The notes under the pieces are model-generated. The model ran no database searches and was not told the origin of the DNA. It worked only from the letters and a program-made list of their open reading frames with translations. DNA of 64,000 nt, from positions 1 through 64,000 of the IMG/VR virus record IMGVR_UViG_3300007512_001367; one strand, 5' to 3'. This DNA is from a virus. The translations under genes and the position numbers were made by a program. How positions within the stretch are numbered: the stretch's first letter is position 1; every line of letters begins with the position of its first letter. Below are positions 1 through 64,000 of this stretch, in pieces.

Positions 1-114
1 GATTATACTTTAAGAATACAATCATTAACAACATTTACTGAAACGAGTTCAACTGCAATAAGCACATCAAATACTGTAAGTGGAACAACGGCAGGTAGCA
101 ACACAGGATATTAA
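1..114 (+). CDS. C-terminal end of an upstream structural protein (partial)
   Basis: Frame 1 is open from the first base to a TAA at 112-114, giving 37 residues rich in Thr, Ser and Gly and ending in NTGY. This composition matches the fibre-like proteins that follow, and the next ATG lies two bases after the stop. It is probably the tail of another virion or fibre protein. The start lies outside the window, so nothing more can be said. Confidence 0.6.
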   Translation, partial: DYTLRIQSLTTFTETSSTAISTSNTVSGTTAGSNTGY

Positions 115-116
115 GG

Positions 117-1604
117 ATGCCTTATACTGTAAACAAAACTAATAGTTCAGCATCACCAAATGCTTACACAGTTCAGGATGGTGTAGTTAATACACAAACT
201 GATTTAAGTTTAATTGGAAAAGGATATGCAGGATATGGAGAAAATATTGCTGAAAACTTTTTACATTTATTAGAAAATTTTTCAAATACAAGTGCACCAA
301 CAAAACCAATTATAGGACAACTTTGGTATGATTCAACAAATTCAAGATTAAAAGTTTATAACGGAACTAGTTGGGGACCATTAGGTGGAGCATCGTATCA
401 ATCAACAGCACCGTCGGCACAAGTGTCAGGAGATATTTGGATAGATTCAGATACTGGCCAAATGTATTTTTATAACGGAACAACAAATATATTAGTAGGC
501 CCACCTGCAGGTACGGGTACTACAAATGGATTTACATATGATACAATTTTAGATTCAACAGATGCTAATCAAAATATTACTAAATGGTATAATGACGGAA
601 ATTTAATTGCAATTATTTCAGAAGATAGTTTTACACCAAAAGCGGCCATATCAGGATTTGCAACAGTTACAAAAGGTATAACACTTTCAACAGCAATTAC
701 AGATATCAAATTTGCAGGTACATCAACTGACTCAGATAAATTAGGCGGAGTTACGGCGGTAAATTATTTGAGATCAAATGCAAACGATACAACAACTGGT
801 ACATTAGGAATTGTAACAGATTCAGGAATGACAGTAGGAATAGATAGTGATTTATCTCTTACAGTTGATAGTAGTGGAGCAATTATTTCAAATACAATAC
901 AAGATACAGATATCACATTTAAAGTTAATGATGGCGGAGTAACAACTCCTGTAATGACTATTGATGGTTCTGAATCAAGAGTAGGAATTGGTACATTAAC
1001 ACCATCAACAAAATTAGAAGTTTCGGGTACAGTTACAGCCACAGAATTTGTAGGAGCAATTACAGGAAACATAACAGGTACAGCAAGTTTAGATATGCCA
1101 TTAGCAGGTGGTACTATGACAGGTACATTAATATCTCAAGCAATAACACCATCAGCTGATGCTACATATGATATTGGAACATCATTATTAGGATATAATA
1201 CAGTTTACGCCAAAGCAACATCGGCTCAATACGCTGACTTGGCAGAAAAATATACATCAGATTCTGAGTATGACATAGGTACAGTTGTTATATTTGGAGG
1301 AGATAAAGAAATTACACAATCAACAATAGCAGAAGATACAAGAGTAGCAGGAGTAATAAGTGAAAATCCTGCTTACTTAATGAATGACGAGTCAGAAGGA
1401 CAGGCAGTTGCACTTGTAGGAAAAGTTAAATGTAAAGTACATGGCACTATTAATAAAGGTGATCTTTTAACAACGTGTGGACAACATCCAGGATGTGCCA
1501 AAAAAGCATTCTCTCCAAAAATTGGATCTATTATAGGAAAAGCAATGGAAGACTATGTTGGAGCAGAAGAAAGCGTCATTTTAATAAGTGTAGGGAGACA
1601 ATAA
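117..1604 (+). CDS. Tail-fibre-like structural protein with peptidase-G2-like C-terminus
   Basis: A 495-residue protein rich in Thr, Ser, Gly and Asn. The N-terminal ~30 residues (MPYTVNKTN, then TDLSLIGKGYAGYGE) and the GQLWYDSTNSRLKVYNG module recur in the proteins at 1620 and 5558, so the three are paralogues. Two such 'W/YD..t..lyvYnG..W...G' repeats lie around residues 65-130. A middle block (DSDKLGGV..NYLR, about 205-225) is also shared. The last ~120 residues start at QYADLAEKYTSD and match the end of the protein at 5558. They resemble C-terminal chaperone or autocleavage domains of phage fibres (peptidase G2-like, by inference). The likely role is a fibre or baseplate-associated receptor contact in the virion. 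Confidence 0.7.
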   Translation: MPYTVNKTNSSASPNAYTVQDGVVNTQTDLSLIGKGYAGYGENIAENFLHLLENFSNTSAPTKPIIGQLWYDSTNSRLKVYNGTSWGPLGGASYQSTAPSAQVSGDIWIDSDTGQMYFYNGTTNILVGPPAGTGTTNGFTYDTILDSTDANQNITKWYNDGNLIAIISEDSFTPKAAISGFATVTKGITLSTAITDIKFAGTSTDSDKLGGVTAVNYLRSNANDTTTGTLGIVTDSGMTVGIDSDLSLTVDSSGAIISNTIQDTDITFKVNDGGVTTPVMTIDGSESRVGIGTLTPSTKLEVSGTVTATEFVGAITGNITGTASLDMPLAGGTMTGTLISQAITPSADATYDIGTSLLGYNTVYAKATSAQYADLAEKYTSDSEYDIGTVVIFGGDKEITQSTIAEDTRVAGVISENPAYLMNDESEGQAVALVGKVKCKVHGTINKGDLLTTCGQHPGCAKKAFSPKIGSIIGKAMEDYVGAEESVILISVGRQ

Positions 1605-1607
1605 ATA
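1601..1607 (+). promoter_or_regulatory. Late-promoter-like ATAAATA motif
   Basis: The sequence ATAAATAC overlaps the stop codon of the preceding fibre gene, 12 bases before the ATG at 1620. It matches the core of T4-type late promoters (TATAAATA), and structural genes are expected to be late. The AT-rich background makes chance matches possible. Confidence 0.4.
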
Positions 1608-1619
1608 CGGGTATAAATT

Positions 1620-3023
1620 ATGGCTTATACAATAAACAAAACAGACGGCTCAGTAGTAGCTACAATAACAGATGGTACAATTGATAATTCAACATCATTA
1701 ACGCTTTTTGGAAAAAGTTATTCAGGATTTGGTGAATTATTAAATGAAAATCTTTTAAAATTATTAGAGAATTCAGCCTCAACGGCACAACCAACAGCAC
1801 CGATAACAGGTGAATTATTTTTTGATACTACAACAGCACAATTAAAAGTTTATGATGGTACATCATTTAAACCAACAGGTGGTGCAAAATCACAAGCTAC
1901 CGCACCAGTTACTGCATCAGCAGGAGATTTTTATCATGATACTGACGATGATCAAATATATTTTTATACTGGTAGTGCTTGGACATTATTAGGACCAGTT
2001 TACACGTCAGGACAAACATTATCAGGATGGTATATTGAAACACTTGGAAGTTCAGGCGGAAACAAAGTTGTTTCTTCTATGTACGTAGGAAATACTAGAG
2101 TTGCAATTTTATCTAAAGAAACATTTACACCAACAATAACTCAAACTGGATTTGCTGTAATATATGTAGGAATTACATTAAATTCTACATTAGGTGCTGT
2201 ATTTTCAGGAACAACTACGTCGGCAACGGCACTTGATTCAACTGACACTACCAATTCTGGTGATCCAAGTGCGGCTGTACAAGGAGGTGCTCACTTTTTA
2301 AGATCAAATGCGGCAGATACAACAACTGGCGCAATAACAATTGATGCAGATACAGGATTAATTGTTGGTGATGCACAAGAATTATCAATAACAGTTGCAA
2401 GTAATAACGTTACAATTGCTCAAACATCAAATAATAAAGATTTGTCATTTACAATTAATGATGGAGGAGTAACAAAAACTCCTTTAGTATTTACAGGTTC
2501 AAGTGGTGATATTACTTTAACAGGTAATACAACAATTACAGGAAATTTAACAATTACTGGATCTTACGATAAAGCATCAGTTGATGTATCTACATATGTA
2601 GATGCATTTATCGGATTAAATGAAGGAAATGCAACAAACGTTGATGGTGGATTAATTGTTGAAAGAGGATCAGGCTCTGAAGCAAGAATGTTTTGGGATA
2701 CATCAGAAACATTTTGGAGTGCTGGAGTAACAGGATCATATTCACAAGTAATTAGATTAGCAGATGCCACAGCTGATGGTAATGCGGCAAAAGAAAAAGT
2801 TTTAAAAACTACTGCGGCAGGTAACGTTAAAGTTACAACAGCAACATTGGCGGCAGTAGGAACAATTGCTGAGGGTGATACATCTAATTTAAACGTACCA
2901 ACCATTGGTGCCGTGGTTACATTTGGTGACTTATGGGGCGGTTCAGCAAAAACTGTTTCAACCTCTAATCCAACATCAGGTGATGGTAACGACGGAGACT
3001 TTTGGTTTGTAAGGGAGACTTAA
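1620..3023 (+). CDS. Tail-fibre-like structural protein, paralogue 2
   Basis: A 467-residue paralogue of the proteins at 117 and 5558. It has the same N-terminal pattern (MAYTINKTDGS, then TSLTLFGKSYSGFGE), two 'LFFDTTTAQLKVYDG' type modules near residues 65-125, and the HFLRSNAADTTTG block near 225. Its C-terminus differs. It lacks the YADLAEKY domain and ends in a short stretch ...GDGNDGDFWFVRET. This suggests a conserved virion-attachment half with an exchangeable distal half. It is presumably a fibre or baseplate-associated protein. Confidence 0.7.
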   Translation: MAYTINKTDGSVVATITDGTIDNSTSLTLFGKSYSGFGELLNENLLKLLENSASTAQPTAPITGELFFDTTTAQLKVYDGTSFKPTGGAKSQATAPVTASAGDFYHDTDDDQIYFYTGSAWTLLGPVYTSGQTLSGWYIETLGSSGGNKVVSSMYVGNTRVAILSKETFTPTITQTGFAVIYVGITLNSTLGAVFSGTTTSATALDSTDTTNSGDPSAAVQGGAHFLRSNAADTTTGAITIDADTGLIVGDAQELSITVASNNVTIAQTSNNKDLSFTINDGGVTKTPLVFTGSSGDITLTGNTTITGNLTITGSYDKASVDVSTYVDAFIGLNEGNATNVDGGLIVERGSGSEARMFWDTSETFWSAGVTGSYSQVIRLADATADGNAAKEKVLKTTAAGNVKVTTATLAAVGTIAEGDTSNLNVPTIGAVVTFGDLWGGSAKTVSTSNPTSGDGNDGDFWFVRET

Positions 3024-3032
3024 TAATCCTTT

Positions 3033-5114
3033 ATGAGCACTATAATCAAAGAATTCATATACACAGGTGGAGTTCATATAGCCGAAGTCCCGCATGGAAC
3101 GACAACACTTACATTACATTTATGGGGTGGTGCCGGAGGTGGCGGAGGTGATGATGTTGGAGATGGTGGACCGGGATCATCTGGCCAATATGTTACAGTA
3201 ACAAATTTAGATATATCTTCATATGCAGGCGTCAAAAATATTAGCGTTACAGTAGGTGGAGGTGGTGCTGGTGGATCAAGTGGTGCTGGAGCTGAAGGTG
3301 GAGAAAATGGAAAAAGTTTATCAGCCTATTCAGGTGGTGTAGGTGGTGCGGCAGGGCCAAACAATCCCTCAGGATCAGGAGGTGGCGGTGGCGGAGCCAC
3401 AGTTGTAACAGTATTCACAAATGGACAAGCAATTGACAATACAATAGTAGCCATAGCTGGGGGTGGTGCTGGCGGTGGCGGTGGCGGTGCCAAGTCAGGT
3501 GGAGCCGCTGGATCTAATACAAATAGTGCCACAGCAAACGCAACAGGAACATTAGGAGAAAATGGTGCCCATCATAGTGCAGAAGGTGGTGGTGCAGGTG
3601 CTGGAGGCGGTGGAGCCGATGGCGGAAAAGGCGGATCAGCTGATACAGGAGATATAGGAGCATTTGGTGGAAGAGCAGGATCAAATACTGTACCAGCAGG
3701 TGGATCTCAAGCTAATGGTTCAGGTGTAACACCAGGCGGAACCGCAGTAAGTTATTATGCATCAGGTATAGCAGAAGGTGGAGCTCATGCCCAAACAGGT
3801 GGAAACGGAAAAGCAGTTTTAATTTTTACAATACCAGCAGAAGCACATTATAAAGTTGGTGGTGTATGGAAAAAAATTACAGGAATACATAAAAAAGTTT
3901 CAGGAACATGGAAATCACTTGTTGCAGGATACACAAAAGTTTCAGGAGTATGGAAAGCCTTATTTGCTAACGATGTAAATTTTTCTATAAACTATGCAGG
4001 ATTTGGTGACGACACTGGCTCAACAACGTCAGGTACGGTAGGAGTTAGAGGTTCTATACCAGCCACTCCAGCAGAAGTGGCTAATCCACCCGGAGGCGGT
4101 GGAGAATCAAGACCAGTTCCACCCCATAAATGTCAAACTGGTAGTTGGCCAGCTGATTACAATCTTAACGATCCAAATGGGCAAGTAGTAAAAGGTTATT
4201 GCAAGGAAACAAAATCTGACTCTTGTTTCATTGCAGGTACCATGGTTCGTATGGCAGATGGCACAGATATAAAAATTGAAGATGTAATAGTTGGTGATAT
4301 GCTAAAAGGAAAAACTAGTGATAATGAAGTTATCGCTTTAAAACCTAGTACTTTAGGTAATCAACGATTATATGCTTTTAATGGAAGTAATAATTTCTTT
4401 GTTACTGATGAACACCCATTTTGGACAAAAGAAGGATGGAAATCAATTAATCCAAAAGCAACAAAATTATATAATGAATTGGAAAGTGGTGCATTAAGCA
4501 TTGGAGATTATATACAAACATTAGATGGAATGATAAGAATAAAATCAATAGAATCAAAAGAGACTGAAAATAAAGATTTATCATTGTATAATTTTGAAGT
4601 GTCAGGAGATCATTCTTACTTTGCAGATAGATATTGTGTTCACAATAAACCAAAAATTATTTGTACAAAATTATTCGAGCTAGGTTATCTACCACAAGAA
4701 GTATACACAGCAGATCAAAAATTTGGAGAGTGGTTACGTGAGAACGATCCTTATGCATATTTTGGTTATGTCAAATGGGCAAGTGTTGTAGTTGAATGGA
4801 TGGATAAAGAAGGTCCACAATGTATGTTTTGGATTAGAGACAAAAAAGCACGAGGTGAGAAGCAAAAAGCTCTTGCTATAAGTTGGGCAAAGAGAATTGC
4901 TACTCCATGGGCACAACATATGGCTTATAGAATGGGAACATTACCAGAAGATAGCAAAGCAGGTAGAATGATAATGAAATTTGGACTATGGTTAAGCCGT
5001 TTAATTGGTAAAACTACAAATACTACAACAGATACAAAATCGGTAACACTTGGATATAGTATGTGGACAGTATTTGGAATATTGTACATTCTAGCAGGAA
5101 TAAAAGGAAAATAA
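3033..5114 (+). CDS. Glycine-rich fibre-like protein with embedded Hint domain
   Basis: 693 residues. Residues 1-260 are a glycine-rich beta-type domain with many GGGGAGG runs. Residues ~273-312 carry three short repeats of the form hxKVxGxWKxL. A Hint (intein/hedgehog) domain runs from Cys398 (CFIAGTMV, then GDxL) to His537-Asn538 (YCVHN), about 140 residues, with no room for a homing endonuclease. The residue after Asn538 is Lys, not Cys, Ser or Thr, so canonical splicing is not expected. Cleavage, as in bacterial intein-like domains, is more likely. The ~155-residue C-terminal part ends in a hydrophobic segment (SMWTVFGILYILAG) that could span a membrane. It lies inside the fibre gene group, so a self-processing tail or adhesin protein is inferred. 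Confidence 0.7.
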   Translation: MSTIIKEFIYTGGVHIAEVPHGTTTLTLHLWGGAGGGGGDDVGDGGPGSSGQYVTVTNLDISSYAGVKNISVTVGGGGAGGSSGAGAEGGENGKSLSAYSGGVGGAAGPNNPSGSGGGGGGATVVTVFTNGQAIDNTIVAIAGGGAGGGGGGAKSGGAAGSNTNSATANATGTLGENGAHHSAEGGGAGAGGGGADGGKGGSADTGDIGAFGGRAGSNTVPAGGSQANGSGVTPGGTAVSYYASGIAEGGAHAQTGGNGKAVLIFTIPAEAHYKVGGVWKKITGIHKKVSGTWKSLVAGYTKVSGVWKALFANDVNFSINYAGFGDDTGSTTSGTVGVRGSIPATPAEVANPPGGGGESRPVPPHKCQTGSWPADYNLNDPNGQVVKGYCKETKSDSCFIAGTMVRMADGTDIKIEDVIVGDMLKGKTSDNEVIALKPSTLGNQRLYAFNGSNNFFVTDEHPFWTKEGWKSINPKATKLYNELESGALSIGDYIQTLDGMIRIKSIESKETENKDLSLYNFEVSGDHSYFADRYCVHNKPKIICTKLFELGYLPQEVYTADQKFGEWLRENDPYAYFGYVKWASVVVEWMDKEGPQCMFWIRDKKARGEKQKALAISWAKRIATPWAQHMAYRMGTLPEDSKAGRMIMKFGLWLSRLIGKTTNTTTDTKSVTLGYSMWTVFGILYILAGIKGK

Positions 5115-5117
5115 ATA
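5111..5117 (+). promoter_or_regulatory. Late-promoter-like ATAAATA motif with following ribosome site
   Basis: ATAAATA spans the stop of the Hint protein and lies 19 bases before the ATG at 5137. An AAGGAG ribosome-binding sequence sits between them (5122-5127). The arrangement fits a late promoter for the small genes that follow, but the motif is short. Confidence 0.35.
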
Positions 5118-5136
5118 TGCATAAGGAGACATCTAA

Positions 5137-5376
5137 ATGGTAACAAAAGCAGAAGTTACAGAATATATTGATGCACAATTTGTTGGTGAAGAAGGTGACG
5201 CAAATCACATTTTTTGGCGGGAACAACAGCATTTTGTTGAAAAATTTTATGTAGGTAATAGACTTTCTGTAATTCAGGAATGGATGTCACCAGAAGTTGC
5301 AACAATATTACAGAAATTAATTGGTGAAGCTTCAATGGTGAAAAAAATTGCAAAGAATAGGAGTAATAGTTCATGA
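5137..5376 (+). CDS. Small uncharacterised protein, paralogue of next gene
   Basis: 79 residues, preceded by AAGGAGA at a good distance. It begins MVTKAEVTEYIDAQF and the next gene begins MITKQECADYINANM, so the two share an N-terminal helix and are probably duplicates. There is no signal peptide or membrane segment. It overlaps the next gene by four bases (ATGA). Sitting between fibre genes, it may be a fibre accessory or assembly protein. I do not recognise the family. Confidence 0.65.
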   Translation: MVTKAEVTEYIDAQFVGEEGDANHIFWREQQHFVEKFYVGNRLSVIQEWMSPEVATILQKLIGEASMVKKIAKNRSNSS

Positions 5377-5558
5377 TAACTAAACAAGAATGTGCAGATT
5401 ATATTAATGCAAATATGTCAGTAGCATTAACTCCTGAAGAAAGAGATACGCTTAGAAATTCAATAGTCAATAGTAAAGTTCCAATATTTTTATCTGAAAT
5501 ATTAATTGAAGTATTCGGTGATGTTACAATGTTAGTTGACATAAGGGACGCAGAATAA
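5373..5558 (+). CDS. Small uncharacterised protein, paralogue of preceding gene
   Basis: 61 residues, predicted mostly helical. Its N-terminus (MITKQECADYI) resembles that of the upstream gene. Its start overlaps the upstream stop and its own stop overlaps the ATG of the next fibre gene, so translation is coupled. Function is unknown. A chaperone or adaptor for the neighbouring fibre is a guess from position only. Confidence 0.6.
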   Translation: MITKQECADYINANMSVALTPEERDTLRNSIVNSKVPIFLSEILIEVFGDVTMLVDIRDAE

Positions 5559-7207
5559 TGGCTTACGAAATAAACAACACATTTGGAACTAAAATAGTTT
5601 CATTAGCAGACGGTACGTTAGATACCACTACTACGGATCTTGCACTCTTTGGAAAAGGTTATGCAGGATTTGGTGAGAAATTAAATGAAAATTTCGTAAA
5701 ACTTCTTGAAAATTTTAATAATACATCGGCACCGTCAAATAAAATAACAGGTCAGCTGTGGTACGATCAAACAAATAAACAAATTAATATCTATACTGGT
5801 ACAAAATGGAAACCAGTAGGATCAACAACTAACTCAACGTCATCACCTACTAATGCATCACAAGGTGATTTATGGTTTGATACAGGTAACACACAATTAT
5901 ATGTTTATACAGGTACAGGATGGTCATTAATTGGACCAACAACAATTGCAGGATCAGGCGTAACAGCAATGATTGGTGAAACCATACAAGATAATGCAGG
6001 AGTAAACAAATCAATATTAAAAGGTGTACAGGAAGATACAGTAGTGTTTGTAGTATCAGGAGAAGCATTTACTCCACACGCAACTGAAACAAATTCTGCG
6101 GCTTTAATTACAGCAGGATTTTCTACAATATCACAAGGTATTCAATTATCATCGTCAGTTGCAAATGTAAAATTTAGAGGACTTGCAACAGATTCAGATA
6201 AATTAGGCGGAGTTGCGGCGGCAAATTATTTGAGATCAGATCAAAATGATAGTACTACTGGTTCATTTACTATTGCAAATGATACAGGAATAATTTTAGG
6301 TGCAGGTTCAGATATTACAATGTCTATGAGCAGTGATAACTTTACAATCGCACAAACTACTATTAATAAAGATATTATTTTTACAGTTAATCAAGGTGGT
6401 GACACAACTACTATAATGACAATGGATGGGTCAACAGGAAGATTAGAACTCCCTACTGTTGGAGATATAAGAATTAAAGGGAATTTAACAGTTGATGGTG
6501 TAACAACTACGGTGAATACATCAACATTAAGAGTTGAAGACAATATTATAGAATTAAACAGAAATATTTCTTCAAATGCAGGAATGCCAAACTACACAGG
6601 TTTGAAAGTAAACAGAGGTGAAACGTCAGTTGCAACTGAGCAAGATTTATTTTGGGTTTGGGATGAAACATTTGCAGATGATGGCACAACACTATACGGA
6701 AATGCAGGAGGAGCCTGGACAGCATTTAAATCAGGTGGTGGAGATGGAGCTGAATTATCAGCGGCAACATTGGTTGATATACGAGCAAATGTAGTACACG
6801 CACAAACAACAAGTGCCATGTATGCGGATTTGGCAGAAAGATATGAGTCAGATATGCAATTGGAAGTTGGAGATGTTGTTATGTTAGGTGGAGAAGCAGA
6901 AGTTACTAAATGTAACAAAGAATTATGTGACAAAGTTTTTGGAGTTGTAAGTAATTCTCCGGCATTTTTAATGAATTCTCAAGCAGGAAATAATGATTCT
7001 CATCCAATGATAGCACTTAAAGGAAGAGTACTTGTTAAAATTAAAGGAAAAGGAAATGCTGGAGATCGTATCGTTTCAGCAGGAAATGGTATAGGAAAAG
7101 TAGCATCAATTGATGAATGTACGGCTTTTAATGTGCTAGGAAGACTAATAAAGGATAAATATTCAGTAGATACAATATTAACGGAATGTGTAATAGGAGT
7201 TAAATAG
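5558..7207 (+). CDS. Tail-fibre-like structural protein, paralogue 3
   Basis: 549 residues. The N-terminus (MAYEINNTFGT, then TDLALFGKGYAGFGE) and the GQLWYDQTNKQINIYTG module match the paralogues at 117 and 1620. The middle block DSDKLGGVAAANYLR is nearly identical to that at 117. The region around residues 305-345 (RIKGNLTVDG, TLRVEDNIIELN) looks like a beta-helical shaft. The C-terminal ~125 residues from MYADLAERYESD are homologous to the end of the 117 protein and contain several Cys residues (KCNKELCDK). It is a virion fibre component by inference. Confidence 0.7.
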   Translation: MAYEINNTFGTKIVSLADGTLDTTTTDLALFGKGYAGFGEKLNENFVKLLENFNNTSAPSNKITGQLWYDQTNKQINIYTGTKWKPVGSTTNSTSSPTNASQGDLWFDTGNTQLYVYTGTGWSLIGPTTIAGSGVTAMIGETIQDNAGVNKSILKGVQEDTVVFVVSGEAFTPHATETNSAALITAGFSTISQGIQLSSSVANVKFRGLATDSDKLGGVAAANYLRSDQNDSTTGSFTIANDTGIILGAGSDITMSMSSDNFTIAQTTINKDIIFTVNQGGDTTTIMTMDGSTGRLELPTVGDIRIKGNLTVDGVTTTVNTSTLRVEDNIIELNRNISSNAGMPNYTGLKVNRGETSVATEQDLFWVWDETFADDGTTLYGNAGGAWTAFKSGGGDGAELSAATLVDIRANVVHAQTTSAMYADLAERYESDMQLEVGDVVMLGGEAEVTKCNKELCDKVFGVVSNSPAFLMNSQAGNNDSHPMIALKGRVLVKIKGKGNAGDRIVSAGNGIGKVASIDECTAFNVLGRLIKDKYSVDTILTECVIGVK

Positions 7208-7211
7208 CAAT

Positions 7212-8192
7212 ATGGCATACGCAACAGGGGATTCAATTTTAGACGATCACTATGAAAGTTTTTTAAACGGTAGTTCAGCAGGAGCATACGGAATTAACCA
7301 CATAGGTGGAACAGGAGCAGGTGAGTACGGCACAGGGCAAACTCATTTAGTATCAGTAGCCGCAGGTCAAACAATTACAGCGGCACAATGGAATTCATTA
7401 TTTACACAGATGGATAATATTGCAAATCACACAAATGATTCAATAACATCAACAACACAAAGATCAGCTGGTAATACAATTGCGGCAGTGGCGGCAATAC
7501 AAACAGATTTAAATACACTAGCGGCATCAGTTGCGGCAGGATGTCCAAATGCAACAGCCGTATCGGAATCAGCAGAATTACAAAGTTCAGTTTCAAGTAC
7601 AAGATGGAATGGTACACACGTAGTAGAACATTCAATTACATTTTCAAATAACACAGATTTAAGACACTTTTTTAATTCAGGCGGAAAAATGAGAATGAAA
7701 TTTACTAGAAATAGTGGTGGAACAGCAGGTGGTTCAACTGCAACATCAAAAGATAGTTCAGTCGATGAATTAATTACAGCAATTGGTAACTTTGATTTAA
7801 AACAAACAACATCAAGTAGATCAGGATCTGGAGAAACGTTAACAACAGACGGTTCTACAACTGGTGTTAGAGATTTAAGTACGAGTTATGCAACATTAAT
7901 AAAACTTACACAAAGTTCAGGTACGTATACTACAATGTTTGTTCAAGTAGAAGCAAAATTAGATGCGGCAATTGGTACAGCAGTTACAGTAACAATGAAA
8001 TACACATTAAATGATGTAGATACCACAGATGCGGCTTACACTTCTGGTAATTTAAGTTCAGTTGATGTAAATGCAGAATTTATTGGTATAACAGATTTTG
8101 CTACTCATACAATGAATCCAACGACAGCACAAGGGTTGGCGTCAGTAGCGTCGATTGCCTCAAGTGCAGTTGTAAGTAATACCACAACGTAA
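7212..8192 (+). CDS. Virion structural protein, fibre-associated (family not recognised)
   Basis: 326 residues rich in Thr, Ser and Ala, starting MAYATGDSILDDHYESFLNG. Its low Lys content and repetitive Ser/Thr character are like the preceding fibre proteins, but the conserved GKGYAGFGE module is absent. It ends the structural block. The next bases hold a strong promoter for a different operon. It is probably a late tail or baseplate protein. Confidence 0.6.
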   Translation: MAYATGDSILDDHYESFLNGSSAGAYGINHIGGTGAGEYGTGQTHLVSVAAGQTITAAQWNSLFTQMDNIANHTNDSITSTTQRSAGNTIAAVAAIQTDLNTLAASVAAGCPNATAVSESAELQSSVSSTRWNGTHVVEHSITFSNNTDLRHFFNSGGKMRMKFTRNSGGTAGGSTATSKDSSVDELITAIGNFDLKQTTSSRSGSGETLTTDGSTTGVRDLSTSYATLIKLTQSSGTYTTMFVQVEAKLDAAIGTAVTVTMKYTLNDVDTTDAAYTSGNLSSVDVNAEFIGITDFATHTMNPTTAQGLASVASIASSAVVSNTTT

Positions 8193-8218
8193 TAATTAAT
8201 CAAAAACATTTTACCATA

Positions 8219-8247
8219 TTGACTATGTTAATAATTAACTGTATAAT
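8219..8247 (+). promoter_or_regulatory. Near-consensus sigma70 promoter of the accessory operon
   Basis: TTGACT (8219-8224), a 17-base spacer and TATAAT (8242-8247). Six bases then separate the -10 box from the ATG at 8254, so the expected transcription start falls on the start codon. No Shine-Dalgarno sequence precedes that ATG. This is the only promoter I see for the glycosyltransferase and radical SAM operon, and it predicts host sigma70-driven, early, leaderless expression. Confidence 0.8.
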
Positions 8248-8253
8248 ACAGTT

Positions 8254-8574
8254 ATGGATATTGGCACCCTTAAAGACTATTCTGATCTAGCACATGATCT
8301 AGCACAAATTAAAAAGAATGCTCTGGAAAAAATGCGGAGCAGGCAGATTGTGGCATATAATGGCAGGCTTTTTCAAGCCAATGCTGAAACCATAAATGTA
8401 GTTCAAACATTTAAAGCACATTCTAAAGATTTTTATATGTTGGACACTAACGATAATCCTTGTCACATAACAGATCCAGATGAATTTTTGAGAATATTAA
8501 TTGAAAGAAATCAAGAAACACTTAATACCTATCATCAATTACACGAGGATCTGAAAAACAAAAGGCTCAAATGA
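8254..8574 (+). CDS. Uncharacterised small protein, first gene of accessory operon
   Basis: 106 residues, helical at both ends, with no signal peptide. The middle (RQIVAYNGRLFQANAETINVV) resembles short phage proteins near tail genes, but I cannot name a family. The ATG coincides with the expected transcription start of the promoter at 8219-8247. The stop overlaps the next gene (ATGA). The N-terminal half has a regular Leu/Ala heptad-like pattern. Confidence 0.6.
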   Translation: MDIGTLKDYSDLAHDLAQIKKNALEKMRSRQIVAYNGRLFQANAETINVVQTFKAHSKDFYMLDTNDNPCHITDPDEFLRILIERNQETLNTYHQLHEDLKNKRLK

Positions 8575-9335
8575 CTACAGGTGTATTAATGTACTGTTTC
8601 AATACACCGGAAGTTAACTATCATTTGTTAGCAGAACGATGTATCGCACAAATACAAAAACATTTAAAATTAGAAATAACAGTAGTCACTAATATTGAAA
8701 CTTATAAACAATTCAAACCGTTAGGGTTTATAAATTATAAACTAGTAGACAATGCAGTCGGTAATAGACGAAGTTATCGTGGAAAAAATATTGCTTGGCA
8801 TAATTTAGAAAGAAGTTTAGCATACGAACATTCACCTTATGATACTACTATTCTTATGGATTGTGATTATTTTGTGTTTACAGATAATCTTTTAACATAC
8901 ACAAACACAGATTATGATTTTTTACTTCATAATAAAGTACACGATTTAACTGGTGAAGATATGATTGAAGGAAAAAATGAATCAACTGTACCAATAGTTT
9001 GGGCAACAGTAACAATATTTCGTAAATCAACTTTTGCAAAGCAGATGTTTGATTTAATTCAGTTAATACAAAAACGTTATGAGCATTATAGAAATTTATA
9101 TCGGATCAAATATAGAAATTATAGAAATGATTTTGCATTTGCAATTGCACTACATCAACTTAATGGAATGATTTCTCATAAAAACTTTATTCCTACTCCA
9201 ATGGCAATGTTAGCACACGAAGTTGATGTGTTAGATATGTCAGATACAGGAGTCACATTTAAATATGGCAAAAAAGTTGGTATAACAGAATTACAAGATG
9301 TTCATGTAATGGATAAGGAGTTTGTAAATGTCTGA
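8571..9335 (+). CDS. GT-A-like glycosyltransferase
   Basis: 254 residues. It begins with a Rossmann-like strand (GVLMYCFNT), then AERCIAQIQKHL and VVTN, the pattern of nucleotide-sugar GT-A enzymes. A DxD-type metal site appears as LMDCDYFVF near residue 100. The next gene has the same organisation, so the two are likely paralogues. As the second gene of the accessory operon it probably transfers a sugar in the cytoplasm. Donor and acceptor are unknown. Confidence 0.6.
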   Translation: MTTGVLMYCFNTPEVNYHLLAERCIAQIQKHLKLEITVVTNIETYKQFKPLGFINYKLVDNAVGNRRSYRGKNIAWHNLERSLAYEHSPYDTTILMDCDYFVFTDNLLTYTNTDYDFLLHNKVHDLTGEDMIEGKNESTVPIVWATVTIFRKSTFAKQMFDLIQLIQKRYEHYRNLYRIKYRNYRNDFAFAIALHQLNGMISHKNFIPTPMAMLAHEVDVLDMSDTGVTFKYGKKVGITELQDVHVMDKEFVNV

Positions 9336-10140
9336 TAGAGGATATGTTTGGTTTGCATTGAACAATTCTACAACTGACTATGTAGAATTAAGCAAAAAAC
9401 TTGCAAGTTCTATTAAAAAACATAACAAGCATAATCAAGTATGTGTTATTACTGATAAACCTGTAGAACATAAAGAAGAAATTGATAAAGTTATTGTATT
9501 AAAAAATGATTATAGTAAAGATCAAGAATGGAAGATGAATAATGAGTGGCAAATTTTTAATTTAACACCTTTTAAACATACAATTAAATTAGAAGCAGAT
9601 ATGTTGTTCACATCAAATACAGACTGGTGGTGGAATTATTTGCATCAGCATAATATGGTGTTTTCGTATCATGTTAGATGTTATAGAGATACAATTATTA
9701 CTAATACACCTTATAGAAAACTTTTTAAAACAAATAATTTGCCAGATGTATACAATGGATTAACTTATTTTAGAAAAAGTAAACAAGCACAATCATTTTA
9801 TAATATTTGTAAAGATATTATGTTAAATTGGAATACAGTTAGAGATACATTTTTAATAAATTGTCATGATAAACACTCAACAACAGATGTTGTTTATGCT
9901 CTTGCACTAAAAATTCAAGATCCATTGTGTGAAAAACAAATCAAATTTGAATGGTTTAATTTTATGCATAATAAAAGTGGAGTAAATGGATTAAGTCGTG
10001 CATATATTAATGATCAATATCTATATACAATGATGGTAGGTCATCCTTTAGTTGGAGAATACATATATTCAGGTGGTTATAAACAATCAAGAATATTTCA
10101 TTATCATAATAAAAAATTAATAAAGGAATTTTATGACTAA
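9328..10140 (+). CDS. GT-A-like glycosyltransferase, paralogue of preceding gene
   Basis: 270 residues with an N-terminal strand YVWFALNN, helix KLASSIKKHNK and strand VCVITDKP, as in the gene at 8571. The likely metal site is KLEADMLF near residue 90, where the family's DxD is EAD. It overlaps its neighbours on both sides by eight bases. Its many aromatic residues suggest a carbohydrate acceptor. The function is inferred from fold pattern and context. Confidence 0.55.
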   Translation: MSDRGYVWFALNNSTTDYVELSKKLASSIKKHNKHNQVCVITDKPVEHKEEIDKVIVLKNDYSKDQEWKMNNEWQIFNLTPFKHTIKLEADMLFTSNTDWWWNYLHQHNMVFSYHVRCYRDTIITNTPYRKLFKTNNLPDVYNGLTYFRKSKQAQSFYNICKDIMLNWNTVRDTFLINCHDKHSTTDVVYALALKIQDPLCEKQIKFEWFNFMHNKSGVNGLSRAYINDQYLYTMMVGHPLVGEYIYSGGYKQSRIFHYHNKKLIKEFYD

Positions 10141-10429
10141 TTTTTGGAAAGCATTAGAAGAGTTTAAGCCTACTCCACCTAAAAAACATTATCTTACTTT
10201 TAATAAAGAAAAAATAGAAGTGACTTTAGAACAATATTTACAAGTTATTAATGCAGGAATAGAAAACTTTGAATATAAAGACAAAAAAATTACAAGAAAA
10301 AAGCGTATTCCTGCAGAACAATTACAACCAACACTACATTTAGCAGAGGTAGGTTATCATTTTTATAATGGGGATCCATATTGGGTAATAGGACATAATA
10401 GAGAAGGATTTGAATGGCGGATAGAATAA
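10133..10429 (+). CDS. Uncharacterised 98-residue protein
   Basis: A charged, Lys-rich protein starting MTNFWKALEEFKP and ending HNREGFEWRIE. It has no membrane segment or recognisable motif. It overlaps the previous gene by 8 bases and the next by 16, so it belongs to the glycosyltransferase operon. Its small size suggests an accessory or adaptor role, which is only a guess. Confidence 0.55.
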   Translation: MTNFWKALEEFKPTPPKKHYLTFNKEKIEVTLEQYLQVINAGIENFEYKDKKITRKKRIPAEQLQPTLHLAEVGYHFYNGDPYWVIGHNREGFEWRIE

Positions 10430-11307
10430 GAATATCAGATTTAGACTTTGTTTATATCAGCTATAAGGAACCCAATAAGGAAGAAAATTGGGCAGACTTA
10501 TTAAGCAAAGTACCTTGGGCAAAAAGAATAGATGGTGTTGTAGGATTTGACAATGCACACAAAGCCGCGGCAGAAAAAGCAGAAACAGATTTTTTCATAT
10601 CAGTTGATGGTGATAATATTATAGATGAAGCATTTTTATTAGAATCATTAGATTGGACAAAAACAAATCCAAAAGCTGTACATCGTTGGAGAGCAAAAAA
10701 TAATGTAAATGGTTTAGTATATGGCAATGGTGGGTTAGTAGGTTGGGATAAAGAAACGTGTTTACAAATGAAAACTCATGAAAATGCAGATAGTGAAAAA
10801 GCACAAATTGATTTTTGTTGGACAGTACCTCATGAAAATTTGCATAATTGTTATTCAACAACAATTATAAATGTAGATCCACAACAGGCTTTTATTGCAG
10901 GATATCGAGAAGGTACTAAAATGAGTTTAGAACAAGGATTACCTGTTGCACCAATGCATTTTAAAAAATTAATTCAGCCTTCGAACTTGCGGGTGTTAAT
11001 AACATGGATGAGTGTAGGTGCTGATATGGAATATGGTCGATTTGCTATGTTAGGTGCAAGAATGGGTTGTTATGCAACAACTGTTAGAGGAGCAAATATT
11101 CTTGAAGTAAGAGATATGGAACAAATGGCCAGTGTATTTACTAAAACTGTTGAAGATATTGGAACGGATTTACAAGCATATGGAGAATCAGTAAGACGAA
11201 GATTGGATTTGCCAGTAGCAGACTATGATGCCGACGAAAGTAAATTGTTTAAATTCTGTATGCCACAACATATTAATAAAGGAGTACAAGATCGTGAAAC
11301 AAAGTGA
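10414..11307 (+). CDS. GT-A-like glycosyltransferase with DGDN metal motif
   Basis: 297 residues. The first ~75 residues follow a GT-A pattern: strand FVYISYKEP, helix, WAKRIDGVVGF, helix HKAAAEKAE and strand FFISVDGDNII, whose DGD is a plausible DxD site. The same pattern recurs in the second module of the protein at 23870. The C-terminal third is helical (VRRRLDL). It is likely a cytosolic glycosyltransferase of the surface or fibre modification pathway. The start has no strong ribosome site but overlaps the upstream gene. Confidence 0.6.
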   Translation: MADRIRISDLDFVYISYKEPNKEENWADLLSKVPWAKRIDGVVGFDNAHKAAAEKAETDFFISVDGDNIIDEAFLLESLDWTKTNPKAVHRWRAKNNVNGLVYGNGGLVGWDKETCLQMKTHENADSEKAQIDFCWTVPHENLHNCYSTTIINVDPQQAFIAGYREGTKMSLEQGLPVAPMHFKKLIQPSNLRVLITWMSVGADMEYGRFAMLGARMGCYATTVRGANILEVRDMEQMASVFTKTVEDIGTDLQAYGESVRRRLDLPVADYDADESKLFKFCMPQHINKGVQDRETK

Positions 11308-12664
11308 TTATAAATCAGATGCTCTAGTTGCCGCAAAGAAATTAGAAACAATTTCTCCTACTATGTGTTTGGCTAAATGGAATCAAGTTTCATTACATCT
11401 GCCTACAGGATTAACAAATAGCTGTTATCATCCACCTTTGCACCAAATAGATTCTACAAATTTAGATAGTAACCCTGCTGAATTACATAATACACCGGAG
11501 AAATTAAAACAAAGACAACAAATGCTCAATGGTGAACGTCCTGAAGGATGTTCTTATTGCTGGAATATAGAAGATACTGGACAAATGTCAGATAGACAGT
11601 ATCGTTCAGGTGAACCATGGGCTATACAAGATTTTGAGTCGATTAAAAATAAACCAATTGACTCAGGATGGACGCCGAGATACGTAGAAGTTAATTTTAA
11701 TAATGCTTGTAACCTCAAGTGTTCTTATTGTTCACCTCAATTCTCGACCACGTGGGGACAGGAGATTGCTGTATATGGCCAATATCCAACGTCTCCTCCC
11801 CACAACGCTCCAGAACATTTTACTGGCAGACGTAGACCTATTCCTCATAGAGAACATAATCCATATGTTGATGCATTTTGGAGATGGTGGCCTACGTTAT
11901 ATAAAAATTTAAAACATTTCAGAATGACAGGGGGTGAACCTTTAATGGATAAAAATACATATGAAGTACTTGAATACATTACATATCACCCTAAACCCGA
12001 TTTACATTTAAACGTAACGTCAAATTTCTGTCCACCAGATGAAAAATTAAAAAACAAGTATTTTGATATGGTTAAAAGAATATGTTTAAATGAAGCAGTA
12101 GAACATATGATGCAATTCGTATCAGTAGATGCATATGGCAAAAAAGCAGAATACATACGTTATGGATTAGATTTTAATCGTATGTTGGATAATGTGGATG
12201 AATTTTTGGAACGTATACCAGTGCGTAATTCTATAACGTTTATTATTACCTATAATAATTTAAGTGTTACTAGTTTAAATGATTTATTAAGAGATATACG
12301 TTTGTTAAGAGAAAAGCATTCAAAAACGTATCAAAGAGTATGGTTTGACATACCATTATTAAGACAACCAGCATGGCAACAGATAACTTTATTGCCAGAA
12401 TCGTATCAAGAGATACACAAAGCGAATATAGAATATATGAGAGAATTTTCTGGCGAAGATGAAGGGTTTGGAGGATTCAAAGATTTTGAAATTCAAAAAA
12501 TGTTACGCAATTTAGCTTATTGGCGCAATAATAAAAACGATAATACGCAAAATAAAAAGAACTTTTACGCATTTTTTAACGAACATGATCGCAGACGTGG
12601 AACGCATTTTGAAAATACGTTTCCAGAAATGGCGGAATTTTGGACGGAGTGTAAAAACTTATGA
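11294..12664 (+). CDS. N-twitch radical SAM enzyme 1
   Basis: 456 residues, read from a GTG at 11294 with GGAG nine bases upstream. A longer frame from 11225 runs through the upstream gene and is unlikely. The radical SAM 4Fe-4S motif is Cys139-x3-Cys143-x2-Cys146 (ACNLKCSYC), followed by TGGEP. An N-terminal cysteine domain precedes it (C25, C44, C86, C89; MCLAKW, SCYHP, CSYCW), where a SPASM/twitch auxiliary cluster normally lies C-terminal. This fits the 'N-terminal twitch' radical SAM group known from annotation, whose substrate is unknown. It forms the sister of the gene at 13383 and shares the CxAKW and CYHP/CHHP variant. Confidence 0.8.
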   Translation: MKQSDYKSDALVAAKKLETISPTMCLAKWNQVSLHLPTGLTNSCYHPPLHQIDSTNLDSNPAELHNTPEKLKQRQQMLNGERPEGCSYCWNIEDTGQMSDRQYRSGEPWAIQDFESIKNKPIDSGWTPRYVEVNFNNACNLKCSYCSPQFSTTWGQEIAVYGQYPTSPPHNAPEHFTGRRRPIPHREHNPYVDAFWRWWPTLYKNLKHFRMTGGEPLMDKNTYEVLEYITYHPKPDLHLNVTSNFCPPDEKLKNKYFDMVKRICLNEAVEHMMQFVSVDAYGKKAEYIRYGLDFNRMLDNVDEFLERIPVRNSITFIITYNNLSVTSLNDLLRDIRLLREKHSKTYQRVWFDIPLLRQPAWQQITLLPESYQEIHKANIEYMREFSGEDEGFGGFKDFEIQKMLRNLAYWRNNKNDNTQNKKNFYAFFNEHDRRRGTHFENTFPEMAEFWTECKNL

Positions 12665-13416
12665 AAAAAATAATAACAACAGGTTGTAGTTATACAAAAT
12701 ATAAATGGCCATGTTGGCCAAACTTTTTATCATGGTTTGAAAATGGGTATGATTTAAAAAATTTAGGAGCGGCAGGTAACTCTAACGAAATTATAATGAG
12801 ATCAGTTTATAATGCTATTAATAAATGGAAGAGTAGTACAGAGAAAGTTTATATTATGTGGTCAGGAACAAATAGATATGAAATTGTACACGATAAGATT
12901 GACCAAGATTTGAAAAAAGATGAAACTGTTACATATTCTCGTTGGGATCCAGACTTTAATTGGAATGTTTTTTATGGTGGTCATTATTTTAAAGACAAAC
13001 ATGAATATTATGTACGTTGGTTTCAAAACGAAAGGCAAAATGATGTACGTATGCTTGAAAGGATTTTGTTTACACAAATGTATTTAGAAAAGCATAATAT
13101 TGAATATAAAATGATGTGTTATCGAGGACATATTATTATGCACGACAAAGATAAAATGTCAAATGGACAAAGGGCATTATACAATAAAATTGATTGGAGT
13201 AAGTTTATATTTTATAAAGACTTTGGTGGATTAGATGACTTTGCTTATGAATTATATCCTGAACAATTTGCAGAAAAAAGTGATCTACATCCGTTACCAT
13301 TTACACATTATAAATGGGTTAAAGATATTATTTTTAAAAGTGACATAGAACCACCAGAAGAGGAATATAGGAAATTAAAAGAATGGAAGACCTTAAATTT
13401 AAAAAAGAAAAACTAG
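12661..13416 (+). CDS. SGNH-like hydrolase/acyltransferase
   Basis: 251 residues. Block I is TTGCSYT (Ser9 region, GCS instead of the usual GDS). Block II is NLGAAGNSN, block III is MWSGTNRYE, and a C-terminal DLHPLPFTHY supplies the Asp/His pair. This is the GDSL/SGNH layout of esterases and O-acetyl-handling enzymes. It lies between two radical SAM genes with ATGA-type overlaps, so it likely acts on the same substrate. It has no signal peptide, so it is cytosolic. Block assignments are by eye. Confidence 0.6.
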   Translation: MKKIITTGCSYTKYKWPCWPNFLSWFENGYDLKNLGAAGNSNEIIMRSVYNAINKWKSSTEKVYIMWSGTNRYEIVHDKIDQDLKKDETVTYSRWDPDFNWNVFYGGHYFKDKHEYYVRWFQNERQNDVRMLERILFTQMYLEKHNIEYKMMCYRGHIIMHDKDKMSNGQRALYNKIDWSKFIFYKDFGGLDDFAYELYPEQFAEKSDLHPLPFTHYKWVKDIIFKSDIEPPEEEYRKLKEWKTLNLKKKN

Positions 13417-14729
13417 ATACAAAGTCAGCATCATTTTGTGCGGCTAAATGGTACAATGCGACTATATGGTTAGGATCAGGACAAACAACATCTTGTCACC
13501 ATCCATTGCCACACGCAATTAATCTGGAAGAAATAAAAACAAATCCTTCTGCAATACACAATACAAAACAGAAAAAAGAACAACGAAGACAAATGCAAGT
13601 TGGAGAACGACCTGCAGGATGTGAATATTGTTGGAAAATTGAAGACATAGGACGAGATGCAATATCAGATAGAGTATATAAATCAAAAATTTATTCTGAT
13701 ATGGCATTAGATGATGCATTTAGAACAGATTATAAAACAGATTATAATTTAAAAACTTTAGAAATTGCATTTGATAGAACTTGCAACTTTGCTTGTTCAT
13801 ATTGTAATCCTGCATTTAGTACAACGTGGGCAAATGACATCAAATATAAAGGTCCATATAAAAATTTAACAACAGATGGGCGTAATCACTTTACTCATGC
13901 ACACGATTCTGCAGAACCATATAAAAAAGATGAAGCAAATCCATATGTAGAAGCATTTTACAAATGGTGGGAGACAGATTTGCATAAAAGTTTAGATGAA
14001 TTAAGAATTACAGGTGGAGAACCAATGATGTCACCAAATTTATGGCGATTATTAGATTGGTTTGAGACACAAAAGGATAAAATTAACCCAAATATGCGTT
14101 TGGCTATAAACTCCAATTTAGGGGCAAAAAGTGAAATGATAGAAAAGTTCAAAGCCAAACTTAAACACTTTGACAACTTTCATTTATATACATCAATGGA
14201 GGCAACAAACGAACAAGCAGAATATATTAGAGATGGTTTAAATTATTCACAATGGTTTGTTGAAGTTGTTAACATGATGCAAGATCGTGTGCCATCACAA
14301 ATTCATAATATGTGTACCATTAATGCTTTATGTTTAGAATCGTTGCCACAGTTTTTAGAAACAATTGTTAAACAAAAAGAAAGTGCTTGTAAGCATTATG
14401 GAATACCTTTTAATTTTACTTTAAATATTTTAAGATTTCCTAGCTTTCAAAGTGCTTTAGTTCTACCCGACGACTTGCGTAATATGTTTAAACAGAATTT
14501 AGAAAAATTTTTACGGCAATTTGGCTCGCTATTAGAGGAAATGGAAATTAATCAGGTCCAAAGATTAGTGGATTATTTGGATGTTGTGAAGACTCCACAT
14601 AAGGATTCTGCATCAGTTGATAAGTTAAGAAAAGATTTTAAAACATTTTATACACAATATGATAAAAGAAGAGGAAAGAATTTTGAAAAAACTTTCCCAA
14701 TTATAGGAGAATGGTACCGTGGCATATGA
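13383..14729 (+). CDS. N-twitch radical SAM enzyme 2
   Basis: 448 residues. It has Cys134-x3-Cys138-x2-Cys141 (TCNFACSYC) and LRITGGEPMM, as in radical SAM enzymes. The N-terminal cysteines are C19, C38, C80 and C83 (FCAAKW, SCHHP, CEYCW). It resembles the enzyme at 11294 in length, in using CHHP rather than a CC pair, and in a shared C-terminal KRRGKNFEKTFP motif. It is probably an Fe-S oxidoreductase acting on a sugar or peptide. It overlaps the SGNH gene by 34 bases. Confidence 0.8.
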   Translation: MEDLKFKKEKLDTKSASFCAAKWYNATIWLGSGQTTSCHHPLPHAINLEEIKTNPSAIHNTKQKKEQRRQMQVGERPAGCEYCWKIEDIGRDAISDRVYKSKIYSDMALDDAFRTDYKTDYNLKTLEIAFDRTCNFACSYCNPAFSTTWANDIKYKGPYKNLTTDGRNHFTHAHDSAEPYKKDEANPYVEAFYKWWETDLHKSLDELRITGGEPMMSPNLWRLLDWFETQKDKINPNMRLAINSNLGAKSEMIEKFKAKLKHFDNFHLYTSMEATNEQAEYIRDGLNYSQWFVEVVNMMQDRVPSQIHNMCTINALCLESLPQFLETIVKQKESACKHYGIPFNFTLNILRFPSFQSALVLPDDLRNMFKQNLEKFLRQFGSLLEEMEINQVQRLVDYLDVVKTPHKDSASVDKLRKDFKTFYTQYDKRRGKNFEKTFPIIGEWYRGI

Positions 14730-16011
14730 GTACGGGGCAAAAGAGCCTGAGAAATTAAAAATAAAAAATATGACTCCTAAACAAAAGGAGTTGTTAATAG
14801 AAAGTGAATCATTTTGTATGTTACCGTGGATGCATCTTCACGCATATCCAGATGGTAGAGCATATCCTTGTTGTTTTGCTTTTGATCCTTATCCAGTAGG
14901 TGATTTAAACAAGCAAAGTTTAAAAGAAGTTTTTAATAATGATAAAATGAAAGAAATGCGTTTGAAAATGTTGAATAATAAAAAATCACGTGAATGTATA
15001 AAGTGTTATGACCAAGAAAAATCAGGATTTTTTAGTTTACGTTTAAGTTCTAATAAGCACTTTGGACATAATATTGGACTAGTTGATTCAACACAACCTG
15101 ACGGTACTGCTGACTTTGTAATGAAATATTGGGATATACGTTTTTCCAACTTATGCAATATGGCTTGTAGAAGTTGTGGTACATGGTTTAGTTCTAACTG
15201 GTATGAAGACCATAAAAAATTAACAGGTAGTCCTCCTCCCCATGCAAAAATAATGAGAGTTGGTAGATATACAAACGATTTGTGGGAACAGATGTTAGAA
15301 TCATTTGAGCACACAGAACAATTTTATTTTGCTGGAGGTGAACCAATTATTATGGAAGAACATTATAGAATATTAAAAGAATTAGATAAACGTAAAATGT
15401 ATCACGTAAGATTAATTTATAATACTAATTTTAGTAGAACTAAATTTAAAGACATAGATGTTTTTGAGCTATGGAACAAATTTGATTCAGTTTCAATTGG
15501 TGCAAGTTTAGATGCAGAAGGCCCACGTGGAGAATTAATGCGTAAAGGTACTGTATGGAAAGATATTGTTGCTAATAGAAAAAGAATGATGGAAGTTTGT
15601 CCTAAAGTAGATTTTTATATAAGTTCTACTGTTGGTTTAGTTAATTCTTTACACGTTTGTGATTTTCATAAAAGTTGGGTAGAACAAGGATTAATTAAAT
15701 CACAAGATTTCAATTATAATTTATTACAACATCCTACTTGGCAAAGAATAGATTTACTTCCACCTGAGTTTAAACAGCAAGTAAAAGAAAAGTATGATGC
15801 ACATATGAAATGGTTAAAAGATAAAGACCCATTAACAAGGGCAACTAAAGGGTTTGAATCAGCATTAAATTGGATGTTTAAAACAGATAATCAAAAACAT
15901 TTGGATTTACATTTTGCACAAACACGAAAATATGATGAAATTAGGAACGAAAAAACACTAGATGTATTTCCAGAATGGAAGGAGTTATTTAACAAGTATG
16001 AAAAGAAATAA
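14719..16011 (+). CDS. N-twitch radical SAM enzyme 3
   Basis: 430 residues from a GTG start with AGGAGA upstream at 14705. Cys146-x3-Cys150-x2-Cys153 (LCNMACRSC) is the SAM cluster motif and YFAGGEP binds SAM. The N-terminal auxiliary domain has C33 (FCMLPW), the pair C51-C52 (YPCC) and C93-x2-C96, the full SPASM-like pattern moved to the N-terminus. Its C-terminal third (HPTWQRIDLLP) resembles the end of enzyme 1. Substrate unknown. Confidence 0.8.
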   Translation: MAYEYGAKEPEKLKIKNMTPKQKELLIESESFCMLPWMHLHAYPDGRAYPCCFAFDPYPVGDLNKQSLKEVFNNDKMKEMRLKMLNNKKSRECIKCYDQEKSGFFSLRLSSNKHFGHNIGLVDSTQPDGTADFVMKYWDIRFSNLCNMACRSCGTWFSSNWYEDHKKLTGSPPPHAKIMRVGRYTNDLWEQMLESFEHTEQFYFAGGEPIIMEEHYRILKELDKRKMYHVRLIYNTNFSRTKFKDIDVFELWNKFDSVSIGASLDAEGPRGELMRKGTVWKDIVANRKRMMEVCPKVDFYISSTVGLVNSLHVCDFHKSWVEQGLIKSQDFNYNLLQHPTWQRIDLLPPEFKQQVKEKYDAHMKWLKDKDPLTRATKGFESALNWMFKTDNQKHLDLHFAQTRKYDEIRNEKTLDVFPEWKELFNKYEKK

Positions 16012-17323
16012 ACCTTCTGAAGGAAATAAAACATTTTGTATGGCACCATGGGTGCATACGTATTTGTCACCACAAATGGAAAGAAGGTTGTGTTGTGCTA
16101 GTTTGGAAGGATTTACAAACTTTAAGCAGTATATTGATAAGCAAGAATCCGACGGTAGTGTTAAATTAAATTTGCCTACTCTTGAAGAACATTGGAATTC
16201 TAATTATATGAAGGGTGTTAGAAAAGATTTAATGGCAGGAAAAGAAATACCACAGTGTGAAACTTGTAATTATAAACTTTTAAATGCAAACGTATATAGA
16301 CAGCATTTTAATCGAATGTATTCCAATCAAATAAATGAAGCATTTGAGAAAACCGATGAAACAGGGCATACACAAATGAAAGTTACTAGTTTCGATTATA
16401 GATTTTCAAATTTATGTAATTTTAGTTGTAGAATGTGTGGTGATATGTTATCAAGCACGTGGGAGGCAGAAAATAAAAAGCACGGAACAGTAGATTATGA
16501 AAACAAAAGAATTTGGGGAAGGAAAGATATTAAAGAAAGATTACAAAAATTTCATGATCAACAAGTAGTTAAAGAATTTACAGAAGCAATAGAAGAAAAA
16601 AGAATTAAAGAATTTTATTGGTGTGGTGGTGAACCTTTAATGTGGAAGATACATTGGACAGCTATGCAGAGGGTTGTAGAGTTAGGTTATGCAAATAGTG
16701 TATTTGCACGATATAATTCTAATATGAGTAGAATAGACTTTTATGGAAAAAATTTATTTGATGATTGTTTAATACATTTTCAAGATTGGCAAATTAATGC
16801 ATCAATAGACGGTACAGGAGAAATTGGAGAATATATTAGAACAGGATTAGATTATAAACAATGGTTTAAAAATATGCAGTATGCCAGAAAATTTGTTAAG
16901 CATCCACGGCAATTACAATTAGATTTAACTGTTACATTGCCGGGTTTATTTGATTTAGAAAATATGTATAAATTAAGTAAGGAATTAAAAGTACCATTAT
17001 TGTGTAAAAAAGTTTTTAGTTTCACTAATGATCTTTTGTTAAGTCCTTTGTGTTTGCCAAGAGATATTTTAGAAGAAATAGTGTCAGAAGTGCAAAATAA
17101 AATTACAGATAAGCCTAATGTTTTTAATATGGCTTTTTTTGCAGGATTAAAAGATTTAAAATCGCACCCAACCAATCAAGAAAAATATTCAACAAAATTG
17201 TATTGGGAAGGTCTTAGAGAAGGAAAAAAACATCTAGAATATTTAGATAGAATTAGAGGAACAGATATTAAAAAAATATTAGGTAAAAATAAAAAGGTAT
17301 TAGAATGGTGGACAAGTATATAA
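15998..17323 (+). CDS. N-twitch radical SAM enzyme 4
   Basis: 441 residues. I take the ATG at 15998, which has GGAG upstream (15981-15984), over an ATG at 15962 lying deep in the previous gene. Auxiliary cysteines are C14 (FCMAPW), C32-C33 and C87-x2-C90. The SAM cluster is C140-x3-C144-x2-C147 (LCNFSCRMC), followed by WCGGEP with an unusual Cys before the GGEP. It contains the INASIDG strand typical of the family. It overlaps both neighbours and is likely co-translated with them. Confidence 0.8.
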   Translation: MKRNKPSEGNKTFCMAPWVHTYLSPQMERRLCCASLEGFTNFKQYIDKQESDGSVKLNLPTLEEHWNSNYMKGVRKDLMAGKEIPQCETCNYKLLNANVYRQHFNRMYSNQINEAFEKTDETGHTQMKVTSFDYRFSNLCNFSCRMCGDMLSSTWEAENKKHGTVDYENKRIWGRKDIKERLQKFHDQQVVKEFTEAIEEKRIKEFYWCGGEPLMWKIHWTAMQRVVELGYANSVFARYNSNMSRIDFYGKNLFDDCLIHFQDWQINASIDGTGEIGEYIRTGLDYKQWFKNMQYARKFVKHPRQLQLDLTVTLPGLFDLENMYKLSKELKVPLLCKKVFSFTNDLLLSPLCLPRDILEEIVSEVQNKITDKPNVFNMAFFAGLKDLKSHPTNQEKYSTKLYWEGLREGKKHLEYLDRIRGTDIKKILGKNKKVLEWWTSI

Positions 17324-18471
17324 AATCAAACATTTGCCCGTTGCCGTGGACTAGTTTAGAAATTGACGTAAATGGCTCAGCATCGCCTTGTTGTTTGTAT
17401 AAAGGTACTATTCCAAATTATAAGGTATATGAAACAAATCTTAAAACAATACAGAATTCAGAGTATATGGAAAAATTAAGACAACAATTTAAAGACGGTA
17501 AAAAACCGATAGGATGTCAAAGTTGTTGGCAAGAAGAAAGTGCTGGAAAGATTAGTAAACGTATGAATTCACTTTACAAAATGAAACATAGTTTAAAAGA
17601 CTGGACACCAGACAGTGAAACAAATTTAAAATTTATAGATTTTAAGTTAGGAAATGTATGTAATTTAAAATGTAGAATATGTGGTAGTTGGAGTTCTAGT
17701 AAATGGGCACAGGAAGAATTAGACTATGGAGAAAATCCAGTTGCAAGAAAGCACTTAACAGAAGGTGGATGGCCTAAAAAGAATCCACAATTTTTTGATG
17801 ATATAAAAGAAGTATTAGAAGATGTAGAATATTTTGAATTCACAGGCGGAGAACCTTTTATGATACATAATCATTTTAAAATATTAGAACATTGTGTTGA
17901 AAAAGGGTATGCTAAAAATCAAGATATACATTATAATACAAATGGAACACATTACCCGGGTAGAGAAATTTTTGATTTGTGGAAACATTTTAAAAGAGTT
18001 GAAATTGCGTTTAGTATTGATGATGTAGGAGAACAATTTCAATACCAAAGACATCCTGCAAATTGGAAAGAAGTAAATTATAATCTAAATCAATTTAAAG
18101 TATATCAATTAGCAAATATGGAATTTCAAATTTGTACAACAATTAGTATTTTTAACATTTTTAGTTTGGCAAAAATTGCATTATGGGTAAGACAATTTGA
18201 ACCAACATTTTTTTATGTTAATACTTGTTTTGATCCGGATTATTTTAATATTCAAACATTACCAAAACAAATAAAAAATATTGTAAATTCACGTTATTCA
18301 GATTTAAACGATTTTAAACCTACATTAAGATTTATGAATTCAGCACATAGAGATTCTAGAGAAATACAAAAACAAAGAAAAGAACGTATTTTACAAACAG
18401 ACAAGTATAGAGAAGAAAATTTTGGAGATGTTTTTCCACTTTTAAATAAAGTATTAAAAATTTATGAATAA
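17305..18471 (+). CDS. N-twitch radical SAM enzyme 5
   Basis: 388 residues, the shortest of the five here. Auxiliary cysteines are C11 (ICPLPW), C29-C30 (SPCC) and C71-x2-C74 (CQSCW). The SAM motif is C119-x3-C123-x2-C126 (VCNLKCRIC), then EFTGGEPF. It closes the run of consecutive radical SAM genes and overlaps the next SGNH gene by eight bases. The conserved IxFSIDD strand suggests a standard partial TIM barrel. The reaction is unknown. Confidence 0.8.
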   Translation: MVDKYIKSNICPLPWTSLEIDVNGSASPCCLYKGTIPNYKVYETNLKTIQNSEYMEKLRQQFKDGKKPIGCQSCWQEESAGKISKRMNSLYKMKHSLKDWTPDSETNLKFIDFKLGNVCNLKCRICGSWSSSKWAQEELDYGENPVARKHLTEGGWPKKNPQFFDDIKEVLEDVEYFEFTGGEPFMIHNHFKILEHCVEKGYAKNQDIHYNTNGTHYPGREIFDLWKHFKRVEIAFSIDDVGEQFQYQRHPANWKEVNYNLNQFKVYQLANMEFQICTTISIFNIFSLAKIALWVRQFEPTFFYVNTCFDPDYFNIQTLPKQIKNIVNSRYSDLNDFKPTLRFMNSAHRDSREIQKQRKERILQTDKYREENFGDVFPLLNKVLKIYE

Positions 18472-19288
18472 AAAAGTTGTAAAAAAATTTATAGCAGGCG
18501 GTTGTAGTTTTACATTTGGACATGAATTGTCAGATGATAACGAAGGTAAAACACCATCTAAACAAAGTTGGGCATACATTTTAAGTCAAGAATTAAATCT
18601 TTGTCAGCCTGACGATTATGTTTGTACAGCAAGGCCAGGTTCTGGTAATACAGGAATTGCTCGTAGAGTTTTTAACGCCGTAGGAAATTTAAAAGATATT
18701 ACTGGAGTTGCTGTAATGTGGTCATTTTTATCACGGTATGATTGGGCAATGCCAAGGCATAAAAATTTAGAAAATACTCGTTGGGCAACAATAACACCAT
18801 GGGATACAGTACAAGGTGAAGCCGAAGCATTTAGAGAGTTATCAGGATCGGAACCACAACAAGAAGTATGGAAACATAGAAGAGATTTATTAAAAAATAC
18901 TGGTGTAAGTGATTTTGCAAATTCGTTATATAAAAATGCGGCTAACGAATATCATGAATTATATTTGAGTTGGAAATCAATTATTTGGTTGCAAAATTTA
19001 TTGGAAAAGAAAAAAATTCCATTTATGTTTACACTTGCAGATAATACTTTGTTTTATGATGAAATGACTTTACATAGTGAGAAGGATTCGTTTATGAAAG
19101 CATTATATAATGAAATAGATTTTACCAAATGGTTTAGTTTTGGTGAAAGAATGATGGGATTTAACCAGTGGGCAACGTTAAATGAATATGAAAAAGGGGT
19201 AACACATCCGCTAGACAAAGCACACCTAGATGCTGTAAAATTAATGTTACCTAAGTTTAAAGAAATAATAGGAGGAAAAAATGTTTAG
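18464..19288 (+). CDS. SGNH-like hydrolase/acyltransferase, second copy
   Basis: 274 residues. AGGCSFTFGHE is block I with the same GCS variant as the gene at 12661. Then come GSGNTGIARRVFNAVG (block II), VMWSFLSRYDW (block III) and HPLDKAHLDAV (Asp-x2-His, block V). It flanks the radical SAM block on the downstream side as the first copy does inside it. A cytosolic esterase or acyltransferase role is inferred. Confidence 0.6.
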   Translation: MNKKVVKKFIAGGCSFTFGHELSDDNEGKTPSKQSWAYILSQELNLCQPDDYVCTARPGSGNTGIARRVFNAVGNLKDITGVAVMWSFLSRYDWAMPRHKNLENTRWATITPWDTVQGEAEAFRELSGSEPQQEVWKHRRDLLKNTGVSDFANSLYKNAANEYHELYLSWKSIIWLQNLLEKKKIPFMFTLADNTLFYDEMTLHSEKDSFMKALYNEIDFTKWFSFGERMMGFNQWATLNEYEKGVTHPLDKAHLDAVKLMLPKFKEIIGGKNV

Positions 19289-19385
19289 TTGGTTAAAAAA
19301 TTTAATCAAAAAGATTAAGCAAGAATTTGCTTATCGTAAAAGATTAAAAGAACTAAAGAAAAAAGACCCTTTTATATACAAATAA
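19281..19385 (+). CDS. Small basic protein (34 residues)
   Basis: A short frame starting MFSWLKNLIKK and ending PFIYK, preceded by a perfect AGGAGG ribosome-binding sequence at 19270-19275. It overlaps the stop of the SGNH gene, and the next ATG follows its stop directly. It is strongly basic and amphipathic. It could be a regulator, a membrane-associated peptide or a peptide substrate of the radical SAM enzymes. No evidence separates these options. Confidence 0.65.
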   Translation: MFSWLKNLIKKIKQEFAYRKRLKELKKKDPFIYK

Positions 19386-19823
19386 ATGAAAATATTAATA
19401 ATGGGATTACCGGGATCAGGAAAAACCACATTAGCAAAAAAGTTAGCACCAATGCTAATGGCAGTTCATTTAAATGCCGATGAGGTAAGAAAAGAAGCAA
19501 ACGATTTTGATTTTTCTGCAGAAGGTAGAGTAAGACAAGCAAACAGAATGAAACAATTAGCACAAGAAGCCGCAAATGATAATAGAATTGTTGTAGCAGA
19601 TTTTATTTGCCCAACAGAACGTACTAGAAACGATTTTAATGCCAGTTATACAATTTGGATGGATACGATTAAAAAAGGAAGATTTGAAGACACAAATCAA
19701 ATGTTTGAAGAACCAAAAAATCCAGATTTTATAGTAACGCACTATGATGCAGATATGTGGGCATTTATGATTAAGAATGATATAACAGAAAAATTTCAAT
19801 TAATAGGACGTCATAGCATATGA
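19386..19823 (+). CDS. APS-kinase-like P-loop kinase
   Basis: 145 residues. The Walker A motif is GLPGSGKTT at the N-terminus, followed by LNADEVR, a QANRMKQLA helix and VVADFICPTERTRNDF. This order matches adenylylsulfate kinase (CysC), which phosphorylates APS to PAPS, the sulfuryl donor of sulfotransferases. It is shorter than CysC (about 200) and its C-terminal half diverges, so another small-molecule kinase is possible. It overlaps the carbamoyltransferase gene, and sulfotransferase-like genes occur further on. Confidence 0.6.
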   Translation: MKILIMGLPGSGKTTLAKKLAPMLMAVHLNADEVRKEANDFDFSAEGRVRQANRMKQLAQEAANDNRIVVADFICPTERTRNDFNASYTIWMDTIKKGRFEDTNQMFEEPKNPDFIVTHYDADMWAFMIKNDITEKFQLIGRHSI

Positions 19824-21274
19824 GGATATTAGGAATAAATTGCATGAACCATGACGCCGCAATGGCAGTAGTAGACGACAGAGAAATTCTGTGGGCCGCA
19901 CATTCAGAACGTTATTCAAGAATTAAAAATGATCATTTCTTAAATCAAGCAATTGTTGACGAAGCAAAAACATATGGACCGTTTGATAAAGTTGTTTATT
20001 ATGAAAAACCTTTGTTAAAGAAAACTAGACAACTATATGCAGGACAATATAGTGATGCTTTAAGTTATACAGAAATGCCACAATGGAATTTGGATAGGTT
20101 TGGAATTAAAATTGATGAATATGTAAATCATCATAATTCACACGCCGCGGCAGGATATTTTACATCACCATTTAAAGAAGCAGTAATTCTTACAGTTGAT
20201 GCAATTGGAGAATGGGATACAGTGTCTATATCAGTTGCAAAAGGAAATAAAATTGAACGGAAAGAAACTATAAGGTATCCGCATTCATTAGGAATATTGT
20301 ATTCTGCATTTACACAACGTTGTGGATTAAAACCTGCAGAAGAAGAATATATTTTAATGGGAATGGCGGCATATGGAAAACCAGATTATAAAGATGATAT
20401 ATATGAAGATTTTGTTCAGCAAGGTCCTTTTAAATTAAAACAAAACTTACATCAAGGTATAGGTAATTGGCACGCCGGCGCAGATCCAGTTGATCTTGCC
20501 GCATCAGTACAAGCTGTTCTTGTAGAATGTCTTGCAAATTTATGGCAAAGAGCATCTGAGTATGGTAGTAAAAATTTAGTTTATGTAGGAGGTGTTGCAT
20601 TAAATTGTGTAGCTAATTCAGGACTTGCTAATATGGGATTGTTTGATAATATTTGGATTATTCCTAATCCGGGTGATGCAGGATCTTCAATAGGATGTAT
20701 TGCGGCTTCAGAACAAAAACATTTAAATTGGAAAAATCCATTTTTAGGTTATAACATTAAAAGTGAATATCCAGTTGATGCAATTATAAAAGAATTAACA
20801 GAAAGTAAAATTTGTGGAGTTGCAAATGGTAAAGCAGAGTTCGGACCACGAGCACTTGGTAATAGATCGCTTTTGGCTGATCCGAGAGGTCCAGGGATTA
20901 AGGATATGGTAAATCGAATTAAGAGAAGACAGAAATTTAGACCATTCGCTCCGGCTATTTTAGAAGAGGATGTAAATGACTATTTTGCTCTCCCAACCCC
21001 CGTAAAAAATACCCCTTATATGCAGTTTACAGCGGCGTACACGCATGGTAAAGACTGTCCTGCCATTATACACTATGATAACTCAAGCCGTGTGCAAACC
21101 GTGTCTAAAAGCGATAACGAAGGGTTTTATGAGCTGTTAAAAGCATGGAAAAAAAAGACAGGGTGCCCAATGCTTCTAAATACTAGTTTGAATATTAAGG
21201 GGCAACCGATGGTAAATGACATCGAAGATGCCAATGCATTTACCTACAAATATGGAGTAAAGGTATGTCAGTAA
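19820..21274 (+). CDS. NodU/TobZ-type carbamoyltransferase
   Basis: 484 residues. It has an N-terminal ASKHA-like domain (ILGINCMNHDAAMAVV), HHNSHAAAGYF with the metal-binding histidines, and TVDAIGEWDT. The C-terminal YrdC-like/NodU portion holds AEFGPRALGNRSLLADPR. These enzymes transfer a carbamoyl group from carbamoyl phosphate, via carbamoyl-AMP, to hydroxyls of sugars. It is somewhat shorter than typical (~550). With glycosyl- and sulfo-transfer genes nearby it suggests decoration of a glycan. Codon use near 21000-21150 looks more GC-rich than its surroundings. Confidence 0.85.
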   Translation: MRILGINCMNHDAAMAVVDDREILWAAHSERYSRIKNDHFLNQAIVDEAKTYGPFDKVVYYEKPLLKKTRQLYAGQYSDALSYTEMPQWNLDRFGIKIDEYVNHHNSHAAAGYFTSPFKEAVILTVDAIGEWDTVSISVAKGNKIERKETIRYPHSLGILYSAFTQRCGLKPAEEEYILMGMAAYGKPDYKDDIYEDFVQQGPFKLKQNLHQGIGNWHAGADPVDLAASVQAVLVECLANLWQRASEYGSKNLVYVGGVALNCVANSGLANMGLFDNIWIIPNPGDAGSSIGCIAASEQKHLNWKNPFLGYNIKSEYPVDAIIKELTESKICGVANGKAEFGPRALGNRSLLADPRGPGIKDMVNRIKRRQKFRPFAPAILEEDVNDYFALPTPVKNTPYMQFTAAYTHGKDCPAIIHYDNSSRVQTVSKSDNEGFYELLKAWKKKTGCPMLLNTSLNIKGQPMVNDIEDANAFTYKYGVKVCQ

Positions 21275-21759
21275 ATTTTGAATTTAAGTTTAAAAATATT
21301 AATCCTGTTAATAACAAGTATCCAATTTGCAGAATAGAACTTAATAGTAATGATATTTGTGTTGGTAAAGTAGAGCGAAGAATAGTTTTAGATGCAGACA
21401 CGCAGGAGAACAATGTCTTAAGAATATTTTTTGAAAACAAAGGGAACAAGGACACTATTTTAGATGATAACAATAAAATTAAACAAGATCTAAATTTTGA
21501 ATTAGAAAAATTAACTATAGACGGGATCGATTTGCAACATTTGATATGGGAGAGCAGATATGTTACTAAAGACTCTGTGATTGATTCTTGTTTGTTTTTT
21601 GGGCCAAAAGGATATTGGGAATTAAAATTTGATACACCTGTATTGAAATGGTTTCTAAAGACCAATCATAATAAGAACAACAACGATCCTACCTGGGAGG
21701 AAGATTACAAATATTACGAAGAATCATGTCAGATATTAAACAAAATACAGATAAAATAA
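21265..21759 (+). CDS. Uncharacterised beta-rich protein, relative of 61079 gene
   Basis: 164 residues with alternating strands (FEFKFKNI, ICRIELNSND, VLRIFFENKG). It ends in WELKFDTPVLKWFL and EESCQILNKI. The gene at 61079 shows a similar order, with short beta strands and GESCQIIMKV at the end, so I place both in one unnamed family. A ligand- or carbohydrate-binding beta sandwich is plausible. It sits between the carbamoyltransferase and the PLP-fold protein, overlapping both. Confidence 0.55.
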   Translation: MSVNFEFKFKNINPVNNKYPICRIELNSNDICVGKVERRIVLDADTQENNVLRIFFENKGNKDTILDDNNKIKQDLNFELEKLTIDGIDLQHLIWESRYVTKDSVIDSCLFFGPKGYWELKFDTPVLKWFLKTNHNKNNNDPTWEEDYKYYEESCQILNKIQIK

Positions 21760-22796
21760 CAAAGATTGCTTGGGCACTAATGACAGCCTCAGCAAAAAAG
21801 AAGTTGGATGTTCCGGGTGAATACCTATGGAATATTCCAGTAAGTGATGAATTCCACGAGATAAGGTCCAAATCTTGGAGTGTGTATTCTAGTGGTAACT
21901 GCATAAAGGATCAACACTTGAGAGATTTTATTCAAGGTATCAATTTGAACAAATCCTTACGAGACCCTTACGTAGTGAAAAAATTTGAGGAGTATTTTCC
22001 GGTGTGGTTGAAACAATGTCCAAGGTATCAATTAAAAGGCATTAATGATTTCAAATACAGTTGTTTCTCACAAGGTTCACAAGAATACTTTGTAAATTTT
22101 TATTTGAAATACCGGGATAAAAGATTTCGAGTATTCAAAGGAGAGTACTGGTGGCACATGGAGGTTTGGAAACATTTAGAACTTAAATGGGCGTACATAG
22201 AAGATGACGATTTGGGTGCCGATGACGTTGTAATATTAAGTTTTCCTTTTGCACGGTTAGGTGACGAACATCCACAGCAAAAAGATTTGTTGGAACAGTG
22301 TGAAAGAATTGGCATACCAGTAATGTTAGATTTCATATACATACCCAACGCGACGTATGATACTCTACAAATTGATTTGACACCAACTTGCATTAAGTCT
22401 TTAAGTTTTAGTTTCAGTAAAGCGTTTCCAGTAGGAAATGCCAGAATAGCATTACGAATGACAAGGGAAAAAATAAAAGATCCAATGCAGATAAGCAATG
22501 ATGAAAACGTTGCTAACAGGCTTGCCTCGGGTCTTGGTTTACAGTTAATGAAAAATTATAATGTAGATTACATGGTTGAAAAATACTTCGACGAACAAAA
22601 ACATTGGTGTAGGTCTCTTGGATTGAAACCAACAAAGGTGGTGCATTTCGCTTTAGGTGAACCATTCACTGAGCATGGTAGAAAGAATAATAAAAGATTT
22701 TTTAGTGAATTTAATGATCAACAAAATAGATATAATCTTGGACCTCTTTTTGAAAATAAAAAATTATTACAAACTTTAGGATTTTATGAATATTAA
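21726..22796 (+). CDS. Divergent PLP-dependent aminotransferase-like protein
   Basis: 356 residues. The region around 190-245 (VILSFPFA, VMLDFIYIPNA, LSFSFSKAFPVGNARIALRM) follows fold-type I class I/II aminotransferases: the Asp that pairs with the pyridine ring, then SxSK with the Schiff-base lysine. The N-terminal 130 residues are not familiar. It overlaps the DegT-type aminotransferase gene downstream. It may make an amino sugar or amino acid precursor for the glycan, or act on the radical SAM product. Confidence 0.5.
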   Translation: MSDIKQNTDKITKIAWALMTASAKKKLDVPGEYLWNIPVSDEFHEIRSKSWSVYSSGNCIKDQHLRDFIQGINLNKSLRDPYVVKKFEEYFPVWLKQCPRYQLKGINDFKYSCFSQGSQEYFVNFYLKYRDKRFRVFKGEYWWHMEVWKHLELKWAYIEDDDLGADDVVILSFPFARLGDEHPQQKDLLEQCERIGIPVMLDFIYIPNATYDTLQIDLTPTCIKSLSFSFSKAFPVGNARIALRMTREKIKDPMQISNDENVANRLASGLGLQLMKNYNVDYMVEKYFDEQKHWCRSLGLKPTKVVHFALGEPFTEHGRKNNKRFFSEFNDQQNRYNLGPLFENKKLLQTLGFYEY

Positions 22797-23880
22797 ATTT
22801 ACTGGATTAGACAGATTGTATGATAGTTTTAGTTGGCGTATAACAAGACGTGCCAAAGCAGTATGGAAGAGTGGTAATATGATAATTGGTCGTCATGTTT
22901 TAACTAGTGAAGTTGCACAACTTGAAACTAGTATTGCAAAATATACAAAAAGAGAATATGCAGTTGCAGTTGGTAGTGGAACTGATGCGTTATATTTTGC
23001 TCTTAAGACGAAAGGAATAGGTCCTGGTAAAAATGTTTTATGTCCAGCAGTATCTTTTATGGCAACTGCAGAAGCAATTAAAAGAACCGGAGCAAGTATT
23101 GAATTTATTGATATTGATGAAAATGGTCAAATTGGTCAACTTACACCAATTAATAAAGTTGATGCAGTAGTATATGTAAATCTTTTTGGTAATTTAGCAA
23201 ATTATGATCGGCTTAAAACGTTTTGTGAAGAAAGAAAAATTCCATTAATAGAAGATGCCGCACAATCGTTAGGATCATTTTATAAAAAAATTCCATCAGG
23301 AAAATTAGGTGATATTAGTGTATTAAGTTTTGCACCATCAAAACCTTTACCAGCATTTGGAAATGGTGGAATGGTAGTATGTGATACTTTAGAAGAAGCT
23401 CAGGCTATTAGAGCATATCGTTATCATGGAGCAGGACCAATACGTATTAGTCATGGATACAATTCTGTATTATCTGAAGATCATGCCGCTATATTAAATT
23501 TTCTATTTTCAAAATATAAAGGGTTACTTAAAAAGAGAGCAAAGATTAGACGATGGTATGAAGAAGAGTTTGACAAAATGCATATTAATAGTGTTAAAAC
23601 ACCAGAAAAAACAGTAAGCAATAATCACAAACTAGTACTTAAATTGCAAAATAGAGATGAATTACAAATATTTTTAGCTAATAAAGGTATTGAAACGCAA
23701 GTACATTATAAAAAACCTATGCCAGAGTTATATTTTTTTAAAAAAGATCCATTAGTTAATGGGTATTGGAAAGCAGAAGCATTTTGTAAAGAAGTTATTT
23801 CGTTGCCAATTTATCCTTATCTTAAAGAAGAAGAAGTAAAATACATTTGTAAATGTATTCAGGAATTTTATGGCGTTTGA
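22786..23880 (+). CDS. DegT/DnrJ/EryC1-type sugar aminotransferase
   Basis: 364 residues. VGSGTDALYFALK is the phosphate-binding start, PAVSFMATAEAI and EDAAQSLGS match the family, and SFAPSKPLPAFGNGG holds the PLP lysine. These enzymes convert nucleotide-linked keto-sugars to amino sugars. Length is normal (about 360-400). It supports the view that the operon builds a modified sugar. It overlaps its neighbours by 11 bases each. Confidence 0.85.
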   Translation: MNIKFTGLDRLYDSFSWRITRRAKAVWKSGNMIIGRHVLTSEVAQLETSIAKYTKREYAVAVGSGTDALYFALKTKGIGPGKNVLCPAVSFMATAEAIKRTGASIEFIDIDENGQIGQLTPINKVDAVVYVNLFGNLANYDRLKTFCEERKIPLIEDAAQSLGSFYKKIPSGKLGDISVLSFAPSKPLPAFGNGGMVVCDTLEEAQAIRAYRYHGAGPIRISHGYNSVLSEDHAAILNFLFSKYKGLLKKRAKIRRWYEEEFDKMHINSVKTPEKTVSNNHKLVLKLQNRDELQIFLANKGIETQVHYKKPMPELYFFKKDPLVNGYWKAEAFCKEVISLPIYPYLKEEEVKYICKCIQEFYGV

Positions 23881-25198
23881 TTGTTATTGTATTAATTTTC
23901 AAAATAAAAAAAGTAAAGAAAATATAAACAAAATTAAACAAGTTTTTCCATATGTTAAAGTAATGCCTTTTATAAAAAGTTATTATGATTTAAGTAAAGT
24001 TATAATAGAATCAGCTAATACTGAATATGTGTGGATGTTAAGTAGCAAAATAGATTACACAAAATTTGATTTTAATTATATACCAGAACAATTTGAAGCA
24101 AAACAATTGCACACATGGAGTTGTCCAACACAAAAAGAAGGCGATACGTTTTTATTTCATAAATCTTTTACAACACAAAATATAAAATTTTTAAGAGATT
24201 TTGAACACGTAAATTATCATACAGAAAATTTAAAATATGATAATGATGTAGAAGCAGTTGAATTTAATTTAAGTAATGTTATTGAATCATTACCAAAAAA
24301 TAAAATTCCAAATTCACAATATATTAGATATTATGAAACTGGAGAAGAAGAAGAAATGTTTTATCCATCGTATTGGGAAGATTTAAAAATATATCTAGCA
24401 GGAAAAACGTTTTATATTCCTCGTAAAGCTCTACAAGATATTAGAACACAGTTATATGATTATAATTTACTGTACACAATAAAAGATAATAACAAAAAAG
24501 ATTGCTTTGATGTTATTTTTATTTCAAATGGAGAGCCTTTTGAACAAGAAAATTTTGATATTTTACAAGCTCATATTAAAAAATATAGTTTAAAAAATAA
24601 ATTACATTGGGTAAAAAATGTTAAAGGTAGAAGTCAAGCATACAAAGAAGCCGCTAAACAGTCTAATACAGAATATTTTTATGCCGTATTTGCTAAAAGT
24701 ATTGTAGCAGATACATTTATGTTTGATTATACAATAGATAGATGCTTAACAAAAAGACATTATATTTTTCATTCTCGTTTAGAAGAATTAGATCTAGATT
24801 ATGGTACATTTAACATTAATATCTATAATAAAAGTTTATGTTTAGCTACTGCTAATGATAATATTTTAGATTTTACATTATCACAACCACATGAAGTAAT
24901 ATCAATTATTGCTAGTACATCATTATTAACACCCGACAATTATACTGCATGGAAAAATGCATTTAGAGAAGTTTCAAAATTAATATTATGGAATGAACGT
25001 AAACCTACTGTAGAAACATCTTATAGATTAAAAAAATGGATGGCAACGGAACATAAATGGTTAGCACGTGGTTCAAAAGATGCAAAAGATTTTGTTAAAG
25101 AATGTGCGTATGATGAAGATAAAATTTTACAAACTTATACTTGGGATTTTTGTAGAAGTAAATTTAAATCTTTGTACCCAACGGAAACTTTTTATTAA
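23870..25198 (+). CDS. Two-module glycosyltransferase-like protein
   Basis: 442 residues, last gene of the + strand operon. Residues ~1-100 (FDCYCINFQ, KVMPFIKSYY, VWMLSSKIDY) and ~205-300 (FDVIFISNGEPF, LHWVKNVKG, AYKEAAKQ, FYAVFAKSI) repeat the GT-A pattern of the gene at 10414. In the second module the metal-binding DGDN is replaced by FAKS, and in the first by SSKID, so it may be inactive or metal-independent. The 3' end overlaps the opposing gene by 35 bases. Confidence 0.55.
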   Translation: MAFDCYCINFQNKKSKENINKIKQVFPYVKVMPFIKSYYDLSKVIIESANTEYVWMLSSKIDYTKFDFNYIPEQFEAKQLHTWSCPTQKEGDTFLFHKSFTTQNIKFLRDFEHVNYHTENLKYDNDVEAVEFNLSNVIESLPKNKIPNSQYIRYYETGEEEEMFYPSYWEDLKIYLAGKTFYIPRKALQDIRTQLYDYNLLYTIKDNNKKDCFDVIFISNGEPFEQENFDILQAHIKKYSLKNKLHWVKNVKGRSQAYKEAAKQSNTEYFYAVFAKSIVADTFMFDYTIDRCLTKRHYIFHSRLEELDLDYGTFNINIYNKSLCLATANDNILDFTLSQPHEVISIIASTSLLTPDNYTAWKNAFREVSKLILWNERKPTVETSYRLKKWMATEHKWLARGSKDAKDFVKECAYDEDKILQTYTWDFCRSKFKSLYPTETFY

Positions 25199-26165
25199 TA
25201 TCTAAATTTTCAAAATAAAATGGTTGTCCTAAAAACCAATTCATATATTTTGGGATACCTTCTTCAATATCTATTGTAGGATTAAAATTTAGCATAGTCT
25301 TTGCTTTGTCACTATTAAGTGTATCTCTGTTTGGATAAAAATCGTCATGTGGTTTAGTAATAATTGTTCCTGTACCTAGTTTTTGTTTTATTATTTCAGC
25401 CGCTTCAATAATTTTTCTACCATATCCTCTTGTACAATTAAATGTTTCATTTATAATTTCGTTTGTACAAACTAAAGAAAAATATTCTGCTACGTCAAGC
25501 ACATTAGAAAAATCTAATTTATTATCAGGTCCTTGCACAGTCATTGTTCCGGTAGTTAATACATTTTTTAATAAATGACTAATCACCCTTGTTACTGTAT
25601 CTCGAGTACCATAAACTGCCGAAGGTCTCATTATTACATAGTTTAATCCGTGTTGTCGATGCCAAATTTTGCATAAAATTTCTCCTTGTCTTTTATACGA
25701 ACCATAGACTGTATTTGGTTTAGGTATTACATTTTCGTCAGGTATTTGTTTATTAAATTCTCCATATACCATACTGCTAGATGCATATACAATTTTTTCA
25801 ACTTTATGTTTTACACATAAGTCTAAAATATATGAAGTAGCAGTAATCATATTGTTCGTAGCATCAGCTACATTTCTTTTGACCATTTTTGCATTTGGAT
25901 AGGTTGCAACGTGAATAACTCTGTCGGGTTTAAAATCTTCAAACGCTTGTTCCATGAATTGTAAATTTTCAATTTGTCCAATATATTCTTTATCGGTTTG
26001 TGTAATTTCTTTTCTTTGTGATAATATAGGTTGGTATTCCCAATTAGGAAATGTATAATATTGATGATAACAATCAACTACACCAATAATATGATTGTCT
26101 TTTTTTAATTGTTGACAAATATGACTACCAATAAATCCATATCCACCTAATACTAATATTCTCAT
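25164..26165 (-). CDS. NAD-dependent sugar epimerase/dehydratase
   Basis: 333 residues. The Rossmann motif GGYGFIGSH at the N-terminus, SSSMVYGE and YGSYKRQ (catalytic Tyr-x3-Lys) mark an extended short-chain dehydrogenase acting on nucleotide sugars, of the UDP-glucose 4-epimerase/GDP-mannose type. It overlaps the PIG-L gene upstream by four bases and runs tail to tail into the + strand operon. It presumably supplies a sugar for the glycosyltransferases. The exact substrate cannot be read. Confidence 0.8.
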   Translation of the reverse strand: MRILVLGGYGFIGSHICQQLKKDNHIIGVVDCYHQYYTFPNWEYQPILSQRKEITQTDKEYIGQIENLQFMEQAFEDFKPDRVIHVATYPNAKMVKRNVADATNNMITATSYILDLCVKHKVEKIVYASSSMVYGEFNKQIPDENVIPKPNTVYGSYKRQGEILCKIWHRQHGLNYVIMRPSAVYGTRDTVTRVISHLLKNVLTTGTMTVQGPDNKLDFSNVLDVAEYFSLVCTNEIINETFNCTRGYGRKIIEAAEIIKQKLGTGTIITKPHDDFYPNRDTLNSDKAKTMLNFNPTIDIEEGIPKYMNWFLGQPFYFENLDINKKFPLGTKI

Positions 26166-26806
26166 ACGTCTTTTTTAAACATTATTTGAAATGTTTCTGC
26201 AATTTTGTTTGATCCTAAAAACTCGCCTCGATATTTGTTGTAATTAATTATTTGATTTATAGCACTATCAGAAAAATATGAGTTATATGCTTCAATACTT
26301 TTACGTTTTGTATTAATGTAATCACTAATATCAATATACAAATTGCATTTAAAATTTTTATAATGTAAATTGTAAGGTGTTTCGTCCATACACCAAAATT
26401 GTTCAAAGTTTTTTCTTGCTATACTTCTTGCAATTTTGTGACAAGTTTGATGGTCTTGATGGTGATCTTCCTGCCAATGACTAATTAAAATGTCATGTCT
26501 TTTTGCAATTTTTTCAACGTCAGTAATTACATTATTAGTAAGAGTTAAATTTGGTCTATGGTTGTTGTGTAGTGGAGTATCATATATTATAGTTTTATGT
26601 TTTAAAATTGCATTACTATTTGTTAATTCTTTTTTAACAATTTCTTGATTTCTTTTTGGATGCTCTTCTGCCGCCGGTTGTACCATTATTAAGTTTGTTA
26701 CTGATCCGCCATGGGCGAGAATTTTTGCTACTAATCCTCCACAACCTACTTCCATATCTTCAGGATGAGCAGTTAATATAAAAAACTTTTTAGAAAATGC
26801 TTTCAT
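26162..26806 (-). CDS. PIG-L/LmbE-type deacetylase
   Basis: 214 residues. LTAHPEDMEVGCGG is the zinc-binding motif of the PIG-L family (AHPDD, here AHPED) and HWQEDHHQDHQT carries the second histidine site. These enzymes remove the N-acetyl group from GlcNAc-type sugars. With the epimerase it forms a sugar-modifying pair next to the end of the glycan operon. No signal peptide is seen. Confidence 0.8.
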   Translation of the reverse strand: MKAFSKKFFILTAHPEDMEVGCGGLVAKILAHGGSVTNLIMVQPAAEEHPKRNQEIVKKELTNSNAILKHKTIIYDTPLHNNHRPNLTLTNNVITDVEKIAKRHDILISHWQEDHHQDHQTCHKIARSIARKNFEQFWCMDETPYNLHYKNFKCNLYIDISDYINTKRKSIEAYNSYFSDSAINQIINYNKYRGEFLGSNKIAETFQIMFKKDV

Positions 26807-26811
26807 TCAAA

Positions 26812-27147
26812 TTATTTAAATGTTTTACCAAGTACAGAAGAAGTTTTTGATTCTATATCTTGTTTTAACAGTGGAATATTAAATTTTAAATCAACTGTTT
26901 TTATTTTAAAATAATTTTTTTCTATAGTATCTTTTAAAAAACTAGCGATACGATCTTGTTTTTTAGTTTTTAGTTCTTTTTCAACATCGTAATGTATTGT
27001 AAGATTGTTTTTAAGAAGTATATTAACGTATATTAGATACTTTACAGGCATATTTGTAAAAGAGAGACCTTCTAATACTTCAGGCCACCCTTTTACAAAA
27101 CCTTTAGTTAACGATATCCAGGATTTATTTTTTGGTTTTTTTGGCAT
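26812..27147 (-). CDS. Conserved T4-like marine phage protein, function unknown
   Basis: 111 residues starting MPKKPKNKSWISLTKGF. It is basic and helical towards the C-terminus, with no membrane segment. It overlaps the gene upstream by 23 bases. Proteins of this general look occur in T4-like marine phages, from memory, without assigned function. Confidence reflects gene reality, not role. Confidence 0.6.
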   Translation of the reverse strand: MPKKPKNKSWISLTKGFVKGWPEVLEGLSFTNMPVKYLIYVNILLKNNLTIHYDVEKELKTKKQDRIASFLKDTIEKNYFKIKTVDLKFNIPLLKQDIESKTSSVLGKTFK

Positions 27148-27661
27148 CAGACGTTTTGGTTATTGTCTCTGCCATCGGTGTATCATCAGCTACTGCCAAT
27201 TCAGACACTTTTACACCCAGATCTTTTGCAATTTGGGTGTTTAGTTTATCAAGTGCTATTCTTCCATCTGCAGTTGCACCAAAAGTTACAATAATATCTT
27301 TAGTTGCAAACTTTTTGATATAGTTGTCGTTGTGTAATAGTTGCAACATATTAGTTCCATCTGGAAATGTTTGTCTAGACAGAAAAACACCAAATTCTTT
27401 TTCTGCTTGTCCACCATCGGATTCTACTGCTTTCATTAGTGAATCATGATATACATTAGGTAAAAACTTTGTACCTACTACTAAACAGTTATTTGGTTCA
27501 TTTGGTACAGTTCTATAAACAATTACTACTTTTGCTCCACCATCTTTAAGTTCTCCAATATGTTTAAAATGTCTTCGTGGTCCATCGGCTTGACCTCCTG
27601 TTGCTCCTGTACCAGGACCCAATGGCATCACTGTTTCGTTTATGTTCATTAATTTTGCCAT
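27125..27661 (-). CDS. Uncharacterised 178-residue phage protein
   Basis: It starts MAKLMNINETVMPLGPG behind a GGAGAAAA ribosome site. The central part (AKVVIVYRTVPNEPNNCLVV, AEKEFGVFLSRQ) suggests a compact alpha/beta domain. The C-terminus is a charged, Thr/Lys-rich tail (ITKTSDAKKTKK). A duplicated gene pair is not evident. It belongs to the run of replication-era minus strand genes. Function unknown. Confidence 0.6.
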   Translation of the reverse strand: MAKLMNINETVMPLGPGTGATGGQADGPRRHFKHIGELKDGGAKVVIVYRTVPNEPNNCLVVGTKFLPNVYHDSLMKAVESDGGQAEKEFGVFLSRQTFPDGTNMLQLLHNDNYIKKFATKDIIVTFGATADGRIALDKLNTQIAKDLGVKVSELAVADDTPMAETITKTSDAKKTKK

Positions 27662-27670
27662 ATTTTCTCC

Positions 27671-28009
27671 TTATATCTCCCCTATACCTTTTGATACTGG
27701 TGCTTGTGTTTGTGTTGGTGTTTGTGTTGGTGCCGTTCCGGTTGTAGGTGTTCCTTCTTTTTTAGGTTCAGGTGGTGCTACCTTAGCCAAAAATGCTTGA
27801 AGTTTATTATACATTAATCCTACACCTGCCATTTCACTGGCTCTAAATGCACCTCTGCTTGAAGCTACATCTAATATAGCTGTCAAGTTTTTTAAGTCAC
27901 CAATTGATAAAGCACTAGGATCAGGCTGAGGTAAAGCACCAGCCGCCACAGTTGGTTGTGCCGTAGTAGTCTTGGATGCTTTTTTTAGTTTACTTTTCTT
28001 TGTTGCCAT
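27671..28009 (-). CDS. Small low-complexity-ended phage protein
   Basis: 112 residues. A basic Lys/Thr-rich start (MATKKSKLKKASKTTT) and a Pro/Thr/Gln-rich end (PTQTPTQTQAP) flank a helical core (LSIGDLKNLTAILDVASSRG). The ribosome site is AGGAGAAAAAA. The core may be an oligomerising or binding helix pair. Function unknown. Confidence 0.6.
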   Translation of the reverse strand: MATKKSKLKKASKTTTAQPTVAAGALPQPDPSALSIGDLKNLTAILDVASSRGAFRASEMAGVGLMYNKLQAFLAKVAPPEPKKEGTPTTGTAPTQTPTQTQAPVSKGIGEI

Positions 28010-28054
28010 TTATTTTTTTCTCCTAATTGCAATTAGTATTTAATATATACGCAT

Positions 28055-28083
28055 ATTATACTAATATTAATTATATAAAGCAA
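28055..28083 (-). promoter_or_regulatory. Possible sigma70 promoter
   Basis: On the minus strand TTGCTT (28083-28078), a 17-base spacer and TATAAT (28060-28055) precede the gene starting at 28009 by 45 bases, with a Shine-Dalgarno sequence between. The -35 match is weak and the region is AT-rich, so this is tentative. Confidence 0.4.
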
Positions 28084-28086
28084 CAG

Positions 28087-28353
28087 TTAATTTTGGGGTA
28101 TTTGAGTCATTCCACTCAAAGAGAATAGAATAAGGTCTCCTGGATCTTCAAAACCAAGTACTGTAACAGATTTAGATTTGTCTTTGTCAAATATTACGTC
28201 TTTGGTAATTGAATACCGACCTGAACAATGTTCATATATCCAAGTTCTCATTTTGTGAATGTCATTATCTGAAGCTCTTACCACAGTATTAACAAAATGT
28301 GGTGGTAATATATCTAGTTCTCTTTGGTAAAAGTTTTTTGGATTAATCTTCAT
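28087..28353 (-). CDS. Uncharacterised 88-residue protein downstream of VWA gene
   Basis: It starts MKINPKNFYQRELDIL and ends GMTQIPQN, and overlaps the VWA gene by 11 bases. A mixed alpha/beta composition with TWIYEHCSGRY is visible. Its coupling to the MoxR/VWA pair suggests a shared transcript. No family recognised. Confidence 0.6.
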   Translation of the reverse strand: MKINPKNFYQRELDILPPHFVNTVVRASDNDIHKMRTWIYEHCSGRYSITKDVIFDKDKSKSVTVLGFEDPGDLILFSLSGMTQIPQN

Positions 28354-29581
28354 ATTGCACCGTCATTCCAAATGGTGCTTCTATGTTTCGGTCGTATTCG
28401 TTATTAATTAGAAATATGGTATCGCAATAGTCAGCATCACCCCAACTATCAAATGGCCATCCATCTGTAAACATTATAAATTTTTTAGGTTGAATACCTT
28501 CTTTTTTCATATAGTCCCAATTACATTCAAACTCTGTACCACCACCTGAACCTAATTCGTATTCTAATAATTCGTCTGCATTATCAGGTGTAAACACTTT
28601 TGGATTGAATACTTTGGTATCAAATGTCCAAAGATGTATTCTAAAGTCTTTATATTGATCCATTATGTTTTTAACTTCTGTTAAAAATTCTTTACATTGT
28701 TGGTCTGATATTGATCCAGAAGCATCAAGAGCCAAACATATATCAATCATTTGATCATTATTTTGTCCTGGTAGTATAGCAGATGTATGCCATGCTTTTC
28801 TACTTGGTCTCATCCAAGTATAATCAGACTTAATAGTACTCATAATTTGTTGTTGGATTATTTCTCTCCAATCCATTTTTGGTTCGGTTAACTCTTTAAC
28901 CATTCTTTGTATTGCACCTGGTAAACTACCAGCACCTGTTGATTGTGCGGCACTTATCATTGCTTCTTTTACTTCATCTCTTATTTTCTTTAATTCTTCT
29001 TTTGTATAAACTGGCTTACCTTTACCTTTTTCTTTTTTGTTATTATCTTTGCCTTTTCCTGCACCGTCTCCATCTCCCCAATCTATATGCTCGTCCATTA
29101 ATTGACCTAATTTTTCTATTGCTTTCTTACCATTCTTTTTTGCAGTTTTATATAAGTCGTCATAAATTTTTTCTGCAGGCCAATCTTTATATTTGTCATC
29201 TTGGAAACCTTTGTTCTCACCTTTTTTACCTTGTGGCATTTCACCAATTTTACCTTCTACAAGAATTTGATTAACGGCATAATCCGCCGCAATATTCCAA
29301 AGCATAGGTTGTCTATTTCCAATTCTAACTAACATATGTTCAAATACATTATGTAGAACTTCGTGACCAAATAAAAATTCTGCTTCTTTTGGTGTAAGTG
29401 AATCTATAAATTTTCTATTATAAAAGAAATGTCGTCCATCAGTACCAGCAGTAGGACACCAGTCATCTGCATTAACTAATTTTAATCTAGTTGCAAGGTT
29501 ACCAAAAAACGGATGTTTTAAAAGTAAGGCAATCCTTGCGGTAACTAGTTTGTCTATAATTGCTTGGTCTGTTGAGATCAT
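28343..29581 (-). CDS. VWA-like protein with N-terminal metallopeptidase domain
   Basis: 412 residues. The N-terminal domain has FGHEVLHNVFEH (HExxH zinc motif) near residue 70. A charged Lys/Gly linker follows at about 175-195. The C-terminal VWA-like domain has LALDASGSISD (MIDAS, DxSxS) near residue 270 and FTDGWPF. This DUF2201-type architecture is paired with MoxR ATPases in bacteria and phages. It overlaps the MoxR gene (ATGA). The pair probably remodels or matures a protein or metal complex. Confidence 0.8.
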   Translation of the reverse strand: MISTDQAIIDKLVTARIALLLKHPFFGNLATRLKLVNADDWCPTAGTDGRHFFYNRKFIDSLTPKEAEFLFGHEVLHNVFEHMLVRIGNRQPMLWNIAADYAVNQILVEGKIGEMPQGKKGENKGFQDDKYKDWPAEKIYDDLYKTAKKNGKKAIEKLGQLMDEHIDWGDGDGAGKGKDNNKKEKGKGKPVYTKEELKKIRDEVKEAMISAAQSTGAGSLPGAIQRMVKELTEPKMDWREIIQQQIMSTIKSDYTWMRPSRKAWHTSAILPGQNNDQMIDICLALDASGSISDQQCKEFLTEVKNIMDQYKDFRIHLWTFDTKVFNPKVFTPDNADELLEYELGSGGGTEFECNWDYMKKEGIQPKKFIMFTDGWPFDSWGDADYCDTIFLINNEYDRNIEAPFGMTVQYED

Positions 29582-30684
29582 TTAGACTCCATAGCAGTTA
29601 TGACATACTTGCCAAACTTCTTATGGAACCTATCAAAAGATTTTAGTTTGCTAGGATCGAACGGAAGTTTATAGTTTGTTAAAGCAATCTTGGCACCCAT
29701 AACAACTAACTCTGTTTCAAAGTTATCCATCATGTAGTGAAAGAATCTGTCTGCTTGTTCGTTCCAATTTTTTGTTTTCTTTTCATGTGCTTGTTGTAAT
29801 TCATAACACAACGAAACAGTTAAAGAATACATCGCTGATATTTCTTTACATTTTAAGTCTTTAACTTTCCCACTTAATATATCTGATGGATTAGGTAGTT
29901 GGCCGCTCACCTTACGGTGATTCATAAACTTAACGGCCAACCCTTCTCCTACTGCACCTGCAACGAGGTCAGTGAGCGTACTTTCTGGCAGGTCGTCAGA
30001 TAGAAGTTGTGATACGAAACTCCAAGATCTTGGAGTTGCGAAAGATCTTGATGATCCTTTTGGATCAAAATCATATAAATCTTGTTTTGCAAATGTCACA
30101 TAACCTACAACATCAGGATGAATATGATTAAATGTTGCCCATTCCATCCAGTCATCGTAGTCTACTCTTAATTCTATGTGAACAAATCTGTTGGCTAATG
30201 GAGCCGGCATTCTGTAAGTGACACCTTTGTCAGCATCTCTGTTACCAGCCGCTACAATTGAAACACCGTCGGGCAGTTTATATTGTCCAACTCTTCTGTT
30301 TAATATAAGTTGGTACGCCGCCGCCTGTACTGCCGGTGCCGCCGAATTTAATTCATCTAAGAAAATAATTGATGTTGATTTTACATCTACTGGTAATTCA
30401 GCCGGTGCGGCCCATACCATATTATTTTCTTTTGCGTTATAATAAGGAATACCCTTAATATCTGTTGGTTCCCATAAAGGAAGTCTAATATCAATAACTT
30501 CTCTTTTTTGAGAATCTGCAATTTGTTTAACTATGTCTGATTTACCAATACCTGGTGCTCCCCACATCATTATTGGTCTTTGTAATTTAATGCAGTGTTC
30601 TAGTGCCAGTTTCGCTTCATTAGGCGTAACCGTTCTATTTTGTGATCCTACTGCTTGTTTATCTGTTTGTTTTGCTCTTGCCAT
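29578..30684 (-). CDS. MoxR-type AAA+ ATPase
   Basis: 368 residues. Walker A is GAPGIGKSD near residue 45, Walker B is IIFLDELNSA near residue 107, and sensor region VAAGNRDADKG follows. This is the MoxR chaperone class that works with a VWA partner, here encoded immediately downstream. It is preceded by a ribosome site (GAGGAGC) and a sigma70-like promoter. A cytosolic role in protein or cofactor maturation is inferred. Confidence 0.85.
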   Translation of the reverse strand: MARAKQTDKQAVGSQNRTVTPNEAKLALEHCIKLQRPIMMWGAPGIGKSDIVKQIADSQKREVIDIRLPLWEPTDIKGIPYYNAKENNMVWAAPAELPVDVKSTSIIFLDELNSAAPAVQAAAYQLILNRRVGQYKLPDGVSIVAAGNRDADKGVTYRMPAPLANRFVHIELRVDYDDWMEWATFNHIHPDVVGYVTFAKQDLYDFDPKGSSRSFATPRSWSFVSQLLSDDLPESTLTDLVAGAVGEGLAVKFMNHRKVSGQLPNPSDILSGKVKDLKCKEISAMYSLTVSLCYELQQAHEKKTKNWNEQADRFFHYMMDNFETELVVMGAKIALTNYKLPFDPSKLKSFDRFHKKFGKYVITAMESK

Positions 30685-30720
30685 TTTGTCTATAGCTCCT
30701 CGTTTAATTGTTATAATACT

Positions 30721-30748
30721 ATAATAACATACTATTATAATGCGTCAA
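30721..30748 (-). promoter_or_regulatory. Sigma70-type promoter of the MoxR/VWA operon
   Basis: Minus strand TTGACG (30748-30743), a 16-base spacer and TATTAT (30726-30721), about 36 bases before the MoxR ATG. A GAGGAG ribosome site lies in the leader. The intergenic gap is one of the larger ones in the window, which supports a promoter here. Confidence 0.6.
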
Positions 30749-30778
30749 CCTGGTAATTATGGCTAAAAAGTCGCTATT

Positions 30779-31174
30779 TTATTGGGTTTTTTGCTCATCT
30801 GCCTTGCTCATTGCCCGTGCTAACCCGTATTTTGTGACATCTCCAGCAAACATCATGAGCTGTAATGCCATTTTTTCCATGGTTACTACTATTTGTTTTT
30901 TATCTACATAATACGGACAATCCACGAATTCATCCAACCAAAGAAAGGTTTGTGGAGTGAATATAATTTTTGCTGGAAATTTAATTTCGTAAACTTTAAT
31001 ATCTAAGGATTGTATCCATTCATAGCCTATTTTTGTAAGTCTTAATGAACGTGCTTGGTAAGATTCACGGACATTTTGCCACCAAGTGAAGTATGCAGTC
31101 TTAATACTTTCTTCGTGCAACGGTTCTTCCTTGAGCATTAGGAAGGTTCGAGTGTATGCCGTCTTTACGTCCAT
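30779..31174 (-). CDS. Conserved T4-like phage protein, function unknown
   Basis: 131 residues starting MDVKTAYTRTFLMLKEEP. Many aromatic residues occur in the middle (YFTWWQNV, FTPQTFLWLDEF) and a helical end (MEKMALQLMMFAGDVTK). It ends before the MoxR promoter, so it closes its own transcription unit. Similar proteins occur in T4-like cyanophages, from memory, without known role. Confidence 0.6.
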   Translation of the reverse strand: MDVKTAYTRTFLMLKEEPLHEESIKTAYFTWWQNVRESYQARSLRLTKIGYEWIQSLDIKVYEIKFPAKIIFTPQTFLWLDEFVDCPYYVDKKQIVVTMEKMALQLMMFAGDVTKYGLARAMSKADEQKTQ

Positions 31175-31182
31175 ACACTTAA

Positions 31183-31470
31183 TTATCTAGTGAATTTGTC
31201 GCCTGTTTTTAAAAGATACACCGCAAACTTGTCTGTCTTATGCATGGTATTAAGTTTTTTAACCAAGTTTTCTGCGTGTCCTGGATTTGAAAATGAAACT
31301 TTTTTGTACTTAGGTCCTGGGTAATTAGCAACCAAACTAGATGATTTTAAATTAATAGGTTTACCGTCATAAAACACGGCCCATATACCTTCTGCCGCAA
31401 GAACTTCGTCCAATTTATATGTTTCCTTATTGGAGTACTGAAGTAAGACTGTTGGTTTCGGTCTGCTCAT
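31183..31470 (-). CDS. Small uncharacterised protein
   Basis: 95 residues starting MSRPKPTVLLQYSN and ending LKTGDKFTR. It has an alpha/beta pattern with several Lys and Tyr residues. It is separated from the next gene by eight bases and lacks a clear ribosome site. No family recognised. Confidence 0.55.
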   Translation of the reverse strand: MSRPKPTVLLQYSNKETYKLDEVLAAEGIWAVFYDGKPINLKSSSLVANYPGPKYKKVSFSNPGHAENLVKKLNTMHKTDKFAVYLLKTGDKFTR

Positions 31471-31523
31471 AATTACTAGTTGTATTTACCAGAAACTATT
31501 AATGGACGAAAAACAAAAGTTAG

Positions 31524-32105
31524 TTAAAGATTTATAGGCTTATTCAACCATGTGTTATAAATTTGCAACGACCAGGTTTTGTCTTTGATTTGAAAGTTAT
31601 TAAACACGTCGTCAGGAAATTGACTTGTACCGATGTTTTTAATGTCAAATGTATTAGAAAATTTAAAAGTATCTTGCCATTGTTGTAAACTGTTCGCATA
31701 ATTTTCAACGAATGTGTTGGCAGTATTTTCAATATATTTTTTTGCTTCTTCAATTACTATGTCACGATGTTTTTTTTCAAAACGGGTAGCACATTTTTGA
31801 AACATAGAGCTATCTGAACAAATAATTTGTATGGTATTTTTCTTTTTTGTAAGGCAAAAATCTGTATCGTGTGACAATGTATATTCGGAGTCATTATTTT
31901 CAAATTTTTTAAAGTATTCTTCTTTTTCTTCATTAGAATATCTAAAAAATTTCTTCATTATTTGACGATCTGTTTTAATTTTATATTGGTTGCAAACAGA
32001 ATCCTCAATTTCAGTTGGTCCATGTGTATGTAGGTAATCTTTGTTAATCATACCTAGTATTAAATCACCACACATACCACCACGAAATAAAATTATATTA
32101 TGCAT
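31524..32105 (-). CDS. Uncharacterised protein with P-loop-like start
   Basis: 193 residues. The N-terminus NIILFRGGMCGDLILGMI has the shape of the sulfotransferase 5'-phosphosulfate loop seen in the genes at 36841 and 40113, but the Lys and Arg usually needed are not obvious. The rest is Lys- and Asn-rich and helical. It could be a divergent sulfotransferase-like protein. It overlaps the next gene by eight bases. Confidence 0.45.
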   Translation of the reverse strand: MHNIILFRGGMCGDLILGMINKDYLHTHGPTEIEDSVCNQYKIKTDRQIMKKFFRYSNEEKEEYFKKFENNDSEYTLSHDTDFCLTKKKNTIQIICSDSSMFQKCATRFEKKHRDIVIEEAKKYIENTANTFVENYANSLQQWQDTFKFSNTFDIKNIGTSQFPDDVFNNFQIKDKTWSLQIYNTWLNKPINL

Positions 32106-32775
32106 TGTATTGGAATAAAAACTTTATGTTGCCGTTTGTTGTATCTGGATTTTCAAGTATATCATAATTGCCATTTCCATCTTTTATTTTAGTTATGAAT
32201 TTAATATTTTTCCATAGTAATTTTAGGTTATATGTTTTTTCAATATGTTTTGCAAAAGTTTCAAAGTATACTTTATGATCAATAGTTAAACGATTCCAGT
32301 CAACAATTTGTGTGTCTCTAAAACTATAAAAAAATAAACAATTAGGTTTCATAGCTTTTACATATTTAGAAATATGGTTCTCAACAACCGAAAGTTCACA
32401 CCAAATATCTCCTCTATTGTTTATGACAATAAAATTATCAAATATTCTACCGTTAATTTTTGCTATTTCAGACCTGTCATTTATTATTTGTGCTTTTGGA
32501 TAAAATGTTTTGACAATTGGCCATTGTTCGATAACTGTAAGATTAGGAATTAGTTCTTCTAAGTAATATCCAGCACTACCAAATATACAAGTTTTGCCTT
32601 TTTGTAATTTATCAATAATAAATTTGTCATATTCATCTATTATTATTTTGTTTTTGTTTTTACGATTTCTTAACCATAATTCATGTTTAAGTCTACCCAT
32701 ACGATATCTTCTATAATTGTGTTGATCAGTATTAATCATAGGATAATCAGTAAAATGTTCTATTAATTTTTTCAT
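32098..32775 (-). CDS. Uncharacterised protein, possible methyltransferase fold
   Basis: 225 residues. The order of elements (KTCIFGSAGYYLEELIPNLTVIEQ, DNFIVINNRGDIW, PNCLFFYSFR) resembles a Rossmann-type methyltransferase with GSAGYY as motif I and an acidic residue ending strand two. The SAM site is not convincing. It overlaps neighbours on both sides. Function unknown. Confidence 0.4.
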   Translation of the reverse strand: MKKLIEHFTDYPMINTDQHNYRRYRMGRLKHELWLRNRKNKNKIIIDEYDKFIIDKLQKGKTCIFGSAGYYLEELIPNLTVIEQWPIVKTFYPKAQIINDRSEIAKINGRIFDNFIVINNRGDIWCELSVVENHISKYVKAMKPNCLFFYSFRDTQIVDWNRLTIDHKVYFETFAKHIEKTYNLKLLWKNIKFITKIKDGNGNYDILENPDTTNGNIKFLFQYNA

Positions 32776-33323
32776 TTGCTTATAAAGTAATGTCGATCAG
32801 GAACACTCCAAGTAAAATTTAAACCATAGTCAGTATAGTTTTTGCTTAAATCTACAACTGTATTGTTTGGCAATGATTGTTTTAGCCAACTTGTTATTGC
32901 TTGTTGGTAGTCAGTAGGTAGTTTTAAGGGTATTTTTTTGTTATCAATGTTAAGATAATGTCTGTTTAAACACAAATAAATGTTATCACAGTTGTTTAAC
33001 CAGGTGTTTATTTGCTCTATAATGCCCGTACAAGGGTATCTTGAGTATCCTTGGTGTGTGACCAGTAATAGTTCTGCTTGTTTAATATTGTCTACAAATT
33101 TTACAGTTGGAATATTAATATCTAAATGTACTTCTTCAATATGATGTATTTGTTTATAATTATTTAAAGTAATAAAATCTTCAATTTGTTGTAATCTTCT
33201 TAATTTATATTTGTTGTCGTAGAATTTATCTTGAATTCTTTTAAAATTTTTTGCCCACTTGTATAAAGCAGTAGGTTTTATTATTGTAATTTTTTTATTT
33301 TTTGCTATCAAAGGTACCACCAT
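32772..33323 (-). CDS. Uncharacterised 183-residue protein
   Basis: It starts MVVPLIAKNKKITIIKP and contains a Lys/Asn/Tyr-rich middle with VHLDINIPTVKFV. The start overlaps the gene upstream by 29 bases, so a later start is possible. Base composition is AT-rich even for this genome. No recognisable motif. It forms a three-gene accessory group with the two genes downstream. Confidence 0.5.
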   Translation of the reverse strand: MVVPLIAKNKKITIIKPTALYKWAKNFKRIQDKFYDNKYKLRRLQQIEDFITLNNYKQIHHIEEVHLDINIPTVKFVDNIKQAELLLVTHQGYSRYPCTGIIEQINTWLNNCDNIYLCLNRHYLNIDNKKIPLKLPTDYQQAITSWLKQSLPNNTVVDLSKNYTDYGLNFTWSVPDRHYFISK

Positions 33324-33546
33324 CCATTTCGATATTGATAGTTTTGGCCTCTTGAGCAGTTTTTAATGCTTCGATTATTTCTTCTTGTATTGTAACAAGT
33401 CTAGTCATTACTTGTGTTAAGGAATCTGCTAATTGATCAGCCTCTCGAGCAGTTATACGAATATCACTGGTTCCCTTTTGACGTAGAGTACGTATTCTAC
33501 CTAGTAAATTTTCAATTGGTTTAGTCTGAATTTTTGAGTGCTTCAT
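33295..33546 (-). CDS. Small coiled-coil protein
   Basis: 83 residues. The middle (READQLADSLTQVMTRLVTIQEE) is a regular heptad pattern and likely forms a coiled coil. It starts within the 3' end of the next gene up. It probably serves as an oligomeric accessory protein. Function unknown. Confidence 0.6.
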   Translation of the reverse strand: MKHSKIQTKPIENLLGRIRTLRQKGTSDIRITAREADQLADSLTQVMTRLVTIQEEIIEALKTAQEAKTINIEMDGGTFDSKK

Positions 33547-34051
33547 TTAATTGTGCAACCATTTCTGTTTTTGATTTAATTGGTCCTTTGTAAGGATATC
33601 GTTGTAATGTAATTATTTTTGGACAATATGCTTTACGCCAATTTACAGTTTCAAATTTTACAATATAATAGCCTGCACAAAACATACTTTTAGATTTAGG
33701 TGTTTTTGTATATAAAGGTAATCCTTTTTGTACGTTCCATAATGGATTATAAGGTTTTTGTGAACAAGGATATCCGTGAACCTCAAAGTTTTCTGCGTGT
33801 TTTACGTCCCATTTGTTTACAAATTTTTCTTGTTCTTTTATTTCTTTAGGTACAGATTGATTGTCTTCAAAAATATTAAATCCAAACTTTGTGAACAGGC
33901 TTTCTTGTGTATGATAAACTTGTCTTTTATCTTGTTTGCTTAAGAAGATCCAACCATCATCTTCTTTTTTTTGCAGGGTTCCTAATTTTTGGCCGTTTTG
34001 CTCAACTATCCAAAATTTATCTTTAACAAGTGTTTTCGCTCTTACTGTCAT
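33521..34051 (-). CDS. Conserved T4-like marine phage protein near RNase H
   Basis: 176 residues. The central motifs HGYPCSQKPYNPLWNVQKG and FCAGYYIVKF are recognisable from T4-like cyanophage proteins of unknown function (from memory). It overlaps the RNase H gene by four bases (ATGA), so a link to replication or RNA processing is possible. No known catalytic motif seen. Confidence 0.65.
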   Translation of the reverse strand: MTVRAKTLVKDKFWIVEQNGQKLGTLQKKEDDGWIFLSKQDKRQVYHTQESLFTKFGFNIFEDNQSVPKEIKEQEKFVNKWDVKHAENFEVHGYPCSQKPYNPLWNVQKGLPLYTKTPKSKSMFCAGYYIVKFETVNWRKAYCPKIITLQRYPYKGPIKSKTEMVAQLNEALKNSD

Positions 34052-35034
34052 GCACTTAACCTCGCATTAAATGGCTCCACATACAATTGAGCCTGTTCAC
34101 TAATTTTATTTAAATCATACTTGGCACAGAACCTCATGAATCTGATTCCAACTTGTTCTACACTTTTATTTTCTGCCTTAGCCTGTGCAATCGTTTGATC
34201 AAGTTCTTCTACAATAGCTTCTGGTTGTGCGTGTAAATCAACTAATAATTTATTTCTTTCATAATCGTCCATAACTCTGTGTTCTTTTCCTTCATGATCT
34301 ACCCATTTTGTTAGCATTAAATTATTCCATGTATAACCTTTTGCTTGTCTATCTCCAAATGCTTCTTTTAATCCTATTTTGTTTTTAGTACCTTTTGTTC
34401 TTACACCCGGATATGCACTAAAAATATTATCGGAAGGATCACCCCTCATAGATTTTTCAAATATTATCCATTCTATATCCGGTGCATCTTTAGGTAATTC
34501 AGTTTTTTTATCTATTATTTTGTTGCCTTTGTTGTCAAACCATCCTTTGTGTGTAATAGTTGTTTCTGTAATCCCATTGTATTGTTTAACATTTTCTTTT
34601 ACAAGTTGATTTAAATCTTTATCAGTGCTTAAAATAACGTGTTTATCGTTTGGATGTTTATCTATCCAACGTGCAATTAAATCGTCTGCTTCGGCACGTG
34701 AGTTTTGTAATACTGTTGCATTTGTTTTTGTTTTAATAAAATTAGTAAGGTCATCATAGCACTCCCAAAATATTTTATTTTCTTCTTTTTCTTTATCACT
34801 CATTGCTTCAAATGTTTCTTTTCTATTTCTTTTATAAGGTGCGTAATGATCCTTACGCCAACTACGTCCTTCTAAACAAAATATAAGATGAGAACCATTA
34901 AAATCTGCCCATGCTTTTTTAATAGAATTCATAGTAATATGAATAGCCATACCTATTTTCTCGCTAGTATCACCACGAATAACGTGCCTAGCACGGAAAA
35001 AAGTATTTGCCGTGTCTATTAATATATGAGTCAT
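34048..35034 (-). CDS. rnh: T4-type RNase H (5' nuclease, FEN family)
   Basis: 328 residues. The N-terminal THILIDTANTFFRARH supplies the first metal Asp. FCLEGRSWRKDHYAPYKRNR is the arch region, then SRAEADDLIARW and LSTDKDLNQLV are the acidic metal sites of the FEN/5'-exonuclease fold, and MRGDPSDNI is the helix-hairpin-helix side. T4 RNase H removes RNA primers from lagging strands. Length is close to T4 (305). It acts with the polymerase and clamp encoded at 52-56 kb. Confidence 0.85.
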   Translation of the reverse strand: MTHILIDTANTFFRARHVIRGDTSEKIGMAIHITMNSIKKAWADFNGSHLIFCLEGRSWRKDHYAPYKRNRKETFEAMSDKEKEENKIFWECYDDLTNFIKTKTNATVLQNSRAEADDLIARWIDKHPNDKHVILSTDKDLNQLVKENVKQYNGITETTITHKGWFDNKGNKIIDKKTELPKDAPDIEWIIFEKSMRGDPSDNIFSAYPGVRTKGTKNKIGLKEAFGDRQAKGYTWNNLMLTKWVDHEGKEHRVMDDYERNKLLVDLHAQPEAIVEELDQTIAQAKAENKSVEQVGIRFMRFCAKYDLNKISEQAQLYVEPFNARLSA

Positions 35035-35036
35035 GT

Positions 35037-35357
35037 TTAAGAAACTTCCGTTTTTCCGTCGTCTCTTCTGTTTATTTGAACATAACCAGATCCTGAAACA
35101 TCAATACCTTGTTCGTTGCCGATTGTTCTACAGAGAGTTTGAAACCATTTGTCGACTATTTGTTCTTCGCTATCCCCTTGATATCCATGTTGTTGTAAAT
35201 TATTGACAAATTCTTTATTCCAATCCAATTCAAAAAAACCATTTCTTGGATTTTCTGGATTAACATTCATGTTTAGAACCTTAACCCAAGGTTCCTCGCT
35301 TTTGCCTTGAGTTTTAGTTTTCTTAGCTTTTGATTTTGTTGTCTTTTTTATTTTCAT
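35037..35357 (-). CDS. Conserved small phage protein upstream of RNase H
   Basis: 106 residues. A Lys/Thr-rich basic start (MKIKKTTKSKAKKTK) precedes a folded part with NPRNGFFELDWNKEFV and IGNEQGIDVSGSGYVQI. Such proteins are common in T4-like marine phages, from memory, with unknown function. No Shine-Dalgarno sequence is seen. Its ATG follows the stop of a 16-codon frame by two bases, suggesting coupled translation. Confidence 0.65.
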   Translation of the reverse strand: MKIKKTTKSKAKKTKTQGKSEEPWVKVLNMNVNPENPRNGFFELDWNKEFVNNLQQHGYQGDSEEQIVDKWFQTLCRTIGNEQGIDVSGSGYVQINRRDDGKTEVS

Positions 35358-35359
35358 TA

Positions 35360-35410
35360 TTAAAATATACCTAATAATAAAACTACTGCTACTACTATTA
35401 TAATTTCCAT
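35360..35410 (-). CDS. Hydrophobic 16-residue micropeptide or coupling leader
   Basis: A 16-codon frame, M-E-I-I-I then V and L rich, ending LLLGIF. An AAGGAG ribosome site lies six bases upstream, one of the best in the region, while the next gene at 35357 has none. It may encode a tiny membrane peptide, or serve mainly to bring ribosomes to the next ATG. It is too short for any homology. Confidence 0.5.
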   Translation of the reverse strand: MEIIIVVAVVLLLGIF

Positions 35411-35423
35411 GTTATTCTCCTTG

Positions 35424-36311
35424 TTAAGTTCCCCATTTATTACCAAACAAATCTACGTGTAATCTTGGCGAAAACTTATATCCATATTTTAAACAAATTT
35501 CCGCTACTTGTCTACCAGTTTTTGCCTGTCCTTCTAACGTTGCTCCTAGTGGCATAAGATATATGTCAGCTTCTATTCCTTTGTCAGAAAAAGCCTTTCT
35601 TGCTAAATCAACTTCTTCTATATCTTGTTCATCCATTACCACAAATTTAAAGTATAAATGTGTGTTTGGTATTTGTGAATATTGGTAAGCAACTTCAGGA
35701 CGTATTGCTTTTGCCCAATGCTCTCCTGATATAGATAGTTTAGGTGATGTAGACCAAGTTACGTGAACTGGATGTTTTGTATAATCACCAGCAGTTAAAC
35801 CGTGCATAAATTTGTCAAAATTATCTTTCCATGGTTGTGTACAATTAGTTTCAAATGTAATATTTTTTATGAAACGAAATTCAGGTTGTCTTATTAATGC
35901 TTCTAATTGTCTTTGCCACATTAAGGGTTCGCCACCTGTTATAACAAGATGTATGTCTTGTCCGGTAGAAGAAATCCACTTGCCTTCTGGTGTATGACTT
36001 AATATTTTTTTAGCAATAACATCAACCGGATCCCAATCTACAAGATGTTTGTATCTTGCCGCCCAACTGGCACTAGCATCACAACCAATGTCTACTACTG
36101 GTAAGTCTTTAACGTGTTTAATATTTGTAAGATCCATTGTAGCATATGGCATTTCTTCTGGTTTAAGCCATTTGCTTTTATCTCTGCCTTGTCCAAATCC
36201 ATGACAGTGAAAATTACAACCAAATGTTCTAAAAAATACACTTGGTACGCCTGCAAAACGACCCTCACCTTGTATGCTTCTAAATATTTCAGAGTACCTA
36301 ATTTTCTCCAT
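35424..36311 (-). CDS. queE: QueE-like 7-carboxy-7-deazaguanine synthase
   Basis: 295 residues. FRSIQGEGRFAGVPSVFFRTFGC is the QueE signature. The radical SAM motif is unusual: Cys32-x3-Cys36 is followed by GFGQG instead of x2-Cys, and the next candidate ligand is Cys77 (VVDIGCDAS). LVITGGEPLMW binds SAM and TFETNC is conserved. QueE converts CPH4 to 7-carboxy-7-deazaguanine, a step to preQ0. With FolE, QueD and DpdA it supports DNA 7-deazaguanine modification. Confidence 0.85.
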   Translation of the reverse strand: MEKIRYSEIFRSIQGEGRFAGVPSVFFRTFGCNFHCHGFGQGRDKSKWLKPEEMPYATMDLTNIKHVKDLPVVDIGCDASASWAARYKHLVDWDPVDVIAKKILSHTPEGKWISSTGQDIHLVITGGEPLMWQRQLEALIRQPEFRFIKNITFETNCTQPWKDNFDKFMHGLTAGDYTKHPVHVTWSTSPKLSISGEHWAKAIRPEVAYQYSQIPNTHLYFKFVVMDEQDIEEVDLARKAFSDKGIEADIYLMPLGATLEGQAKTGRQVAEICLKYGYKFSPRLHVDLFGNKWGT

Positions 36312-36328
36312 ATTATATTATACTATAA

Positions 36329-36436
36329 TTATTTAGATTGGTCAATCCAGGCTTCTGGACATAATGTTTTCATGGCTTCTATTATTTCTTTAATGGTCCA
36401 ATTACCATTAATTTTCTTTTCCATTTCATCAGACAT
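36329..36436 (-). CDS. 35-residue protein coupled to the cupin gene
   Basis: A short frame starting MSDEMEKKINGNW and ending WIDQSK. Its ATG overlaps the cupin stop in a TAATG. The sequence is amphipathic and helical (TIKEIIEAMKTL). The tight overlap makes translation likely. Function unknown. Confidence 0.6.
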   Translation of the reverse strand: MSDEMEKKINGNWTIKEIIEAMKTLCPEAWIDQSK

Positions 36437-36825
36437 TATCTTTTCTTCTTGTCGAGTCTAACCACGTTGTCTCTTTCTTTAAGATGGCCTACAGATTCTC
36501 TTTCAATATCGCTGTGATCAAAATTTGCCCAATATAATTCAAAAGCAACTCCATCTTGTAAACCCTCAAAGGAATGGTATAGTCCAGGTTTAACTGCGGT
36601 AAAATTTCCGGGTTCTAATATTGTTTCATCAACTAGATCATATGCTGTTTGCCATATGCGGATTTTCATTTTTCCCGACATACAATAAAAACCATTCCAT
36701 TTGTATTTGTGTTTGTGCTTAGAACACACACCACCTTTTTTAAAATCTATTCTGTGAAATTCAAGTGAACTATTTGCTAGGATAAGTTCTGTAGATCCCC
36801 AAATTTTTCCTGCTATATTCGACAT
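36436..36825 (-). CDS. Single-domain cupin protein
   Basis: 129 residues. GGVCSKHKHKYKWNGFYCMSG is cupin motif 1 (HxHx..E-like), and EPGNFTAVKPGLYHSFEG is motif 2 with the second histidine, as in phosphomannose isomerase type II-like cupins. Its ATG lies six bases after a perfect -10 box, so the mRNA should be leaderless. Cupins bind metal and sugar-like ligands. Here it may isomerise or bind a nucleotide sugar. Role inferred. Confidence 0.75.
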   Translation of the reverse strand: MSNIAGKIWGSTELILANSSLEFHRIDFKKGGVCSKHKHKYKWNGFYCMSGKMKIRIWQTAYDLVDETILEPGNFTAVKPGLYHSFEGLQDGVAFELYWANFDHSDIERESVGHLKERDNVVRLDKKKR

Positions 36826-36831
36826 AGTGTT

Positions 36832-36860
36832 ATTATATAATTATTTCAATGTTTTGTCAA
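36832..36860 (-). promoter_or_regulatory. Perfect-consensus sigma70 promoter before cupin
   Basis: Minus strand TTGACA (36860-36855), a 17-base spacer and TATAAT (36837-36832). Six bases later is the cupin ATG (36825), the expected transcription start. There is no ribosome site. It lies mostly within the 3' end of the gene upstream. It should drive the cupin, the 35-residue protein and QueE. Confidence 0.8.
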
Positions 36861-37569
36861 AGTATATTTTATTTTTTTCTATAAATTTTTCAATTTTTTG
36901 TTTTGGTAAATTAAAAGTTTTAATATTTAATATTTTACAACTATCATTGACTAATTTTTGCAACTTGTTTACATATTGTACGTTATCAGGATCAAACATT
37001 ATGTCGTGTTTAGGATCAAATATATCTTTTTTTAAATACCGATTTGTTTCTTCTTCGATAAATTTACATCGTTGTTTTATATTCATACCTTTTATAAAGT
37101 ATTCTGGTAATTCCTTAATAGGTTTTTTAATTTGTTTATACCAAAATTCAAGGTAAACTCGAGGATGATATCCTCCAACTTCTACGTGTCTTCGTGCATA
37201 TTTTAGTCTTTCTTTTTCTTTACAAATTACTAGGATTTTTACATAATTTTTAAAGTATTTTTCATAAGGTAATGTAGCAAAATCATAAGTTGCCATTCTA
37301 TGTATACCAATATTTTTTTTATTAAATTGATCAAAAAATTTTGACAGTTCATTGTTGTTCATATTACTAATTTTTTCGTAATCATTTTCGTTGTGAAATA
37401 AATTTATTTGTTTTTTATAACTATGATGTGCATTAAGTTTATATTCATCTCCTTCAATTTCTTCTGATAGAACTATGTTGGCATCTGGATGATGAGAAAA
37501 TAGTCCAGCTATAAATGTTCCAAACATTCCAGATCCATACATTATAAAAATTTGTGGTTTATCTATCAT
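36841..37569 (-). CDS. Sulfotransferase-like P-loop protein
   Basis: 242 residues. IFIMYGSGMFGTFIAGLF has the position and shape of the PAPS-binding loop in sulfotransferase-like proteins. YVKILVICKEKERLKYARRH resembles the 3'-phosphate site (strand then R). The rest is Lys-rich and helical. It overlaps the SGNH gene upstream. A sulfotransferase is inferred, with weak motifs. Confidence 0.45.
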   Translation of the reverse strand: MIDKPQIFIMYGSGMFGTFIAGLFSHHPDANIVLSEEIEGDEYKLNAHHSYKKQINLFHNENDYEKISNMNNNELSKFFDQFNKKNIGIHRMATYDFATLPYEKYFKNYVKILVICKEKERLKYARRHVEVGGYHPRVYLEFWYKQIKKPIKELPEYFIKGMNIKQRCKFIEEETNRYLKKDIFDPKHDIMFDPDNVQYVNKLQKLVNDSCKILNIKTFNLPKQKIEKFIEKNKIYFDKTLK

Positions 37570-38344
37570 TAATTTTTTTGTTAATTAAGTGTGCTACACC
37601 CAAACTAGTTTTAATATCAAAATGTCGTCCATCACGACTAAAATCTAATTGTTTTACTTCAGTTACATTGTTTTTCATTAAAAATAATATTTTCTTTTTA
37701 ATTGTTTCTGAAATCTCATTATCATAAGCTGTTTTTTCAGATTGTCTATTCTCCTCGTTAATATCGTTATATGTAGAAAGAGGTATTGCTAGATGTATTA
37801 TTTTTGTTGGTAGTGAATTCACTGCTTCATAGTTCTTTAAAAAGTTTTTAATATCGGCGTTATCCCCAAAATCGTTTTTATCATGTAATTGATCTATGCC
37901 ATTGACTCTTCGTCTATGAAGATAAGACCACATTATTACTATTAGTTTAGGGTTATATGTTTTTTCAATTGCTTGTACTCTAAGGGCAATAGTATCATTA
38001 CTGGCACCATCCTGTCCTAAATTTATACATCTTTTATTAGTAATTTTTTCCAGTAATGCAGGCCAAGATTCGTTTTGTGGTTGTCCACAACCTAATGTAA
38101 AACTATCACCAACGCACCATATAACATTAGATAAATCATCAGGCCATTCATTATCCCTAAAGCCTTTCGAATTATATTGGTAATAAACTTTTTTAGGATA
38201 GTTGTTAAAATGTTCAAGATGTCTTGCATGAAATTCTTTGGTATGTTTAGGATCGTCTGTACTAGAGTACTCTCCACTATAATTAACTTTAGTTGCTACC
38301 CTAAAAGGGTCTTTGTAATTGTCTATACTAAATCGGTTTTTCAT
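37559..38344 (-). CDS. SGNH/GDSL-type hydrolase
   Basis: 261 residues. WCVGDSFTLGCG is a canonical block I (GDS), NLGQDGASND is block II, VIMWSYLHRRR lies at block III and DFSRDGRHFDIK is the Asp-x2-His block V. It differs from the two + strand SGNH genes in keeping GDS. It sits between two sulfotransferase-like genes, again pairing an esterase/acyltransferase with other modifying enzymes. No signal peptide. Confidence 0.7.
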   Translation of the reverse strand: MKNRFSIDNYKDPFRVATKVNYSGEYSSTDDPKHTKEFHARHLEHFNNYPKKVYYQYNSKGFRDNEWPDDLSNVIWCVGDSFTLGCGQPQNESWPALLEKITNKRCINLGQDGASNDTIALRVQAIEKTYNPKLIVIMWSYLHRRRVNGIDQLHDKNDFGDNADIKNFLKNYEAVNSLPTKIIHLAIPLSTYNDINEENRQSEKTAYDNEISETIKKKILFLMKNNVTEVKQLDFSRDGRHFDIKTSLGVAHLINKKINDR

Positions 38345-39306
38345 TATAATTTTTTATCATGCCAAAAATCATATGTTGCATTAGAAGTATCAATCCAGTT
38401 ATGATTTTTAGCAAAAGACTCGAATTTTCTTAGACAGTTATTAAAATTTTTAATTTGTCTTCGCTTATCGTATAGTGTAGTGTTTTTAATTGGTTGGTTC
38501 ATTATTTTGTTTTCGTCTACTAGTTTTTTTGTATATCTTTTATATTGTACTAACGCACCTAATTCTTTATTGGTATATTTGGTTAGTTTTTTGCTAGTCA
38601 TGAGAGCGTTAAATGTTTCGTATTCAATTTTTAAAATTCTCGATAATTCTAGTTTAAAGTTATTTTTATATGTATTTTTAAATCCAGTTAGTTGTTCTAA
38701 TATTTTGTCGGAATTAGTAATTACATCCTCATAAGCAATTTCAATAACATCAGGAAAGTTATCTTTTACCCAGTACGTATAATTAAGGTATTGTTGACAT
38801 TTTTTTTCGAAAAAATCTTCTTTAACCGATTTAACTTTAAATACTTTTTGTTTGTCATCTCTATTATATACATTTAATATTCCAGATTCCTCTCGTATAC
38901 TCCAACTCAATGCGTATTCAAAAATATTATTTCTTACGCACATTATTTTTTTATCGTATACTTCATTTAAAAATTTATAAAAATTAGTAACAAGTTCTTT
39001 AGATTCTCCTAAATGTTCTGATCTATTATCTAAATGATATTTGGCAACTCTGCTTATAATATTTGTATCTTTTGAAGATTGTCTTATAATACTTTCTATT
39101 TCGGGCAACGATTGTGCATACATTTGTTTCCATCGTGAACCTATAAATCTTTTATCATGTACAGCAATATTATCTTCTAATAGTATTCTGTTAGTTAATT
39201 CGTGGGTATTAACGGCATTAACGTTCTCTAACGAAAATGTCATTGTTAAAAGTCTTTGTAAAATGGTAGAACCGACGCCGTCAGGAGTTAGTATTAAGAA
39301 ATTCAT
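38344..39306 (-). CDS. Sulfotransferase-like protein
   Basis: 320 residues. I start it at ATG 39306 (MNFLILTPDGVGSTILQRLL), because the 24 bases before would need a TTG. LTPDGVGSTILQRLL matches the PAPS-loop of sulfotransferase-like phage proteins, and CVRNNIFEYALSWSIREES matches the 3'-phosphate-binding Arg/Ser region. It overlaps the SGNH gene. Substrate unknown, perhaps a glycan. Confidence 0.55.
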   Translation of the reverse strand: MNFLILTPDGVGSTILQRLLTMTFSLENVNAVNTHELTNRILLEDNIAVHDKRFIGSRWKQMYAQSLPEIESIIRQSSKDTNIISRVAKYHLDNRSEHLGESKELVTNFYKFLNEVYDKKIMCVRNNIFEYALSWSIREESGILNVYNRDDKQKVFKVKSVKEDFFEKKCQQYLNYTYWVKDNFPDVIEIAYEDVITNSDKILEQLTGFKNTYKNNFKLELSRILKIEYETFNALMTSKKLTKYTNKELGALVQYKRYTKKLVDENKIMNQPIKNTTLYDKRRQIKNFNNCLRKFESFAKNHNWIDTSNATYDFWHDKKL

Positions 39307-39331
39307 ACCAATATTTAAATGAAATATCAAC

Positions 39332-39353
39332 AGGGGGTAAAAAAATACCCCCT
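39332..39353 (-). terminator. Strong hairpin between YhhQ and sulfotransferase-like genes
   Basis: Inverted repeat AGGGGGTA (39332-39339), a six-base loop, and TACCCCCT (39346-39353). It lies 19 bases downstream of the transporter stop on the minus strand. The U-run is in the loop rather than after the stem, so it may be a processing or stability element and not a classic terminator. GC-rich stems are rare in this AT-rich window. Confidence 0.5.
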
Positions 39354-39371
39354 ATTGAAAATAAATCAATT

Positions 39372-40034
39372 TTATTTTGATTTTACTAGGTCTTTACTTG
39401 CATCTTTAAATGCTTTTTGTACAGTTGCACTAACTTTAAATTTACCCGACAAATGTCTAAGTAATAAACCATAAGCTGGTAAGAATACTATCAAACCAAC
39501 CATAATTTTTAATACAGTTTGTGAACCGGCAATTTCTGCCCAGTTAGCCGCCATATACTCGTTGGCGCCACCTGAGAATGCTGTAAAGAAGAATGTGTAT
39601 GTGTCAATTATGTTTGCTACCACAGTTGATACTGCAGGTGCTAACCACCAAGCTGAATAATTTTCTCTCAGCCATTGGAAGACATATACATCTAGCAAAG
39701 TTCCTATTGCATACGCAGTCGCACTTGCAAAACCAATTCTTAACGCAACTGATTGAGGTGCTCCTTCTGCCAGCACTACCAAAATGGATCCAATGATCGC
39801 AAGTGGATAGGCTATTGCAATTGTAGACCGTGCTATCGTTTTACCCAATAGTCTGACTGTTAAGTCAGTTGCTATTACTACTAAAGGGAAAGTGAATGCC
39901 GCCCAGGTTAGTTTAACTCCAAGTATTTCTACAGGAATGTTTACTAAACCGTTTGAAACTGTAATCACGATAACGTGAAGTGCTACAAGTTTCCACAGCA
40001 TACTTTTGTCTACGTTTTTTAATAAATCTAACAT
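39372..40034 (-). CDS. yhhQ: YhhQ-type queuosine-precursor transporter
   Basis: 220 residues and six likely membrane helices. WAAFTFPLVVIATDLTVRLLGK, the APQSVALRIGFASATAYAIG helix and NIIDTYTFFFTAF match the VUT/ECF-related QPTR family that imports preQ0/preQ1. An AGGAGG ribosome site precedes it. It fits the 7-deazaguanine set (FolE, QueD, QueE, DpdA) as a route to import precursor from outside. It has its own promoter and hairpin. Confidence 0.85.
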   Translation of the reverse strand: MLDLLKNVDKSMLWKLVALHVIVITVSNGLVNIPVEILGVKLTWAAFTFPLVVIATDLTVRLLGKTIARSTIAIAYPLAIIGSILVVLAEGAPQSVALRIGFASATAYAIGTLLDVYVFQWLRENYSAWWLAPAVSTVVANIIDTYTFFFTAFSGGANEYMAANWAEIAGSQTVLKIMVGLIVFLPAYGLLLRHLSGKFKVSATVQKAFKDASKDLVKSK

Positions 40035-40066
40035 TAATCCTCCTAGGATATTATTAAATGTTCACT

Positions 40067-40095
40067 ATTGTACGACAATTTGTGAATTAAATCAA
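40067..40095 (-). promoter_or_regulatory. Sigma70-type promoter of the transporter gene
   Basis: Minus strand TTGATT (40095-40090), a 17-base spacer and TACAAT (40072-40067), about 33 bases before the ATG. A leader with AGGAGG separates it from the gene, so this promoter makes a leadered mRNA, unlike those at 8219 and 36832. No riboswitch-sized leader is present. Confidence 0.6.
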
Positions 40096-40112
40096 TACAC
40101 TTTTAAGTTTAA

Positions 40113-40934
40113 TTAAATGGTTTTACCAATAGGTCTTTCTACTTCAGATCCGTATAATTTTTTAAGTAATTTTTCGGGGTGGCATTCTAGATAATGTACT
40201 AAAAATTCTTCCATTCTTTCGTTTATTGTAATGCCAAGGTAATCGCATAGACGCTGTCTTTCTTCTTTATCTACTAAAAATTTAAGAATGTCAAAGTTAT
40301 AATCACACCAATCTAACTTAGATGGCCATGTTGCTCCACCATTACCTTTAATCCAACCATCTATATAAGTATCACGCACTTTTTTAAAAGTAGGATTTTT
40401 TTTTGGAATATTCCCACAACTTCCGGTTCTTTTAGCATATTGCATTTTATACCATTTTCTTTTATCCGTAACATAAGGATTAAGTTTAATACAATCAATA
40501 TTTTTATAATCCCTAATTATTTTTATTTCTTCTTCTGTTTTCTGTCTGTAATCCCAATACTCAACACTTTGTTTTTCTACGTTATCGTGAAGTTGAAAAT
40601 ACCAAAGTTTTGGTAAATCATTGTCTTTAAATGTGTTATCTGGCCAGTATTCTTTACTAGTCCAATTGCTCCACCATTTTCCATCTTTCCAATTCCCAAC
40701 TCGATTTTTGTGGTCTTTCCTTTCGGCATCATTAGTCCAACCAGTTATGCCTTTGGTTTTTTGCGTTTTTTGAAATTGTTTGTAGAACATATAGTTCATT
40801 AATTTTTTATTAGTACCGTAGTCAAGTTCTTTATTACGTGCAGTTACGTTAAATTTTTGGTCTGAACCTAATATGTAATACAATACAAACATACCACAAC
40901 AAGTACTTTTATAATAAATGCCTATATCTTTCAT
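40113..40934 (-). CDS. Sulfotransferase-like protein, tandem duplicate A
   Basis: 273 residues. DIGIYYKSTCCGMFVLYYILGSDQKFNVTARN starts the shared block, and the C-terminal SKLDWCDYNFDILKFLVDKEERQRLCDYLGI is almost identical to the next gene up. The YKST..G.F start resembles a PAPS loop. It has a longer middle insert than its twin. The pair looks like a recent tandem duplication next to a radical SAM gene. Substrate unknown. Confidence 0.55.
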   Translation of the reverse strand: MKDIGIYYKSTCCGMFVLYYILGSDQKFNVTARNKELDYGTNKKLMNYMFYKQFQKTQKTKGITGWTNDAERKDHKNRVGNWKDGKWWSNWTSKEYWPDNTFKDNDLPKLWYFQLHDNVEKQSVEYWDYRQKTEEEIKIIRDYKNIDCIKLNPYVTDKRKWYKMQYAKRTGSCGNIPKKNPTFKKVRDTYIDGWIKGNGGATWPSKLDWCDYNFDILKFLVDKEERQRLCDYLGITINERMEEFLVHYLECHPEKLLKKLYGSEVERPIGKTI

Positions 40935-41626
40935 TATTTTATTACTCCAGTTGGTCGTTTTACATCATCACTATATAATTTTTTAAGTAGCCATTCTTCA
41001 TGAGCCTTTATATAATAATTTAAAAATTCCTCCATCCTTTCGTTCATTGTAATACCTATATAATCACATAAACGTTGTCTTTCTTCTTTATCCACTAAAA
41101 ATTTTAAGATATCAAAGCTATAATCACACCAATCTAATTTGGAGCCTTTACTTCTTGATAATACAAATTTAAATCGTTGGTAAAATTCTTTAAAAGTAAA
41201 ATTTTGTTTTGGGAAATCATGAAATGATCCAGATCTTTTATAGAACATTAGTTTAAACCATTTGCTATCATCAGCAACATAAGGATTAATTTTTATGCAG
41301 TCGAGTTTTTTATATAAGTCATTTATTCGAAATTTTTCTTTAAAATCTTGGTGTGGAGCAAAATCGTGTATTTGAAAGTAATAAAATTTTGGTAAATGGT
41401 TGTCAGCAAACAAATTATCTGGCCAATATTCACCACTAATCCACTCGCCATATTTTTTAGGTTTAAATTGTGTATAGAACATCGAGGTCATTAATTTTTT
41501 ATTAGTACCATAGTTAAGATCTTGATTACGTGAAGTCACATTAAATTTTTGATCTGATCCTAAAATATAATATAATAGGAACATACCGCAAGTAGAACTT
41601 TTATAATAAATGCCTATGTCTCTCAT
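40934..41626 (-). CDS. Sulfotransferase-like protein, tandem duplicate B
   Basis: 230 residues from ATG 41626 (MRDIGIYYKSSTCGMF). A TTG nine bases upstream is a poorer start. It has the same N-terminal and C-terminal blocks as the downstream copy (YYILGSDQKFNV, then DWCDYSFDILKFLVDKEE), but a shorter middle. Its ATG overlaps the radical SAM stop (ATGA) and its stop overlaps the next ATG (TAATG), so the three are coupled. Confidence 0.55.
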   Translation of the reverse strand: MRDIGIYYKSSTCGMFLLYYILGSDQKFNVTSRNQDLNYGTNKKLMTSMFYTQFKPKKYGEWISGEYWPDNLFADNHLPKFYYFQIHDFAPHQDFKEKFRINDLYKKLDCIKINPYVADDSKWFKLMFYKRSGSFHDFPKQNFTFKEFYQRFKFVLSRSKGSKLDWCDYSFDILKFLVDKEERQRLCDYIGITMNERMEEFLNYYIKAHEEWLLKKLYSDDVKRPTGVIK

Positions 41627-42774
41627 ATAAAACAATCAACCGGAATAATGTTTTTAAAATTAGTGTTTCGTATTTTGTCAATATTATCTAGGTAATGCAC
41701 ACATTCTTGAGCTAATTCATTGTCGTGATTTATATTATCTTTAATTACTGATTTAACAACGTCAATAAATTCTTGATTATATCCTTTATAATTTTGTAGA
41801 TCTTTTATAATATTATTTTTAAATTGTTCTTTTAAAGAAGAAAGTGTTAGTTTTTTTGGTGATGTTAGTATAATAGGTCTTATTTTTATTTTTTTAGTAT
41901 CAAAATAATTTACCATATTAACAATATTAGGTAGTATTGGTGCTTGTATTACACAGTTAATTGATAATTTTATGTTTTCTTTAACATTTAATAATGTGTC
42001 TATATTTTTTTTAATAGCATTCCAAGTATGGCCAAATCTAATATATTCAAAAGTATCTTCTATGCCATCAACAGATACACTAATCCATGTTTCTTTAAAT
42101 TTTTTAAGTATGTTTAATATTTTGTCATTAATTATTGTTAGGTTTGTAGTAAAGTGAAGAATACATTTTTCTTTTTGACTTGTTGGTATGTTTTCTAATG
42201 TTTTGAACAGCCACGGATTTATGAAGGGTTCGCCCCCAGTTAATTTGATATGTATACTTTGTGGTAAAAATTTTTCACACCATTTTGCAAAATCGTTTTC
42301 TTTTGGCCAATTAAATTCGTTTTGTTTCAAATTGCCATGTTTATAAAATTTTTTCATTTCTTGATTTATGTTTATCTCAGCAAGTATTTGACTACTCCAC
42401 TTTGGTGAACACATAACGCATTTTAAATTACATAAATTTCCAAGCTGTAAGTCAAAACTTTTTATATTTTTTGTATCTAAATTATTAATTGCTTGAGTAA
42501 TATCTTTTCCAACAGTTCTGTTTAATATTAATCTTAATGAATCACCATTAGCTTCTTCTTGTTTCCAACACGCAATACAGTTGGTATCTTTAATACCGTT
42601 AATTAAATTATTTCTTACTTTATTCAGATCTTTAGAATGATAATAGTCTTCAGTTTCGTGAAATTTATATTTTGTTGGTTTGTCGAAAAGACAACAAGGG
42701 GTAATACTGCCAGTTGGACCTACATAAAGACTATTAAAAGGTGCAACGCAGAATGTATTTTTGTTCGGTATCAT
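41623..42774 (-). CDS. N-twitch radical SAM enzyme 6
   Basis: 383 residues. N-terminal auxiliary cysteines are C9 (FCVAPF), C27-C28 (TPCC) and C66-x2-C69 (CIACW). The SAM motif is C115-x3-C119-x2-C122 (LCNLKCVMC), with KLTGGEPFINP after it. It resembles enzymes 5 and 7. It is coupled to the tandem sulfotransferase-like genes downstream, as the + strand copies are coupled to SGNH genes. Product and substrate unknown. Confidence 0.8.
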   Translation of the reverse strand: MIPNKNTFCVAPFNSLYVGPTGSITPCCLFDKPTKYKFHETEDYYHSKDLNKVRNNLINGIKDTNCIACWKQEEANGDSLRLILNRTVGKDITQAINNLDTKNIKSFDLQLGNLCNLKCVMCSPKWSSQILAEININQEMKKFYKHGNLKQNEFNWPKENDFAKWCEKFLPQSIHIKLTGGEPFINPWLFKTLENIPTSQKEKCILHFTTNLTIINDKILNILKKFKETWISVSVDGIEDTFEYIRFGHTWNAIKKNIDTLLNVKENIKLSINCVIQAPILPNIVNMVNYFDTKKIKIRPIILTSPKKLTLSSLKEQFKNNIIKDLQNYKGYNQEFIDVVKSVIKDNINHDNELAQECVHYLDNIDKIRNTNFKNIIPVDCFI

Positions 42775-42787
42775 TCATGATATTTAA

Positions 42788-43837
42788 TTAATCTTCGTAT
42801 TGGTCGTAAACTTTATTAATTGGATTGTTTGTTCTAACAAAACTTGCACATTTAGGTATATCCTTTAATCTTCTTGCACCAATATATGTACAAGCGGATC
42901 TTACTCCACCTAACATATCTTCAATTGTTTCTGATACAGGTCCTCTGTCAGGTAAAAATACTCTTCGTCCTTCGTTACCTCTATATCCATCTTTTCTTTT
43001 ACCGTGTATTTCTCTTGCTCTATCAGAACTCATACCATAAAATTCTCTTTCTCCATCTACAACTGGCAACTCTGATTCATTGTGTCCTGCTAACATACCA
43101 CCTAGCATAACAAAATGTGCACCGCCACCAAATGCTTTTGCTACATCACCTGGTTCTACACAACCACCATCAGCCATTATGTGTCCTCCAACACCGTTGG
43201 CCGCATCAGCACATTCTACTACCGCTGAAAATTGTGGAACACCTACACCAGCCATTGTTCTTGTTGTACATACTGATCCTGGTCCTATACCAATTTTTAC
43301 TACATCAGCACCACTAATAATTAATTGCTCAACCATTTCTGCAGTAACAACGTTACCTGCAATTATAGTTTTGTCAGGAAACTCTTCTCTTACTTTTTCG
43401 ACAAAGTCTACATAATTTTCATGATACCCATTTGCAACGTCAATTGTAATAAATTTAACATCTGGATAACTTTTTAATATTTGTTGCATTGTGGCATAAT
43501 CTTCTGCGTCTTTATCCCAAAGTTTTCCTGTACCTGTACATACAGATATGTATTTTAATTTTATTCCTTGTCCTACGGCTTGTTTCCATTGCTCAGGTGT
43601 TGTTGTTTTTGTTATTACAGTCATCATTTTATATTCCTGTAATACTTTAGCCATACTAAATGTACCAACGCCATCCATATTAGATGCTACAATAGGAACA
43701 CACGTATAAGTTTCTTTTGAATTTTGAAATGTAAATGTTCTTTCTATGTCAACATCTTTTCGAGAAGATAATGTTGAACGTTTTGGTTGTAACAAAACAT
43801 CTGCATAATTTAATTTAAGTTCAGTATTAAGACGCAT
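42788..43837 (-). CDS. guaC: GMP reductase
   Basis: 349 residues. LKLNYADVLLQPKRSTLSSR and VPIVASNMDGVGTFSMA match the E. coli GuaC pattern, and GPGSVCTTRTMAGVGVPQ carries the catalytic Cys and the GuaC-type loop. Length is typical (about 347). It reduces GMP to IMP with NADPH, feeding G nucleotides into the A pool, which suits an AT-rich phage genome. It starts a few bases inside the gene upstream. Confidence 0.9.
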   Translation of the reverse strand: MRLNTELKLNYADVLLQPKRSTLSSRKDVDIERTFTFQNSKETYTCVPIVASNMDGVGTFSMAKVLQEYKMMTVITKTTTPEQWKQAVGQGIKLKYISVCTGTGKLWDKDAEDYATMQQILKSYPDVKFITIDVANGYHENYVDFVEKVREEFPDKTIIAGNVVTAEMVEQLIISGADVVKIGIGPGSVCTTRTMAGVGVPQFSAVVECADAANGVGGHIMADGGCVEPGDVAKAFGGGAHFVMLGGMLAGHNESELPVVDGEREFYGMSSDRAREIHGKRKDGYRGNEGRRVFLPDRGPVSETIEDMLGGVRSACTYIGARRLKDIPKCASFVRTNNPINKVYDQYED

Positions 43838-44084
43838 CTTCCTCTCTTGCTTCTTTGGCTATTTTTTCTAAATTTTCTTGTTCTTCTTGTTCTCTTTTTT
43901 TAAATTCTTCTAACTGTTTTTCCTTTGCTTCTCTTTCTTTACGTTGTTTGTATTCGGGTGTATCTTCTAGAAGTTTTTGATCCCATTTTATAATAAGGTT
44001 TGTAATTTCTTGATGTGGGAAATTTCTAGCAACCATTGTATTACGATATGCTTTAACATCTTCTAATAAATCTTTAATTTCCAT
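43827..44084 (-). CDS. Small charged coiled-coil protein
   Basis: 85 residues. The second half (QRKEREAKEKQLEEFKKRE) is a strong Glu/Lys coiled coil. It starts MEIKDLLEDVKAYRNT. It overlaps both neighbours by about 11 bases. No family recognised. Confidence 0.6.
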   Translation of the reverse strand: MEIKDLLEDVKAYRNTMVARNFPHQEITNLIIKWDQKLLEDTPEYKQRKEREAKEKQLEEFKKREQEEQENLEKIAKEAREEDAS

Positions 44085-44427
44085 CTTCTTCTCGTTCTCT
44101 AGTTTCGCACATTTGTTTTATATTTTGGTAATGTTCATGAGCATCTTGTAATGCTGGATATTTTTTTCTTAATTTTTCATCATCAAAGTCAAAACTTGGT
44201 TGATATAAACCATCACTTACGTCAAATTTTACATCAAGTCCATCATCTAATGAACCTACGCTTGCCGTGGTTACAGTTGTACCTGTGTTTAATTCTCCCA
44301 TATTATAAGTCCAACTACTCATACCTCCATCTAAATCTTGTGCTTGATCGTATTGATCCATTACTTTAGTATTTTCTTGTACATTTTTTAAATCTTTTAA
44401 TAATTCTTTTTTACTTTTTGGTGGCAT
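44074..44427 (-). CDS. Uncharacterised acidic protein
   Basis: 117 residues, with a basic start (MPPKSKKELLKDLKN) and an acidic middle (GSLDDGLDVKFDVSDGLY). It resembles small T4-like phage proteins of unknown role. Overlaps with both neighbours suggest one transcript with GuaC. No motifs. Confidence 0.6.
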   Translation of the reverse strand: MPPKSKKELLKDLKNVQENTKVMDQYDQAQDLDGGMSSWTYNMGELNTGTTVTTASVGSLDDGLDVKFDVSDGLYQPSFDFDDEKLRKKYPALQDAHEHYQNIKQMCETREREEDGN

Positions 44428-44617
44428 TTCCGCTCCAGTCTATTTTACCATCATTAATTGCGTCCATCGTTTCCACATCTCTAGTATCTAACATTATTTC
44501 TTGTTGTACTGCCGCTACTAGTCTATCAACGTCTTCTTGATCTATAGGTCTTTTATAAGTTCCATCTAAAATTTTCCATACTTTTTTCTTAAATGTTAAT
44601 TTTTTTCCTTTTTTCAT
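44411..44617 (-). CDS. Small uncharacterised protein
   Basis: 68 residues with a basic N-terminus (MKKGKKLTFKKKVWK) and a helical acidic remainder. Its ATG overlaps the stop of the hydroxylase-like gene upstream (ATGA). Nothing indicates a function. Confidence 0.6.
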   Translation of the reverse strand: MKKGKKLTFKKKVWKILDGTYKRPIDQEDVDRLVAAVQQEIMLDTRDVETMDAINDGKIDWSGNATKK

Positions 44618-45273
44618 AAACTTCTTTGTACCAAATTATAAACTGTTGGGTTTCGTAAGTCAAGATATAACATTAACGTTATTCTATATTCGTTGCTATG
44701 ATTATATACATTATGGTAATGATAGGAATTGAAAATATATGCTTTACCCGTCTCAAGTCTTTTGCATTCGGCATTTTTAAACCATGAAGGTCTAAAAAAT
44801 CTTTTGTACCATTTAAATTCGTTCTTGTTAACCACACAATATTCAAATTGTTTTGGTACTATTATAGGTATTTGCACTGTAAGTTGATTCTCTTCTTGTC
44901 CGTGCTCTTGCACGTGGCTATGCCATACTAAAGATTCTTTTGGGGAAATCCTCATGATTCTTGCACTACATTTGTCGCCGCCTAGATCTTTTATTAATTT
45001 GTAAATGTATGGACAATGTTTTTTTATTTCTGTATCTATAAAAGGAATATCTCGTCTATTTTCATGTAGATCAGTGTATAGACTTCCATCAGAACTTGTC
45101 AGGCATACACCAGACCAACTTTTAGCATATTTTTTTCTTACTGCCCAGTAATTTGTATTGTAATTGTGGAAAGCATACTTCTTGTCTATGATATGATACT
45201 CTTGTAAAAGTTTTTCGAAATCGATTTCTACGTCTAACTCTATAAATGACCTCTTTCGAAGTTCATTATTCAT
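44614..45273 (-). CDS. Aspartyl/asparaginyl beta-hydroxylase-like dioxygenase
   Basis: 219 residues from ATG 45273, which overlaps the FolE stop as TAATG. A longer frame would need a TTG start. LVWHSHVQEHGQEENQLTVQIPI and FNSYHYHNVYNHSNEYRITLMLYLD give the 2-oxoglutarate/Fe(II) His-x..His pattern and the Arg for 2-oxoglutarate. These enzymes hydroxylate Asp/Asn in proteins or related small molecules. It may modify a host or virion protein. Confidence 0.65.
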   Translation of the reverse strand: MNNELRKRSFIELDVEIDFEKLLQEYHIIDKKYAFHNYNTNYWAVRKKYAKSWSGVCLTSSDGSLYTDLHENRRDIPFIDTEIKKHCPYIYKLIKDLGGDKCSARIMRISPKESLVWHSHVQEHGQEENQLTVQIPIIVPKQFEYCVVNKNEFKWYKRFFRPSWFKNAECKRLETGKAYIFNSYHYHNVYNHSNEYRITLMLYLDLRNPTVYNLVQRSL

Positions 45274-45986
45274 TATGCATGGCCCTTCATGCTCATGCAA
45301 ATTTTATAAAATTCATCTCTAGTTGCTGGGTCATCTTTAAATGCACCTAACATAATTGCAGTTGTCATATCAGATTCCTGTTCTCTTACGCCTCTGTGTG
45401 TCATACAATGATGTTCTGCTTTAACTACTACTGCAATATGAGTTGTGTGTGCGTATTCTTTTAATGCATCAGCAATTTGTGTTGTCATTTCTTCTTGTAT
45501 CTGTGGTCTTTCTACAATGTGATGTATAATTCTGTTAAACTTACTCAAACCAATAACTTTGCCAGTTGGAATAATACCTACCCAAGCATTACCTACAATA
45601 TTTTGTAAATGGTGAGCACACGTTGACTTAATACTAATTGGACCACTAGTGTACATACTCTTGTAACCCACATTAGGAAAACTTGTAACTCTCGGAAACG
45701 GTTTATATCTGCCACCAAATGTTTCTTGTACATACATTTTAGCGACACGTTTTGCAGTTTCCTGTGTATTGTGATCGTTTTCTGTATCAATTACAAGACT
45801 TTCTAATACACCTTGTAATTTTTCTTGTACTTCTGCTTGTAATTGTTCTAAATCACCATCTTCAATGTATTCAGAAATATTATCATTACAGTGAAATCTT
45901 TTTCCTGCTTTTTTAATTCTTTGTTTTATTTGTTTGCTAATTGGATCATGTGTATTATCCCAACTATCTTTTAATGTATCATCCAT
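45273..45986 (-). CDS. folE: GTP cyclohydrolase I
   Basis: 237 residues. STCAHHLQNIVGNAWVGIIP (zinc Cys and His, CAHH for the common CEHH), VIGLSKFNRIIHHIVERPQIQE and EHHCMTHRGVREQES match FolE. Length is normal. It converts GTP to 7,8-dihydroneopterin triphosphate, the first step of both folate and preQ0 synthesis. With QueD and QueE it feeds the DpdA pathway. It is coupled to GalE upstream and the hydroxylase downstream. Confidence 0.9.
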   Translation of the reverse strand: MDDTLKDSWDNTHDPISKQIKQRIKKAGKRFHCNDNISEYIEDGDLEQLQAEVQEKLQGVLESLVIDTENDHNTQETAKRVAKMYVQETFGGRYKPFPRVTSFPNVGYKSMYTSGPISIKSTCAHHLQNIVGNAWVGIIPTGKVIGLSKFNRIIHHIVERPQIQEEMTTQIADALKEYAHTTHIAVVVKAEHHCMTHRGVREQESDMTTAIMLGAFKDDPATRDEFYKICMSMKGHA

Positions 45987-47020
45987 TATTGTATTTCTTT
46001 TTTATGTATTTTATTATACCATTTTACAGCAGTTGCCACTATATTGTCAATAGAACTTTGTGTAGGAGACCAATTTAATATTTTTTTAGCTTTGAAAATA
46101 TCAGCTACAAGATATGCCGGATCTCCTTGTCTACCATCTCTTACAATTATGTCCATTTTACCGGTATGTTTTTGTATGATGTCTAATAATTGTTTGTTAG
46201 AAATAGGTATACCTGATCCTAAATTAATTTGTTCACATACTGAATTTTTATTTGCATAATTTAAAGCCTTAATGTGTGCGTCGGCTAGGTCCATAACATG
46301 AACATAATCTCTTACACACGTTCCATCTTCTGTAGGAAATTTATCGCCATTTATATAAAATGTTTTTAATTGTCTTGATGCGTTAATGGCCAATGGAATT
46401 AAATGAGTTTCTTTGGTTCTTGATTCTCCAATTTCTTCCTCTGGATCAGCACCTGCGGCATTAAAATATCTTAAACTTACCGATGAAATGCCATATGCTG
46501 TTTTATAATCCATAAGCATTCTTTCTACTATTAATTTTGTAACACCATATGGGTTAATTGGATTTGGTCCGCGATCTTCTCTACATTTTCGATTTCCGGG
46601 ATCGCCATATACAGCCGCACTTGATGAAAATATAAATGTTTTAATATTATTTTGTACTAATTGATCAAGCAGAGCCATTGTAGTTATTACATTATTTTTA
46701 TAATACTTGCTTGGATCTTTTACAGATTCACCAACTGAGGCACTACCAGCAAAGTGTATGCAAGATTGTATATCGTATCTTTTAATTATTTCGTTTAGAT
46801 AACTTTGATTTTTAGGTAGGTCAACTTGAAAATGTGGGCCAAATGTTGCATGACCAAACCTTTCAATATGTCTATCAATAGTTATTGGAGTGAATCCATT
46901 TTTCTTTAATATTTTACAGGTGTGTGAGCCAATATATCCAGCTCCTCCTGTTACTAATACACAGGATCCAATTGGTTTAATATTTAGATTCGGAAACTGG
47001 TGTTCTGTAGTGTTTTCCAT
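45986..47020 (-). CDS. galE: UDP-glucose 4-epimerase-like enzyme
   Basis: 344 residues. VLVTGGAGYIGSHTC is the NAD-binding start, FSSSAAVYG and YGVTKLIVER hold the Ser/Tyr/Lys triad, and SLRYFNAAGADPEEEIGE is the GalE signature. It interconverts UDP-Glc and UDP-Gal. It follows the GT-B enzyme by a 44-base overlap, so the two likely work together to supply and transfer a hexose to an acceptor such as DNA, a fibre or the host surface. Confidence 0.9.
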   Translation of the reverse strand: MENTTEHQFPNLNIKPIGSCVLVTGGAGYIGSHTCKILKKNGFTPITIDRHIERFGHATFGPHFQVDLPKNQSYLNEIIKRYDIQSCIHFAGSASVGESVKDPSKYYKNNVITTMALLDQLVQNNIKTFIFSSSAAVYGDPGNRKCREDRGPNPINPYGVTKLIVERMLMDYKTAYGISSVSLRYFNAAGADPEEEIGESRTKETHLIPLAINASRQLKTFYINGDKFPTEDGTCVRDYVHVMDLADAHIKALNYANKNSVCEQINLGSGIPISNKQLLDIIQKHTGKMDIIVRDGRQGDPAYLVADIFKAKKILNWSPTQSSIDNIVATAVKWYNKIHKKEIQ

Positions 47021-48149
47021 CTCTTCTCCATTGTTCTCCCGTGCCTGTCATAATGTCAATCATTCTGTCTATTGTACCGTCAGTCCAATCAGATATTTGA
47101 CCCATACTAGGGGATGGTTTCATTAATAATACTTTTAGTTTTTCCATTGCATCTCTGCCACTCCACGGAACATACATTCTTGTTTCGTCGTTTGCAAAAA
47201 CTTCAGGAAATGTTCTGTATGCTGGAAATAGTACATTACAACCTAATGAATCTGCTTCTGATACAGTATTGGATGTCCAATCTTGTAACGCACAATTAAA
47301 TAATACTCTTGAATCTGCAAGTATGTTGTAATATTGATTCTTTTTTAAATTTTCATATATTGTAAGTGTGCCTTCTTTTTCCATTCGTCTTGCCCTGTCT
47401 ACATATACTTTGTTATTACTTCTTAAAGGTCCACCTACGCAGATACAAAATTCAACTGGAGGCAATTTTTTATTTTGTTGCCAATGGTCAATCATATCCA
47501 TAAAGAAACCTGGTTGTTTTTCTTGATCCCATCTTGCACCAAAAACAACTCGCATTGTTCGTTCTTCAAAAGGTTTAATATCTTTTACTCTATTTTGTAC
47601 TTCTTCTTTGCCAAAACTTAATCCTGATATGTTATAAATTGGTGCTTTCCAATTTGCAATTTTCATATGTGCAACCATTTCTTCATTAGTTGCTAATACA
47701 CCTGTTACAAATTCATTGCACATCGCTTCATATAAGCTCATCCATTTGCTCATATCCCATACGTGTATAAAATCATCAGGATCAATTGATTGTGCTAAAC
47801 ATCTTATCCAAACTTTTGGTCTAAATTCTGCTGGTGATTGATTCATAATGTATGGTAACGATTCTATACCTGGTTGAAACATATCTTCAAAAAATATAAT
47901 ATCATTTGATGTAATTTCACCAGCTTTCATCATTTGTACTAAATTCATCATTTGACTCATACCAAAATATGAACGTCCATGTGCATCTAATACTTGTCCT
48001 GTTACAATTGCTTTGGAATCATCGATAGTAGTACCAGGTACTATAACATAATCGATACCTCTATTTTTGAAAGCCCGTTCAGTCCAATCAGTTAATTGTA
48101 ATGTATATCTGCCTTCGTATGGCTCTAGGCCCATGTAAAATATTTTCAT
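46977..48149 (-). CDS. GT-B-type glycosyltransferase
   Basis: 390 residues. MKIFYMGLEPYEGRYTLQL starts the N-terminal Rossmann domain. RVVFGARWDQEKQPG and SNTVSEADSLGCNVLFPAYR form the C-terminal domain, with the acidic Glu/Asp of GT-4-like nucleotide-binding sites. A GGAGAG site lies upstream. It resembles a glycosyltransferase widespread in T4-like marine phages (from memory). A DNA or glycan acceptor is inferred only. Confidence 0.65.
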   Translation of the reverse strand: MKIFYMGLEPYEGRYTLQLTDWTERAFKNRGIDYVIVPGTTIDDSKAIVTGQVLDAHGRSYFGMSQMMNLVQMMKAGEITSNDIIFFEDMFQPGIESLPYIMNQSPAEFRPKVWIRCLAQSIDPDDFIHVWDMSKWMSLYEAMCNEFVTGVLATNEEMVAHMKIANWKAPIYNISGLSFGKEEVQNRVKDIKPFEERTMRVVFGARWDQEKQPGFFMDMIDHWQQNKKLPPVEFCICVGGPLRSNNKVYVDRARRMEKEGTLTIYENLKKNQYYNILADSRVLFNCALQDWTSNTVSEADSLGCNVLFPAYRTFPEVFANDETRMYVPWSGRDAMEKLKVLLMKPSPSMGQISDWTDGTIDRMIDIMTGTGEQWRRDGKHYRTPVSESKY

Positions 48150-48317
48150 TTACTCTCCAAACCCATCAATTGCTCTTGCATGAAAGGGATTCTTTTTCTT
48201 TTTTTCTTCTTCCATTTTTTCATATTTCTTTTTCTTTTCTTTATATTTTTCTTCAGTTAAAGAATGCCAACCAACACAAAGTCCTGTAGGTGATCTTCCA
48301 CAATTACATTTACTCAT
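48150..48317 (-). CDS. Small cysteine-containing protein with charged helix
   Basis: 55 residues. CNCGRSPTGLCVGWHSL at the N-terminus has three Cys and a His that could bind a metal. A charged Lys/Glu helix follows. The motif is seen in T4-like marine phages (from memory). It overlaps the end of radical SAM enzyme 7 and ends directly before the GT-B ATG. Confidence 0.7.
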   Translation of the reverse strand: MSKCNCGRSPTGLCVGWHSLTEEKYKEKKKKYEKMEEEKKKKNPFHARAIDGFGE

Positions 48318-49467
48318 TAAACATTTCCTTATATAATTTTGGAAATATTTTCCTACTATTTAAATTTCGTCTCTCATCCATTTTTTTTATTCTACTACGT
48401 ACTAGTTCTATATTAGCATAAAAATTGGGTTCAGTCAAATACTTCAGTATATTTTCCAAACTATTTTGTAGGTAAAATCCTGGTTTTTCGTTAATTTTGG
48501 TTTTAAGAATATTAATAACTTCATTTAATATTTTTTGTGGTAAATGTTTAATGTTCAAAAATAAAGGTCCATACAGTGGTCCAATTATAAAATTATTGTT
48601 GTGAAAGCCTAACGATTTTAAATAGTCAACGCAATTAAAAATGCTTTTATAGTTTAGAATAAAATGTAACATATTAAAACTAATTCTATGATTAAGTGTT
48701 TGTATGTGTTGTAAATTTTTTAAAAAAGTATTCCAGGAACTATGGTATCTAATATATTCATATTCTTCTTCTATGGATTCTATGCTTATAGTCCAATGAA
48801 CATTTTTAAACTGACATAACAATTGAAACACTCCTGTTCCTGTAGAACTTAAATTTGTGTTTACTCTTAAATGGATATCAGGATTTTGTTTTAATAATAA
48901 TTCTAGAAACTCCTTATTATCGTTCATAAGCAAAGGTTCACCTCCAGCAAGATAAATGTTTTTTAATTTTTTAATATTTTTAAAGACATATTGTTTTACT
49001 TTTTCAACATTTTTCTTTTCAAATTTTTGTTTAATGTTTAATTCTTGTGCCCATTTACTACTGTAATCAGAGTTACAATAAACACAGGCTTGATTGCATT
49101 TATTGTTCCATCTAAGATCTACATGACTTAAATCAAAGTTATTTTTATCATCTAATAAGTTATTGCTAATGTGCGGACCTAATTCTTTTGCATAATATAG
49201 TCGACTACTAATACTTTCAAAACTTTTTGCTCGATTTTCTTCTTGAAAATAGCAACCTTTACAATTACTTGGAAATTCTTTGTTTAGCATTTGAGTTTTA
49301 ATCTCAAGATTCTTTTTTGATTGAAGAATGTTTTCTATGCTATTTTGATGTATATTGCCAATAGTATCTTCAGCAATGATGCAGTTTTTTACTATACCGT
49401 TAGGTTCTAATTGAAAACCTGTCCAAGGTAATACACAGAAATTTTTGTCTAGTAGTTTGCGTGACAT
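48310..49467 (-). CDS. N-twitch radical SAM enzyme 7
   Basis: 385 residues. Auxiliary cysteines are C11 (FCVLPW), C29 (KNCI, only one Cys where others have CC) and C69-x2-C72. The SAM motif is C124-x3-C128-x2-C131 (KCNQACVYC), with IYLAGGEPLL after it. It is the most distant copy in this window and lies alone among small genes. Substrate unknown. Confidence 0.8.
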   Translation of the reverse strand: MSRKLLDKNFCVLPWTGFQLEPNGIVKNCIIAEDTIGNIHQNSIENILQSKKNLEIKTQMLNKEFPSNCKGCYFQEENRAKSFESISSRLYYAKELGPHISNNLLDDKNNFDLSHVDLRWNNKCNQACVYCNSDYSSKWAQELNIKQKFEKKNVEKVKQYVFKNIKKLKNIYLAGGEPLLMNDNKEFLELLLKQNPDIHLRVNTNLSSTGTGVFQLLCQFKNVHWTISIESIEEEYEYIRYHSSWNTFLKNLQHIQTLNHRISFNMLHFILNYKSIFNCVDYLKSLGFHNNNFIIGPLYGPLFLNIKHLPQKILNEVINILKTKINEKPGFYLQNSLENILKYLTEPNFYANIELVRSRIKKMDERRNLNSRKIFPKLYKEMFNE

Positions 49468-49472
49468 TCATG

Positions 49473-49820
49473 TTATTTAGATGACTTAACTAGTATAGCA
49501 TCACCATTTTGGGTATGCTTAATTTTGTGATCATTTTTAAGTGCTAAATGTAAAAAAGTTTCATACTTTTCTTCTTTAACCATTAGTGTAATACAATCGT
49601 CATTATCGGCGTCATATCCATGATATGCCCAAATAAAATCTTTGCCATATATCATACCTAGGTTACCTGCAGTGGCACAGATATTTGCAACGGCATCTAC
49701 AAATGTATAAGATGCATTTAAGCCTCCTCCACCTATTGGTAGATAACCCATTCTTGTTGTTGCTCTTTTTTCTTTAAATGTTATTTCTTTCATAAACTGC
49801 GTGTGATCCATTTTCTCCAT
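49473..49820 (-). CDS. Uncharacterised 115-residue protein
   Basis: It contains YLPIGGGGLNASYTFVDAVAN and DNDDCITLMVKEEKYE, an alpha/beta pattern. It overlaps QueD by 47 bases, so a start at 49811 or 49793 is possible. Its position within the 7-deazaguanine neighbourhood suggests a link, not shown by sequence. Confidence 0.55.
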   Translation of the reverse strand: MEKMDHTQFMKEITFKEKRATTRMGYLPIGGGGLNASYTFVDAVANICATAGNLGMIYGKDFIWAYHGYDADNDDCITLMVKEEKYETFLHLALKNDHKIKHTQNGDAILVKSSK

Positions 49821-50265
49821 CTTCAGAAACGTCTATTTCAATTTTTCTGCCTGGATATTTTTTTGTTATTTGAATGTATAAATCATCTGACATCATTTCA
49901 CAACTTTTAAAATCGTTTTGTAAAGTGCCTTGACTATATAAACTTAAAATCCATCTTTGGAATTGTATAAATTCAATATCTCTATCATCATGAAATACTT
50001 CTATTGCAACTTTAAAATGAAATGTATGCCTATGCGGATATCCTAAAAATGATACGTCATATTCATCACCTGTTTTTAACTTTGGATCTTCTAATGCCGC
50101 TGGGTATTTGTGCATACCTTCTTTACGAAAGGTTACCCAAATCATTTTAGATGCCTTACCTGCTCGTTCCTTTAATGCTTGATTTCTTTGTTCGTTTAAT
50201 TCATTATCTCTTATTGCATCTAATTGACTGATACTTAATTCTTCGCTTTTCATCTCATTGACCAT
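49774..50265 (-). CDS. queD: QueD-like 6-carboxy-tetrahydropterin synthase
   Basis: 163 residues. GMHKYPAA, LGYPHRHTFHFKVAIEVF (two zinc His) and VSEDGENG fit the PTPS/QueD family as found in T4-like phages. The Cys expected for catalysis may be in KSCEMMSD. It has an N-terminal helix of ~35 residues beyond the usual start, but GAGGAG is correctly placed for this ATG. It would convert dihydroneopterin triphosphate to CPH4, between FolE and QueE. Confidence 0.7.
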   Translation of the reverse strand: MVNEMKSEELSISQLDAIRDNELNEQRNQALKERAGKASKMIWVTFRKEGMHKYPAALEDPKLKTGDEYDVSFLGYPHRHTFHFKVAIEVFHDDRDIEFIQFQRWILSLYSQGTLQNDFKSCEMMSDDLYIQITKKYPGRKIEIDVSEDGENGSHAVYERNNI

Positions 50266-50786
50266 ATTTTACTCTCCTCTATTGGTTCATCTTTTTTATA
50301 ATCATCCCATTTAGTAAATCCTGCTTTATCTTTAAAGTCTTTTATACTCATTGTCCATACACCGGGATTTGTTTTATTAAAATCAACGTCATCAATTTTA
50401 AAATATAATGATGTATCTTCTTCTGAGTCTGGCATTATAATTGAACAAAATGGAATAAACTTTTCATGTTTCCAAACCAATGCAAATTTTTGACTAACTA
50501 GTTGGTGTAATTCAAAAGGATAATCTACGGTTACATAATAACCATGTTCTAAAAATTTCATAATTTGTGGTACTTGCATGAATTGGCTGTGCATATAGCT
50601 TCTATTTGCACCATAATAAATTGCTTCAGCATTCACCATAACAGCACATTCTTGTATTTGATCAAATGTTAAATCATTACGAGCAAGAAATAATGTTTGT
50701 TTTCCATATGCTGGTGTGTGTTCAATTTCCACACCTGAGAAAACTGTAATATCTTTTTTTACACCGGTTTTGTAATCTCTTTCCAT
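50250..50786 (-). CDS. Uncharacterised protein coupled to QueD
   Basis: 178 residues from the ATG at 50786 (MERDYKTGVK). An earlier ATG at 50795 lies inside the -10 box, so it cannot be in the mRNA if that promoter is used. The protein is alpha/beta with AYGKQTLFLARNDL and YVTVDYPFEL. It overlaps QueD by 16 bases. I do not recognise it, and a role in 7-deazaguanine synthesis is only a position-based idea. Confidence 0.6.
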   Translation of the reverse strand: MERDYKTGVKKDITVFSGVEIEHTPAYGKQTLFLARNDLTFDQIQECAVMVNAEAIYYGANRSYMHSQFMQVPQIMKFLEHGYYVTVDYPFELHQLVSQKFALVWKHEKFIPFCSIIMPDSEEDTSLYFKIDDVDFNKTNPGVWTMSIKDFKDKAGFTKWDDYKKDEPIEESKIWSMR

Positions 50787-50793
50787 TACTTGC

Positions 50794-50821
50794 ATTATAG
50801 CATATCCTTTTATTTTGTCAA
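50794..50821 (-). promoter_or_regulatory. Consensus sigma70 promoter with start codon at +1
   Basis: Minus strand TTGACA (50821-50816), a 16-base spacer and TATAAT (50799-50794). Seven bases later is the ATG at 50786, with no ribosome site. It should drive the uncharacterised gene, QueD and those downstream. It repeats the layout at 8219 and 36832. Confidence 0.8.
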
Positions 50822-50828
50822 ACTATTT

Positions 50829-51068
50829 TCATTTGGTAAGTTTGCTTAATTCTTCGGTAACTCTTGTAATTTCGTCTTTAATTGCTAATTTGGTTTTTTT
50901 TAATCTTAAAAGTAGTTGTTTGCTTTCTTCACTTCTGTCACCATGTCCTCGTTCTTTGTCTAATTCTTTGGTTTTTCTATTTAGATAATCGTGATGATCT
51001 AGTAGTTTTTTTAGTTTTTTATCTTTGCGTCGGTTTAAATGTTTTTGATAATTGTCTTTACCTGTCAT
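50829..51068 (-). CDS. Small coiled-coil protein (DUF465/YdcH-like)
   Basis: 79 residues, Lys-rich, with KKLLDHHDYLNRKTKELDKE and LLRLKKTKLAIKDEITR, the two-helix pattern of YdcH-like proteins. AGGAGG-type sequence lies upstream (GGAGGATAT). Function unknown. Confidence 0.65.
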   Translation of the reverse strand: MTGKDNYQKHLNRRKDKKLKKLLDHHDYLNRKTKELDKERGHGDRSEESKQLLLRLKKTKLAIKDEITRVTEELSKLTK

Positions 51069-51076
51069 ATATCCTC

Positions 51077-52519
51077 CTATTCAAATAATGAACTAAAGTT
51101 ATTTTTACCTTTTCCTCCCCCTGTATGTCTTGCCCATCGTGTACCTCGTATATCTGCTAGAAAACTTTTAGCATTGTTAATAACTTCCATTGGGTTCTCA
51201 GAAGTAAACACTTCTTCGACTAATGTATTAAAATATAAGATGTTTCTTGGAACAAAATTGCTAAATTCGTCTGTATTGTCTTGTCCTTTAGTTTTTCTCC
51301 AATGTTTAACTTGTGGTTTATGTACCACACTTTCAATATCATTTAAATCATTTGCAACTTGTACTGCTTTAATATGATTATAAACACTATGAGCCATTAA
51401 TAAACAATAGCTAAAACTGTCCCAAGCAGTTTTACCTTCTTTGTTATTCTTATTTAGGTCTCCTTCGCCATACCTACAAATATCTCCCATTGTTAATCTA
51501 TCACCAATTGCACTTTGAAATGGAAATGGAATATCAGATCCTTTTAATCTTTTGTCATCTGGTGCTTTATCCATAATGTAAGAAAATCGTTTTGGAGTAA
51601 ACACATTTTGAGTATATGTTAATCCATTTGCAACTGATAAAAATGCCGATGCTGAATCAAAACTTATTGTAACATTTGGATTAATATGTTTTTTTAGTTG
51701 TCTTTGTATTTGTGTTAAGAAACAAGCCCAGTCTAATTGTGATGTGCCTAATATGTGAATCCAATCTTTGCCGTCTAATTGCTTTTCGTCTCTCATTACA
51801 ATTAGTCTTTTAAGTAATATTTCCATATCACACATATTAATACCACCAAATGCCCAACCTTCAAACTTATAGTTTTTCATTTGATCATACCAAATTGTTC
51901 CAGTTTCCCAATCATCACCTTGTAGTACGTTTAAGAATTTTGTTTGTCCAAGTCTATTTTTTTGGAAGTAATCATTATTAAATTTTGTAGCATTTAAACA
52001 ATCCTCAAAACTGTTTAATCCTGATTTTCCTTTGTTTAAGTCATCTGCCGCCCAAGTTGGAACGTCTAATGTCATTGCCCAATCTGATGTAAGTTCTAAC
52101 CAGTTTAGTATATTGTTTCTAACTGCATTTGCTTTATTTCCTTCGAAATCTTTCCAATCGAATTGTATAACACCTTTTGCTATTTGATATCCACCAGAAT
52201 CACCTACTATTGTGCTAAACTTTCTATCTCTGTTTACACACATAGAATCTCTATCTGTAACTTTATCCATATCTAAACAGGCGTGTCCTGCCGAATATAA
52301 TGCAGTTGGATATGTAAAATAACCTTTATCTGGATTAATGAAGTTTAAACCTTCAACGTCTTGATCAAAACCTTTTGGAATTCTATCCTTTGGAATGTGT
52401 TTACCTTTGGTAGTTCGTTGTCTGGATATAAATGTATTGTAAAAATTTGAAATTGCAGGCAAGAACACTGCAAAGTTTCTGTTAAATTTGCCTAAATGTT
52501 CTTGCCGATATTCTGCCAT
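51077..52519 (-). CDS. dpdA: DpdA-like 7-deazaguanine DNA transglycosylase
   Basis: 480 residues. IVGDSGGYQ (Asp107) is the TGT active-site motif, and MTLDVPTW, NVLQGDDW and FGGINMCD continue the TIM barrel of the TGT/DpdA superfamily. Length (about 480) exceeds tRNA TGT (375) and fits phage DpdA. It would exchange guanine in DNA for preQ0 or a derivative. It overlaps the clamp gene as TAATG and sits in the replication block, supporting action on phage DNA. No zinc-site CxCxxC is evident. Confidence 0.8.
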   Translation of the reverse strand: MAEYRQEHLGKFNRNFAVFLPAISNFYNTFISRQRTTKGKHIPKDRIPKGFDQDVEGLNFINPDKGYFTYPTALYSAGHACLDMDKVTDRDSMCVNRDRKFSTIVGDSGGYQIAKGVIQFDWKDFEGNKANAVRNNILNWLELTSDWAMTLDVPTWAADDLNKGKSGLNSFEDCLNATKFNNDYFQKNRLGQTKFLNVLQGDDWETGTIWYDQMKNYKFEGWAFGGINMCDMEILLKRLIVMRDEKQLDGKDWIHILGTSQLDWACFLTQIQRQLKKHINPNVTISFDSASAFLSVANGLTYTQNVFTPKRFSYIMDKAPDDKRLKGSDIPFPFQSAIGDRLTMGDICRYGEGDLNKNNKEGKTAWDSFSYCLLMAHSVYNHIKAVQVANDLNDIESVVHKPQVKHWRKTKGQDNTDEFSNFVPRNILYFNTLVEEVFTSENPMEVINNAKSFLADIRGTRWARHTGGGKGKNNFSSLFE

Positions 52520-53256
52520 TATTGCGCCTGGGCTGGAATTATATATTGATACTTGCCTAACCCCGAATCAACCGTTACCATCATTGCTCCTTCGTTTGAG
52601 AAATGTAATATAACTTTTGCTGAATCCGACAGTTTCAGTATTTGCAATACCTGTGCTACAGGCCAACTCCATCCTTTATTTAGAGTTCCTTTCACTCCTT
52701 TTGCAAAAACAAATTCTCCACCATGTGATGCTTGATCACCAAATGAAAATATCAGGTTATTGTTCTCTGTTCTAACAACAAAAGAATTATGTTCTGTATT
52801 TGCAATAGATTGAAAGTTAAACCTTTGTACACTCGCCACGGTTGGTTCAATTTCAACGTCCCATTTAACTCCCTTAAACTTAACTGTTTTAAGTTTTTCG
52901 TTGATAATTTCAGCATTCATAAATCTGTAATCGTTTTTGAAGTCTCCCTTTTCGTTTTCAAAATGAATTCCTGTTGGAACTTCAGCACTATTTCTGTTGC
53001 CTTTTGTTACAGTTATTTTTGCTTTTTCTTGATATTCAGGACACTTCAAGTGAATATCTAATTTATTCAATTGAGGCATACCAAACGTACCAGTCATTTC
53101 TGATTGTGGTTTGTTAAAGGTTCCTTGCAAGATAACTGATCTGTCTTCTGCCATTGAATCAATAGCAGTTTCACTACCATCTCCGGAAATTTTGACAAGA
53201 TCTAAAAATCCTAGTCCATGCGTGTGCTTAACTATGTCTTGTAAGATATCTTTCAT
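52519..53256 (-). CDS. gp45: T4-type sliding clamp
   Basis: 245 residues, close to T4 gp45 (228). It has the two-domain clamp pattern: SGDGSETAIDSMAEDRSVILQGTF, then RVxFQSIANTEHNSFVVRT, and the final GLGKYQYIIPAQ. An AAGGAG site lies upstream. The clamp tethers the polymerase, and in T4 it also activates late transcription, which fits the late-type motifs at both ends of the window. Confidence 0.85.
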   Translation of the reverse strand: MKDILQDIVKHTHGLGFLDLVKISGDGSETAIDSMAEDRSVILQGTFNKPQSEMTGTFGMPQLNKLDIHLKCPEYQEKAKITVTKGNRNSAEVPTGIHFENEKGDFKNDYRFMNAEIINEKLKTVKFKGVKWDVEIEPTVASVQRFNFQSIANTEHNSFVVRTENNNLIFSFGDQASHGGEFVFAKGVKGTLNKGWSWPVAQVLQILKLSDSAKVILHFSNEGAMMVTVDSGLGKYQYIIPAQAQ

Positions 53257-53283
53257 ATGTTAATTGTATACTCCTTTGTTAAA

Positions 53284-54081
53284 TTAATCAATAGTAATTT
53301 CATTTATTTTATACACTGCTGGATTTTGTTTACCAGGTTTTTTAAATATGGCATAATTGGCTCCTGGTTTAAATTGTTTCATTTCCACAATTTCATAACC
53401 TTCTTCTTTAATAATTTTTTCCATTTCACTTTTGGTATTGTAGTTCCAATAACCTCTTTTTGCTTCGTGTAAATCATAATCAAAATGGCAATCTGCATAA
53501 TGTATAAAACAATAACCACCTGGTATTAATACTCTTTTAATGTCGTGTAGGTATTGTTGTATGTGTTGTTGTGTAAAGAATACAAAGGTATCCCAGCTAA
53601 ACACAAGATTGCAAGAACCTTGTGGAATATTTGAACATTCAGTATTGCGTGTTAGATAAAATTTAAGATATTTTTGATGAGGTGGAGGAAATCTTCTTCG
53701 TATTTTTGCTTCTAGTTCAGGCAGTACTTCAAGAAAATAATTTAATCGCCATGCTCTAAAGTCTTTAGAAAACATACCTGTACCAGGACCAATTTCAAGA
53801 CTATTATAGATATTAGTTTTAGCAAATTGGAATATTTTTCTTGTTATAGCTCCCCTTAATATTGGATCAAACATAGGTTGTTCTCTTTTTATTTTTAAAT
53901 CTCGTCTAAACCAATCTAATGTTTTATCTAATCGATCAATTGTGTCTTGATTATTAGCATCAACAGCCAATTCCACATCTGTTAAAATTTGTATTTGTTC
54001 TTTTAAAAACTTTTCCCAATCTGTACCTTTAAGTTTTTGTAGTTTTTCTTTTAACAGTTTTATTTCTTCTATGCTTAACAT
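53284..54081 (-). CDS. SAM-dependent methyltransferase
   Basis: 265 residues. NSLEIGPGTGMFSKDF is methyltransferase motif I, CNLVFSWDTFVFF is motif IV and VLIPGGYCFIHYAD is post-motif. An N-terminal 90-residue helical part precedes the domain (LKEKLQKLKGTDWEKFLKEQ). The class resembles small-molecule or sugar methyltransferases. It lies between clamp and polymerase. Target unknown. Confidence 0.75.
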   Translation of the reverse strand: MLSIEEIKLLKEKLQKLKGTDWEKFLKEQIQILTDVELAVDANNQDTIDRLDKTLDWFRRDLKIKREQPMFDPILRGAITRKIFQFAKTNIYNSLEIGPGTGMFSKDFRAWRLNYFLEVLPELEAKIRRRFPPPHQKYLKFYLTRNTECSNIPQGSCNLVFSWDTFVFFTQQHIQQYLHDIKRVLIPGGYCFIHYADCHFDYDLHEAKRGYWNYNTKSEMEKIIKEEGYEIVEMKQFKPGANYAIFKKPGKQNPAVYKINEITID

Positions 54082-54089
54082 ACAGTTAT

Positions 54090-56753
54090 TTAGATTTCAA
54101 AAAGTTTGTTGAATGTATTACTGGTTTCAGTGCTTTGTATATCCCAGTCTAATACACCAATTAAATTATCTAGTTTGCCATCTAGTATAGTTTGTTCCAT
54201 TGCTTCGTTATCAAATGGCAATTCTTGGAACCATTGTGGAATACGTAATTCATCTGTAGGGTATGCAACAGATGTATATCCTAATGGATTGTTTTTAAGT
54301 TTACATACAATTACTTTTGCACCATCTGTAATTGGCAATGAGTATTTGTCATTATACATTTGTTTGCAATTATTCCAATTCATACTTGCTCGTATGTGTC
54401 CTGGCATATTTGCTTTGCCTTGTTTCTTTTCTAATTCAGTATACTTGGTTACGTTATTTGCTCGTTTAGGAGATCCTTTTTGCCAACCTGGTTTTGCTTT
54501 AAATTCTGCTCTAAAATTTGTAATTGCTTCTAATACTTGCTCTTCAGTTTTACCTGTTAATACCATATACAGTATTTCACTTAAAAAATCTTGAACAAAT
54601 ACAGGAGTATCTGATCTTTTTAAATCTAATCCCATAGCTTTCACTTTGCCCTCTCTACCTGCATTATCTACACGTTCACCTTCTCTATCATAATACAGTA
54701 CTGCATATCTTTTCTTTGTAATAAACAAACCTTTAATTGCTACAAGTTCTCTACCTGCTTTAATAATAGAGCCACGAGTATTTGGGCAATGAAATGCTTT
54801 AGTCATATAACCTGTAAATGTTGTATTCATTTCCTCTGCAATTTTATCATATAAAGCAATTACTGAATCTTTATTCCAAGTAATTTTGCCTGCGTCAATA
54901 TCATTTTTTAAAGTTTTATGTGCAGTAAAATAAACTGAATCTGTATCTCCATATATTATAGATTGGCCAGAATGATCATATTTGCCCGCAACAATGTCAT
55001 TTACTTTTGCCGCCATATGTTTTGTAATGCATCGACCTGTTAATGTTACTGATTGTCCAATTCTTATGTCAAAAAATCTACAACCTGGATTTAAAAGTGC
55101 TCCATATAAACTGTTTAAATTAATTTTTTTAACAAGTTGTCTTTTATCCCAAAATGATCTTTCAATTTCGTTTTCACCACAAGCATCCATTTTACGTTGC
55201 ATTTCTTGTCTTTCAGTATACCAACGTTTTAATAAGCCTGGAATAATTGCTTCAAACTCATATGTAAATATTGTACCATTAGCACTTAACATCCATTTGT
55301 TTTTGCCATCAAATATAATATCATATAATTGTGCCGCTGACATTCTTACAGATGTATCATCAGCCCAATCTACAATAAGTTCAGTACCTTTATCTTGTTT
55401 CATTACTGCTTGATATTCCCAACTACCAAATTGTCCTTCCCAAGCCGCCGCAAATGATTTTTTTTGAAATTTAGCTCTGTTTATTTCTGCTGATGTTATT
55501 ACAGGTCTTATTTGTCCCACAATAGTTTCAGGTCCCATATTCAATGCTCTAATAACTGAAGGATATAGTGAATTAATATCCATTGATCCTATCCAATTAT
55601 GCATTCCTTTTTTTGGAGTTGCCACATAAGCACCTGCCGCCGTTTGTACTTCTTCTCCTTCTTTTCTATAACGTCTACCTTGAACAATCATGCCACGTCT
55701 ATGTGCTTCATTAACTATTGCTTGTTCAGTTACTGCAACTGCACCCATTGTTGTTTGTAGCAACACAGTATTTTGGTGTGCAATTTCGTTGGCAAGTTCA
55801 ATAAATTTTAATTTTTTTTCTAGTTTAGCAAGTAGATTACAGTCTTGTCTGTTGTATTCTATAAACAACCCGAAGTCATTTTTATAAAGTGAATCTAATG
55901 ATCCTTCGTAAACAGTTTTTTTCTCACCTAGTTCGTGTTCACCAATTGCATCTAATCTAAATGAATGTCTTTCCTCATATGTGTATTTTCTATATAATTC
56001 TAATAAGTCTAAGTGTACTCGTCCAACTAAATCATAACTTAATTGTTCTCTACCATATTTTTCAAATGTTCTTTTCTTGGGCTTCTCACCCCAAAAACAT
56101 AAACGTCTTGTATCATCGGAACTTAATACTTTTTGTATTCTACCTACTGTGTATGGAATATCATATCCTTCAGAGTTCCAACCTGATATAACATCTGCTT
56201 CTTCAACTAGTGTAAGAAATGCATCTAACATATCTTTTTCTTTTTGAAATAACATACAGTTAGAGAATCGTTCTGTTTGCATTTTAGCATCTTGTGTAGA
56301 TAGTGTTTTAGGTACTAGTGCAAAAGTAACTAACTGATCCGTCCAGCTCATATAACAACTAATGGCAGTAATGGGCATAAACGGATCGTCAGTTGTGGCA
56401 TAACCCTTTTCAGGATCAAAATCCACCTCGATATCAAAAAACATAGTGTTCAGTTTAGGAGTTTCCTTGCCTAGATAATTTTCTTCCAAACATCTAAACA
56501 CTGGATTGATATCTTGTTCATAAAGAGTTTTATTGGATCTTATCCGTTGCTCTTTAATGAATTCTTTTGAAGTTCTACATTGTACTTTTTGTAATGATAG
56601 TCCAGTCATAGATCTATGCTTACCTCTAGAGTCTGGATAATAGAATACATATCTAGCATCATAGTCTACAAAAATTCTTTTACCTTTAGAGTTTCTTTCA
56701 ACTACATATACTTTGTCTTCATCTTTTTTATATAAAGCGTCTATGTAACTCAT
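54090..56753 (-). CDS. gp43: Family B DNA polymerase
   Basis: 887 residues (T4: 898). The exonuclease motif I is FFDIEVDFD (Asp107, Glu109), motif A is DINSLYPSVIR (~392), motif B is KKINLNSLYGALLN, and motif C is YGDTDSVYF (~600). KxG and thumb regions follow. The last residues NTFNKLFEI resemble the clamp-binding tail. It replicates the phage genome with the clamp encoded next to it. The 5' end overlaps a small membrane protein gene. Confidence 0.95.
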   Translation of the reverse strand: MSYIDALYKKDEDKVYVVERNSKGKRIFVDYDARYVFYYPDSRGKHRSMTGLSLQKVQCRTSKEFIKEQRIRSNKTLYEQDINPVFRCLEENYLGKETPKLNTMFFDIEVDFDPEKGYATTDDPFMPITAISCYMSWTDQLVTFALVPKTLSTQDAKMQTERFSNCMLFQKEKDMLDAFLTLVEEADVISGWNSEGYDIPYTVGRIQKVLSSDDTRRLCFWGEKPKKRTFEKYGREQLSYDLVGRVHLDLLELYRKYTYEERHSFRLDAIGEHELGEKKTVYEGSLDSLYKNDFGLFIEYNRQDCNLLAKLEKKLKFIELANEIAHQNTVLLQTTMGAVAVTEQAIVNEAHRRGMIVQGRRYRKEGEEVQTAAGAYVATPKKGMHNWIGSMDINSLYPSVIRALNMGPETIVGQIRPVITSAEINRAKFQKKSFAAAWEGQFGSWEYQAVMKQDKGTELIVDWADDTSVRMSAAQLYDIIFDGKNKWMLSANGTIFTYEFEAIIPGLLKRWYTERQEMQRKMDACGENEIERSFWDKRQLVKKINLNSLYGALLNPGCRFFDIRIGQSVTLTGRCITKHMAAKVNDIVAGKYDHSGQSIIYGDTDSVYFTAHKTLKNDIDAGKITWNKDSVIALYDKIAEEMNTTFTGYMTKAFHCPNTRGSIIKAGRELVAIKGLFITKKRYAVLYYDREGERVDNAGREGKVKAMGLDLKRSDTPVFVQDFLSEILYMVLTGKTEEQVLEAITNFRAEFKAKPGWQKGSPKRANNVTKYTELEKKQGKANMPGHIRASMNWNNCKQMYNDKYSLPITDGAKVIVCKLKNNPLGYTSVAYPTDELRIPQWFQELPFDNEAMEQTILDGKLDNLIGVLDWDIQSTETSNTFNKLFEI

Positions 56754-57031
56754 AGTAAAAATACTCTATAATTTCCTATTATATTCATTAATGTAAACCA
56801 TCCGGATAAAGTTACAATCCAAATGCTTCTTCTTCTCCAACTAGCATAACACAAAGTACTAGAGCCTAGCAAGTACAATGGAAATACATAATGCATTGTT
56901 GGGTGTGGTGAGGTAAATGTTAAAATACAGGAACCCATAATTGTTACAATTACAGATAACAGCTCATTCCAAAAAGCAACTTGGTCCGTTTTATAACTGT
57001 TTACCCAAAATTCTTTGAGTAAACGATACAC
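56750..57031 (-). CDS. Small membrane protein
   Basis: 93 residues with about three hydrophobic segments (LLSVIVTIMGSCILTF, HYVFPLYLLGSSTLCY, WIVTLSGWFTLMNIIG). It overlaps the polymerase and the DsbA-like gene. Role unknown; it likely sits in the host inner membrane. Confidence 0.65.
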   Translation of the reverse strand: MYRLLKEFWVNSYKTDQVAFWNELLSVIVTIMGSCILTFTSPHPTMHYVFPLYLLGSSTLCYASWRRRSIWIVTLSGWFTLMNIIGNYRVFLL

Positions 57032-57288
57032 TATATCTTACCTGCCGCCGTTAATATGGAATCTAAAGTGTCCATATCATCTGACAAGTTCTGATAATTT
57101 CCTTTATGAGCAATTGAAATCGCTTTGTTAATCAATGCGGGTTTTAATTCTAGTTCCTCTGCTATTGATTTAACTGTATCTCTTAATCCTGATTTAAGAT
57201 CGTCTACTTCTCCTAGGACTTGTGATCCTTGAGAAATGATTTGGATTAGCTTTTGTTTTTCGCCGTCGTTAAAGTTTCTTACTGCCAT
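57031..57288 (-). CDS. dsbA: DsbA-like double-stranded DNA-binding protein
   Basis: 85 residues. VDDLKSGLRDTVKSIAEELELKPALINKAISIAHKGN and LDSILTAAG match T4 DsbA in order and length (89). T4 DsbA binds late promoter regions. AAAGGA precedes the ATG. It may assist late transcription from the NATAAATA motifs seen just upstream. Confidence 0.7.
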   Translation of the reverse strand: MAVRNFNDGEKQKLIQIISQGSQVLGEVDDLKSGLRDTVKSIAEELELKPALINKAISIAHKGNYQNLSDDMDTLDSILTAAGKI

Positions 57289-57311
57289 ATATTTCCTTTG
57301 TTGTTAATAGT

Positions 57312-57340
57312 AGTATATAACAGTTTTAAGAGTAGAGCAA
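57312..57340 (-). promoter_or_regulatory. Possible sigma70 promoter of DsbA/polymerase unit
   Basis: Minus strand TTGCTC (57340-57335), a 17-base spacer and TATACT (57317-57312), with a ribosome site before the DsbA-like ATG at 57288. The -35 is weak. It would separate early genes from the late genes upstream. Confidence 0.4.
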
Positions 57341-57350
57341 ATGGTTTTTT

Positions 57351-57596
57351 TTAGATTAAACCAGATAATTTTTTGATACGTGCTAATTCAGGATTTACTT
57401 CAGTAATGTCGTTATCCTTCATTATTTGATTTGGAGAATTTATAAAATCTTCAGCCTTTGCTAATCCTCTAGAACCTGCTGATTGTGGATGTGCTGTTTG
57501 TTCACCTGTAGCAATATGTCCTCTTTGACGCATTTTGGTAACATCATCGAGATATTGTTTATAGTTGTAAGGTAAATGTTGTTCTAGTTCAGACAT
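57351..57596 (-). CDS. Uncharacterised 81-residue late protein
   Basis: It starts MSELEQHLPYNYKQYLDDV, and its ATG lies six bases after an ATAAATA motif. The middle has TAHPQSAGSRGLAKAEDF. The downstream DsbA promoter suggests it ends a late unit. No family recognised. Confidence 0.6.
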   Translation of the reverse strand: MSELEQHLPYNYKQYLDDVTKMRQRGHIATGEQTAHPQSAGSRGLAKAEDFINSPNQIMKDNDITEVNPELARIKKLSGLI

Positions 57597-57602
57597 ACTA
57601 GG

Positions 57603-57609
57603 TATTTAT
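57603..57609 (-). promoter_or_regulatory. Late-promoter-like ATAAATA six bases before ATG
   Basis: Minus strand ATAAATAC with six bases between its last A and the ATG at 57596. If used as a T4-type late promoter, transcription would start at or next to the ATG. No Shine-Dalgarno sequence. Confidence 0.5.
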
Positions 57610-57615
57610 TGGAAA

Positions 57616-58449
57616 TTATTTTTTCGTAGATTCAGTTTTTGGAGCCTTTGGTGCAGGATCCAAGTCGTTTGTAAATTTGTCTTTTGTTGGAATTTCTACT
57701 TCTGGTTGAACAGCATCCATTTCCACAGCTGGTTCTTCGATTGCTGGTTCTTCGATTGCTGGTTCTTCGATTGCTGGTTCTTCGATTGCTGGTTCTTCTG
57801 CTTTAGGTTCTTTTTCTTGTACAACTTCTGCGTTAGCTTCTGCTTCTTTTGCCTCTGCATCAGCAATAACTTCTTTTGTTTCTGGTGTTTTAATTAAGAA
57901 GTTTTTTTCTTGTAACTCTACTTCATTCATTGAAAACTTATTGTAAAGTTCTGCTAATTCAGTTCCTTCGGCTTTTTTTACGTACTCAGTTATTTCTGAA
58001 ACAAATCTTTCTCTAAATGTTTTATCATCTAAAGTTGCATCTTCTTTTTCTTGTGCTTTTAATTCTGCCAATTGTGATTCAAGCTCTGTAATTTTGTCTA
58101 ATCTTTTAGTTTCTTCTGTTACTGCTTTTTTAATACCTGCTGATATTGAATCATCAGCATCGGATTCTTTTATTGCTTTAGTAATACTAGATGTTGGTTC
58201 TGGTTTGGTAATTTCCTCAACTAATTTTTTTGCTTTTTTAGAAACTTTTACTGGATCAACGTATTCTTTAATTCCAGCTAATTTGGCAATATCTGCTAGG
58301 CTAACATCTTTTTCATCTAATAGTCTTGGTTCAGCACTAGCGGATTCCAACAAAGATTTTCGTTCTTGTTCAGGAGTCATATTGCTCATTGCGTTCAAAC
58401 GAGCAACCAAGTCTGCAAAATTATCTGTGTAAGGTTTTTTACGTGCCAT
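57616..58449 (-). CDS. Acidic repeat-containing late protein, possible scaffold
   Basis: 277 residues, very rich in Glu, Lys and Ala. The middle is helical (KITELESQLAELKAQEKED), and a repeated EEPAI tract lies near residues 220-242. The acidic, coiled-coil character is like phage scaffold or prohead core proteins. Its ATG is six bases after TATAAATA. Function inferred from composition and context. Confidence 0.55.
   Translation of the reverse strand: MARKKPYTDNFADLVARLNAMSNMTPEQERKSLLESASAEPRLLDEKDVSLADIAKLAGIKEYVDPVKVSKKAKKLVEEITKPEPTSSITKAIKESDADDSISAGIKKAVTEETKRLDKITELESQLAELKAQEKEDATLDDKTFRERFVSEITEYVKKAEGTELAELYNKFSMNEVELQEKNFLIKTPETKEVIADAEAKEAEANAEVVQEKEPKAEEPAIEEPAIEEPAIEEPAIEEPAVEMDAVQPEVEIPTKDKFTNDLDPAPKAPKTESTKK
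57728..57800. repeat. 15-base tandem repeat, four full copies
   Basis: GCTGGTTCTTCGATT repeats perfectly at 57728, 57743, 57758 and 57773, and partly at 57788. It encodes repeated EEPAI in the acidic protein. Perfect identity suggests recent expansion by slippage. Confidence 0.95.
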
Positions 58450-58455
58450 ATTGAA

Positions 58456-58463
58456 TATTTATA
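58456..58463 (-). promoter_or_regulatory. T4-type late promoter TATAAATA
   Basis: An exact TATAAATA on the minus strand, with six bases between its last base (58456) and the ATG at 58449. This is the best late-promoter match in the window. A start at +1 or +2 of the mRNA is predicted. Confidence 0.6.
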
Positions 58464-58475
58464 ATAGATTCGTGA

Positions 58476-60419
58476 TTATTTAAGACGTTGTTTTAACATT
58501 TCGGCAAGTTTTGACTCGTATGAAGTCTCAGCCCTTAATGCCGATTTTTTCCATCCTTTCGCAAGATACTCGTTGTGCTTTCTTTTTGGTATCATTATTG
58601 TTTTGCCATCTTTATGAACATATATTTTAGGTTCTGTTTGACCTAATCTTTTTAAATCAACTGGTTGTAAACCATCTTGATTTTGTTCGGTTGTTTTGTA
58701 TACATTTTTAATTTTATCAATTAAAGGTGGCCAATTTTCTGAAATAACTTTAGCCTGAACTTCTGCCATGCCATAATTTTTTTTAAGTACAGCCTGGGCC
58801 ATTTCTAATCCGTGCATTAAAGAAGCTTCAGCTTTACCTAATAAAGTTGCTTCTGTATCTTCATTTTGCTCTGCCTCTGTTGCAACAGGTTCGCCTTTCA
58901 TTCTTACGTTTGTTATACCTAATTTTTCTAATTTCTCTGGCATTTTAGTTACAACAAATTTACCACTAGTGTCTTGGTCATCAAATTCGTATCCTACTAT
59001 ACTCATTAAATCTCTAATTGCAAAATTATGATCCGATGATCCAAACCCTTCTCCGTCTGGCCAATCACTATATCTTTGTTCTAATTCTCGAGCCGCATCT
59101 TGCCATTCATCTTTTAAATGATACCATTCTTCTGCTGATATCCATTTATTAAAAACTGCTCTTTGTAATATACCTTTTCCATCAAATGGTGCGTCTTCTT
59201 GTACTGCTGATTCTTCTGTCTGGTCAGGATCTGGTAACCTTGAAGTTTTTGCAAACTGTCCTGCCTTTTTGGCCTGTTCCACTTTGTCATAGAAGAAATC
59301 TATTAATTTAGGATTGTTATCTGCCGCTGACATGAGCATACTAATAAGGTCTTCGTCTACATGAAACAGTTGATTGTAGTAGTCTGACAAGTATACATCA
59401 TCCTCCCTACCCCATTTTTTTAATTTTTCTGCCTTTTTTTGATCATTGTTGATATGACTATAATCGATTATCAGTTCCATCAGTTTAGGTCCATATCGTT
59501 TCATCATCTTGTCAAAAAACGCAACATCCTTATCAGAACTGTGTTTGATAGTAGAGATAGTTCTTTCTTTGTCATCTAATTCTTTTACTGATTCATCACT
59601 TCCTGGACTTGTAATAGGTGTTCCGTTATCTTTTCTATATGCTGGTTTTAACTTTTTACCAACAAATGCTTTTTGACCAGCTGGTATTTTTTCAACTGAA
59701 CCACCTTTAGCAAGATATTGTTTCATCAACGCATCACGTTGTGCTTTTTTTTCTGGGGTATCGTATTCTTGCATAGCTTTTTCTAATTTGTTTTGTAAAA
59801 AATCAGTGTATTCTGGTTTCTTTCCTATAAAGCCTTCATCAACTTCTTTGTCTAATATTTTGTCATCTAAGTCTTGATGTACAGTTGGATCTATAAATTC
59901 TAAATCTCCTGCAGTCACATCTGTTTCGCCTTGACCCTCACCGTAAGATATTGTGTAAATGCCTTCATCGTCATCTGTATAGTCAACTATTCTTACAAGT
60001 TTACCTGTAGATTTTTCATGAGCATAGTCACCAATATTACCCGGCATATTATTTGGAATCATGTCTTCTCTAAACTTGTCATCTAACCATTCATCAAAAT
60101 CTTCTGAATTCATAAAGTCTTGCCAAGTTTTAAATCTTGATTGTATTTCTTTACTTGATGCCCACATACCTCTAGCCGCATCTGCTCTTTCGGCACCTAC
60201 ATCAGGTTGTGATTCTCTTTTTATATTTTTTTCTGCCCAGTTTCTTAGTTCCATTCTTCTTCTTCGTATTTCTGCCATAAGTTTTTCATCACGTCTATTC
60301 ACAGGATCTAATTCCATGTCTTGGAGATGTTTCATCAGTTCTCTATAATGTGCCTCATCTTTTGGAATAACTACGTTTCGATATTCTTTTATAGGTTTGT
60401 TAATTTCTTTTAATCTCAT
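58476..60419 (-). CDS. Large virion-associated protein with CTS-like N-terminus
   Basis: 647 residues, charged and helical. It starts MRLKEINKPIKEYRN, resembling the capsid-targeting starts in the neighbouring genes. Residues ~240-260 (LMKQYLAKGGSVEKIP) recur in the 56-residue protein at 63827. The rest is rich in Asp, Lys and Glu (GYEFDDQDTSGKF). It may be an internal head protein. Overlaps the next gene upstream as TAATG. Confidence 0.6.
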   Translation of the reverse strand: MRLKEINKPIKEYRNVVIPKDEAHYRELMKHLQDMELDPVNRRDEKLMAEIRRRRMELRNWAEKNIKRESQPDVGAERADAARGMWASSKEIQSRFKTWQDFMNSEDFDEWLDDKFREDMIPNNMPGNIGDYAHEKSTGKLVRIVDYTDDDEGIYTISYGEGQGETDVTAGDLEFIDPTVHQDLDDKILDKEVDEGFIGKKPEYTDFLQNKLEKAMQEYDTPEKKAQRDALMKQYLAKGGSVEKIPAGQKAFVGKKLKPAYRKDNGTPITSPGSDESVKELDDKERTISTIKHSSDKDVAFFDKMMKRYGPKLMELIIDYSHINNDQKKAEKLKKWGREDDVYLSDYYNQLFHVDEDLISMLMSAADNNPKLIDFFYDKVEQAKKAGQFAKTSRLPDPDQTEESAVQEDAPFDGKGILQRAVFNKWISAEEWYHLKDEWQDAARELEQRYSDWPDGEGFGSSDHNFAIRDLMSIVGYEFDDQDTSGKFVVTKMPEKLEKLGITNVRMKGEPVATEAEQNEDTEATLLGKAEASLMHGLEMAQAVLKKNYGMAEVQAKVISENWPPLIDKIKNVYKTTEQNQDGLQPVDLKRLGQTEPKIYVHKDGKTIMIPKRKHNEYLAKGWKKSALRAETSYESKLAEMLKQRLK

Positions 60420-60826
60420 TATGCAAATGCCACGTGTGTTAAATCTGGGTGTGCTTGTTTAATTCTTCTTGCTTCTTTATTAAATGTCATAACCATTTTG
60501 TTTATCCAACCCTCAGGTCTGCCACCACTTATCATAGTTGCTCCGCCTCCGGATTTATCAACTGTTGTTGGAACATCTGCTGATGGTTTGTCAAGATTTT
60601 TCTTTAACCATGCAGTAGATATGTTTATAAATTTGTCTACTTCAATTGGACCTGCGTCCTCAAAATTTGAATCTAATCCTAATGCGTCTAGAATTTCCCT
60701 TACACTATGATTACTTAAATGTCCAGTTTGCGTTTCAAAACCATCTGGAAATTCCCATGTTCTTGTAGGAGCATTATATTTGTATCCTAAAAAATCTGCA
60801 CCTTCTGTAAATTCTTGTGCTCTCAT
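60419..60826 (-). CDS. CTS-like late protein, 135 residues
   Basis: Begins MRAQEFTEGADFLG, like the T4 internal protein start MKTYQEFIAEA in arrangement (basic, then EF..E followed by a small residue). The core has HSVREILDALGLD and GGGATMISGGRPEGW. It overlaps neighbours by one base each. A packaged head protein is inferred. Confidence 0.6.
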   Translation of the reverse strand: MRAQEFTEGADFLGYKYNAPTRTWEFPDGFETQTGHLSNHSVREILDALGLDSNFEDAGPIEVDKFINISTAWLKKNLDKPSADVPTTVDKSGGGATMISGGRPEGWINKMVMTFNKEARRIKQAHPDLTHVAFA

Positions 60827-61107
60827 TATGGGTAACTCCTCTTAACCAATGGTCCACCAAACAAGCTAACATCTTTTCCTAGTTTGCCTGTTTGTGCACC
60901 TTTGGCTGAACCGTCTGGATTTTTGGGTTGTACTATTTTAGGTAGTCTTGGTGCTTTAGTACCTGAACGTCCTGGTGTACCTGTATATGCTTTATTGCCA
61001 CGGTCTTTACCTATAGCTATATGTGGACTTACAACTGCCGCTATATTGCCAGCCGAAGTGGCGCCCGCAGTTGCATATTCACGCATTATGACTTCGTTTA
61101 TTTTCAT
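60826..61107 (-). CDS. CTS-like late protein, Gly/Pro-rich
   Basis: 93 residues starting MKINEVIMREYATAG. The remainder is low complexity (GTPGRSGTKAPRLPKIVQP), probably disordered, as in DNA-condensing internal proteins. Its ATG is six bases after ATAAATA. Function inferred. Confidence 0.6.
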   Translation of the reverse strand: MKINEVIMREYATAGATSAGNIAAVVSPHIAIGKDRGNKAYTGTPGRSGTKAPRLPKIVQPKNPDGSAKGAQTGKLGKDVSLFGGPLVKRSYP

Positions 61108-61765
61108 TATATATATTTATGTATGGAGTGATGCCTAATAGACTAGCAATAGAAAAATAACCTATTAAACGTTTTGTAGCTGGAGGCACAAAAATAAGCA
61201 AATTGTGTTTTTTAATTACTTTCATTATAATTTGGCAAGATTCTCCAATCCATTTATTATAGTAATTTTCAAATACTTTATCATGTAGTTTGCTTTTAAT
61301 ATAAGGGTATCTACAACCGGGCCAATAAATTTGCCATTTATGTGACTTTTGTAATTTATGTGATTTTTCCCTATCAGGTAGAGGAAATATTTTTGAATCG
61401 GTTTGCCAATTAATTTGATGCCACGTTTCTTCTCCCATAATTCTACGCCATTTTAATTTTAATCTATTTTTAATTAATTTCATTTTGTTTACATTAAACA
61501 GAGCTTTAGGTAGTAATACAACATTATGTATTTTTATTTTGGCCCATTTTGTCATGAAGCCATTTGAGTAGTTGTTATCATCGTTATAAATTTTAAAAGT
61601 TAAGTCGTTACCAATTGCATTTTCGTCTAATTCAATATATCTTAGATGTACTTTTTTGTTTTGTAATTCAAAGTCATCTAACATACAATTATTTGAAAAT
61701 ATTTGGACATTACAAGTTTTTTTATAAGGTTTATATTTAAAACTAACGCATAAAATATATCGCAT
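61079..61765 (-). CDS. Uncharacterised beta-rich protein, relative of 21265 gene
   Basis: 228 residues. Short strands (YILCVSFKYKP, NVQIFSNNCML, HLRYIELDENAI, DLTFKIYNDD), then GESCQIIMKVIKK, follow the same order as the 21265 protein. A C-terminal hydrophobic part is extra. It overlaps the gene downstream by 29 bases. AT-richness and Lys/Asn content differ from the late neighbours, suggesting insertion. Confidence 0.5.
   Translation of the reverse strand: MRYILCVSFKYKPYKKTCNVQIFSNNCMLDDFELQNKKVHLRYIELDENAIGNDLTFKIYNDDNNYSNGFMTKWAKIKIHNVVLLPKALFNVNKMKLIKNRLKLKWRRIMGEETWHQINWQTDSKIFPLPDREKSHKLQKSHKWQIYWPGCRYPYIKSKLHDKVFENYYNKWIGESCQIIMKVIKKHNLLIFVPPATKRLIGYFSIASLLGITPYINIYNENKRSHNA
61114..61120 (-). 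promoter_or_regulatory. Late-promoter-like ATAAATA six bases before ATG
   Basis: Minus strand ATAAATA inside the 3' end of the gene upstream, six bases before the ATG at 61107. Same spacing as at 57603 and 58456. Confidence 0.45.
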
Positions 61766-61782
61766 ATGTGTAATTATTTGGA

Positions 61783-62031
61783 TTATCTAAGGTGTAATTT
61801 TTTTAATTGTCGTTGTGTTTCGCCCGGTTTAACATCTTTTGTAGTGTTTTGTTTTGTAATAGTACCGACGCCCATGGCATCTTCTTTTTCAACTTCGTTT
61901 GCTTTGTTGTTGTATTTGTTTTTAAAATCAAATCTATTATTTGGACCAGTACCTTTTTTGCGTATTAAACCCATAGGTTTAATTGACTGAGGCATTATTA
62001 CCCATTCACCCATGATTTCATTTATTTTCAT
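61783..62031 (-). CDS. CTS-like late protein, 82 residues
   Basis: Starts MKINEIMGEWVI behind GAGGAGAAACA. It is basic (LIRKKGTGPNNRFDFKNK) and probably disordered at the end. The MKINEI..E start is shared with the gene at 60826. A DNA-associated internal protein is inferred. Overlaps the thioredoxin-like gene (ATGA). Confidence 0.6.
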   Translation of the reverse strand: MKINEIMGEWVIMPQSIKPMGLIRKKGTGPNNRFDFKNKYNNKANEVEKEDAMGVGTITKQNTTKDVKPGETQRQLKKLHLR

Positions 62032-62399
62032 TGTTTCTCCTCAAAGTAGTCTTTAGGAAATAATTCTGTAAGTCTACTGTAAAATCTTCCTTTACTTTGA
62101 TATCCTACAATTCTACCTAATTCTTTTCTACCATTCCATATTATAAACGTAGGTGTTCCTCTAATTTTTTTAATTCTATTTTCAGCATATGCTTGTTTAA
62201 ACCACTCGGGTTGTGCATATACACTAATAATTATCAATGGTAGCTTTTTAGCTATATCAGAATCATTGTAGTCTACTGCAACTTCGTTAATAAATCTTTC
62301 ACAAATATGACAAGCAGGATTATGTGCCATTAATAATTCTAATGCGTATACTGGAAACGCAAATAATATAAAAAATAAAGTTAGTAACAGTTTTTTCAT
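62028..62399 (-). CDS. Exported thioredoxin-like protein
   Basis: 123 residues. A signal peptide is clear: MKKLLLTLFFILFAFPVYA, with cleavage likely after about residue 19. The thioredoxin fold follows with HNPACHICERF (CxxC near residue 32), IRGTPTFIIWNG (cis-Pro) and ELGRIVGY. It should act in the periplasm as a disulfide oxidoreductase, unusual for a phage product. It may be a host-derived gene. Confidence 0.75.
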   Translation of the reverse strand: MKKLLLTLFFILFAFPVYALELLMAHNPACHICERFINEVAVDYNDSDIAKKLPLIIISVYAQPEWFKQAYAENRIKKIRGTPTFIIWNGRKELGRIVGYQSKGRFYSRLTELFPKDYFEEKQ

Positions 62400-62648
62400 C
62401 TACCATCTCCATGGCAACATACTAAGGCCTATAAAATTTAATAACATCTCTATTACAACAACAAATACTAAACCACCACCTATTTGCCATGCCCACCATT
62501 TCCATCCTGTAAGGCTACGCGACCATTGTGCAAGTTTACTGTTATGTGCTTTATCATATGCACCTGTTTTATTGCCTATTTTATTTGCCCAGTAATTAGG
62601 ATCTACTATATTCTTTAACATTATTAATGGCCATAATAGTTTTTTCAT
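62400..62648 (-). CDS. Small membrane protein
   Basis: 82 residues. A hydrophobic segment (WWAWQIGGGLVFVVVIEMLLNFIGL) lies near the C-terminus and a short one at the start. Adjacent to the exported thioredoxin gene without a gap, so they may work together at the membrane. No family recognised. Confidence 0.6.
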   Translation of the reverse strand: MKKLLWPLIMLKNIVDPNYWANKIGNKTGAYDKAHNSKLAQWSRSLTGWKWWAWQIGGGLVFVVVIEMLLNFIGLSMLPWRW

Positions 62649-63253
62649 TGTAAAAATTTCCTTATATTTTTTTCAACTTGTACAAGTTGTTTAGGCATTG
62701 AATCTTGTTCAATATCAGAATTATTAATAACGTGTACGTCATTAAACATACGTTGATATTCTCCCAACCTTTGGTCTATAATATCAAAATTTTGATGTAT
62801 AAGTTTATCTGGTAGTGTACGTTCTCTTTCTTTATTTCTGCGTAAAGCAGTTTGTAAATCTGTGGTTACAAATATCATTGTTGTTTCATATCCTTTATCT
62901 TCTAACTCGTCTTTAATACGTCTAACAGTTCCAGCTATTCTACCTGTAGAATCTATTAGCAAACCCAATCCACTGTCAGATAATGATTGTTGTTGTTTAG
63001 TAACTAATTCTTTTGATCTTTGTCTTTGTTTTTCTCGTTCAGGTTCTTCTTCTGGAGGCATTTTCCATGATAAGTTTTTTCTTGTCATAAGATGTTTAAA
63101 AATAATATCCATGTTCACTTGTTTTAATCCTTGGAATACACCTGCTAATTTTCTAGCAACATATGTTTTACCTGCACCTGGGGAGCCAGCAAAAAATATT
63201 GCTTTATACTGATAAGGATCATGTGGACCTTCTAAAAATTCATTTGCTCTCAT
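62645..63253 (-). CDS. P-loop kinase with CTS-like N-terminus (zeta-toxin-like)
   Basis: 202 residues. MRANEFLEGPHDPYQYK is the capsid-targeting-like start. The Walker A motif is FFAGSPGAGKTYVARKL, with NMDIIFKHLM and GLLIDSTGRI following. It resembles zeta-toxin/polynucleotide-kinase-like phosphotransferases. If packaged it could act on host metabolites at injection. Overlaps the SOD gene by four bases. Confidence 0.65.
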   Translation of the reverse strand: MRANEFLEGPHDPYQYKAIFFAGSPGAGKTYVARKLAGVFQGLKQVNMDIIFKHLMTRKNLSWKMPPEEEPEREKQRQRSKELVTKQQQSLSDSGLGLLIDSTGRIAGTVRRIKDELEDKGYETTMIFVTTDLQTALRRNKERERTLPDKLIHQNFDIIDQRLGEYQRMFNDVHVINNSDIEQDSMPKQLVQVEKNIRKFLQ

Positions 63254-63795
63254 TTTGCGTTAATCCTATCGTTAACTACGTCCCAATTTATTATCTTCCA
63301 AGTATTTACTAGGTACTTTGTCTTGTCAGCTTGATAGTCAAGTGCCCATGCGTGTTCCCACCAGTCGACTAATAGTGCAATATTTTTTACAACTTTATGA
63401 TTTTTAATTGTTTTAATTGTACCACTTGTATCCATATAGATCCAACCTGAACCTTGGATGCCCATTGCCGCTTTTGTAAATTCTTCTTTAAACTTGTCAA
63501 AATCATTTATAAATTCGTTAGAAACACCAGTTGGCCTGTTAGCTCCTGCAGGAGCTTTAAATTGAGGAAAATATAAACTGTGTAAGAATGCACCTGCTAT
63601 TTGGAAGTCACCGCCCTCACTTTTGTTAGCTTTATCTACATAGCCTTTATATAGTTTGCCATAATGATAGTCTAGTGTGTCCTTACTCATTACAGGCACT
63701 AGATCTGTAAGACCATAGGGTAGTTTAGACTGTATATAGTGTGCTTTAGTCTCTTCTATTTGGTCAATTTGGTTAATTAGGTTCCTGATATTCAT
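63250..63795 (-). CDS. sod: Fe/Mn superoxide dismutase homologue
   Basis: 181 residues. LPYGLTDLVPVMSKDTLDYHYGKLYKGYV holds His44, FLHSLYF holds His72, and LLVDWWEHAWALDYQ holds Asp144 and His148, the four metal ligands. NWDVVNDRI is the family end. Length is slightly short of the usual 190-200. A 15-residue start (MNIRNLINQIDQIEE) is added and resembles the neighbouring CTS-like N-termini. It may protect phage or host from superoxide. Confidence 0.8.
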   Translation of the reverse strand: MNIRNLINQIDQIEETKAHYIQSKLPYGLTDLVPVMSKDTLDYHYGKLYKGYVDKANKSEGGDFQIAGAFLHSLYFPQFKAPAGANRPTGVSNEFINDFDKFKEEFTKAAMGIQGSGWIYMDTSGTIKTIKNHKVVKNIALLVDWWEHAWALDYQADKTKYLVNTWKIINWDVVNDRINAK

Positions 63796-63803
63796 TATAT
63801 CAG

Positions 63804-63810
63804 TATTTAT
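63804..63810 (-). promoter_or_regulatory. Late-promoter-like ATAAATA before SOD gene
   Basis: Minus strand ATAAATAC eight bases before the ATG at 63795. No ribosome site is seen. Similar layout to 57603 and 58456. Confidence 0.45.
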
Positions 63811-63826
63811 TTTTAGGTAGATGCTT

Positions 63827-63997
63827 TTAAAACTTACCCTTTTCTATCATTTGTTTTGTTACTTTAGAAGGTATTTTTTGTATTTTGCCACCTTTGGCAA
63901 GAAATTCTTTCATCATACGATCACGTTCTTCTTGTGTTGATTTTTTATATTCTTTATCGGATGAATAATTTTTATTGATTCCTTCAAATTTTGGCAT
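63827..63997 (-). CDS. 56-residue protein sharing a motif with the 58476 protein
   Basis: Starts MPKFEGINKNYSSDKEYK. Residues 28-42 (MMKEFLAKGGKIQKIP) match LMKQYLAKGGSVEKIP in the large protein at 58476. The ATG lies at the very edge of the window, so an upstream start is possible. A small domain used in several late proteins is inferred. Confidence 0.6.
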   Translation of the reverse strand: MPKFEGINKNYSSDKEYKKSTQEERDRMMKEFLAKGGKIQKIPSKVTKQMIEKGKF

Positions 63998-64000
63998 TAA

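Follow-up and report, generated by a model that had tools for sequence, protein, structure and literature searches.

An operon of five radical SAM genes beside tail-fibre genes

The DNA derives from a large uncultured tailed phage represented by a 117.8-kb virus record, of which positions 1-64,000 form the window analysed here. Five plus-strand open reading frames, R1-R5, lie in one operon adjoining tail-fibre genes, with one SGNH-like gene (S1) between R1 and R2 and another (S2) after R5. The operon and its neighbours are as follows.

5558..7207, + strand: h549, upstream of the module; structural protein of the tail fibre or virion (PHROG matches: tail fiber phrog_19602, E 9e-8; virion structural phrog_14394, E 8e-9)
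8571..9335, + strand: GTa, putative GT-A glycosyltransferase, DxD-type (sequence)
9328..10140, + strand: GTb, putative GT-A glycosyltransferase (sequence; phrog_1903, function unknown, E 7e-9)
10414..11307, + strand: h297, putative GT-A glycosyltransferase (sequence motif SVDGDN)
11225..12664, + strand: R1, N-twitch radical SAM enzyme, CYHP subtype (NF033640, 337 bits; orthologue alignment; AF2 model)
12661..13416, + strand: S1, SGNH-like protein (DUF6071), optional member (PF19547, E 2e-7)
13383..14729, + strand: R2, N-twitch radical SAM enzyme, CHHP subtype (NF033640, 304 bits; orthologue alignment)
14719..16011, + strand: R3, N-twitch radical SAM enzyme, canonical CC subtype (NF033640, 397 bits; SPASM PF13186; AF2 model)
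15962..17323, + strand: R4, N-twitch radical SAM enzyme (NF033640, 307 bits; orthologue alignment)
17305..18471, + strand: R5, N-twitch radical SAM enzyme (NF033640, 366 bits; SPASM PF13186; orthologue alignment)
18464..19288, + strand: S2, SGNH-like hydrolase or acyltransferase (invariant residues in orthologues)
19386..19823, + strand: K, small P-loop kinase (APS-kinase/AAA_33-like), optional (PF01583, E 8e-12; PF13671, E 7e-11)
19820..21274, + strand: CT, NodU/TobZ-type O-carbamoyltransferase (PF16861, E 3e-53; PF02543, E 1e-46)
21726..22796, + strand: h356, PLP-enzyme-like motif (SFSFSKAFPVGNARIALR), possible pathway neighbour (sequence)
22786..23880, + strand: AT, DegT/DnrJ/EryC1 sugar aminotransferase (PF01041, E 1.5e-72)

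Overlaps of 11, 50 and 19 bp join R2/R3, R3/R4 and R4/R5, respectively. R1 starts at 11225; position 11294, the start given previously, is an in-frame GTG, and the first ~23 residues of R1 have pLDDT <50 in the AF2 model. Residues S15, G59, N62, H248, and H254 of S2 are invariant in 11 orthologues. Pfam named no family for GTa, GTb, h297, S2 or h356, and GTb and h297 had no match among sequenced phage isolates.

The original prediction that all five enzymes carry CX3CX2C, GGEP and a cysteine domain ahead of the barrel was borne out for R1-R5. As determined by HMM scan, all five exceed the curated 170-bit cut-off of NCBIfam NF033640 (N_Twi_rSAM, twitch domain-containing radical SAM protein) with the scores listed above, and the match spans the full model length, as it does for three further genes of the record, R6-R8. 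The CX3CX2C cysteines are invariant in the orthologue alignments. The N-terminal twitch domain of each enzyme contains four cysteines, all invariant within the respective orthologue set: C48/C67/C109/C112 in R1, C19/C38/C80/C83 in R2, C33/C51/C93/C96 in R3, C26/C44/C99/C102 in R4, and C11/C29/C71/C74 in R5. Specifically, R1, R2, R3 and R5 share the pattern CX12-13GX4C ... CX2C, while R4 keeps the four cysteines and lacks the glycine. The twitch domain of R3 occupies residues ~33-97, before its CX3CX2C at 146. Among R1-R5, the Pfam SPASM model PF13186 passed its cut-off only for R3 (E 2e-13, residues 33-97) and R5 (E 1.5e-7); within the NF033640 family, R1 and R2 stand apart as a C[YH]HP subtype, which Pfam SPASM misses.

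The AF2 models of R1 (pLDDT 81.9, pTM 0.83) and R3 (pLDDT 86.6, pTM 0.84) indicate permuted SPASM/twitch radical SAM folds, and the predicted auxiliary-cluster fold is present at the N-terminus of both. Foldseek found SPASM/twitch and other radical SAM enzymes as their closest folds, the nearest structures being the peptide maturases SkfB, CteB and SuiB, joined by EpeE for R1; sugar-acting enzymes, AprD4 for R1 and BlsE for R3, are also among the close folds. Searching PDB sequences with a profile of R1 gave no match. Matches to viperin, MoaA and QueE HMMs reflect generic radical SAM similarity and lie far below their cut-offs; an antiviral, viperin-type role was therefore discarded.

In a weak match (E 0.024), all four auxiliary-cluster cysteines of BtrN (C169/C187/C232/C235), the butirosin twitch dehydrogenase acting on an aminocyclitol (PDB 4m7s/4m7t), align with those of R3, whose auxiliary cluster is expected from the sequence to be fully cysteine-ligated. 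The twitch domain of BtrN is C-terminal, following the barrel, whereas in R1-R5 it is permuted to precede the barrel. Fully ligated twitch/SPASM clusters accompany two-electron oxidation in BtrN and anSME (PMC6231123, PMC9012708). Together, the curated HMM, the invariant four-cysteine pattern, the BtrN twitch match and the two AF2 models support the N-twitch assignment.

Conservation of the five enzymes in phages and bacteria

Among dereplicated viral populations with enough sequence span, R1-R5 are all present in 65/65, in two main gene orders. The set is linked in every one of these populations rather than scattered, in line with the pathway originally predicted, and as an ascertainment control, R2, R3 and R5 were found in 39/39 divergent R4-centred loci with sufficient span. 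CT accompanies the five in 62/65 populations, and its family occurs in 19/19 phage records. Linkage to the module is seen in 60/65 populations for h297, 49/65 for GTb and 45/65 for GTa. The glycosyltransferase cassette also occurs without R1-R5 (loci L360-L366); the glycosyltransferases and the radical SAM set are therefore separable, and the cassette was rejected as an obligate part. S2 is present in 55/65 populations, K in 24/65 and S1 in 13/65, by which count S1 was rejected as an integral part. The dN/dS values of R1-R5 (0.02-0.13) reveal strong purifying selection.

The phylogenetic tree resolves R1-R5 into five separate orthologous groups, each with bacterial orthologues (node support 0.97-1.0) in genomes of the Bacteriovoracaceae or predatory type. 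The split between the five groups therefore predates that of the phages. Recent copying of a single enzyme within this lineage, with the copies retained for dosage or through drift, would suit the single family to which all five belong and the extra copies elsewhere in the record, but it is scarcely credible given five groups with bacterial relatives of their own, all retained in every population at dN/dS well below 0.2; recent tandem duplication was rejected by the tree.

In bacteria, R2 and R4 co-occur (p=2.7e-6). A Bacteriovoracaceae MAG holds orthologues of R1 (49%), R2 (51-53%), R3 (39%), R4 (39%) and R5 (35%) in one chromosomal array (L176), which was compared with its relatives L215, L216 and L381-L388. 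Unlike the phage module, L176 adjoins rplU/obg, has R2 duplicated and has no CT or GT alongside. Other bacterial genomes likewise differ from the phage, with R2 either scattered or adjoining PqqD and export genes. The neighbours of bacterial R2 include a GT4 glycosyltransferase, an ABC-2 exporter pair and DegT, with a carbamoyltransferase and DegT beside it in L384, as well as PqqD-like genes (PF05402, E 4e-9, with a less significant match of E 4e-4 in L383). Loci L171-L175, at 75-77% identity and spread over several unrelated MAG bins, were left out of the bacterial orthologues and treated as mis-binned phage contigs.

These results bear on the multi-step pathway originally predicted from separate paralogues with interleaved SGNH-like genes. 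The five enzymes are distinct and jointly retained, and the pathway reading is strengthened by the five ancient groups, their co-retention in 65/65 populations, the R2/R4 co-occurrence in bacteria and the purifying selection; the SGNH-like genes lend it less than was thought, S1 being optional. Describing the locus as the most unusual system of the window is likewise less well supported, because N_Twi_rSAM arrays turn up commonly in related phages, at 6-16 matches per record, and also in some bacteria, where a genome can have up to 26.

No close relative by DNA was found among sequenced phage isolates, which gave remote protein matches only, mostly from Vibrio phages. A radical SAM protein of Vibrio phage KVP40 (Q6WHP4) is alike in overall fold (TM 0.59-0.74) but differs in sequence, with identity of about 22% across half of the length, and Vibrio phages K566/K567 have three neighbouring radical SAM genes; in the KVP40 and K566/K567 stretches examined, no R1-R5 set, GT cassette or carbamoyltransferase is annotated. 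Many radical SAM genes had been noted earlier in marine T4-like phages, according to the available parts of PMC5332604 and PMC7029224, the latter describing pelagimyophage 'host recognition clusters' in which fibres, glycosyltransferases and radical SAM cassettes are mixed. By gene content as described there, TARA_ERS488813_N000010 (PMC5332604) and the pelagimyophage cluster (PMC7029224) resemble the present record in T4-like replication genes, many radical SAM genes and CsgG, and in fibre and GT-like genes adjoining the radical SAM genes. The text consulted from these two sources identifies neither the N-twitch family nor its five orthologous groups, and neither the CT link nor the bacterial counterpart.

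Candidate products of a proposed pathway

The same five enzymes are retained together in phages and found in predatory-type bacteria, and they therefore probably catalyze successive steps toward a surface decoration, probably sugar-based. Our tentative proposal, which we hold with less than even confidence, is a pathway of several oxidative steps that tailors a carbamoylated glycoconjugate, located on the virion or in the host envelope. R1-R5 would act as five non-redundant, permuted twitch enzymes with BtrN-like logic. The SAM cluster of each would generate a 5'-deoxyadenosyl radical to remove hydrogen from a carbon of the substrate; the electron left behind would pass to the auxiliary cluster, ligated entirely by cysteines, for a net oxidation. 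The five would work in succession on one substrate class, most likely the sugar units of a glycoconjugate, after which CT would O-carbamoylate the radical-modified units, while S2 may contribute acylation, AT amination and the variable GT cassette attachment. The product could decorate phage fibres or the infected cell surface, serving host recognition or the exclusion of rival phages.

The BtrN cysteine alignment, the AprD4 and BlsE folds, the constancy of CT, the upstream fibre genes and the neighbourhood of bacterial R2 argue for this glycoconjugate reading. The weakness of the BtrN match, the bacterial array without CT or GT and the separable glycosyltransferases weigh against it and keep the proposal tentative, as do the nearness of peptide maturases in Foldseek and the PqqD-like genes beside bacterial R2. 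PqqD-like proteins are usually peptide binders. The last two observations, and the position of the fibre genes immediately upstream, would fit an alternative in which R1-R5 modify side chains of a phage protein, such as the tail fibre h549, or a peptide in the manner of RiPP maturases. We consider this rather unlikely: none of the 19 phage records, possibly fragmentary, contains PqqD, and a PqqD-dependent route was rejected for these records; the R2/R3 and R4/R5 overlaps leave no space for a precursor gene in those gaps; and the most constant partner, the carbamoyltransferase, belongs to a small-molecule or sugar enzyme family.

Carbamoyltransferases and P-loop kinases are also known in DNA hypermodification, and would fit a reading in which R1-R5 build a hypermodified nucleotide of the phage's DNA or RNA. 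The same record codes for GTP cyclohydrolase I, a QueD-like ORF and a QueE-like protein; the latter and the three additional N_Twi_rSAM genes, two of them inside the window and all missed previously, are located as follows.

35424..36311, - strand: separate QueE-like radical SAM
41623..42774, - strand: R6, N-twitch radical SAM gene outside the operon (NF033640, 293 bits)
48310..49467, - strand: R7, N-twitch radical SAM gene outside the operon (NF033640, 264 bits)
64008..65162, - strand: R8, N_Twi_rSAM gene beyond the window (above the NF033640 cut-off)

The KVP40 relative by fold also lies near a QueC-like gene. Nevertheless, a nucleotide product is improbable, as R1-R5 are distant from the Que genes and grouped instead with genes for fibres and GTs, the bacterial orthologues of R2 have export and GT genes as neighbours, and the thymidylate synthase/dCMP hydroxymethylase family (PF00303) is absent from the record, which may be a fragment. 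We regard as equally improbable a diffusible secondary metabolite, made as a small-molecule effector during infection. Tailoring by several radical enzymes is characteristic of natural-product pathways, and a Paenibacillus locus (L179) has N_Twi_rSAM among acyl-carrier-protein and ketosynthase-like genes, named from sequence alone; the phage module, however, has no visible synthase, synthetase or exporter, and its location next to the genes for fibres points to a structural target.

Returning to the glycoconjugate, a broader and distinctly speculative version, which we think unlikely as a whole, is that one ancient assembly line of five enzymes, present both in T4-like phages of aquatic habitats and in bacteria of the Bacteriovoracaceae type, produces a chemically new glycoconjugate, oxidised more than once and, in the phages, also carbamoylated. 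On fibre-type or envelope surfaces, this coat would control attachment to host or prey cells. Given the oxygen sensitivity and cost of radical SAM enzymes, the retention of five of them under strong selection in many phage populations implies that their product matters for infection. The unexplained radical SAM surplus of marine T4-like phages is thereby narrowed to a defined set for expression and assay, namely the five groups, a constant carbamoyltransferase partner and the bacterial counterparts. The NF033640 name gives no function and we found no functional study of the N-twitch family in the literature; a function for any member would, as far as the literature shows, be the first for this permuted family.

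Two neighbouring genes also have bacterial homologues next to N_Twi_rSAM genes: a 29% homologue of h297 adjoins one in locus L191/L224, and a 26% homologue of h356 sits between such genes in L218.

The five-gene radical SAM operon

The five radical SAM genes R1–R5 form one overlapping operon on the + strand, as had been proposed, together with two SGNH-like genes, S1 and S2.

ORFs of the operon
11225-12664, +, R1
12661-13416, +, S1
13383-14729, +, R2
14719-16011, +, R3
15962-17323, +, R4
17305-18471, +, R5
18464-19288, +, S2

The N-twitch assignment of the original prediction was borne out, since all five proteins score 304–397 bits against the NCBIfam model NF033640 (N_Twi_rSAM; curated cut-off 170 bits), cover nearly the full model, and carry CX3CX2C and GGEP. 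The cysteine domain stands before the barrel, with the twitch pattern C-X12/13-G-X4-C ... C-X2-C at the N-terminus; R4 keeps the four cysteines and has lost the glycine. In alignments of 16–20 diverse orthologues per group, these four cysteines are invariant within each group; chance is not a serious alternative. The invariant residues S15, G59, N62, H248 and H254 of S2 are in line with an SGNH enzyme.

Conservation in phages and bacteria

Searches with R3, R1, R4 and h297 (a putative GT-A glycosyltransferase upstream of R1) yielded several hundred viral loci, and clustering of their R3 genes at 95% nucleotide identity left 65 populations with enough flanking sequence. The five-gene set is complete in all 65, in the order R1-R2-R3-R4-R5 in 34 and R1-R2-R3-R5-R4 in 28; the other three have an extra paralogue or one gene under the bit threshold for ordering. 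Its partners are CT, a NodU/TobZ-type O-carbamoyltransferase (62 populations), h297 (60), S2 (55), the putative glycosyltransferases GTb (49) and GTa (45), the small P-loop kinase K (24) and S1 (13). Many loci had been retrieved with R3 or R1 as bait, so divergent loci centred on R4 with sufficient span (n=39) were counted apart: R2, R3 and R5 occur in 39/39, R1 in 34/39 and CT in 36/39. Median identities in the divergent set are 57% (R1), 58% (R2), 49% (R3), 48% (R4) and 38% (R5), mostly higher than those of the glycosyltransferases (32–41%) and S2 (35%). R1–R5 are under purifying selection, with dN/dS of 0.02–0.13 in close pairs, and related viral records hold 6–16 family matches each. Since the fibre and glycosyltransferase cassette also occurs without R1–R5 (loci L360–L366), it is a module of its own, usually adjacent to a second one, the radical SAM-carbamoyltransferase block.

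A genome scan revealed a bacterial counterpart in a Bacteriovoracaceae MAG contig (L176), where an eight-gene array beside rplU and obg holds orthologues of R1 (49%), R2 (51 and 53%), R3 (39%), R4 (39%) and R5 (35%). In a tree of 136 proteins, each phage group joins bacterial sequences (support 0.98, 1.0, 0.97, 1.0 and 0.998 for R1 to R5), so the R1–R5 divergence predates the spread of the phage lineage. Among 129 genomes of the same class, R2 orthologues (>500 bits) occur in nine, R4 orthologues (>350 bits) in six and both in five (Fisher p 2.7e-6, ignoring kinship), often at distant genome positions. The neighbours of bacterial R2 include PqqD-like proteins, an ABC-2 permease with its ATPase, a GT4 glycosyltransferase, DegT aminotransferases and, in L384, a carbamoyltransferase. 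A recurring nucleotidyltransferase-like protein (RNS...SDxDLT), unnamed by Pfam and named from its motif alone, also adjoins R2.

Additionally, this protein, with the motif [W/I]xRNS...SDxD[LV][TS], stands beside N_Twi_rSAM genes in bacteria and is fused to one once; large arrays, with 17–26 family matches per genome, occur in genomes G012, G009, G014 and G015.

Bacterial nucleotidyltransferase-like proteins (by motif) and N_Twi_rSAM arrays
L176 15727-16689, nucleotidyltransferase-like
L223 5321-7408, nucleotidyltransferase-like
L226 6148-7125, nucleotidyltransferase-like
L381 3350-4288, nucleotidyltransferase-like
L385 4912-5826, nucleotidyltransferase-like
L386 7173-8102, nucleotidyltransferase-like
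L387 7199-8116, nucleotidyltransferase-like
L388 9840-10715, nucleotidyltransferase-like
L215 6235-16017, array
L216 6984-12397, array

Predicted fold and chemistry

AlphaFold2 models from phage alignments are confident for R3 (pLDDT 86.6, pTM 0.84) and R1 (pLDDT 81.9, pTM 0.83). Most of their Foldseek matches in the PDB are radical SAM enzymes of the SPASM/twitch or other types, among them SkfB, CteB, GDGT-MAS, anSME, BlsE and viperin for R3 and SkfB, AprD4, SuiB, anSME and EpeE for R1. The TM scores are modest (0.3–0.4), which is what a permuted auxiliary domain would lead one to expect. In a viral structure library, proteins from uncultured Caudovirales (TM as high as 0.88) make up most of the whole-fold relatives, and KVP40 Q6WHP4 is a further one. 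The R3 sequence profile reaches BtrN (36-105 versus 165-237, E 0.024), aligning its four cysteines with BtrN 169, 187, 232 and 235. The BtrN cluster is ligated by four cysteines, and full ligation is tied to substrate oxidation, whereas the MoaA cluster has an open site (PMC6231123, PMC9012708); by this analogy, net oxidation is the favoured chemistry for R1–R5.

The analysis establishes the family, motif and fold, the operon, the joint retention and antiquity of the five enzymes, the selection on them and their linkage to the carbamoyltransferase. We infer that R1–R5 may act successively, on a substrate that would be the sugar of a glycoconjugate and a target that would be the virion or cell surface; the full combination, successive oxidation of such a sugar there, is proposed tentatively as the best explanation. 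The strongest rival is action on a peptide or phage fibre, because the closest folds to the R1 and R3 models are peptide maturases and PqqD adjoins bacterial R2. Among the 19 phage records searched, the carbamoyltransferase family is present in all and PqqD in none.

Lineage and other genes of the phage

The virus record is 117,806 bases long. Large T4-like phages (Phosso, Atu_ph07, PA5oct) have the closest relatives of its DNA polymerase and its clamp loader. The products of 117-1604 and 5558-7207, upstream of the operon, have hits among the tail-fibre and virion PHROGs.

Further genes of the phage (window positions unless stated)
35424-36311, -, QueE-like radical SAM
41623-42774, -, R6, N_Twi_rSAM gene outside the operon
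45273-45986, -, FolE (GTP cyclohydrolase I)
48310-49467, -, R7, N_Twi_rSAM gene outside the operon
64008-65162 of the record, -, R8, N_Twi_rSAM gene outside the operon
3555-4061 of L011, a stretch of the record, -, QueD-like gene
11690-14440 of L011 (record ~111.7-114.4 kb), CsgG (PF03783, E 5.5e-51)

With its QueE-like, FolE and QueD-like genes, the phage may have part of a 7-deazaguanine pathway. A nucleotide substrate for R1–R5 is nevertheless a weaker reading than the peptide one, because these genes lie away from the operon and the virus record has no member of the thymidylate synthase family.

Curli-like ORFs neighbour CsgG, an arrangement like that described for pelagimyophages. The nearest published descriptions are a T4-like genome of marine origin that carries 12 radical SAM genes (PMC5332604) and pelagimyophage host recognition clusters of fibres, glycosyltransferases and radical SAM cassettes, with a curli operon elsewhere in the genome (PMC7029224). 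That the N_Twi_rSAM family exists and that such phages are generally rich in radical SAM genes was already known; in the openly licensed papers searched, we found no description of the five groups as a conserved set, of the carbamoyltransferase that accompanies them or of the bacterial counterpart.

A GMP reductase gene (42788-43837) adjoins R6, and R7 shares its stretch with FolE and a sugar epimerase (45986-47020). An A-type Fe-S carrier-like ORF, named by sequence (L011 117-449, -), would fit with the support of numerous Fe-S enzymes. In the fibre region, a glycine-rich virion-type protein (3033-5114, +) has a weak mid-protein Hint (intein/hedgehog-like) match. Elsewhere in the window, a DUF2201 metallopeptidase/VWA protein is paired with a MoxR-like AAA ATPase (28343-29581 and 29578-30684, -). 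Locus L009 holds a 1,215-aa lipoprotein-like ORF (7409-11056, -) that is unusual in a phage: it has a protease core of subtilisin type (GTHVAG/GTSMAAPH) and, at its C-terminus, a possible autotransporter region. Vibrio phage KVP40, a cultured phage and an experimentally accessible relative, has two radical SAM genes, one of them of N-twitch fold, in the neighbourhood of a QueC-like gene (L228 6499-10162).
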